Part shown: positions 1 to 64,000 of the stretch, piece after piece
Numbering within the stretch: position 1 is the stretch's first letter
How the letters are laid out: every line of letters begins with the position of its first letter
From: Agelas oroides
Taxonomy: Eukaryota > Porifera > Demospongiae > Agelasida > Agelasidae
Direction of reading: 5' to 3'
NCBI GenBank assembly: GCA_949130485.1
Contig: OX422194.1
Location: 8,211,273-8,275,272 of the forward strand
Length of the DNA stretch: 64,000 nt
Notes under the pieces: generated by a model
Databases searched by the model: none
What the model was told of the DNA's origin: nothing
The model's input: the letters and a program-made list of their open reading frames with translations, nothing else
Position numbers and translations under genes: made by a program

Positions 1-726
1 GCTTCTCATTTATGTAATGCACACAGCCTTCCTTTTTTGTTGAAAAAAAGGTCTTTCCCTTGAAAATTGGGAAAGTGTACAAGCATGGTTGATCCTCCAC
101 AAGTTCTTTACAATTGGGATGACGAATTCAAATAACTGACGATGTCTGCATGATCATTTGACTGATGAAATGTAAATGTTAAAGGCATACAAATATATAT
201 GGATATCACATGAAGTTTTGGTACAGAACAGTGAGGGCTAACTACCAAATGCCAAATTCCATACCATTATACCAAACACATGCATAGAAAAACATCTAAC
301 TCTGGCTTTTTCCTGTTGTTCATTGATTGTATATGCATGGCTAGTACGGAGACTCCGTTATTTTTGAAGCAGTCTGTCCTTGGCAAATTGGGACTGAAGA
401 GTACAAGCATTCTGAGTTATAGGCGATAGGTCCTCCACATGCGCATACATACAAATGGTTTAAATTGGGATAGTCAGTGCCATGCTACGAAATATCAGGC
501 TGTATACTAATGTTGCCAACTCATGCAGCAAGTTGCAGCAAGTGTCTTAATTTGCTGATATTCTACAGACTCAAGTGCCATACGTTTTTGACTTCACACA
601 TAGACACACTTGTGGTCCAGGAGGGCAACCCATTTTATTGAAATTTCAACTCAAAAATTTTCATGCCATTGCTGCTACACTTTCCTGTCTATAATTCAGT
701 TTTCATGGTTAATGCTACATCCACAG
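1..726 (+). other. 5' flank / intron of first Ig-FN3 gene
   Basis: No coding exon is recognisable here. Bases about 540-700 resemble the intron between the first and second Ig exons of the downstream paralogue (about 8460-8600), including matching stretches around a colon-free 'CCCATTTT..TGAAATT' core. This stretch is therefore probably the equivalent intron, and the signal-peptide and first Ig exons lie upstream of the window. Confidence 0.5.
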
Positions 727-2405
727 GAGATGTTGTGGTGTCCTCTGTGCAATTTCAGCTAACATCAGAACTGAATGCCACTACTCCAACGTTCACTCTC
801 ACCTGCACTTCCACTGGTGGTCCTGCCACTACTGTCTCCTGGACAGTAAACAAGTGCACAGTGACTGAGGATGAGAACCATCATATCACTTCTCAAATAC
901 TGATACATCCAGAGAAAGCCACCTACAACCACACACTGGCAGTAACTGGGAGACTGGAGGGACAGTATGAGTGCAGAGTGTCCAACAATAAGTCCTCAGC
1001 AAGCAGAAGCCTGACGGTAGTGGGTACGTAACATAAGTACATGTATGATATCAATAGAGTATGAGTGCAGAGTCTCCAACATCAGGACATCAGACAGTAA
1101 AAAGCTGGGGGTAGTGGGTACGTAACATAATTATATAGGTGCATGGATGATACCCATAATGATGAAAAGATTCTTCCTCACTATGCATTCTAAAGTTCAT
1201 GGTAGTAATCTTTTCTCTTGACTGTTGTTGCAGATGCCAGCCCACCTACTGGTCTTTCTGCTGTTCCAACCAAATTTGATGAAATCCAAGTCTCCTGGAC
1301 TCCACCAACTTCAGGAGCCACTGGGTACCAGATATTCTACGAAGCGCTGGGTAGTAACAATAACTCTGGCAGTGTAGATGTTTCTGCCGGTATAGAGAAA
1401 CGCACCCAGTTCAATCTTCCGGGAGGTTTTGTTTATATCATCACCATGGTTACAAAGTCAAAGTATCTCCCAAGCACTCTTGCAGGTCCCATAACTGTTA
1501 CACTTGGTAAGCCGCTGAGTATACAGATGCATTCCTGTCTATAATTCAGTTTTCATGGTTAATGCTACATCCACAGGAGATGTTGTGGTGTCCTCTGTGC
1601 AATTTCAGCTAACATCAGAACTGAATGCCACTACTCCAACATTCACTCTCACCTGCACTTCCACTGGTGGTCCTGCCACTACTGTCTCCTGGACAGTAAA
1701 CAAGTGCACAGTGACCGAGGATGAGAACCATCATATCACTTCTCAAATACTGATACATCCAGAGAAAGCCACCTACAACCACACACTGGCAGTAACTGGG
1801 AGACTGGAGGGACAGTATGAGTGCAGAGTGTCCAACAATAAGTCCTCAGCAAGCAGAAGCCTGACGGTAGTGGGTACGTAACATAAGTACATGTATGATA
1901 TCAATAGAGTATGAGTGCAGAGTCTCCAACATCAGGACATCAGACAGTAAAAAGCTGGGGGTAGTGGGTAAGTAACATAAGTATATAGGTGCATGGATGA
2001 TAACCATAATGATGAAAAGATTCTTCCTCATTATGCATTCTAAAGTTCATGGTAGTAATCTTTTCTCTTGACTGTTGTTGCAGATGCCAGCCCACCTACT
2101 GGTCTTTCTGCTGTTCCAACCAAATTTGATGAAATCCAAGTCTCCTGGACTCCACCAACTTCAAGAGCCACAGTGACTGGGTACCAGATATTCTACGAAG
2201 CGCTGGGTAGTAACAATAACTCTGGCAGTGTAGATGTTTCTGCCGGTGTAGATGTTTCTGCCGGTATAGAGAAACGCACCCAGTTCAATCTTCCGGGAGG
2301 CTTTGTTTATAACATCACCATGGTTACAAGGTCAAAGCATCTCCCAAGCACTCTTGCAGGTCCCATAACTGTTACACTTGGTAAGCCGCTGAGTATACAG
2401 ATGCA
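683..2405 (+). repeat. Tandem duplication of Ig+FN3 exon module
   Basis: Unit 1 (683-1531) and unit 2 (1532 to about 2405) are almost identical across both exons and introns. The second unit is 24 bases longer inside the FN3 exon (6 + 18 bases, frame kept). Both exons stay open and keep their splice sites, so the duplication adds one Ig and one FN3 domain. Confidence 0.95.
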
Positions 2406-3572
2406 TTTTGTAGTATGCCCTTAACAAATTCTGTCTCACATTTCATATTCCCAGCTATGGTGAGAAATGTAAAGGTGAAGATTGCCACTGCCACTGCACT
2501 GTTGGTGAGCTGGGATGCTTTGAATGTGTCATATTTATCTCATTACACCATCTACTACAGTGCTTTCTTTGAAAAACTGAACAAAGTTGTTGACAATTTC
2601 ACAAAAGTGATTCCGCCTACAAAGACTTCTTATGTTGTGAATATCAAAGATTTGAGAGCTGGAGTGGAGCATGAGTTCCAAGTCACTGCCTCTTTAAAGG
2701 TGGATAGAAAGCTGTATGATGGAGAGAAACCTGTTTCTGATATGAAGATATTTGGTAAGGCATGCATGACCAGCACACCACAGGATGCAAGATTGTGCAA
2801 ATAACTTAAATAACTTAAATATCTAGCACATGAAGCAATGAATGTCCAATTTGAGTGCATACTCGTGAATTTACCTCAACATGAATAAAACATTTCATCC
2901 ATCAACAATTATGAGAAAGTAGGGCCATACCACTCTAGATGTCCTTTCCATGTGTACATTGTATGAACTGGTCTATTCTTTTCGCAGATGAGAAACCATT
3001 TCAAATTCATATAGGACCTGTTACATCTTGCAAAACTTGGAATGTAAGCAATAGTGATTAGAGTGACCAATCATGTTTGGTATAGTTTTGGCACCATATA
3101 TGGTGGTGGGATAGAACATTATAGCCAGTAGCTATTACACATAGGATAGCCAATTATAGCATTTCCTTCTCTTCAGACTGATAAAGCAGAGAAAATCGAA
3201 TCATACATCCACACTGGGATCGCCAAAGCCATTTCTCGTCGCTGCAAATGTGAATTCCCAGCGACATTCATCAGATCTGGGATCTTTCACTGTTGGAATG
3301 CACCTGATGAGGTCACCTACAGGAGCGTGATTGTGGGCACAGAAGACCAGAATGCAACCAAACTGTTGGATTTCCTGGAGAATTGGGTGAAATCCAAGCC
3401 AGTTCTACAAGTTGAAAAGTTTGGACTTTGGGTTAGCTCAGAATGCCCAGTACGGATAACGTCCTTAGACCTGAGTGATCCCCATTGTCCCAGCACTACG
3501 ACTCTTTCTGGTGAATCAACCACAGAGATCCCCACGACCGTTAACCCTATACCTGATAACCCTAAGGACTAA
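727..3572 (+). CDS. Secreted Ig/FN3 repeat protein A (5' partial, internal exon duplication)
   Basis: Exons: 727-1023 (Ig), 1234-1506 (FN3), 1577-1873 (Ig copy 2), 2084-2380 (FN3 copy 2), 2455-2754 (second FN3 type), 2988-3043, 3177-3572. The domain exons have phase-1 boundaries, the classic symmetry for exon shuffling. The Ig exon shows the TFTLTC and GQYECRVS cysteine motifs. The FN3 exons show VSWTPP and YQIFYEA-type strands. The 56-nt exon plus the last exon encode a Cys-containing C-terminal domain shared with the next two genes, ending in a Thr/Pro-rich tail. No transmembrane segment is seen, so a secreted matrix, adhesion or recognition role is inferred, not shown. The first exons lie outside the window. 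The internal Ig+FN3 duplication makes this paralogue longer than its neighbours. The second FN3 copy also carries an in-frame duplication of VDVSAG. Confidence 0.75.
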
Positions 3573-4021
3573 TGCTGCTTCAAACTAGTGTCACTGTGTA
3601 CAGCTGCTAGAATCCACACTTGGAACTGACTTTCTGCACACTTTTTATACTATTATATGACTAGTTAGTCGAGTGATGTATGTACATATTATGTGCACTA
3701 CATTATTAAAGTGGCATAGCAGTCACTAGTTGTTTAATGCACAATTTGCTTTTACGTTTTGACTCTTTCTGGTGAATCAACCACAGAGATCCCCACGACC
3801 GTTAACCCTATACCTGATAACCCTAAGGACTAATGCTGCTTCAAACTAGTGTCACTGTGTACAGCTGCTAGAATCCACACTTGGAACTGACTTTCTGCAC
3901 ACTTTTTATACTATTATATGACTAGTTAGTCGAGTGATGTATGTACATATTATGTGCACTACATTATTAAAGTGGCATAGCAGTCACTAGTTGTTTAATG
4001 CACAATTTGCTTTTACGTTTT
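3500..4021 (+). repeat. 261-bp tandem duplication of gene A 3' end
   Basis: Bases 3500-3760 recur at 3761-4021 essentially unchanged. The unit contains the last 24 codons of gene A, its stop, the 3' UTR and the ATTAAA-type signal, so the second copy is non-coding. A duplicated polyadenylation region is expected. Confidence 0.95.
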
Positions 4022-4693
4022 GTAAGTTGTTATTTCTTGGCAACTGATAATACAATCAACACAAATGTACAGTTGTACATTTTATTAACCCCCAGTGTTC
4101 CAGCTTCAGGCAGTCTCCTGCAGGTGATTCAACTGCCCACTGTGGTAATGTTGAAACATGCTAGCCTCATTCCCAAGCTTTTTGTTGCTTGCAAGCAAAC
4201 GACGGAAAGCTTGGCGGAGTCTGGGAACGAGGCTAGCATAGTGACACAGAGTTCCTCAGCCTCAGCATAAAAGGTAACTCTTGTAACTGTGTTAACCTGA
4301 GTAAGGCCCACACTAGTTGAGTCGAACTGCATTGGAGCATATAGTGTGGGTCATTGGAGCATCATACATGGAAACCCACAGGCATGCCTATAATGTATGT
4401 TCAGCAAGTTGTCTCTTAGCAAACTCAATATCACATTTCACAGTGGTATTTTGTAACCATGGAGAAACAAGCTATGGAGTATAGGAATTAGCAGCTGCCT
4501 AAAATGCTAATGTACTGCACACATGAACCATGGAAACAATTGTAGTTCCCAAGCTCAAGTTTCAGGTCTGTATACCTGTAGTTAATCTACATTAAAGTGG
4601 CATATATAGCAGTCATGTGTTTTTGGCAAAGTGACATCACAAATTTATCAAGGTGTTAGGTACTTGCTTGGAAAGAGTGTATTGTTAACAATC
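4022..4693. other. Intergenic region between Ig-FN3 genes A and B
   Basis: No exon seen apart from the hairpin element at 4162-4235. Presumably carries the gene B promoter; no clear TATA box or other promoter element was recognised. Confidence 0.4.
4162..4235. mobile_element. Hairpin MITE, TAGCCTC family
   Basis: Starts TAGCCTCATTCCCAAGCTT and ends with an imperfect reverse complement (CTGGGAACGAGGCTA). It shares these ends with many other short hairpins in the window. No long target duplication is obvious here, but GC/GC bases extend the palindrome. Confidence 0.7.
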
Positions 4694-7600
4694 ATGGCAA
4701 GTTTCCAGTTGTTTTTTCTGGTTTGTGTCCTCTCTCTCGTGATGTGCTTTGAAGAACAACCAACTGGTGCCCAGGAAGGTATGTTTTAGTAATACAAGGA
4801 TGACTGATAGTGGATTGAAATGGGAATACTTGTTTTTGGTTCTTGTGCATGAAATTAGTTTACAAAGCAGTTTAGTTAAGTGAATTCATGCACCTCTGAC
4901 TATAGTAAAATTATAATATGGTTTTGAGTGCAATTAGTGAACAGTTACTAATTGCACAAAGCAAAGATGAGTACAACTATGCTGTCCCTGGATGCCATTA
5001 ATCGAGAGTTTATAACAGTAAGAGTGTGCAACTCCCATATGGTTTCTACACCCGCCATCTGGATGGGATGACGTAGGCAATCAGCAGTGAATATGCTTAG
5101 CTGTGAAACACAGCACCAAAGAGGTGGGCTTTCACATAGCTAATGTACACTAGCACCTAGAATGGCTTCATGTTAAGTACCTGCTAAGCATATTCACTGC
5201 TGATTGCCTACGTCATCCTATCCAGATGGCGGGTGTAGAAACCATATGGGAGTTGCACACTCTTACTGTTATAAACTCTTGCATTAATTAACCTGGGAGA
5301 AATGTGCTACTGATTAAACCTATCCAAGTTTACAATATATACTGGTGCTATGTGCAGCAAGTATGTAGTACCAATGTTCTACCAAGAACAGTTGCTCAGC
5401 CAATCGGAGAGCTACTACACTTTTTGCATTGTTTACATGTACAAGACAAACATTACAGTTGTTTGCATATACATGTCATGTAGTGACAAACCTGTTGTTG
5501 CAGGTATAGCAAGGTAGCCAGGAATCAACCGTCATATTGTTCTTGTTGTTGTTGTTATTTACACAAAGATTGTTATCAGCTGCAATGCATTTTGTAAACA
5601 AAATTTACAAGCAGTGACCTGGCTACAGTTCACCTGCTTCAGGATCGTCCAAGACATTAACTGTAGATATTTAACAGTTAACATTGTAAACAATTTTATC
5701 GGAAAGTAGCTATCTCTCTGTTGTATGCGTGCAGACAAATCTGTACCAATATTTTGTTAAACACTCATTGCATGACTAGGCAATATGAAAGTATACCAAA
5801 ATGAGACCGATGACCCTGCATTCTCCTAATGGCTCACACCATGCAGTGTTGGGGTCACTCAAGCCTGCCTCAATTGAATGCTCACACCATGCAGTGTTGG
5901 GGGGGTCACTCAAGCCTGCCTCAATTGAATGCTCACACCATGCAGTGTTGGGGTCACTCAAGCCTGCCTCAATTGAATGCTCACACCATGCAGTGTTGGG
6001 GTCACTCAAACCTGCCCCAATTGTATGCTTCACACTTGAGCCATTACTAGCAAGACATGGCTTCATCACCGTAAAATAAAATTTATAAAAATTAATAAAA
6101 GTTGTTTTAATCCACTTTGGTCAGTTTCCCACCTCTTGAATCATTAAACAACACAGGAACTCCTACTGCATGCAAACAGCGACCAACCCTGTGGGAAAAT
6201 AATAAAAATGAAATTGCTACTCTGCATTTTTTTTGGTGTTCTTGCAGTTGCATTTAGCTATATTTTAAAGTGACACTCCATTTAATAAGTGAAAAGAGAG
6301 TAAGTGAAGTGAGATGATCCAGAGTTTTCTAGTAGACCACACTAGTGTTGGACTCACTCAAAATACTTTAGCTATAAATAACAAGGTGTGGCTTTACGTC
6401 TGCAATTACATTCTTATGTGAATCCACATATTTGGCTGTAACTACATAATTATAATTTAATAATATATGCCCTGCTGGCTCAGAAAGAGAGTATTGTAGT
6501 ATGGCCAGTTGTCAGTTCTGGTTTGTGCCCTCTCTCTTGTGGTATGCTTTGATGTACAAGCAAATGCTGCTCACGAAGGTATGTTTATGTAATGAACAAC
6601 TGACTGTAAGACACTGTTGAAGAGTGCATTGTGTATGCTGCAATCAGTTGGTTATGATTTGTGCCTTTTCTCTTTTGTGGTATATGCTTACAAGCAGTCT
6701 ATATACATTCATGGAAAAATAAGGCTACCAATGTGTGTAAATATGTGTGGAAAGAACAACTCGATCCTTGTTACATTCCATTGCTTCCATCTCAAGATGC
6801 AAATAAAATTACATATTGTACTGATATAAGAGGGCCGTTCAGGATTGCCTCACTTGAATACTTTATACTGACTTTAGCCATGAATAGCAAGACATGGCTT
6901 CATCACTAAAGGTTGTTTTGATCCACTTTGGCAAGTTTCTTACCTCTTGTCTTGCTTCATTCAACAACACAGGAAATTCCACTGCATGCTTTAAATTCCA
7001 AGCATTATCATAGGAAAATACTTTGCTAATTGTCTAACGATGCATGCAAGAAGAGTGTATGAAACTGATGTGACCAAAATGGGTCAAAACTACACCGCAT
7101 GTTCTAGAATGCATGCACCTAGTTACTTTGAAATGACACAACTTGATCTTTAGTAGGTGAATGAGAGTAAGTAAAGTGAGATGGTTTCTTGTAGACGGCA
7201 CCAGTGTTAGACTGATGGCATTATGCTAGTTGATATTAGGGTGGATACACTGCAAAAACTACTTAGTTAAAATGACCATGAGTGAAGGTTACTGCAGTTT
7301 CAGAGTTCATTGAACAGGTGATTAAAGAAATCAAAAACACAATTATCATCAATCAACCCCCTCACAATCCATCAAGCTTCAAAGAGCTAGCAGAGACACT
7401 TGTCTGCTAACCAATATATAAGTTTATATGCATCCATCTGCTGGCTATTATCCGGTTCTGAACTGGATAATTGCCAGCGTATGGATGCCGATGAACTGAT
7501 ATAGGTTGGCCTGCTGACAAGTGTCTGTGCTAGCTCTTTGAAGCTTGATGGAATTGTGAGGGGTTGATGGATGATAATTGTGTTTTGGAATTCCTTTAAT

Positions 7601-10600
7601 CATACTACCTACTTGTTCAATGAACCCTGAAACTGCAGTAACCATGCATTTGTAGTCATTTTAACCAAGTATTTTTTGCAGTGTAGCCTCACACATTAAA
7701 CAATGCTGTGTTGTCAGTGCTACACATCAATGACCCTCAGGAGTAACAGTTGTGTAACATTCTACTCGTCATCCAGGTGGCATCAAGTTTGAACTCAGAG
7801 GTACAACATACCAAAACAACAGTCTTGTGGTCCTGGAGGACATTGGTGAAGGTGACAATGCCCTGCTCTGCATGACTGACCTTCGTAATTGTTGCAGGCA
7901 TCCGTATACCAGAGGGAACTGGTTCTTCCCCAATGGAACTAGAGTTCCTAGCACTGATAACCAGTTGGACTTTCACAGAACAAGAGGTAATATGACGGTA
8001 CTTCTGCACCGCAGGAGAGGTGGAGCAGAGGGAATCTACCGCTGTGAGATACCTGATGCAATGAATGTTATCCAGACCATATACATTGGAGTGCACAGTA
8101 CAGTCACTGTTGGTGAGCCATTTTGATTACTTAGCATGACCTATTAAGTAGACTTACAAGTAGAGATATTTGTATAATTGCTGTGCTACTGCACATATAC
8201 ATGCGTGTAGCTCAAATTGTCTTACAATTCTGTGACTGAACCAGGTTTGTTTTGCAGTTTGCTGATTTCATATATTAACCAAAAAAATGGTCTGCTTTTG
8301 CATGGAAAATTGGACAAGTACGGTTTTGGGTGTTAGGCCCTCCACACATGCTTTACACAAAGAGAGCCAATATTCAGCCATGCAATAGTGGAATATTATA
8401 CGTAACTTACTAAAGTTGCCAACTTGTGCAGCTAGTGATGGTGTGTGTTAATTTTCTGATACCTATACAAACACACTTACAGAAAAGCACTTTTCTATGA
8501 CTCCACACATATAGACAGAATTGTCGTTCAGGGTGACCCATTTTGCTGAAATTGTCAAGGCCCAGATTTTTACACAATAATTATTGTTAAACTTTGCTTG
8601 TTGTGGTTTTATACATGCAGAAAAGCTTGAGGTGATGCCCCTTCAGTTCCACTTGACTTCAGAGCTGAATGCTACTACTCCAACATTCACTCTCACCTGC
8701 ACTTCCACTGGTGGTCCTGCTACTACTGTCTGCTGGACGGTGAACAACCACACAGTGACTGAGGACGAGAACCATCATATCACTTCTCAAGTGACAGATG
8801 CAGTGAATGCCACCTACAACCACACACTGGCAGTAACTGGAAGTCTAGAGGGACAATATGAGTGCAGAGTGTCCAATGATAAGTCCTCAGCAAGCAAAAG
8901 CCTGACAGTAGTGGGTATGTAACATAAGTACATGTATAATAGCTAACTATGAAAATAACCATCCTCACATTTGATAACTTTATCTCTTAACTGTTAACTG
9001 TTGTTTATGCAGGTGCATATCCACCTACTGGCCTTTCTGCTAACCCAGATGATTTTAACAATATCAAAGTCTCTTGGACTCCGCCAACTTTGGAAGACAC
9101 CATGACTGGGTACCAGATATTCTATGAAGCGCTGGGTAGTAACAATAACTCTGGCAGTGTAGATGTTTGTGCCGGTGAAGATAAACACATCCTGTTCAAT
9201 CTTCCGGGAGGTTTTGTTTATAACATCACCATGGTTACAAAGTCACAGCATCTCCCAAGCACTGTTGCAGGTCCCATAACTGTTACACTTGGTAAGCTGC
9301 TGAGTATACAGATGCTTTTGTAGTATGCCCTTAACAAATTCTGTCTCACATTTCATATTACCAGCTATGGTGAGAAATGTAAGAGTGAAGATTGCCACTG
9401 CTACTGCACTGTTGGTGAGCTGGGATGCTTTGAATGTGTCATATTTATCTCATTACACCATCTACTACAGAGCTAAAAAATTTAACATGGTTTTTGATGA
9501 GTTTACAAAGGAGGTTCTGTCCACAAGTACCCGTGACATTGTGACCATCAGAGAGTTGACAGAAGGAATGCAGCATCATTTCCAAGTGACTGCCTCTCTA
9601 AAGGTAGATGGAGAAACATATGAGGGAGAGAAGTCTGTGCCTGATATGAAGATGCTTGGTATGGCATACATATATCTTTTTAGAATACCGTCATTATTCT
9701 AATAGAACAGTAGATCCAATCTAGCAGAAGAAATTCGATTCTTGCGATTTTTATTAATCCAATTATATGGAAGGTAGCTGCACTAATTATTTTCGAGTGA
9801 ATCCAATTTAGCGGAAGAGCCCATAGTAGTAGACACCACGAAGCGTTCTTAGCAAAACAAAACGGTGAAGTCACTGCAGAGGCGTTGTAGTGCACCCAGA
9901 ACATATTCTTATCAAAACAAGTAGCTACGAACAATAGTCGCTGGCAGACAGAATGATGCTCAGACGATCAAAGTTCCTGGAGCCTATACACTTCTGGGAA
10001 AGCCTATGGTAATTTAGTACTGCAGGCAACACTCCCTTAGGGGAAGAGGCCTCAGTGCGTGGCTAGTGCTTTTCTTGGAAAATGTGCTTCCATAATAGCA
10101 TTTAAGTTCAAGATTGCCAGAATAGCTAGTCATGATTTTTGGTTTCTTCAATTCCAGCCCGAATTTTTAACATCAATTAGTCCACAAACAAGCTTTTGTA
10201 CTAATACTGGTATACAGTTTATTTATTATATATACTGACAGTACTGATTTTTGCTGTCTACTAAATTGAGTACTATGTTGTTGTGTTGGTTAGCAACCAA
10301 ACTTTGAATGGGAATGTATTGTTAGGGCAACTGACAACAAGTAAATTGTCTTCCCCAGACAGAACAGCATTTACTTATTGTGTTCACGCCGCTTTGTCTG
10401 AGGAATGCTTTATTCCCCACACATATATGGGGTTCCTTTGCCTGTGCATAATAAATAAATTGGTTTATTTTACAGATGAGGAAGTCTTTCAACTTCAAAT
10501 GGGACCAGTATCACCTTGCACAACCTGGAGTGTAAGCAGTAGATAATAGTGGCTCATGTAAATATTCACAGCAGTAGAGCTACATAGTTGTTGGTGTTGA

Positions 10601-11064
10601 TCTTAGTTACACAATTTTACTCTCTTCAGACTGATAAAGCAGAGAAAATCGAATCATACATCCATACTGGGATCGCCAAAGCCATTTCTTGTCACTGCAA
10701 CTGTGAATTCCCAGCGACATTCATCAGATCTGGGATCTTTATCTGTTGGAAAGCACAAGATGAGGTCACCTACAGGAGCGTGATTGTGGGCACAGAAGAC
10801 CAGAGTGCAACCAAACTGTTGGGATATTTTAAACAGTGGGTGAAAACTGAACCAGTTCTACAAGTTGAAAAGTTTGGACTTTGGGTCAGCACAAAATGTC
10901 CCGTGCAGATACCGTCCCTAGGCTCCCAGTGTCCTGGAATAAGGTCTCCTTCTGATGGTCCAACCACAGGGAGCATCCCGACCTCTAACACTGATAAACC
11001 CGATAAACCCGATAAACCCGATAAACCTGATAAACCCGATAAACCTGATGAACCTGTTAAATAA
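4694..11064 (+). CDS. Secreted Ig-Ig-FN3-FN3-Cys protein B (592 aa)
   Basis: Exons: 4694-4778, 7777-8112, 8621-8914, 9013-9291, 9365-9658, 10476-10531, 10630-11064 (1779 nt, divisible by 3). The first exon encodes a typical signal peptide (MASFQLFFLVCVLSLVMCF) and ends in phase 1. Exon 2 is a V-like Ig domain with NWFFPNGT, RRRGG and GIYRCEIPD. Exon 3 is a second Ig (TFTLTC to YECRVS). Exons 4-5 are two FN3 domains. The last two exons are the shared Cys-bearing C-terminal domain, followed by five or six KPD repeats of low complexity. No membrane anchor is seen. The 3-kb first intron is crowded with repeats and decayed copies of the signal exon. AATAAA lies near 11545. Function unknown; secreted adhesion or recognition is inference from domain composition. 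Confidence 0.82.
4995..5290. mobile_element. Foldback element (about 105-bp arms)
   Basis: The left arm (about 4995-5100) is the reverse complement of the right arm (about 5185-5290) with few mismatches; an 85-bp spacer separates them. The arms include GCAACTCCCATATGGTTTCT and its complement. No open frame, so a non-autonomous foldback or MITE. Confidence 0.85.
5832..6026 (+). repeat. 48-bp minisatellite, 4 copies
   Basis: Units start at 5832, 5880 (51 bp, three extra G), 5931 and 5979. Each begins GCTCACACCATGCAGTGTTG. The open frames across it on both strands are a by-product of the repeat. Confidence 0.9.
6501..6578 (+). pseudogene. Decayed signal-peptide exon
   Basis: The sequence from ATG 6501 to the GTATGT donor-like site at 6579 aligns with the gene B signal exon (4694-4778). 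About 7 bases are missing after the sixth codon, so the hydrophobic frame is out of phase with the ATG. A second, more degraded copy starts near 6637. Both keep the upstream AAGAGTG-type context, which indicates duplication of the whole exon. Confidence 0.6.
7245..7687. mobile_element. Foldback element (about 440 bp, nearly all palindrome)
   Basis: Ends TACACTGCAAAAACTA and its complement. The complementary arms run through about 7245-7445 and 7455-7687, and meet near 7450 with almost no spacer. It lies directly before the exon at 7777 of gene B. Confidence 0.85.
9659..10475 (+). other. Intron of gene B, no further feature seen
   Basis: About 0.8 kb between the second FN3 exon and the 56-nt exon. 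I see no exon, RNA gene or clear repeat in it. Confidence 0.5.
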
Positions 11065-12082
11065 TTGCTGCTTCAACCAACTAAGTCAATGTACAGCTGT
11101 AGAGCTAGAATCCATAGCTACATAGACACTATCAACTGAGCTGCCTGCATGATACTGCACATCTCTTCATAGCTACAATAATGCATTCTTGTATAGCCAG
11201 TTAGTTAAATGATATATTGTGCACTAAAGCATGTACATTTATGCACAATTTGCTTTTGCATTTAGCAAGCAACAATTATAATAAGTTGAACCCTAAGTGC
11301 TTGATGTTTTGGGGGTTAACTAACCTATAGCAAGGTGTCATACATGTGATGGACAGCTGCACAAAGAGACACTATACCTCCATTGAAGATGTGCCTACAC
11401 CACTATATGGACAAGTGCAGCCATTTGACTTTAATTCTTGCATGAGATAGCTGTCCCTATCTCCGGAATATGTAATATCAAGAGCATTTTTTCAAGAAGA
11501 TGTGATCTAAACACACTCACATACCAATGCTCTTTCTGACTGTACAATAAAGAAATGTAAAAGATAATTGCTGTATAAATAAATGTGCCTCAACGTTTCT
11601 AATTGTGAGGTAATATACTTTGCATGTTCAGAAAAATATCACTTGTCGACCTGTTGGCAAGTACTTGAAACATCACTTGTCAACCTGTTGGCAAGTATTT
11701 GAAACATCACTTGTCTGTTGGCAAGTTTTTGAAAAATCACTTGTCTGTTGGCAAGTGCCGCAGGCGTGAGTAGCAATACAGCCAAAAGATGAGCCAGTAC
11801 ACAACAATTATAAACACATGATAAACTCATTATATGTGACATATACTCAAGTAAACTTGTAAACAGCATTTGTGTACATGTAAACTGTAGTGCACATGAG
11901 TGATGTTTACATGCAGTAAACAGTGACTTAGTAAACAACCTAGCAGTAACTGATGATCCATAAAGAGCTAGAGGATTGGTGCATACCTCACTATTAATGT
12001 CCGTAAAAGGAATGCAGAGGCGTTTCAAAGGAAGTCATCCTCCAACATAACCATTGTAACTTGCTAGTTTTACAGTAAAACC
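11065..12082. other. Intergenic region B-C with short tandem repeat
   Basis: Holds the gene B 3' UTR with AATAAA near 11545, and a four-copy tandem repeat at 11638-11757 (units of about 36 and 30 bp, core CTGTTGGCAAGT). Nothing else recognised. Confidence 0.6.
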
Positions 12083-14674
12083 ATGGCTATCTCCCAGTTG
12101 CTACTGTTGGTCTGTGTCCTTTCTCTCGTGGTGTGCTTAGCTGGTGCCCAGAAAGGTGTGTTGTATGATTATAGTCATGTACATCTCAATGCCCCACCCA
12201 GTTACTGTAAAACAGATTAGCTGTGTGTTTAGTGAGTTTAGGGTGCACTTTGTATTAGAGCTATTCCTGTTGGTAGAATTGTTATGTATACAGGATTGTT
12301 TTATTCGCAGCCCATTTCACATGTATTGGTATAGCATCTGTTCTTGTAGCTAGCTAGTATTAGTATTAACTGGTTAGCTAGTATTAACTATTCAGAGAAT
12401 ATGTATGTTTGCACCAAGTAGCACTAATTGTTGCAAGCCTGAGTGGGTCCCACACTTTTGAGTAGATTGTTGCATGTTATTTGAACACTGTAAATTATTG
12501 CGTGCTTTACCACAATACATACATGTCACCCACAGGTAGCTACCGTAGCTATACTTATCAGCATGAAGCAGTGAAATGATTGCGTGTAGAGGCTATTATG
12601 ATATAGGAAGAATGCCAAGTATGAGAAACACTTGTTTCAATTTCTCGTTTTAGTTGCACTGGTCCTCAATGGTACAGTCATTCCAAACCATGGTCTTGTT
12701 CTTCTGGAGGACATTGGTGAATCTGATGCTGCCCTGCTCTGCACAACTGACCTAGTTGCTTGTTGTCGACGTTTTGAAACTTACTACTCAAGCCCTCTTG
12801 GGGACTGGTTCTTCCCCAATGGAACTGGAGTCCCCAACACAATTATCAACTTTACTTTTGACGGACAAGTTCTCGTGTGGGACTTTTACAGAAACAGAGG
12901 TCCTAGTGTTGTACGTATGAACAGAAGGAGAGGTGGAGTGAATGGGATCTACCGTTGTGCAATACCTGATCAAAATGGAGTTCTTCAGTCACTGTATGTT
13001 GGGGTCTACACCAGGAACACAGGTAAGTCATCTCCAACTTACTGATGTGGTCACTGTGCAAATAGACCTCATACACTCTTTGCAGGCATCCCGGGAGTGA
13101 TCGATATTCTCTTCCAGCTGACATCAGATCTGCATGCTCCAACACCAACATTCACCCTCACCTGTGTTTCCAATGGTGGTCCTGTGACGTATGTTAACTG
13201 GACAAGAGATGGCATACCGGTACCTCAGAACAGATACCACCTTGCCTCTCACACACTAGTGAATGCTCAGGTGGCTACCTACCACAGCACTCTGAGCATC
13301 ACTGGGAGGCTACCAGGATTGTACAGGTGTGAAGTGAGCAGCGTGAGACCAGACCGCACAGTAATGGATGCACAGGACCTGAATATTGTTGGTGAGTTGG
13401 TCTTACAAACTATATTACAATACATAGCAGTAGATATATCAATGTGGATGCAACCCTTGCACCAGCATCAGCTGATATACATCTGCAGGTGCCTACCCTC
13501 CTACCAGTATCTCTGCTCAGCCAGCTGGTCCCACCAGTATCAGAGTCTCCTGGACTGCACCGACATCAGGAGACACTATGACTGGGTACAGGATGTACTA
13601 CCGGGCAGTGGGGGATCAAGGCAGTGTTGATATCAGTGCTAATGAAACTGGGTACGTGCTTCTGGGTCTTCAGTATGGTCTCTCTTACACCATCACCATG
13701 CTGACTAAATCACAGCATCTTCCAAGTCATCTCAGCCGTTCTGTGAGGGTTACACTGGGTAAGGCAATTCAATGTTCATGCACAAGCTTGAATGCATTTT
13801 CTTTATCTGTGAGCTTTTCCTAACTTGTTTGTAGTTATGGTGAGCAATGTGAGTATCCAGGTCACTAATGCAACCATGCTAATGGTGTCATGGGAACTTG
13901 TGGGGCAGTCACGCTGGAACATACATCATTATACAATCTACTATAGTGCCTTCTCTCCGGTGCTATACAAAGTTGTAGATGAGTCCACAATAGAAATTCC
14001 ACCCAACAAGACATCTGAGGCTGTGGTGATCAGGGAGCTGGAAGCTGGTGTGGAGCATCGGTTCCAAGTGACTGCTTCTCTAGAGATACAGGGAGAGGTG
14101 TATGAGGGAGAGAAATCTCTACTAACTGAAGATTCCAGGGCAGTCTTTGGTAAGCCAGACTTAATAACAGTATGGCCAATTATGAAATCAATCTCCTGCT
14201 ACAAACATGCAGATGAGGCTGCATTTCATTTGCAGATGCGGCCAGTGTCACCTTGTACAACATGGAGTGTAAGTCTCTGTGATTTATTTACACAATACAT
14301 GTTGACATATTGATCATTGTAGAAGTCAGCATTCTGCTTTGTCTTCTCTCTAGACTGACAGAGCTGAGAATATCAGATCCTACATCCACAGTGGGATTGT
14401 CAAAGCCATTTCATACCACTGCAACTGCAGCTTCTCAATGGAGTTTATCAGAAAAGGGCTGTTTCGCTGTTGGAACTCACTCGATGAATTCACCTACAGG
14501 AGTGCGATTGTGGGTACGGAGGCCCACAATGCAACTGAACTGGTGGGATTTCTGCAGGAGTGGGTGAATTCAGAACCAGCTCTGCAAGTGGACCAGTTTG
14601 AGCTGAGAGTTGGCACAAGATGTCCTGTACCAATATCATCCCTGAAGCTGAAGGGGGAGGGGAAATGTTTATGA
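12083..14674 (+). CDS. Secreted Ig-Ig-FN3-FN3-Cys protein C (569 aa)
   Basis: Exons: 12083-12155 (signal peptide MAISQLLLLVCVLSLVVCL), 12654-13022 (V-like Ig: GDWFFPNGT, NRRRGG, GIYRCAIPD), 13086-13391 (Ig: TFTLTC, LYRCEV), 13489-13758 (FN3), 13835-14149 (FN3), 14213-14268 (56 nt), 14354-14674. They sum to 1710 nt with matching phases, the same exon order as protein B. The C-terminal domain has CNCSF and CWNSLDEFTYRS as in the paralogues but lacks the Pro- or KPD-rich tail. It is more divergent from A and B than they are from each other, so the A/B split is the younger one. Secreted; no transmembrane helix. Partner and role unknown. Confidence 0.82.
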
Positions 14675-15101
14675 TATACATGTCATGGCATTTAATTTGA
14701 CTTCTAAATACCCTTGGGTATGCACTGATTGCCCCAGGGTGATGTGTGTTGTTTGCATATAAGCCTCTTAGACGGTAGCTATCGCAGCATTGTTCCCAGG
14801 CCGTATTCAGTTCACTATAATATACCTGTATCCCCCAGAACTTGCAAGTACTTATTTTATGCACATGTAGTAAATATGGCTAGTTTCTTGCGAACAACAA
14901 AAATTGAATTCCCATCGAGGGTGGGGCTGAAATAGGGCGTAGCACCCCACCGCACCCACTTCCTCTGTAGGAGATCGAGAGATTGAGACAAGAGTTTGCG
15001 ACACCGACCACCATACGCATGCTGGCCTGGCCCGCCGGCGGCTACACTCACTATACGACCTCAACGTGACGAACATATTTGTAACGAGTGGCACCGTGTA
15101 G
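14675..15101 (+). other. Intergenic / Ras gene promoter region
   Basis: No exon. A GC-rich stretch with CCGCCGGCGG near 15031 precedes the Ras start and may be its promoter. A degenerate TTCCCAGGC motif lies near 14795. Confidence 0.4.
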
Positions 15102-15440
15102 ATGGCTGAGTACGCGCAAAGCGGGCATGCAGTGCTGTCTAAAAGGCGACTGACCGTCTGTGTGGTTGGTAGCGGCGGTGTGGGCAAGAGTTCACTCACC
15201 ATAAGATACTTGCAGGGACACTTTCCGGAGGTTAGTGGGCGGAGACTAGACGGTAGAAAAGTTTTTGTGTTATAGATCTACGCATCATAGTAGTAGCATT
15301 TAATAATATGTCAACGTTCGTATTTCACAGTGCTGTTTTCTCTTCTCTCCTCTAGTTTTATGACCCTACAGTAGGTAAGACGTTGCCTTGTTTCGTGTAA
15401 CATGTTTTTGCATGCCTGCCTTGTGTGTAGCAGTTCAGCT

Positions 15441-15474
<34 letters not shown>

Positions 15475-17987
15475 AAACTGATGAAGCTGGAACTGAACAA
15501 GGTGCTATTAAGTGCCATTTTCTTACCACACAGAGGAGAGCTACATAACCCAGATTGAATATGGCTTTGACCAACATGACGTCGAAATCATAGACACAGC
15601 AGGACAAGAAGAGTTTATGCTGTTTCGAGACACCTCTCTTTCAAAAGGAGACGGCTTTCTGGCAATGTTTGCAATCAACTCTCTCTCCAGCTGGTACAGC
15701 CTCAAGCAGCTGAGAGCTAAGATTGTGCGGGAGCACGATGATGACGAAACAATACCTATGGTCATCATCGCGAATAAAACTGTGAGTGTGATCATATTCT
15801 CTGCATGGTAAGATCTACATACATGTTGGGAAGCGGCTGGATAATAGGCTCATTCCCAGACCTCCACTAGTCTTCACAATAGTACACAGAAGCAAAAGAG
15901 CTGCTCTTCCTCTCCATGTAGTATTGTTAATGCAGACCAAAAATGGGGATGCTTGGGAGAGGCCTGCAGGAAGCTTGGGAGAGGCCTGCAGGAAGCTTGG
16001 GAGAGGCCTGCAGGAAGCTTGGGAGAGGCCTGCAGGAAGCTTGGGAGAGGCCTGCAGGATGCTTGGGAGAGGCCTGCAGGAAGCTTGGAGGGGGGGGGGG
16101 GGGGGCTGTGAGCAAGGCTAGGTCTCTTCCCCAGTTTATCTCGTGTCTCCACAGCTGAAAAGTAGAGGCATAGAAACAAGGCTGGTTAACAGTGGCGTAG
16201 CCAGGCTGGGGCACACTGGGGCACGTGCCATAGTAACTAGAGGCCGTACCCACCAGTGCAGGTGAGCATGCGAATTATCGGCGCTGATAGCATTGTTGTC
16301 GATCGCGAATCGGGTGCTAGACGGTCTTGAAATCAAAGGGCGCAGTATTGCTATGCATATCCACACAGAATTACGAGTCTTGAACGCTCACTGTATGCGA
16401 GTGACGTACCCTGCACTACGATATGGCCTCAGAACCAACCTGGGAGGCTGTAAAATTCCAAGAATTTCCTGAGAGAGCATGCCCCAGTTCCGCACTTCGC
16501 GCAGGACTTCGTACAAACGTAATGTGCCCATGCTGTGCCCTAGCATCGGCGATATCCTGGCTACGCCACTGCTGGTTAAAGCATTTGACTGTGTGCCAAA
16601 GTCCCCTCCTCTGTCACTTAACATGCAAAGTTGTTTCGTTACTCTCATCCTCTTCCCATGAGAGACTAGCATTTGGAGTAATGTTGTTACTGTTGAGTCG
16701 GAAGGCCATTACGTAGCAATGCCCAAATCATAATGTCCAGTGCTCAATACATAAATACATGTATGCACAAACACACTGTGCTTGGCAACATGGATATTAA
16801 ACTTGTACTCATGCAGTAGTGCATAACTGACTCCTGTAGTAACATGTATGTTGTTGTTCCAACCTAGTTTTACTCCGTATGGGTTCTGGACATTTGACCA
16901 TAACTCTTTCTGATTGGTCAGGCTAGCTGAGGATTAGGGGGTGGAGCCCACTTCCTGTTTATTGTTGATCCATTTCTTTAGTGCACCATCATCATCACCA
17001 TTCCTTTGTTATCTATCTTCAAAGCAAGCAGGTTGCCATAGTGATATCTATTGTGGCTCATAAACGTTTATACTACCAGAAGTTCAGTTAACATGCTGGC
17101 TACCAAACTATGCCATGGTTGCAATGTTGTGGCTTCAAGGAGCTTAGGTGGACATTGACATTGACCTCTCTTCCCATTTCAATACCATAATCTCGCAATC
17201 ACAAAAGAGTGCCATGGGGGGTGGTGCACTTTACATATTTGCCGAAGAGAGAGATGGGTACTCTTTTCTGAGCACCTGTTCAAAAGACTATGGTAATGAG
17301 GAAGGGAAACATGTTACTATGGTAATGAGGAAGGGAAACCGATTACTATGGTAATGAGGAAAGGGAAACGGTTATTATGGTAATGAGGAAGGGAAACATG
17401 TTACTATGGTAATGCTAGGGCACTGAAGCAAACCCAAGACAGCAAGTGATGGGAGCAAAAGAATGCAGTGTCCGAAACAGAGAGTGTAGCTTAATCATGA
17501 GGGAAAGAAAAGCATTTATTAAGAAGCCTGAGATGGTCAGCTGACAGTTCAACCTGCTTGCATCATTTAGGTTCCAATTAGGTCATACTGACTGTAGTAA
17601 ACACCCAGTGGGATGGTGAAGTCATTGCTGCCACTGGCTCAAAAACAACGTTGTAAATTCCATTACTGTCACCATTCATGGCACATTCTTGTGGCCATGA
17701 ATTCACTTAGTAGAAGTGGCAGCCACACATTGTCAGTTACTGCACTTGCTGCACATTCCCCCTCCCACCTCCCCCTCCCCTCCCACCTCCCCCTCCCCCC
17801 TCAAGCATATCCACTTTGCCATTGCTACCAAGCTATGAGTCACCATGCATTTAGATAGAGGTTGATAAAGGTTGATAAAGGCCAATTCTAGTACACATTG
17901 CATTGGCCTGGGAATGAGACTACATTCTTGGGTCACTCCCTGCCCAGTGGCTGCATAATACAGATATTTCAAACTGAGGTCTGCACA

Positions 17988-18029
<42 letters not shown>

Positions 18030-18270
18030 CTCTCTACAGGACTTAGAGACTTCTCGACAGGTGGACTTTGAAGAGGTACTAGATTACTGTAAACACATCA
18101 ACTGTCCGCTACTAGAAGCTTCGGCAAAAACTGGACTGAACATCACAGAAAGTTTCAGACTGCTATTGGACAGAGTGGCAGAACTTAAACCAATCAAGTT
18201 CACCGACTGTATAGTTTTACCTCCGGAGGAGCCGGCAAACAGTCACAGACATCGATGCTCTATTTCATAA
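15102..18270 (+). CDS. Ras-family small GTPase (208 aa)
   Basis: Exons 15102-15230, 15356-15374 (a 19-nt microexon), 15534-15781 and 18040-18270 total 627 nt. All G boxes are visible: GSGGVGKSSL (P-loop), YDPTVEESY (switch I with the effector Thr), DTAGQEEF (switch II), NKTD (G4, split by the last intron) and EASAKTG (G5). The protein ends CSIS, a CaaX box with a terminal Ser that predicts farnesylation and plasma-membrane anchoring. The switch II Gln is retained, so normal GTP hydrolysis is expected. The pattern is that of the Ras subfamily (Ras/Rap/R-Ras-like) rather than Rho, Rab or Arf; I cannot assign a specific vertebrate orthologue. The 2.3-kb last intron is full of repeats. AATAAA lies near 18386. 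Confidence 0.92.
15951..16089 (+). repeat. 22-bp minisatellite, about 6 copies
   Basis: The unit GCTTGGGAGAGGCCTGCAGG plus AA is repeated in the last Ras intron, ending in a poly-G run at about 16090-16105. Confidence 0.9.
17287..17412 (+). repeat. About 30-bp tandem repeat, 4 copies
   Basis: TATGGTAATGAGGAAGGGAA-type units in the last Ras intron. A CT-rich block (17758-17803) and an (AC)n run (17985-18026) that ends in the splice acceptor pyrimidine tract follow. Confidence 0.8.
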
Positions 18271-19408
18271 CAGTAACTAATGAACTGTGCATATGTTTAC
18301 TATTTTTATACCCCTCACACAAAATATATATCTTGCAATAACTACAATGAACTAGACATATACTGGTTGTATGTCGGTCTCAGATGCAATAAAATCAATC
18401 CCCCTCTAGCTTTGTACAAGAGAAATAATTCCACATGTAACAGTAAATGACCACACACAATCATTAACCCTAACTCTAGCTCCTCATACTTCAAGTAACA
18501 GAAGAATTAAGGGTTGCGTAGACTCTCGTACCCAGACCCTACCCTCTCACAGGGAGGCACATGCAGGCTGGGCATGAGACTGAGGGGTATACGGCTAGGG
18601 GTGTTGGTGAGGGTTTATAGGCTCAGACCTGTACCCTATTGTCATATATAGCTCCATACACGTGCAAAATTAATCTATTTGAAGGCTTCGGAATCAGAGT
18701 GGTCTAACCAAAGATAAGAGGGTGAAGGCTGGAATAACACAGGGAGCTTTAGTGGCCCTTTGGGAGCTAGCTAGCCTCGTACCCAGGCAATGTGGTTGGT
18801 TTTTCCTCCGACTATGTGGCCTGGGTACGAGGCTAGGAGCTAGCCCACTACGACTCTGAGCCCTTCGTTTGTTGTCTATAAATCACTTCTGCCAGACTAT
18901 ACACAAGGTACGTATAGCCACATCCTATTTTCAAATATTACATTTGGATAATTAGAATATTCAACTAATTAGAGTTACTATAATGTTCATGTACTGCGTG
19001 AACCATCAGTCAGTTGGATAAATAACCCACGTCAAAAATGATGGTGCTATTAGGCTGACAAAACTTGTAGTACAACAATTTTGCAATATAAAATGTTTCT
19101 AAGGGTGTTGAGATGTGGAAGTATTTTGAAGGAATCACATGACCCAGGACAAGAAGTTGCGAACTTCACCATCACATTTACCCCAGAGTGTGGATGAGTG
19201 TAGCCGGCCAATGTTTTTACCAGCAATGGTAATCAGTGAATTACACACACTTTAATATACAACATGGGTAGTACATGATATGAAATACAGCTGAATGTTG
19301 GATGATTGAATGTGCGGTGATTCAATACTGACTGAGAGAAGAGATGTCCTACATAATAAGAAATGGTACATGGGTTGAGGTCTGTTCCCAGTGGACTAAA
19401 AAATTGAA
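18271..19408. other. Convergent intergenic region Ras / INPP4
   Basis: 3' UTR of the Ras gene (AATAAA near 18386) and presumably the 3' UTR of the minus-strand INPP4 gene. Apart from the hairpin element at 18772-18835 I see nothing further. Confidence 0.5.
18772..18835. mobile_element. Hairpin MITE with 9-bp target duplication
   Basis: A 64-bp palindrome, TAGCCTCGTACCCAGGC to GCCTGGGTACGAGGCTA, flanked on both sides by GGAGCTAGC (18763-18771 and 18836-18844). Confidence 0.9.
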
Positions 19409-41140
<21,732 letters not shown>

Positions 41141-41352
41141 CTGTCAAAGGTGATCGGTAACTTACTAACTAAACAGTCCCTTTCCCATGCGCCACTCCCA
41201 CAAAATGTAAAAACCCTGTATTATCAACAGAAAAATTAACAGTCACGTGAGCTTGGTAACTCCCGGCGGCGCGGCGGCACGGCCCGCCCCGCCACGCGCG
41301 ATCTCGCAGTCTTTTGCTTGCTGCAGATGCAGTAGTATGCATGGTATACAAG

Positions 41353-41468
41353 TAGTCTCGCAAGCCAGACCCAACCAACCCCAGCGCGGATCGCTTTCAG
41401 TATCACGCACGGGGATGATACTGAAAGCGATCCGCGCTGGGGTTGGTTGGGTCTGGCTTGCGAGACTA
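41353..41468. mobile_element. Hairpin MITE with 10-bp flanking repeat
   Basis: A 116-bp near-perfect palindrome TAGTCTCGCAAGCCAGACCC to its complement. GGTATACAAG is present on both sides (41343-41352, 41469-41478). It lies upstream of the INPP4 start. Confidence 0.9.
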
Positions 41469-41608
41469 GGTATACAAGCTGCTCAAGGTAAAGAGAGTGG
41501 ACACAAGCTATCAAAGACTAGAGGTGACGAGGGCCTGGATGCGCTGCAAGCAATTGAAGATTGCAAAGTGGCATGCATTTGATGCATTTTGCACATCCAA
41601 TTTGAAAG

Positions 41609-42583
41609 TCAGTTAGTATACATATTAATCAGTAGAGCTGCCATTACAGCAAACGAAACCACTCCTAAAACCTGTAGGCCTGAATCGGGTGCATTTCTAC
41701 CTCCCACAACTTCACTAGAGCTAACTTGCGATGAAACACCAAACAGTTGTCTCTGCGACTCGGAACTCGGTATTGCTCCTTCAATCCTGAGCTCCAACCT
41801 CTTCAGGCATTCTTCCATATTGTGCAGAGAGGACCCCAGTGCAGCTAAATGACGTTCACACCCCTCAATATTCCCTTCTTGACTGTCACCACCTTTTCCA
41901 TCAGCTTTACTCTCCCAGTGTGTTTGCAGACCTTGCAGAAAACTTTCCAAGTGGTTCATTTTTTCTGCTTGCTTTTGGTTGTGCTTCCTGACTTCCCTCC
42001 GAAGAAAAACATGGGAACCAAGAAATCCCAACAGAGCACCCAAGACAGACCCTAGGCGGGAGTAGTACTTCATCCTCTCCGACTGTGCCCTCTCCCTTTC
42101 GTGAGATTCCTGTATTGCGTCACTTAGGCTCTCGAAACATTCTCTCTCGCTTTGTTTGTACTCTTCCAGTTTAGAGCTCAAGGTTTGCTCCTGAAAAAGA
42201 AGCGTCTCTTCTTCATTGTTAATTGCCTGCAGAGCTAAAACATCTCTTTTATGTTCCTGGTACACCTGTGTTTTCCTTGTGTAAAGGTTTTTCAGCTTTT
42301 GTTGGATTTCTTCATAGCTGGCGAAGACCTCTTGGAGCTCGTTTCTCCATCTTCGAAGCTCCTCCTTCCTCTGTTTGACAAGTTTCTGAGCCTCTAGCAC
42401 ATCAGAGTGGCCAGTCAGCTGCTCAGTGATTGACTTCAGGTGGATCACCCCTCTTGAAACGGTTGAGTACCTCCTGCAGAGGCAGAGGGCAATTGGTGGC
42501 ATCATGATGACGTAATGTGTAATACTTGCAACTTTCGTATAATTAGAAATTCCGGTTCGACCCATGCGAGTTGGCAAACACAA
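41609..42583 (-). CDS. CCDC51: MITOK/CCDC51-like mitochondrial inner-membrane protein
   Basis: Single exon, 324 codons from ATG 42583; the methionine pair at 42505-42500 is the likelier start because it begins an Arg/Ser-rich mitochondrial presequence (CLCRRYSTVSRG). Residues about 55-170 form a heptad-rich coiled coil. RMKYYSRLGSVLGALLGFLG (about 178-197) matches the conserved first transmembrane hairpin of CCDC51, and a second helix (VLGVVSFAVMAALLI) ends the protein. In mammals CCDC51 is MITOK, the channel-forming subunit of the mitochondrial ATP-sensitive K+ channel; the function is transferred by similarity. It starts 145 bp (or 223 bp) from the divergent YTHDC1 gene. Confidence 0.82.
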   Translation of the reverse strand: MCLPTRMGRTGISNYTKVASITHYVIMMPPIALCLCRRYSTVSRGVIHLKSITEQLTGHSDVLEAQKLVKQRKEELRRWRNELQEVFASYEEIQQKLKNLYTRKTQVYQEHKRDVLALQAINNEEETLLFQEQTLSSKLEEYKQSERECFESLSDAIQESHERERAQSERMKYYSRLGSVLGALLGFLGSHVFLRREVRKHNQKQAEKMNHLESFLQGLQTHWESKADGKGGDSQEGNIEGCERHLAALGSSLHNMEECLKRLELRIEGAIPSSESQRQLFGVSSQVSSSEVVGGRNAPDSGLQVLGVVSFAVMAALLINMYTN

Positions 42584-42728
42584 GGGAAGGTCATTGTCTG
42601 CACTGGGCGCTTGCTGTTATAGTGTTAAGGTGGGGCGACTGGTCTACCTCTGATAAAAGACGGATTGATCCATTTCTCTAAGTTCTCTCCGCGATCTCTT
42701 CTCTCGAGGCAGTCGTTCGGGACAGAAG
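42584..42728. promoter_or_regulatory. Putative bidirectional promoter CCDC51 / YTHDC1
   Basis: Two divergent starts lie 145 bp apart with no room for separate promoters. TCTCCGCGATCTCTTCTCTCG near the + strand start is pyrimidine-rich. No TATA box recognised. Confidence 0.5.
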
Positions 42729-45700
42729 ATGGCGGAGGAAGACACTAAAACAAAGGAATCGCCTCAGGGCATCGTCTCGCGTCATTCAACAACTTCTGAA
42801 GGTGATTCACGCACCACTCTACTGACATTTATAAATTTGTTCTATAAAAAAGAAAGGCAGTTTACAGGAGGGTGCGATCCTTGAGAAATTTTACTTTTAT
42901 CACCATGGATACAAAGGAGGTATCACCAAATTAAGATTTAGATGTTTTGAGGCAAAATAGAGGAAAGTGAAAATGCTGCCAGTCACTGAGAATTGAACCC
43001 AGGACACCTGGCTTTTGCCACCAGTGCTCTGCCACTGAGCTACGAGAACCGGACAATTTTGCCTCGTAACAACTCAATCTCTATTTCCAACGTGAGGCAA
43101 GATGACCTTAGCAGGGACCACCCCATTGCTTGAGCCAACTCACTAGTTTGGCTCCCAGATCCTCCCAGTACAAGGAGGGAGGAAAGAGTCTGGTGAATAA
43201 CTTGGCACTGGCACAGATCCACGTTATTTCAATCTGGTAAACTTTGTTTTTAGGTCTTTGAACTTAATTGGTAAATCACTATTCCAAATTTCAATATTTC
43301 ACACGTATTCAAAATGGAACAAACCAATCACGATACAGAATGATGGCACTCATGGCAAACTACTTCCTGTACACTCGTAGAACTCGTGTTAGCCAATGTG
43401 GCCTTCTTTCTCTTATCAACACTGATGCCAGGAATGCAGCCGTGGATCCGTGCTAGTATTGAGATACTCACCAGACCCATTTCTCACTCCGCCTCTTTCA
43501 CTGAAGGGTCTGTGAACCAAACTACACTGTACCAACTGAGGGCCATTGGGCAATAATAGCAGTAATTGTGAATAAGACGGTGTTACATACACTTTATTCA
43601 CAGGCTTGGATCAGGAAGCAAATTCCTTGGCCTCCTCCAAACCTACACTAAACAAACCCGGCTCTCGCTCTCACTCCCAAGACGACACCCCCCTTGTTGA
43701 CAACCTTGCCACGACACACATCACAGATGAACGCTCCAGAGAACCAAGGTTTAGCGAGAGTGAGGAAATTGTCGTGGTAGATGAACTGGGCCAGGGTGTG
43801 TTGAACTCCACAGAACACGATACTCCTTATCGCATGACGAGCATATCCTCGGAGGACCTATTAGCTGGGGATGGTGAGGAGGGAGGAGTAGGTGCGGAAC
43901 TTCACCCAGAGGACCCCGACTTGGAATTTGCACTGGAAGAGTCGATGGACGAGCAGCAATTTGAAGTGGTAGATACGGTCGATCCTGTGGAACCTCAGGC
44001 GGAGGATCATAGCGGTTTCCAACAGGAATGCACAGGTAAAATGTCTTGTACAAAATCGATAACAATATTGGTCTCGTTCCCAGATTCTCAGTATGGTACA
44101 CAAAACTGTGGGGTCTCACTGAGGGTCTGGGAACGAGACGAGAGTAATGTTACACCACAAGGGCTGTATCTATGAGATATTGCCCAAATGGCAAGTACAA
44201 CAACTACTTTGTGACACATTTCTGAGCGGTGCAGTTCTCTGTGTCAGTATACAGCTACAGGTAAAACAGTGTGTTGTTATTCTTAGCTAGTTTTCATTCT
44301 GTGCATGTGAGATCAGAGGTATTACATCCCATGTATAATGTCTCTCAACACAAGAAATACAACCGCCTTTGCTTAGTATGGCAAATGTGGTGTAAAGGGA
44401 CACTTTGATCCACCCACGCAACATGCCACACGTGTGATAATAGCGAGTTGTTTGTAACCGGTGTGCATGTGCCAAGTATTACACCACATGTGTATATGTG
44501 ATAAGCTTTGCAACTGCCTAAGTTATTGTTTTGTTTGAGGTATGTATTATTGTTAAGTTTGGAAATTGGCGGAGATTCTGGAATTCATTTACTCGGCCCA
44601 GGCCCCTCCAAAGAAATCATACAGGGGAGGGAGGGGACTAGGCAGACCCCGCCTAGCGATCCCCAATCTGCTGGCCTCTTATGCATTCCTTGTGTGAGAT
44701 CATATGGTAGCTAGCTGGCAGCAGCAGTCAGCTGCGGTTGACAATGGTGCTACACAATTTTCCATGTGTTGAAGATCGGTAATGGACAAATGTGATTCGT
44801 CTAACTGAAATCGAGACAGCTGACTTGACTTGGGTTGTGTGGAAAGTGTGACATCTGTGACTAGGCCCTTTCAAAGTGATTTAGGAATGAGGTTGCTTGT
44901 CACCAGCTTAATTAGGCTGAAATCACAGACAAAATAAGCATTGCCAAGAGATGTCAATATAGGCTAGGCCTGGGTCAAATACTGCTCTCTGATTGGTCAA
45001 ACCAAATATGGTCTGTTGTGGCTAATCTCATCTTATCAATCTTGTTGCCTGTCTAGCAGAAAATCAACATTCTTTGCCCTCCTTTACATTTGGACCAGAA
45101 TCAGTCTTCACAAGAACCTCGAAAGGTGTTTGTGGTGTGGTGTTGTGAGGGTAAACAGTCAGGGTTTCATACAGGATTTTAATTTGAGGGGAGATAATGA
45201 CTTGGGAAGCCTGGATCTCTAGGGAGTGTTTGGGGGCCTGCCCCACCCACCTCCCCCCAAGTGGGTATTTGCATTCTCTGAGGTTGAGTTTTAAAGAACA
45301 CACTGCACATGTACCGTACTCACGTTGTTAAGCACATATGCTTTCTGCTCAGGAAGGAAGTGAGCGCCTAACAGCGAGGTGCATTTGGTGTGCTTTGTTT
45401 AGAGTTACGCACTAACCACACACAGACCAGTACTTAATAGCGAATATGCTTTCTGCTCAGGAAGGAAGTGAGCGCCTAACAGCAAGGTGCATTTGGTGTG
45501 CTTTGTTTAGAGTTACGCACTAACCACACACAGACCAGTACTTAATAGCGAATATGCTTTCTGCTCAGGAAGGAAGTGAGCGCCTAACAGCGAGGTGCAT
45601 TTGGTGTGCTTTGTTTAGAGTTACGCACTAACCACACACAGACCAGTACTTAATAGCGAATATGCTTTCTGCTCAGGAAGGAAGTGAGCGCCTAACAGCA

Positions 45701-48700
45701 AGGTGCATTTGGTGTGCTTTGTTTAGAGTTACGCACTAACCACACACAGACCAGTACTTAATAGCGAATATGCTTTCTGCTCAGGAAGGAAGTGAGCGCC
45801 TAACAGCAAGGTGCATTTGGTGTGCTTTGTTTAGAGTTACGCACTAACCACACACAGACCAGTACTTAATAGCGAATATGCTTTCTGCTCAGGAAGGAAG
45901 TGAGCGCCTAACAGCGAGGTGCATTTGGTGTGCTTTGTTTAGAGTTACGCACTAACCACACACAGACCAGTACTTAATAGCGAATATGCTTTCTGCTCAG
46001 GAAGGAAGTGAGCGCCTAACAGCAAGGTGCATTTGGTGTGCTTTGTTTAGAGTTACGCACTAACCACACACAGACCAGTACTTAATAGCGAATATGCTTT
46101 CTGCTCAGGAAGGAAGTGAGCGCCTAACAGCGAGGTGCATTTGGTGTGCTTTGTTTAGAGTTACGCACTAACCACACACAGACCAGTACTTAATAGCGAA
46201 TATGCTTTCTGCTCAGGAAGGAAGTGAGCGCCTAACAGCGAGGTGCATTTGGTGTGCTTTGTTTAGAGTTACGCACTAACCACACACAGACCAGTACTTA
46301 ATAGCGAATATGCTTTCTGCTCAGGAAGGAAGTGAGCGCCTAACAGCGAGGTGCATTTGGTGTGCTTTGTTTAGAGTTACGCACTAACCACACACAGACC
46401 AGTACTTAATAGCGAATATGCGCTTCACATTGTGTGAGTACAGTAATTCTTCATTGCCAAGATTGGAGGGAATTCTCAGGGTCTCACCCCCTCACCCCTC
46501 CATTTTTACTCCTTGGGTAACAGTGTATCAGTCAATTTGTCACATGTGGTCAGAAGCAAGAAATCGTGAACCTACGATTTGGGTTGATCAAAAACAATGA
46601 TTTTTTGCATGGTTGTTTAAATGACAAAAAAAAAAAGAGCCAATCTCACCCAGCGTCCAGCGTAGTAGCTTTATCAGAAATACCTCCGAATTCGAGTGAC
46701 ACAAAAATTTTAGTCCATATCTCACAGAGGAAGTCCAACACAATTGACGTTACATAAAACATGGTTCATTGACCACATTATAGACCTTATGCAATACCTC
46801 ACGTAACCAAACGTAAAACGGACAGTGGACGGAAATCCGGATACTACGCTGCCATTTTGAGTGGCAAGGAAGACCGCGGTCTATGGAGCTTAAGTACAGC
46901 AAAGCACTTTGCGAGCTCACTGCGTCAACGAGGCATGCAGGTAAGCTTATTCACTTCGGTGAGCGTTAGATCCTGTTGAGACCTTGTGCATTCTGGGTGT
47001 AAATGTAAAATCACTTCTTGCGCTGGTGAGAAAGGAGCTCGCAAACTGCTCCGCTGTACTTAAGCTCCATAGACCGCGGTCATTTTTGCTACTCAAAATG
47101 GCAGCGTAGTATCTGGATTTCCGTCCACTGTCCGTTTCACGTTTGGTTACGTGAGGTGATGACGTCAATTGCATAAGGTCCATACACACATGTATGTTAC
47201 CCAAATCTATAGTTGCTAAAGTCTTCTAGCCTGCTGGGTTCACCTAGACTTGTAGTATGTTACCCAAGTTTATCAAATTTGCTTGACCATCTACTCGCTC
47301 AGGCTCGCCCCAGCATCTCACTAATATGTTACCCAAGTGTGGGGCAAGTGGGCTCTGTTACACTGTTTGTGTAAAAGTAAGTGTTATGATAGCGTTGGCT
47401 GACTGGTGTTGTCGGTCAGCACATGTTCAGGAGATATGCACATGTTGTGTGCTAAGAAACTGATCTTTTGTGGTCAATTATACTGATTACCGAAACCTGA
47501 GATCGTGTGGTCATGTTGAGGTCACTTGTGTGGTGCCTTGGGATTGTGTTCCTAAGGTAACAGAAATTGTGGTCATATCGGATGCGTTAGTACGCCTCTC
47601 GTGTGCACAAGGAGTTTAGCATGTCAACATGCTAAAGTCTGCGTCGTATGGGACAGAGTGGGAAATTGGGTCACACACGTATGAACAATCAAGGAACCAC
47701 ATCTCCCTGAAAAATAGGCCTAGATGTTATGCAAAGTCACCCACTGCACAGGATGTGTTTCAACCAATACCAGGTTTCACCAGTTGTGCTGGGGTGACCG
47801 GGAGATGGGGACAGCTATGTATGCATAGAGGATACCATTAGGGTACTTGGTGTAATGTGATTTAATTAGGAGCAAGTCTTAATGTTGCATACCCATTTCT
47901 GTGATAGGGTAACACTATACTGTCACTCTAATTACACATGTAGAAGGCACTCCTAACAGTTTGAAAGTAATTTTTTTTCGCATGCTTATAATTAGAATAC
48001 TTTTCTGTAAAATGTTGGTGCTCATTAATTGGAATGTCCATCCCCTCCCCCCCCAGGTGATAGTCCCATTAGTGAGAAGTCGCTAGTAGATCCCTCCGAT
48101 GAGGATGTCAGTAACGATAATGCGGAGAGAGAAGGAGAGAAGGAGGGGGAGAAAAAAGAGGAAGGAGAAGACAAGGAAGAGGGTAACGAAAGTGTGTGTG
48201 TGTGTGTGTGTGTGTGTGCACATGTGTGCATGTTTGTGTTTGTGTTTGTGTGTGTGTGTGCACATGTGTGCGTGTTTGTGTTTGTGTGTGTGCACGTGCG
48301 TGCGTGCGTGTGTGTGTGTCGTTGGGGGGTACTACCTCGAGTTATCAAGCAGTTAGCTACTGGCAGAACCGAGCCATATAGCGGCACTCCTCTGAGCTGA
48401 CATTATGGTACATGTATCCATTTCCCCAGGCAAGAAGAAGAGAGCTATCTCCCCTATTGTCTTTGAAAAGAAAGGCAAGTTATACTTGGGTTGTGCATGG
48501 TTTTCCTGTAGCCAGGTTAGTCTGCCAGTGTCTCGCATGGCTTGGGAAAGTGGATATTGTGCCATCGAAAGCTTAGTCTCGTCCCCAGACCCCACCCTCT
48601 CATGAGGAAAAGGATCTGGTGACTATATTGAGTGCTTCCTTGGTTGTGCGGAGCCAGCAATGTGTTGATTTTTGAATAAGTGAATGATGACATCTTTATG

Positions 48701-51700
48701 ACGTAGCGCTATTTCATTGGCTAGAGTCAAAAAAAGCACTCAACAGTTACCAGACCCTTTTCCTCGTGAGAGGGTGAGGTCTGGGTGTGATGTGCCAGTT
48801 TGATTCACAGGGTTTTATAAACGTAAATAAACCTATGTTCAGAATATCCGTAATAAAAGGGAAGGGATAGGGTAAGGTAATCGCCCCTGCACTTCTCATA
48901 CATGTAAGTTAGGGTAGACTAATAATGACTTGGATCGCTAGAGGGGGTATGTCTCGTGTCCAGACCCCACCTACGAGGGGAGAGGTTCTGGTGACAGGAA
49001 ATTGTTGTGTTTTGTTACACTGTCTGAGGTTGATTCTGAAACCAAGTTGGAGTAAAATGTATGGTCCCGAAGAAAAATACCACTTAGTTGTCACAATTAC
49101 ATGTACTTCTAAACGCTCATTATTGCCAAGATCTTAGGTTAAAGGGTTTCCCCTCTCCTCATGAAACCCCCTGATTTATGTGCCGGCTCATGTGATAGTC
49201 ATGTGACTGCTCTTGAGTACGTTTACTATGGCCCAGTGAGTTCACATGCTTTGACATGTCACATGACATGTTTTTGCAGGGTTTTAATACAATGTTGCTG
49301 ATATCAATTGACAATTTATGCTGAGACAGAAACCTTGTAATTGTTTTCTCTCAGAATCTCACTCCTCTTCAAAGCCAGAGAAAACTGAGAAGTCGGACAG
49401 ATCCAAGTCAAGAGAGAAAAGCAAAGGTATGACCCCACCCCCCCTTCTCAGCCTTTGTTGCTAGGAGTAGGAGTTTTAGTGCAGAGGTGAGGGAGTTGTG
49501 TGAACTGGACCACTTTCACTAACAAATCACAACTTGTGACATATATTGTGGTTCACCGTTTTACAAGGTCACTTTACATGTCAAAGTTATAGCTGAGGTT
49601 GATTGACTGATTGATTGATCAATTGATTGATTGGTTGATTGACTGATTGATTGATCAATTGATTGATTGGTTGATTGACTGATTGATCAATCAATCGATT
49701 GATTGATTGATTGATCAATCAGTCAATTGATGGACTGTTGATTGATCAATCAATTGAATTGGTTGATTGACTGATTGATCGATCAATTGATTGATTGGTT
49801 GATTGACTGATTGATCGATCAATTGATTGATTGGTTGATTGACTGATTGATCAATCAATCGATTGATTGATTGATTGATCAATCAATCGATTGATTGATT
49901 GATTGATCAATCAGTCAATTGATGGACTGTTGATTGATCAATCAATTGAATTGGTTGATTGACTGATTGATCGATCAATTGATTGATTGGTTGATTGACT
50001 GATTGATTGATTGATCAATGGTTGATTGACTGACTGATTGTTTGATTGATTGATCAATGGACTGATTTACCCACCCTGCTCTGACTGACCCTTGTCTGTC
50101 TTCCCTCAGACCACCACTCGGGTCCTCATCGTATTGTGGACAAACTGTTCTCAAACACACGGTACTTTGTCATGAAGAGCAACAACCACGAAAACATTGC
50201 CATCGCTAAGGATAGGGTGAGAATACGTTGCCGTTGCTAAGGGTAGGGTGAGAATATATTGCCATCGCTAAGGATAGGGTGAGAATACATTGCCATTGCT
50301 AAGGATTGTAACTGTTGCAGTTAACTTGTGGAAGCTTAGCTAGTCTAACGACCAGCTGAACCTGCTCTGCAGACATGGCTTGGTCAGTTGCCCCTACAAT
50401 GCTCTTAATAATTCAACTGGTTTGTCCTTTTGTGGTTTTCTCTTAATGTGACGTGTGTTTGGTGTTTCACTCAGGGAGTTTGGTCTACACCACCATACAA
50501 TGAGAAGAAACTGAACAAAGCATACAGGGTAAGCACACACACACACGTGCATATAAGTACACATATACCAACATGCAGTGTACATACATGTATATACACC
50601 TACATGCACATACATCACATATGCACATATCACACACACACACACACATGCATATACAATGTACATACATTCATGTGTACATGTACATGTGATGTACACA
50701 TGCATCCACATACATGTAGATGCATACATCACATATGCACACATCCTATACCTATGCATTTACCTAGACCATGCCTTCTGCCACCTAGAAGCTGAGCACT
50801 ATATTTCAATGGCTGGTTACTTAAGCCCCCGTTTACACGTACTAACTCGGGTTAGTTTAATCCAGATTGGGATCCGGGTTAAAGGCCTCATGTAAACGGG
50901 GGTTGTAGTGATTCAAAACTCCCAGCTGTTACTAGGTATCACTTAATGTACCTATCCTCATACCACCAGGACTGTCGGAATGTGCTGCTTGTATTCTCGG
51001 TGAGAGAGAGTGGACGATTCCAAGGTAAGAGGTTTCTTTTTAATGCTACCAAACTCTCCAAGCTGCCCCATCCCAGTTTGTCCTGGGAGTGAGGCTACCG
51101 TAGTGGTTGTTTTTAATCATCATGTATGTGACAGTCCCGTGTAGACATCGAATGATATTCTGGAGCATATCTTGATTGCCTTCCACACTGCATCACTAAA
51201 GGGGGTGGGAGAAAGGCAGGGGGGGAGTTGGGAGGGAGGGGGGTGGGAGGGGTGCTCACACATGCTTTGTAGGCACATCCAATACATCTACAAGGCACGT
51301 GTGAGCCCAGCCCTTAACAAGGATTTTGAACGCAGATAATTTATGCTACAGAATGATCTTGGATTTCTACTAACACACATATAGATTGTCACATGACAAG
51401 TGCATGGCCACATTCCACCTCGTGAGAGTATGGAGTATGGGCATGAGACCATCCCTCTAGCTTGGTTACACTGTGGTTAAATCATGTTAGCAACAGGCTC
51501 GAATATTTCCGATTTGCTAAGTCCTTAACTCATTTGTCTTCAAGCTGGACTCTCCAGGTGTGTTTCTCCTTCCCTCCCCCCAGGAATAGCTCGTCTGATG
51601 TCTGATTCCCGTCGTGATGGCCCCCACATCCCGTGGGTGCTCCCTCCCGGCATCTCACAGGCACAGCTAGGAGGCGTGTTCAAACTGGACTGGATACACA

Positions 51701-54445
51701 AGTGAGCAGGGTTGACGCTAGCCACGCAACGATTCAGCAAAAATGAATGGCTTGTCACAGAACTAAAAATATTGCAGGAATTATTTAAGTCTGTTGCTTG
51801 TTTAAAGTTTTACTGACAGTTTTGTTTACTGTCAACTGAGGAGTATGAACCAAGAGTTGAGTGTGTCTGAGAGTGCTGGCAAGCACTAGTCTGGGTTCAA
51901 CAGATGCTATTTCTCTCTAAGCTACTATTGAGAGTACTGTGTGATAGCGATCTGGAAAGAAAGCGTTTTGATTGTCCTGTGGGTGGAGTAATTTGTCCTT
52001 AGTGATGATAGTTCAAGAGTAGTCTCGTGCCCAGACCCCACCCAGCTCATGCCGAGGAGAAGGGGTCTGGTGTCACAAGTCCAAATCCTTGGGCTAGCTC
52101 CAGAAGCGTGGAGCGGCCAATCAAATCGCAGAGCAGCGTTTATTGGAATAACTAACGCGGAAGCGAGAACAAGTACTTCAATAGTACTGCTCAAAGCATG
52201 TTATGAGATTCATTATCCAACACTGAGCAATTTGTAATTCTACACTAACAATTACAAGGCTTCAACACTTGACACCAGACCCTTTCCTCGTGAGAGGGTT
52301 GGGTCTGGGCACGAGACTAGTTCAAGAGACCAGTTTCAAAACTCTGTATGGTGTGCTTTATTTAGAATTGCCACTCCTTTTGTTTGTTTATTTTCCTAAC
52401 AGAGGTACTCTGGAGTTCTCTGCCTGCCAAGACCTGAAGAACCCCTGGAATGACAACAAGCCTGTGAAGATTAGCAGAGATGGCCAGGTCAGTTATTAGT
52501 ACGTGTTGAGGCATGCAGTGTTATAGCCTTGTCCCTAGCCTGTCCCTCCCCCCCTCCCCCGAGGAGACACATGCACAAAATATTCCATTATATGCAGTGT
52601 GTGCTACTGTTGATTGAGTGAGAAAGCTAGCGTATGATGAGGTTTTCTTTTTGATCCAAAACCTTTCAAGGGATCAAATTAAGCCGTCTACAATCACTGG
52701 ACTGGACTAGTGGACTGGACTGGTAGACTGGACTGGTGGACTGGACTGGTGGACTGACATTAAAAATCATTTTTACGCTTTCTAATGAGACTCACTCGCC
52801 TGTAGGGTTGCATGATGATGCATAATATTACCCCCAAAACAGCTCTCTTCTTGGACAGACTGACTTTATGCCAAAGCAGTAAATTTTTGATGGCAATAAC
52901 CACTGTGCATAAGCTGGGCTTCATTTCCAAAAATTGTCAGGGTAGGAGCAAAAGTGATCTAACGGTTAGTCAAATATTAGAGGGAGCAACATCGTATGTT
53001 GTTGGTCCTCACAGGACAACTGACATTTGGTAGTCTAGATGATGCTTGTACGAAGGAACAAGTATTGCACCGAGCATGCGATCAGATTGCTCATTGTATA
53101 TATACACTTGTTACAATGTACAGTATGGCGTAATGACAACTAAAACATTTACCAAACTACCAAACCTCATCTGAAGTCTTAGGAACTGAAGTCAGGTTCC
53201 GATTGTCTACACTACATCATAGAGGAGAAAGACATTACACTGGGTACAAAGACCCTCATGAATACTGTATGAGTAGTGAGTTATTTGCTCTGGGACCATG
53301 TATGTAGCTAGAAACAAAGCTGCAGGGCTTCCACACAACCCAACAAGTGAGTGAGTGTCATTGGAAAGCATAAAAATGATTTTTAGTGTCAGTCCACCAG
53401 TCCAGTCCAGTGATCGTAGACGGCCATCAAATTACTGCGGCAATCAGGTTTAGTCCCACAAAATTTACGTACCTACTGATTAACAAAGTGCGAGTACGCT
53501 TGCTGGTTTCTACTGGGCAGAAATGTCTTGAACATGACAGAAAATCTCGTCAAGTTGTATGGTGTGGTTTTGGGTGCACTCAGTGGTGGCATGGGCGAAG
53601 GGAAGCCAGGAAACGAGGCAACATCGTCCGTCCAAGTTCCTGGAATGCAGGTAGCGGAAGTAGAATCACTCATGACTGCACGAATGGCTGATCTAGAGGG
53701 AGAGAGAAGAAACTGCAACTGCCAGTTGCAAGAGCAAGAGCGGTGCCATCCAATCAAATTAAAGAAGCTGTTGAATTCTGCTCTCTGATTTGATTGGCTC
53801 CAATGTAGTTGATGCTCTTGCAATTGGAAGTTGTGAGAACTTGGGAAGAATGCTGTATTTCAGTTGTGCAATTTAAGAGCTTTCACTTCTTGTCTGGGCA
53901 ATGAATCTGCTGCTCTGATTGGTCACTTTTTTCAGCCGCTTGTGTGTTTGATTTTTCCTCAGGAGGTGGAGCCGACTGTCGGAGAGAAGTTGTGCAGACT
54001 GTGGCAGAAGATAGAGACAGACAGTGATACCCTCTCCGGCCACCCCAACCATCACTCAAGCGGCAGTGTCAGCCACTCACCCTACATGCCCCACTATCCC
54101 CCTCGACACCACCACCATCCATCCTACCCTGCCCCCTATCCCTATTTTGCTGGATACCCCATGGGACCTCACATGTTTGCAGACCGTCGTATGCCCCCCA
54201 TGCCCCCCCAGCCCTCAGCAGTCTACCCCACCCCCAGGTTAGGACCCTACAGGCCTCCTCGTCCGTGGTGGGGCCTTCCACACCCTCCACCCCCCCACAT
54301 GCAGCCTCCTCCTCTTCCTCCTCCGACTACAACTAGAGACATTGTGACCCCGCCAAGGAATAGCTCGAAAACTTATTCCTACTCGCAACAGCGTCCGTCC
54401 AATGCGAAACAAAAGCTTAATAAGGAGGAACAAGATTCTTCATAG
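42729..54445 (+). CDS. YTHDC1: YTHDC1-type nuclear m6A reader (549 aa)
   Basis: Exons: 42729-42801, 43604-44035, 48057-48182, 48430-48474, 49355-49426, 50110-50216, 50475-50528, 50970-51024, 51584-51701, 52403-52487, 53963-54445 (1650 nt). The acidic/RS N-terminus (exons 1-5) is followed by the YTH domain (about residues 258-415): [51 protein letters not shown] and [16 protein letters not shown]. The cage residues Trp (GVWS), Trp (IPW) and Leu (QAQLG) are present, so m6A binding is expected. The C-terminus is His/Pro/Tyr-rich as in nuclear YTHDC1. The intron after exon 4 starts with GC (AAG|GCAAGT). The 4-kb intron 2 carries a SINE-like element, the 108-bp minisatellite and palindromes. Confidence 0.93.
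42955..43115 (-). mobile_element. tRNA-derived SINE/foldback element
   Basis: On the minus strand: A box TAGCTCAGTGGCAGAGC, hairpin CTGGT-GGCAAAA-GCCAG and B box GGGTTCAATTC, then a tail containing CTCTATTTTGCCTC. The + strand flank at 43060-43112 repeats tail-like sequence in inverted orientation. The same family occurs at 62003-62250. Confidence 0.75.
44071..44139. mobile_element. Hairpin MITE, GTCTCGTTCCCAG ends
   Basis: GTCTCGTTCCCAGA pairs with TCTGGGAACGAGAC; CTCAGT...ACTGAG extends the stem. It starts 35 bp after the exon 2 donor of YTHDC1. Confidence 0.8.
45341..46420 (+). repeat. 108-bp satellite-like array x10
   Basis: Exactly ten 108-bp units (1080 bp), nearly identical. The main variant site is CAGCGAGG/CAGCAAGG, a CpG change that alternates along the array. 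It lies in YTHDC1 intron 2. Long single-strand open frames are absent. Confidence 0.97.
46782..47182. mobile_element. Long foldback element (about 400 bp)
   Basis: Arms about 46782-46930 and 47025-47182 are complementary (GACCTTATGCAAT, CGTAACCAAACGT, GGACAGTGGACGGAAATCC, ATAGACCGCGGTC). No open frame. Confidence 0.88.
48191..48325 (+). repeat. (GT)n / GTGCAC microsatellite
   Basis: TG-rich run with repeated CACATGTGTGCGTGTTTGTG-type units, directly after the YTHDC1 exon 48057-48182. Confidence 0.9.
48574..48792. mobile_element. TAGTCTCG element, about 220 bp
   Basis: TAGTCTCGTCCCCAGACCCC at the left; GGTCTGGGTGTGA at the right in inverted, decayed form. Internal CTCATGAGGAAAAGGATCTG and its inverse mirror the 52020 element. 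Confidence 0.75.
49599..50065 (+). repeat. TTGA/TGATTGATC tetranucleotide-derived array
   Basis: A higher-order repeat of TTGATTGATTGATCAATTGA units, about 470 bp, in YTHDC1 intron 5. Confidence 0.95.
50529..50765 (+). repeat. ACATACA/CACATAT low-complexity run
   Basis: Degenerate AC/AT repeat with ACATACATGTA-type units immediately after the YTHDC1 exon 50475-50528. Confidence 0.85.
50828..50904. mobile_element. Hairpin CCCCCGTTTACA
   Basis: CCCCCGTTTACACG at the left and CATGTAAACGGGGG at the right, with ACTCGGGTTAG / ATCCGGGTTAAA inside. A separate hairpin family from TAGCCTC. Confidence 0.7.
52020..52319. mobile_element. 300-bp TAGTCTCG element with 9-bp target duplication
   Basis: TAGTCTCGTGCCCAGACCCC at the left, its complement at the right. 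GTTCAAGAG on both sides (52011-52019 and 52320-52328). The interior is unique sequence, not palindromic. Confidence 0.92.
52682..53425. mobile_element. 744-bp MULE-like TIR element with 9-bp duplication
   Basis: Terminal repeats GCCGTCTACAATCACTGG and CCAGTGATCGTAGACGGC, subterminal GGACTGGACTGGT tandem repeats, then a further inverted block (ATTAAAAATCATTTTTACGC). ATCAAATTA flanks both ends (52673-52681, 53426-53434). No transposase frame. It lies in the last YTHDC1 intron. Confidence 0.92.
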
Positions 54446-55978
54446 CGTTGTGTGTGTGACAGCTCTATGCCACCAAAAAATACCCTTTTTTCTGGACTCG
54501 ATTTTATTTTGAAATTAGCTATTTTTAACAACAACAACAACAACAACAAAAAAAATCACTCAAGATATTTGACACAGACAACCAGATCGAATCATGGAGT
54601 TTATTGACAAAAATTATCTGAAGATTGATTTTAATTTTATCTTTTACCAAAAAAAAAACAAAAAAAAAACAAAAAAAAACAAAAACAGACAGACAAGATT
54701 CACAATTCAGGGTCATACTTTTAATCTTGCTTAGGACAAACAAATACTATTTATGATATTTATTTCGCTCGGTGCTTCTTGCTACTCTTCATCGAAACGC
54801 AATGTGTCCGGCCTTTAGGACACAACTCCTGTTTCCAAAGTGAGGGCTCACTTCTGTAAGAACTTGTGCAGTCCAATAAACTTGCCAATGAGTTGGTTGT
54901 GTTATGTGGACATGGATTCTTGTTGTTATGTTGTTGACTGTAAACTGAAGCTATTGTGGACAATATGGGCAGTAAAATTGACTGTAAACAGAAGCTACTT
55001 GTAATGTGGATAGTGGGCGGTAAGTGGACTGGACTTTGGAGAAACTAACCTCCTTGAAGGGACTTGTATGCATCAAATGAACTCGTTCTTTTTTTCTGCA
55101 TGTTCAGTAGAAGCTGGACTTCACTCTAGCTTTTGATTTTGTATTCACATACTTGCATTTTATTGATAGTTTTGGTACTGTAGTCTGTATACGTACCTCA
55201 CCACATAACTCCATTAGGGAAATTGGGACTCATTGGACGAGAAATGGTGTGAGTAACTATGCCATGGACACTGCTTGATTTCCTTTGCTTTCTGTAACCT
55301 AACATTAAAGTTTATGCTTCCCCTGTGTGCACTGGTATCTTGTGTGTGTGACCTCTGGTTTGTGTCCCCTTCCCCCTAATCTCTTGCCCTCGACCAAGTT
55401 CCTGGCTGTGCTAATCACTTGTCCTCTTCACAACCTTTTCCCCTTCATCCTAGCTGCTGCTTGTTCCCCCCACACCCCTTTCTCCTTCTCATTTTCTCTC
55501 CCCCTTCCTCCTTCTCATCTTCTGCCTCTTCCACTTCCTCATCCTCAACTTCACCCTCCTCCCCCTCTTCTTCCTCCTTGCCCTCCCCCTCTTCTCCCTC
55601 CTCCTCTCCTTCCTTCTCCTCTCCCTCCTCCTTCTCCTCCTCCTCTCCCTCCCCCTCCTCTCCTTCCTTCTCAAACTCTCCCTCCTCCTCCTCTCCCTCC
55701 TCCTCCTCTCCTTCCCTCTCCTTTCCCTCCTCCTCAACATGTAATCTCCCCTTCCCTATCCCAAACTTACCTTTTGATTATGTCAGTGTGTACACAACTT
55801 GATTTCACTGGTCACCCCTCCTGTCTCAGTGCCAACTCATTCATCTACACCATTCTTAGTAGGGAGGGTCTTGTTGGGTTATGTCTGCCTATCATGTATC
55901 CTGTGTCTTACCTTAGTGAGTATGTTGTGTGTTTATCTTGTATGCTGCATGCGTGGCTCCCCTCCTCCGTCCGTCTAG
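54446..55978 (+). other. YTHDC1 3' UTR and spacer
   Basis: Contains ATTAAA at 55304-55309 with a GT-rich downstream run, a likely YTHDC1 polyadenylation site. 55480-55740 is a TCC/CTC-rich tract with no credible coding. The first exon of the following gene was not found. Confidence 0.6.
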
Positions 55979-58517
55979 CAAGCGCCAACTTACTGAGGCT
56001 GCCGAGGCTCTGCTGGGAGATATAAAGAAGAAGAAGACCGAGAAGAAGGGAGAGGGAACGCACAAATCCAGCAGTAGTCGTAAGACAAGTAACTGGACAG
56101 TAGTCAAAGTAATATTCCCATGCCGTAGTCGTAGGACGTATGACGAACGAACATTCCCCATTACTTCCAACTGTGGTTTCTATGATGTGAATGTCTAACT
56201 ACAGTGGAACCACCCTAATATTGTGGGGGTTAAAGTTATTTTCCGAGCTCAAGTTGGTAACAGATAACCTTCCTCTTCATAATGTTGCAGTGACCCTAAC
56301 TCAGGGAGAAATAATCTGTAGTTGGGAATTGTTTCTTGTGTCTTGATAGGCAAGGTGCTCTTAGTTTCTGGGTGTTTTTCGTGTGGATGTTTCATGTATC
56401 CCCCCTGCACTCACAGGTCACCATCGCCACAGTGCCGAGGGGGCGTCCTCCTCTTCCTCCTCCTCCCACCGTAGAGAGGCAGGCAGTGGACGAAGTGGAG
56501 AGCGAGAAAGAGAGAAGGAGAGAGAGAAAGAGAAGCGAAGAGAGAGGAGCGGCAGGGGAGAGGAGAGGAAGTCTCGCCATACCAGCAGGAAGGAGAAAGA
56601 GAAGCGGAAAAGGTACGGACTTTCCGAGGCTCGAGCCACTGAAGTTCTAATGTTACACTTTGTCTTTTTGGATGCTTGAAAAGAGAGTTTTTTTTGCTTT
56701 TGTTTTTCTCCAAAGGTCCCGCAGTCGTTCCCGGAGTCCTGGCATGGATTTTGGTGGTGTCCGTGCAGAGACACTGCTTCATGGCAGCTATGCCGACTAC
56801 ATCAAAGAGTATTCCACACGTTCCTCCTCCAGTCACAAGGTACTTGACATGTTCTGGCCTCTTCTCCTCAGCCTTGTATCCCCAGGCCGAGGCCTAGTCT
56901 TATTCCCAGGCTTTATTTTATGCCCAGCCTACCAGGCCACGTCGGAGGAGGAGGCACAAGGCTAGTCCCATCTTTGTGTTCAGACCTAGCTCTGTCCCTA
57001 GCCTCTTTTCCAGCCTCATTTTCAGGCTATCATAGATCCAAGTTTTCAACTGAGCAAGAGCGCATGATGATGTTTCCCTCAACAGCAAAAATGATGTCAT
57101 CATGTGCTGTTGACTGAGCTGTAGCCTCGTTCCCAGGCTGTCCTCCTTAGTGGGGAGAGCCTGGGAACGAGGCTACATTAGAAATATATCACCATCTTGG
57201 CACCAGAGAATGATCAACTATTCCAGGAAGTTTTAAGTCTGTGACATCAAACCACCATCACCACTGGTGGCTCAAAGCTGCACTGAAGCTCAGGATGGGG
57301 GTATCATTGGAGGGACTTGCACTTTCACTCAGACTGTCGAGCACTCTGTTCAAAGGTCCCAGTTGCTATGCACTATACCTCTCTTCTCACAGGCTCCCCC
57401 CTCCATGACAGACGTCAGGGCTGCCTACCAGAAGGCCCTCTCACAAGTAGCATCAGCACTGGCCCAGCAGTCTACACCCAAGGTGAGCTGTAATTAGAGT
57501 GGATTGACAGTAATATCATAATATAGCTCCCGGACCCGAAAGTAGCCTCATACCGAGGCTCCTCCCCAGATAAACGGGGGAGGAGCCTCGGTATGAGGCT
57601 AGGGGAAAGGATGTCTGGTGACTTCCGAGTGCTTTCTTAGTTGTGCTGAGTCAGCTTGTTGATAAGTGTGTAATAGTTAGAACACAAGCTGCAATTTGAG
57701 TGGCCGCTTGCCATGGAATCTGCTCAATCACTTTGCTCCTTTCCTAGTGTGTGTATGACATTGTGCGTGAGTATGTGTGTGCTTGTGTGTGCATGCGTGT
57801 GTGTGCATGCATGCGTGTGTGTGCGCGTGTGTGCATGTGTGTGTATGTGTGTGCATGCGTGTGTGTGCTTGTGTGTGTGCTTGCGTGTGTGTGCATGCAT
57901 GCGTGTGTGTGCGCGTGTGTGCATGTGTGTGTATGTGTGTGCATGCGTGTGTGTGCTTGTGTGTGTGCTTGCGTGTGTGTGCATGCGTGTGTGTACATGC
58001 ATGTGTGTGCCTGTGTGTGTGCATGCGTGTGTGTGTGTGCATGTGTGTGTGTGTGTGTGTGCTTGCGTGTGTGCATGCGTGTGTGTGCTTGTGTGTGTGT
58101 GCTTGTGTGTGTGTGCTTGCGTGTGTGTGCATGCGTGTGTGCTTGCATGTGTGTACATGCGTGTGTGTGCCTGTGTGTGTGCATGTGTGTGTGTGTGTGC
58201 ATGTGCGTGTGTGTGTGTGTGCTTGCGTGTGTGCTTGCGTGTGTGCTTGTGTGTGTGCTTGCGTGTGTGTGCTTGCGTGTGTGTGCATGCATGTGTGCTT
58301 GCATGTGTGTATATACATGCGTGTGTGTGCCTGTGTGTGTGCATGCGTGTGTGTGTGTGTGTGCATGTGTGCGGGTGTGTGCGTGTGCATTACCTTCTCT
58401 GCATTTTGTTACTTTCTTCAGGTGGACTCCAGGGCTTACAAGAAACGTGTCGAGGAATTTCTGGCAAAAACTCGCAATGGTGAACCAATGGGATCCAACC
58501 CTTCCTCCTCCTCCTGA
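55979..58517 (+). CDS. RS/E-rich nuclear-type protein, 3' exons
   Basis: Exons 55979-56079, 56417-56612, 56716-56839, 57393-57482, 58422-58517, all phase-consistent, stop at 58517. The protein begins (in the visible part) with KRQLTEAAEALLGDIKKKK, passes through a Ser run and an Arg/Glu/Lys-rich stretch (EREREKEREKEKRRERSG) and RSRSRSRSPGM, then a more ordered tail with YADYIKEYS, AAYQKALSQ and YKKRVEEFLAKT. This is the composition of a splicing or nuclear-speckle protein. No start codon with a good context is seen: either the 5' exon was missed, or these are distal alternative exons of the upstream YTHDC1 gene, whose last exon would then need an internal donor. I do not recognise a specific family. 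Confidence 0.6.
57122..57175. mobile_element. Hairpin MITE, TAGCCTCGTTCCCAGGC
   Basis: 54-bp palindrome with consensus ends, in an intron of the RS-rich gene. No target duplication detected. Confidence 0.8.
57543..57601. mobile_element. Hairpin MITE, TAGCCTCATACCGAGGC
   Basis: 59-bp palindrome, TAGCCTCATACCGAGGCTCC and complement around a 15-bp loop. Confidence 0.8.
57750..58392 (+). repeat. 640-bp GTGTGTGC/ATGC compound microsatellite
   Basis: TGTGTGTGCATGCGTGTGTG-type units. The very long Cys/Val and His/Thr frames on all strands are by-products. It fills most of the last intron of the RS-rich gene and ends about 30 bp before its acceptor. Confidence 0.97.
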
Positions 58518-59288
58518 CTTACTTGGCCTAGCCTAACAGTTCTGTTATTGTATTCATTTGTCTGCCTCGGTTGAATACAAGAGTTTTGTACGTGCACGTT
58601 TAACAATGTGTCATCATCTTCAATATGTGGCTAAAAGGGGGGGGAAACCAACTTCATTTCGAGTGAAATATATACATGTACATACAGAAGACGGACCCCA
58701 GAACTCAAGATAAACAAGTATAAAACTTGGGCTTGGCTTTAGCCTCAAATTAAACCAGTCAGAGTTAGCAAGAGGTGCCTGGGTATGAGGTTATATACGC
58801 TGTAGATACAATAGTTCGACATCGTTGATCACGCAGGACACTGCTGCCAAGCTGACATACCATGTGTGCCTCATTCCCAGGCACGGGAACGAGGCTAGTG
58901 TCTCAACTGCCAACATCTAGACCTGTTTTAAGGCCCATAAAATGCTGTCACAGATGTTTGTGCACACTACAAAGGACCCAGGAGTGTGGTTTACAAGTTT
59001 CCATGCAGATCTGTGATGTATCCGATATGATCACCAGTAAAAGATAGCTACTTTGGTAGTATTATGTATAACATGGAAACAGTTGTTTACTGTGTGCGTA
59101 CAAAGGTCAGGCGTGCCTGCGCTCTCGAGCTAGGATCAGCTGAGGTGCATCTAGAGCTGTAAAAGCATTCATGGTATGTTGTAAACCGCGCAATTAACGT
59201 TGTGTGGATGCGCGCGCACGAGAAGGCGGTGTTCCCGTAGTACTACATGTATAGCGGTGTCGAGCAGTGTAGCTAGACGAGGCAATTC
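58518..59288 (+). other. Intergenic region
   Basis: A partial hairpin (GCCTCATTCCCAGGC ... GGGAACGAGGC, about 58868-58896) and a GC-rich, CpG-containing stretch at 59190-59260 that may be the promoter of the next gene. Nothing else. Confidence 0.4.
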
Positions 59289-62200
59289 ATGATGCAAAAT
59301 CGGGGATTGCTGCTGGGAATGGTGCTAGTTTTGGTGGTGGGGATGGTCGTTTGTGACCCCCAAAGTACAGACTATTCACAGGATGGACACCACCAGCCTC
59401 CTCCTCCCTCCCAGGGTGGACACCACCAGCCCCCTCCTCCCTCCCAGGGTGGACACCACCAGCCTCCTCCTCTTCCCCAGAGTGGAAACCACCAGCCTCA
59501 TCTTCCCCAGAATGGAAACCACCAGCCTCCTCCTCCCTCCCAGAGTGGACACCACCAGCCTCCTCTTCCCCAGAGTGGAAACCACCCGCCTCCTCCTCCC
59601 TCCCAGAGTGGACACCACCAGCCTGCTCCTCCCTCCCAGGGTGCACGTGGACACCACCAGCCTCCTCTTCCCCAGGGAGGACCTCCTCACACCCTTAGAC
59701 CTGTAGCAGGAGGTGAGGGGCAGTGCCCAGCTGGAGACCAGGTGAAGCGGCACTCTGATAGTGTGTATTTGCATGACCAAACCAGAGCCATTGCTAAACT
59801 CAGTTGACATGGTTGTTACATTAATGGGTGTTACACGAGGTAATCTGCTACCAGAGGTGTTTGATAAAAGGTGACACAAACGTAGCCTCGTTCCCAGTCT
59901 CTCCCCACTAGCTCTCCAGGAGAACCTGGGAACAAGGCAATTGTGAACTAGTACCAGTGCTCTGCACAAACATAGTTGAAAGAGCCCTGTTGAGGTACGA
60001 GTGAAGTTCAACTGTGTCCTGCCTCCTTTGGAAAGCTACCTAAATCTTTTCTCTCTCAAATTCATATCCAGCTGACATTACTGTAAGAGTTCTCCAACAT
60101 GATGCACCGACACTGAATGATTTAACTTTAACCTGAAAACCGTATCTACTTCACCCCACTGTTCTAATTTTCCAAACTTTCATATTTCTTCCAGAATTGC
60201 AATCTGTGTACATGGAGGTCTGAACAAGGAGTACCTTACAGTCTGGAGGACTTCAGCTCAAGACAGTTTCACTACAGCATGCAAAACCCTCGCGGATCCA
60301 CCCTCAAGTTCAGTCTCTGTCCTTCTCCAAACTCTACACCAGCTTGCAACAATAACAAGTCCCCCACCTGTCTAGTTGTGCCTGGGGTGAAGCCCACATG
60401 TACGGGGACTCTTCCCCGAGTGGAGCAACTGGAACCCCACATTCCTGGAGAGGGGATCAAGCTGATTTATGAAGAGGGGGAGATTTGTGAGGTCACGAAA
60501 CAACCAAGAGTGACTGTCATCACACTCCCCTGTAACCCACATGCCAACTACAAAGTGCAGCACCTTAATCCAAAGGGAGCGAAGGAAGGGCAGAAGGAGG
60601 AGATCTGTAGGTACTATGTGGAGTTTCCACCTAGTCAGTTTGGCTGTCCTGTGGATACTGGAAGTCTGGTACATAAACGCAAGCCCGAAATCTGGGCAGG
60701 TAAGTAATAATAAAAATCACATTACATTTCCAAGTTCATGCTTTATTGACTTCATTTTTGCAGTTAGTGGATGCTCGGACTCCCTCCCTCGAAGCACCAC
60801 TGCCGACTGCCACTATGCAGCAGAGACCAAAGTCAGCCTTCATGGGCTGAACTTTGACCTCTTCTGCATAGACCCCAAATTGGCGAGTGGAGGTGATATG
60901 ACAATAAATCCCCCTACTACCACTCCAAGGACTACCATGTTGAACACAGCGTTCTGCTCACAGAACTTCAGGAAGCACTACAGTGTCTATGTCGGTCCGT
61001 TTAAATGCAGGGATCCTACAGTACTCTCAGAGTTTGCTGTCAGTTGTATCATTAACGGAGGCTCTGGGAGAGACCTCACTGTTGCCATCAAGAGAGAACC
61101 TGTTTCACCACAGCAGCAGCAGCAGCAACAACAACAAGAACGGACACCTACTGATAGTTGGATGCCAACTGAAGCTGGAGGCATTGTAGCTGAGCTAGAG
61201 CGAGCCATGTCCTTCAAAGAGGCTATTAATTTTCGAGAGAAGTTCAGCAAGTTTGTGGAGCTGGGGGTGGGTGGGCTGAAGAGGGAGATTGACGAGTTGT
61301 ACAGGAGGGCGTTTGCCTCCAGAGGTGTGGGTACATGATATAGTGACATTCCTAGACAGATGATTGATCGTCGTGGGGCGAGCCTGAGCAAAGTACTGAT
61401 CCCACAGCTTGTGTAGAAAGCAGTAGCAAATGCAGTTCTTACCTGGGACACATACCCGCACATGAAGCTAGGACAAGGATCTCTGCTGTCTGAGCCTATA
61501 TAGCCTAACTACCGGTAGTTTCTTTGTCTTGTTCATTTCATTGTCTTTCTCGACATCTAGCCTCTGTCTTTTCTCGAAGTTTCTGAGAATGGGCAAGCGA
61601 CTATGCATATTATATATACACTGGTCGGTCAGTCAATCACATTTTCCACACTAATATAGGACCTGCTCAGGTTCATCCCAATCATGATGTCCATGTTCTT
61701 CCACACTTGTAACGTAACGTGGACCATGTTTTATGAAGGCTATATGCTGCTTAGCCTCATTATTAGCTGCATCATTTGACGAGCATTTCAGTTTTAGCAC
61801 GTACACAACAAGAATACACAGTGCTATACGTTGTTTTTACGTTAGGAACGTCCCCAGATGTGCTGGAGAAGCTGGGTGTTAGCCATGTCAAGGTAACATG
61901 TAGGCTTACTTGCATTTGAGTCAGTACCACCATAGTGTGTTGATTGCCATGTATACTAGCTACCCATCTATGTGCAATTGGTAGCCATTTTTATTAATGA
62001 AGGAATGTAGATGTTATGAGGCAAAAATAGAGGAAAGTGAAAAGGCTGGCGGTCACCGGAAGTCGAACCCAGGACACCTCTGGCTTGAGCTGCCAGTGCT
62101 CTGCCACTGAGCCACTGAGCCACGACAGCCGGACAACCACCAACCCTCACAATCCTGGATTCGATTCTGGCAACTACTGGCCTTTTCACTTTCCTCTATT

Positions 62201-62756
62201 TTCGCCTCATAACATCTACATTCCAGTGTGAGGCAAGATGCTCTGAGCATTAATAGGTGACCATTTTGTTTTTCACACATATTATACTCACGACTTTGCC
62301 GCTTCATAGCATCTGCGAATGGATTTGACATAATTAATACTATTCATCTATCTACCCAAGGCATTTGAGTCTATTCATTTGTCTACCTGTTTAATCCAAG
62401 GGTCTATCTACTTTAAAATGGGACGTAATTAAGAAACTGGTAGATGCTCACAGGAGTGAAAAAAGTGTTCAAACTTGTTTTATGAGCTTCTACTACCACA
62501 GTGCAGTCACTATCATTTGCCCTATGTACAACTTGCTCTTGCACGCAGGGTATCCTGTTATACGGTCCTCCCGGGTCTGGAAAGACACTCTTAGCGAGGA
62601 CAATCGCGCGTATTCTGGGATCCAAGCAGGTACCATCATAACCTTACCCAGTGTTACCTACAATGATGTAGCAGTATGGCTGTGCACACAGGTTCAGCTC
62701 ATCAACGGTCCAGAGGTCATCAGCAAGTACCTCGGGGAATCTGAGAAGAACCTGAG
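59289..62756 (+). CDS. Signal peptide / MRH-like / NSF AAA chimera (3' partial)
   Basis: Exons: 59289-59712, 60072-60082 (an 11-nt microexon, GT donor GTAAGAGT), 60195-60699, 60764-61324, 61846-61892, 62549-62629, 62692-62756; phases match throughout. A signal peptide (MMQNRGLLLGMVLVLVVGMV) is followed by about ten HHQPPPPSQxG repeats, then a Cys-rich region resembling a mannose-6-phosphate-receptor-homology domain (VPYSLEDFSSRQF, STLKFSLCPS, KQPRVTVITLPCN, CRYYVEFPPSQFGCP). The same exon (60764-61324) continues through a Cys-rich segment and a Gln run into FREKFSKFVELGVGGLKREI and LYRRAFASR, the linker of NSF, then KLGVSHVKGILLYGPPGSGK (Walker A) and NGPEVISKYLGESEKNLR. NSF is cytosolic; MRH domains are lumenal, so the topology is contradictory. 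The Walker B, sensor and D2 exons lie beyond the window. Confidence 0.65.
59385..59690 (+). repeat. 33-bp coding repeat (HHQPPPPSQxG)
   Basis: About ten imperfect units of GGACACCACCAGCCTCCTCC type inside the first exon of the chimeric gene, giving the Pro/His-rich repeats. The frame is kept although units lose or gain 3-6 bases. Confidence 0.9.
61893..62548 (+). other. Intron of chimeric gene with SINE pair
   Basis: Apart from the inverted SINE pair at 62003-62250 nothing is recognised between exons 61846-61892 and 62549-62629. Confidence 0.5.
62003..62250. mobile_element. Head-to-head tRNA-SINE pair (foldback)
   Basis: The minus-strand copy has A box TGGCTCAGTGGCAGAGC, hairpin CTGGC-AGCTCAA-GCCAG and B box GGGTTCGACTTCC, with a tail to GCCTCATAACATCTACATTC (about 62003). 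The + strand partial copy (about 62145-62250) repeats the B-box end and the same tail (GCCTCATAACATCTACATTC near 62205) inverted. Confidence 0.8.
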
Positions 62757-64000
62757 GTGTGTTGCATGGTTCTGACCTTCTTGTGGGGTAACTCAATAAA
62801 TATACAGTGTGGTAAGGTTGGTATTCTGGCTTGTAACAAGATCAAGTGCTTTTACTTCAGTGAGATAAAACAAATGGGTTAGCAGGTGTCTACCTCTAGA
62901 AAGTGTGGGGTAACTCAAGAAATGTACAGTGTGATGAGGTTGGGGTGTGCACAAGGGTTAGCAGGTGTCAATCTCTGGAGAGCCTCATTAGTGTGTGCTG
63001 CAGTGTGAACTAGCTGTCATCTTCCACTTGAACACCTTTTCTAGTGTGTGTAGCCTTGTCTCTTCTCAGATGAGGCTACATTGCCCCAGGCTCTCCTACC
63101 CATGTAGATAGAAACTTCCTGTACTGCAGGTAGAGGTAGGGGGTGCTCGAGAACGAAATTAGTGAAAGTGTACTATATTTTAGCAAGGTGTATCCTCCAA
63201 CAGTGCTAATGAAAAATAGCTCCCTCCTCAATTGCCCCAGGCTTTCCTACCCATGTAGATAGAAACCTCCTCTACTGTAAGGTACATGTATTTAGATCAT
63301 GGTTGTAGTAAATGCTTCAATATGATTGGTCAACAGCAGGTGTTCTAAATCCCATAGAATACTTGTAAATTCTCATAGAACACCTGTAATTTATTGCTCA
63401 GAGCATGAGGCCATTGTTTTGGCCTTACATTGTCAGTAGTATGTACATAGATTATATATAAACAAATATTTTGATGTGCGTAAATACAAGTATATTTTGT
63501 GTAAATAAGCGAATTTTTGTTTTCAGTAAATCAAAAAAATTGTTTTTCCATTCGAGCGTATGCGGAAGTCCGGTTATTATCCGTACACCACCTCCGTGAG
63601 CAGCGCTGTCTTTGAAACTGGCTGTGTTCTTCGACTGAAGACAACGCTTTGAACAGCCGTTCGTTGTTCTCGGCGTGACCTTTCTTCACCGAGGTATATC
63701 GTAACCTGCGCCCGTACGTTCAGAACACAGGTGAGTTATAGTTCGGTTGTCGAGGTATGTTCCGTTCGCTCGGTTCGCTCTGCAGGGTAGCTAGTCCGAC
63801 GGCTCTTCGTGTCCAAAGCTTTCCGTCGCTTGTGATGGCGGTATTTGCTTCGAAAATATGCTGGAGTTCACAACAGTGCTAGCCATGATCTAAAAAAGTG
63901 AGACACTGAGACCAACGGGATCTACGCGATTTATAAACCCTCGGGCCCCCTAGTAGCGCCCTCGCTGCGCTCGGGACGCTACAGCCCGGGTGCCCTCGGG
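62757..64000. other. Intron / unannotated right end
   Basis: No further NSF exon was found. 62870-63270 has a duplicated block around GTGGGGTAACTCAA (62785 and 62908) and AGGCT.TCCTACCCATGTAG (63091 and 63240). 63640-63740 is CpG-rich with a possible donor (ACACAG|GTGAGT, 63730), perhaps a promoter and first exon of another gene. The last 70 bases are GC-rich and partly palindromic. Confidence 0.4.

Follow-up and report, generated by a model that had tools for sequence, protein, structure and literature searches.

The window analysed here, a stretch of 64,000 nucleotides from the genome of the sponge Agelas oroides, contains a large number of short elements which fold into hairpins and have the same ends and seemingly unrelated insides. 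How could such a set of elements arise? According to the original prediction they capture or generate new inverted sequence between fixed ends. The present analysis points to a different answer. It is likely that the loci belong to one very large MITE superfamily of DNA transposons, apparently non-autonomous and of the cut-and-paste kind, that the hairpins are longer elements with the middle lost, and that capture is unneeded.

The end common to the superfamily is about 16 bases long. The 259 Mb genome (141 contigs) was searched on both strands with a 15-base end, allowing up to two mismatches, and 113,096 matches were obtained as compared to 2,586 for the reversed control. Exact end pairs lying 32–62 bp apart were found at 1,193 places and at 0 places in the control. 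The density of end matches, about 0.4 per kb genome-wide, means that TAGYCTCG-end sequences are scattered throughout the genome. In the window, ends were present within about 11 bases of where they had been placed, many of them with 1–3 mismatches; the end of the 41353 element (TAGTCTCGCAAGCCAG) has more than three mismatches to the end pattern and was identified by direct reading. At least fifteen loci had been counted, and the ends are indeed there, but several of these places are single ends and not closed pairs. End pairing gave 13 closed pairs in the window, some decayed or due to chance, in addition to 41353-41468 and 22185-22687. The limits of three elements were redrawn (44071 to 44069-44141, 18527 to 18521 and 19957 to 19946), and at 48574 a closing end was not found within two mismatches. 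A literature search with the sequence CTCGTTCCCAG and by topic revealed nothing on this family, judging by titles and abstract openings.

The flanks of these ends carry target duplications of a preferred length. In a sample of 264 kb, an exact 9-bp duplication was observed at 13 of 46 end pairs, where 0.45 is expected by shuffled pairing. The same sample had one exact duplication of 4 bp and one of 8 bp (0.2 expected for each), and none among the 46 pairs at the remaining lengths between 5 and 13 bp. Among 20 chosen short elements the exact 9-bp duplication was present in 13, and the rest showed exact 8 bp (one), exact 10 bp (one), 8/9 matching (two), 7/9 matching (one) or no duplication (two). 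The excess of 9-bp duplications that had to be checked is thus found in the sampled pairs and in the short elements. In the window, where duplications were scored at 13 elements, the exact 9-bp duplications claimed at 18772 (GGAGCTAGC), 22262 (AGGCCTGGG) and 52020 (GTTCAAGAG) were all borne out, and a fourth was detected at 19946 (GGAGATACC). The duplications of 8–10 bp reported for 31156 and 41353 are of exactly 8 bp (ATGTACAT) and exactly 10 bp (GGTATACAAG). No duplication was seen in the flanks of the end pairs at 4162, 44069, 57122, 57543, 59883 and 18521, nor in those of 22185. The superfamily therefore has terminal inverted repeats and a target duplication of fixed length, as a MITE does, and the length of 9 bp (sometimes 8–10) is that of a MULE.

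The elements of the window, given here by their coordinates on the plus strand, differ in how well their two halves pair. It had been stated that most are perfect hairpins over their whole length, and by ungapped pairing of half-positions this is true for the 116-bp palindrome with 53-bp exact arms at 41353..41468 (55/58), the 59-bp hairpin at 57543..57601 (27/29), the 54-bp hairpin at 57122..57175 (23/27) and the 88-bp hairpin at 22262..22349 (37/44). Pairing is weaker in seven others. These are the 75-bp hairpin at 31156..31230 (28/37), the loop of which contains TCGCTTGCAGTA on the minus strand, the 64-bp hairpin at 18772..18835 (23/32), the decayed 58-bp element at 59883..59940 (20/29), the 73-bp hairpin at 44069..44141 (24/36) and, weaker still, the imperfect 74-bp hairpin at 4162..4235 (21/37) and the decayed 62-bp elements at 18521..18582 (15/31) and 19946..20007 (11/31). 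The statement is untrue of the 300-bp element at 52020..52319, which pairs at 55/150 half-positions and has a subterminal hairpin in its ends. An end of the 52020 subfamily without a recognised closing end lies at 48574..48640, the right limit being arbitrary. What had been listed at 22185 as a separate hairpin element instead forms the left end of a copy of a longer type, 503 bp in size (22185..22687), and the 22262 element with its duplication is nested inside it. When the 97 bases of nested element and duplication are subtracted, the copy measures 406 bp. Its long terminal inverted repeats pair, and there is a subterminal hairpin in each. It is closely similar to a copy elsewhere in the genome, L031:1099-1498, with 91.6% identity over 345 bp (22343-22687) and 89.6% identity between 22185-22261 and the end of L031.

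That the insides differ completely is a fair impression within the window, but it is false genome-wide for 41353 and 22262. The genome contains 897 first-look candidates for 41353; 40 of them were scored, and most of the matches cover some 90 or more of its 116 bases, with up to 97% identity. For 22262 there are 741 first-look candidates, and among the 40 scored the others show 85–96% identity on the better strand. The scored relatives of 22262 are 83–102 bp in length, and such similar lengths point to spread as short units and not to a separate loss of the middle in each copy. For both elements the scored relatives mostly match end to end. The 18772 element has 11 candidates including itself, of which 8 others match near full length at 73–83% on the better strand, with two further 36-base matches at 94%; the kinship of its interior is weakly supported because the shared ends make up half its length. 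Of the three interiors searched genome-wide two thus have hundreds of candidate relatives and 18772 has few weak ones, and the view that the family is unlike an ordinary MITE family is not supported. Many copies with a common interior, as in a MITE, were found for 41353, 22262 and the L031 end, and weakly for 18772. In the sample, 52020 has relatives at L016:6938-7244 and L007:1501-1813, L026 and L023 hold ends related to 57543 above the shuffled level, and 57122 matches the end of L019:703-1298. As judged by sequence comparison, the interiors are several diverged subfamilies and not one progenitor sequence. The candidate relatives of the 22262 and 41353 types number in the hundreds and the scored ones are similar in length, so these short forms have probably spread as short units themselves.

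The longer type provides a possible source of the palindromes. L031:1099-1498 is a 400-bp copy with terminal repeats of 114 bp that are 97% identical and have a hairpin inside each, and it is flanked by an exact duplication, CTTTCCCTC, made of C and T only. Its 92-base end gave 1,498 first-look candidates, the 40 scored being all 98–100% identical, and four inverted pairs among these end matches span 390–413 bp. L031:1099-1498 has no ORF of at least 60 aa wholly inside, with 3 overlapping it; the 833-bp L021:2765-3597 has three such ORFs wholly inside, the longest of 105 aa. A detailed comparison of the longer type with the short forms was made for one set of variants. Related variants were found at 28 places, which may not all be separate insertions. 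Of these, 17 carry palindromes, each with a centre of its own, 7 are asymmetric (two variants) and 4 are others. Three templates suffice to write 14 of the 28 as a left arm plus an inverted right arm; the 7 asymmetric copies are templates or matches to templates, and the remaining 7 fit none. Microhomology at the joint depends on counting. A tolerant count gives 3.9 vs 0.8, a strict count 1.71 vs 0.91 (P = 0.03), and the strict count with one row anchored otherwise 1.21 vs 0.92 (P = 0.22). It is at most weak, and no support for a repair pathway is drawn from it. Loss of the middle could proceed as follows. The longer type would be inserted by a transposase acting in trans, which is most likely Mutator-like. 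It would then lose its middle, the most plausible routes being that the gap left by excision is incompletely repaired or that the palindrome breaks, and its arms would be rejoined at a point that differs from copy to copy. The ends, and often the duplications, would remain intact around two arms that match each other, and this would be a hairpin with a seemingly unique inside.

Much the same picture would result if one arm were rewritten from the other in each copy by fold-back self-priming, template switching or gene conversion, which would create new perfect palindromes between fixed ends. The 17 palindromic copies, each with its own centre, stand beside an asymmetric form having a like left arm and its own right arm, as arm copying would predict. 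It is also consistent with the variable end positions, at which left and right end agree in 30 of 38 distinct elements vs 11.7 expected (a concordance that fits loss of the middle as well), and with L014:7831 and L019:1911, the arms of which have few mismatches within the copy (about 67 and about 57 positions) vs 82.8% between copies. However, since the two arms of the L031 type are near-identical from the outset, deletion alone suffices, and the asymmetric form is readable as the L031 end joined to the other end via the common GGCCTGGGA. We regard arm copying as unlikely. It is likewise doubtful that the subterminal hairpin persists because it serves transposase recognition or protection, its stem drifting while pairing is maintained. 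Outer and inner stems of the same end score 3.6 on average vs 2.3 when swapped (22 ends), and 14 of the 16 motif-like sites near an end lie 30–41 bases in. But the difference in stem score is modest, the 22 picks include at least two that are no true subterminal hairpins as well as several close relatives whose kinship is uncontrolled in the score, and 40 of 56 motif-like sites are not near an end.

The enzyme responsible for insertion could be sought among the transposases of the genome. A 9-bp duplication had been taken to indicate a Mutator-like transposase; the duplication, sometimes of 8 or 10 bp, does fit, and we infer a Mutator-like enzyme from it. Among the loci examined (MULE and Merlin matches) there was neither an autonomous element nor a transposase with these ends. 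There are 119 MULE matches in the genome, from 150 of 194 candidates scored, and within 1.5 kb of the match, none of the three best loci has an end pair that brackets it with an exact duplication. A young MULE family (3 copies compared, about 99% identical) was considered as a partner and set aside, since its only delimited end, the left one, starts GGGATTCGC. A transposase of the Merlin (IS1016) superfamily, in place of a Mutator-like one, is improbable. Merlin transposition makes 8–9 bp duplications, which would fit, and Merlin-type transposase frames exist in the genome (23 matches). However, 10 of these 23 loci were inspected over 1.5 kb on each side, and in none do the ends bracket the match together with an exact 9-bp duplication, though at L030 (weak ends) and L035 ends occur on both sides of the match. 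At 5 of the 10 loci long inverted repeats were seen, and these have other sequences, which speaks against Merlin as the source.

Uptake of foreign or host sequence, inverted between the fixed ends, is very improbable: six of 14 window elements (4162, 18521, 18772, 19946, 41353 and 59883) have no relative above the shuffled level among 194 sampled ends and 18772 has weak relatives only, even genome-wide, but 41353, one of the six, and 22262 gained their 897 and 741 candidates once the whole genome was searched (three of the 14 elements were searched so), the scored relatives match over the ends too, and repeats of about 114 bp with a lost middle probably explain the palindromes. Apparent sequence capture would thus get a simpler account, in which long inverted repeats minus their middles become palindromes with seemingly unrelated insides. 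Loss of the middle would also provide a naturally occurring set of products that ranges down to the bare ends, useful for the study of excision-gap repair.

The extreme shortness of some copies, down to 32 bases, is the unusual part. A 32-bp element has 11 exact copies on nine contigs and a 40-bp element has 12 exact copies on nine contigs, each consisting of two arms of 16–20 bases with nothing between. The flanks of three of these 32/40-bp elements were read and show an exact 9-bp duplication in every case; the two identical 40-bp copies among the three differ in flanks and in duplications. It is possible, though less likely than not, that these hairpins move as units. Alternatively, longer elements may have collapsed repeatedly at one self-complementary centre, and the copies beyond the three with read flanks may be passengers in larger repeats. 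Identical copies are not proof of transposition, as within the 41-bp form all four copies have common flanks and duplications, as do both copies of the 55-bp form, and these were thus carried inside larger repeats. The 46-bp form, and the 53-bp form with three copies of which two have an identical left flank, seem to have been carried in this way too. If the 32-bp and 40-bp hairpins do move as units, they would be, to our knowledge, the smallest DNA transposons. The transposase would have to pair two ends lying very close together or act on a folded single strand, and the short forms could serve as a test of the minimum length for a mobile DNA element.

Several known systems resemble this superfamily in part. 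Ordinary MITEs are derived by internal deletion, and the elements described here are like them in being short and of high copy number, with terminal inverted repeats, target duplications and near-identical copies. They differ in the extreme shortness (32–62 bp) and in the many subfamilies with little in common beyond the end. Angel elements of zebrafish are reportedly short inverted-repeat elements of hairpin shape, as here, for which a fold-back self-priming model is said to exist. In the Pack-TIRs of animals, inverted-repeat transposons are altered by gap filling, which is a likeness, and most of them show microhomology at the joint, with a median of 2 bp (PMC8277862). Pack-TIRs hold duplicated host sequence (PMC8277862), whereas none was seen in the three elements searched genome-wide (41353, 22262 and 18772), most listed relatives of which match over the element including its ends. 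The Tm1 Mutator/Foldback family of root-knot nematodes has MITE-like non-autonomous copies whose inverted repeats vary in length, target duplications of 8–10 bp that are mostly of 9 bp (45 of 53 elements), and arms within one copy that are 93.15% similar on average (PMC3169594). All these are points of likeness. The end sequences of Tm1 are different, its arms are largely tandem repeats of 13–15 bp and a Phantom-like transposase-coding copy is known (PMC3169594); here, Tandem Repeats Finder detected in L031:1099-1498 one array only, of 2.2 copies of 12 bp, and arms of short tandem repeats, as in Foldback elements, are absent from this one copy. Galileo of Drosophila belongs to the P superfamily and makes mostly 7-bp duplications, in contrast to 9 bp here (PMC4168063). 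It is nevertheless similar in its foldback-like arms and in its subfamilies, which keep part of the outer inverted repeat, with 17 of 40 positions identical in every sequence shown (PMC4168063).

The 15-base end TAGYCTCGWNCCCAG is present at the places in the window (C12:8211273-8275272) named by the original prediction; many of the matches have one to three mismatches, and small offsets occur. With up to two mismatches allowed, the whole assembly (259,295,671 bases, 141 contigs) contains 56,397 matches to it on the forward strand and 56,699 on the reverse strand, as compared to 1,246 forward and 1,340 reverse matches for the reversed control, a number exceeding chance by far. Pairs of exact ends with a span of 32-62 bp were found at 1,193 places genome-wide and at 0 for the control. 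At C1:3270065-3270610 there are ten end matches on one strand with a spacing of exactly 59 bp; this array seems to be a short element of the hairpin family turned tandem.

Target duplications were counted in the window and in twenty hand-chosen 10-kb stretches; one of these adjoins the window and the others lie at round coordinates on C1-C9. Together they add up to 264 kb, including 5,200 N bases. The sample contains 46 end pairs at most 1 kb apart, decayed copies and chance pairings being kept in the count. An exact 9-bp duplication flanks 13 of them against 0.45 expected from shuffled pairing, and at least 8 of 9 bp are duplicated in 16 against 0.55. Exact duplications of 4 bp and of 8 bp occur once each (0.2 expected for each), and no other length between 5 and 13 bp was found among the 46 pairs. 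Flanks were also read for 20 short elements hand-picked from the list of exact end pairs (32-62 bp). Exact duplications of 9 bp were seen in 13, of 10 bp in one and of 8 bp in one; two others have 8 of 9 bp, one has 7 of 9 and two have none. Independent insertions are fewer than 20, because 11 of these elements fall in copy sets whose flanks are alike or partly so (a set of four, a set of three and two pairs). Among 13 elements examined in the window, four have exact 9-bp duplications, one has 8 bp and one has 10 bp. The predicted 9-bp duplication holds. A 41-bp hairpin with its duplication is also carried as a passenger in a larger dispersed repeat (C1:1026115, 6444024, 6473927 and 10512740).

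It had been claimed that the interiors differ completely. Compared within the window they do appear unrelated, but genome-wide this impression does not hold for 41353 and 22262. Several sample elements could be grouped by pairwise comparison. Against 194 sampled ends, six of the 14 window elements (named by start coordinate: 22185, 22262, 31156, 48574, 52020 and 57543) score clearly above their shuffled versions, 44069 and 57122 exceed theirs by one point, and six do not (4162, 18521, 18772, 19946, 41353 and 59883). Genome-wide interior searches covered three elements. The search with element 41353 gave 897 first-look candidates, of which 40 were scored; most of these align over about 90 or more of its 116 bases, with up to 97% identity, self excluded. 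For 22262 there are 741, and the 40 scored, self excluded, show 85-96% identity on the better strand and lengths of 83-102 bp. Judged from these alignments, the interiors of the two better-tested elements can be assigned to subfamilies, and the similar length of the scored relatives suggests that short forms also spread as short units. Element 18772 gave 11 candidates, self included. Of the others, eight align over nearly the full length, with 73-83% identity on the better strand, and two match over 36 bases at 94%. This is weak evidence on the interior because the shared ends make up half of the element.

A longer type is represented by the 400-bp element L031:1099-1498 from elsewhere in the genome, which has the exact duplication CTTTCCCTC, made up of two letters only, and arms 97.4% identical over 114 bp. 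Each of its ends consists of TAGCCTCGTTCCCAGGCC, a stem, a loop with GATCGCTTGCARTAT, the returning stem, which ends GGCCTGGG, and then GAGAAAGAGTCACGTGCGTGACGTCA, which shares the last G of that stem. The window copy at 22185-22687 is of this type (91.6% identity over 345 bp), and the 88-bp element 22262 with its 9-bp duplication is inserted at its left inner stem. A genome-wide search with a 92-base end of L031 gave 1,498 first-look candidates; those scored, 40 in number, have 98-100% identity, and four inverted pairs span 390-413 bp. From these copies, the L031 type gives the impression of a MITE that is young and present in high copy number. Several other elements carry, after an end, a hairpin that GGYCTGG or GAGCCTGG closes: long ones with a duplication (52020, L006, L007 and L016:6938), one with 8 of 9 bp (L019:703) and two with none (L015 and L026). 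In some of them a TCACGTGA-like box follows the hairpin.

The origin of the hairpins was approached through one end plus the motif GCTTGCAGTAT plus the other end, a pattern with 57 forward and 45 reverse matches genome-wide, among which 29 strings at 28 places were analyzed. Seven places carry an asymmetric form of 75-79 bases in two variants (four and three), in which the right arm is not the inverted left arm; as read off the sequences, it is an L031 end joined to the other end through nine common bases, GGCCTGGGA. Seventeen are palindromic, the right arm repeating the left in inverted form, and four are neither. The left arms of the 17 palindromic copies are related, in several variants, and their 17 centres all differ; one copy pairs at just 20 of 24 positions. 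When the two asymmetric variants and the L031 arm serve as templates, 14 of the 28 places can be expressed as a left arm plus an inverted arm, joined by a short overlap or filler; seven places, which hold other variants, match none of the three. The simplest account would be that a long-armed element loses its middle, at different points in different copies, leaving palindromes. Microhomology preference at the joints depends on the counting method: 3.9 against 0.8 expected with mismatches tolerated, 1.21 against 0.92 (P = 0.22) under strict counting with one row mis-anchored, and 1.71 against 0.91 (P = 0.03) once that row is corrected. At the variable positions of the ends, the two ends of an element agree in 30 of 38 distinct elements, drawn from 50 listed places, where 11.7 would be expected. 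This fits deletion in a parent with two arms as well as the copying of one arm from its partner. Capture or generation of new inverted sequence, as originally proposed, is not supported: two of the three interiors searched genome-wide, those of 41353 and 22262, belong to subfamilies.

The shortest forms measure 32 and 40 bp. At C1:4414745, two joined 16-base ends make a 32-bp element flanked by an exact 9-bp duplication; C1:4010578 and C1:8754933 hold identical 40-bp elements with differing flanks and differing exact 9-bp duplications. Exact copies of the 32-bp sequence number 11 in the genome; a further 2 copies have one mismatch and 13 have two. For the 40-bp sequence the corresponding numbers are 12, 10 and 13, with 0 for the controls. 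Either such units move, or collapse recurs at a self-complementary centre, or some copies are passengers in larger repeats.

Duplication length is the one basis of the putative Mutator-like assignment. MULE transposase matches number 119 genome-wide and Merlin matches 23. The examination covered ten Merlin loci, 3.3 kb at each of the three best MULE loci and 6 kb at each of three copies from a young MULE family. In none of them do family ends frame the transposase match with an exact 9-bp duplication; L030, L035 and L061 have family ends, some weak, on both sides of the match. The young MULE-bearing family (C1:21930400-21936400, relatives L062-L064) has copies about 99% identical over at least 4.4 kb and the left end GGGATTCGC. 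L029 (C1:27542247) and L030 (C3:3213488) carry long inverted repeats and frames of about 280 aa for a Merlin-type transposase.

The window also contains a minisatellite that can be read as repeating about 12 residues (EGSADSELVLAV; 27716-28720), a long simple repeat rich in CA/GT with several frames open (57713-58536), and one clear and one borderline tRNA match (30741-30813 and 42983-43045). One immunoglobulin-like frame and one fibronectin type III frame were tested at 663-14313, and similar ones recur along that interval, as though a single receptor-like gene family had been repeated.

We consider it quite probable that the elements form a huge MITE superfamily with Mutator-like duplications, whose hairpin forms have probably lost their original centres, and not a capture system. 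The original observation was largely right; its interpretation stands for a transposon family with Mutator-like duplications but not for capture. Brief literature entries on the end sequence and on hairpin, foldback and sponge MITEs yielded no description of the family. In its working, the family resembles three known systems, a likeness that need not mean membership in any of them. Tm1 of root-knot nematodes, which has a Mutator (Phantom-like) transposase, comprises MITE-like copies with inverted repeats that vary and duplications of 8-10 bp, mostly 9 (PMC3169594); animal Pack-TIRs involve gap filling with short microhomology (PMC8277862); and Galileo has subfamilies with just part of the outer repeat in common (PMC4168063).
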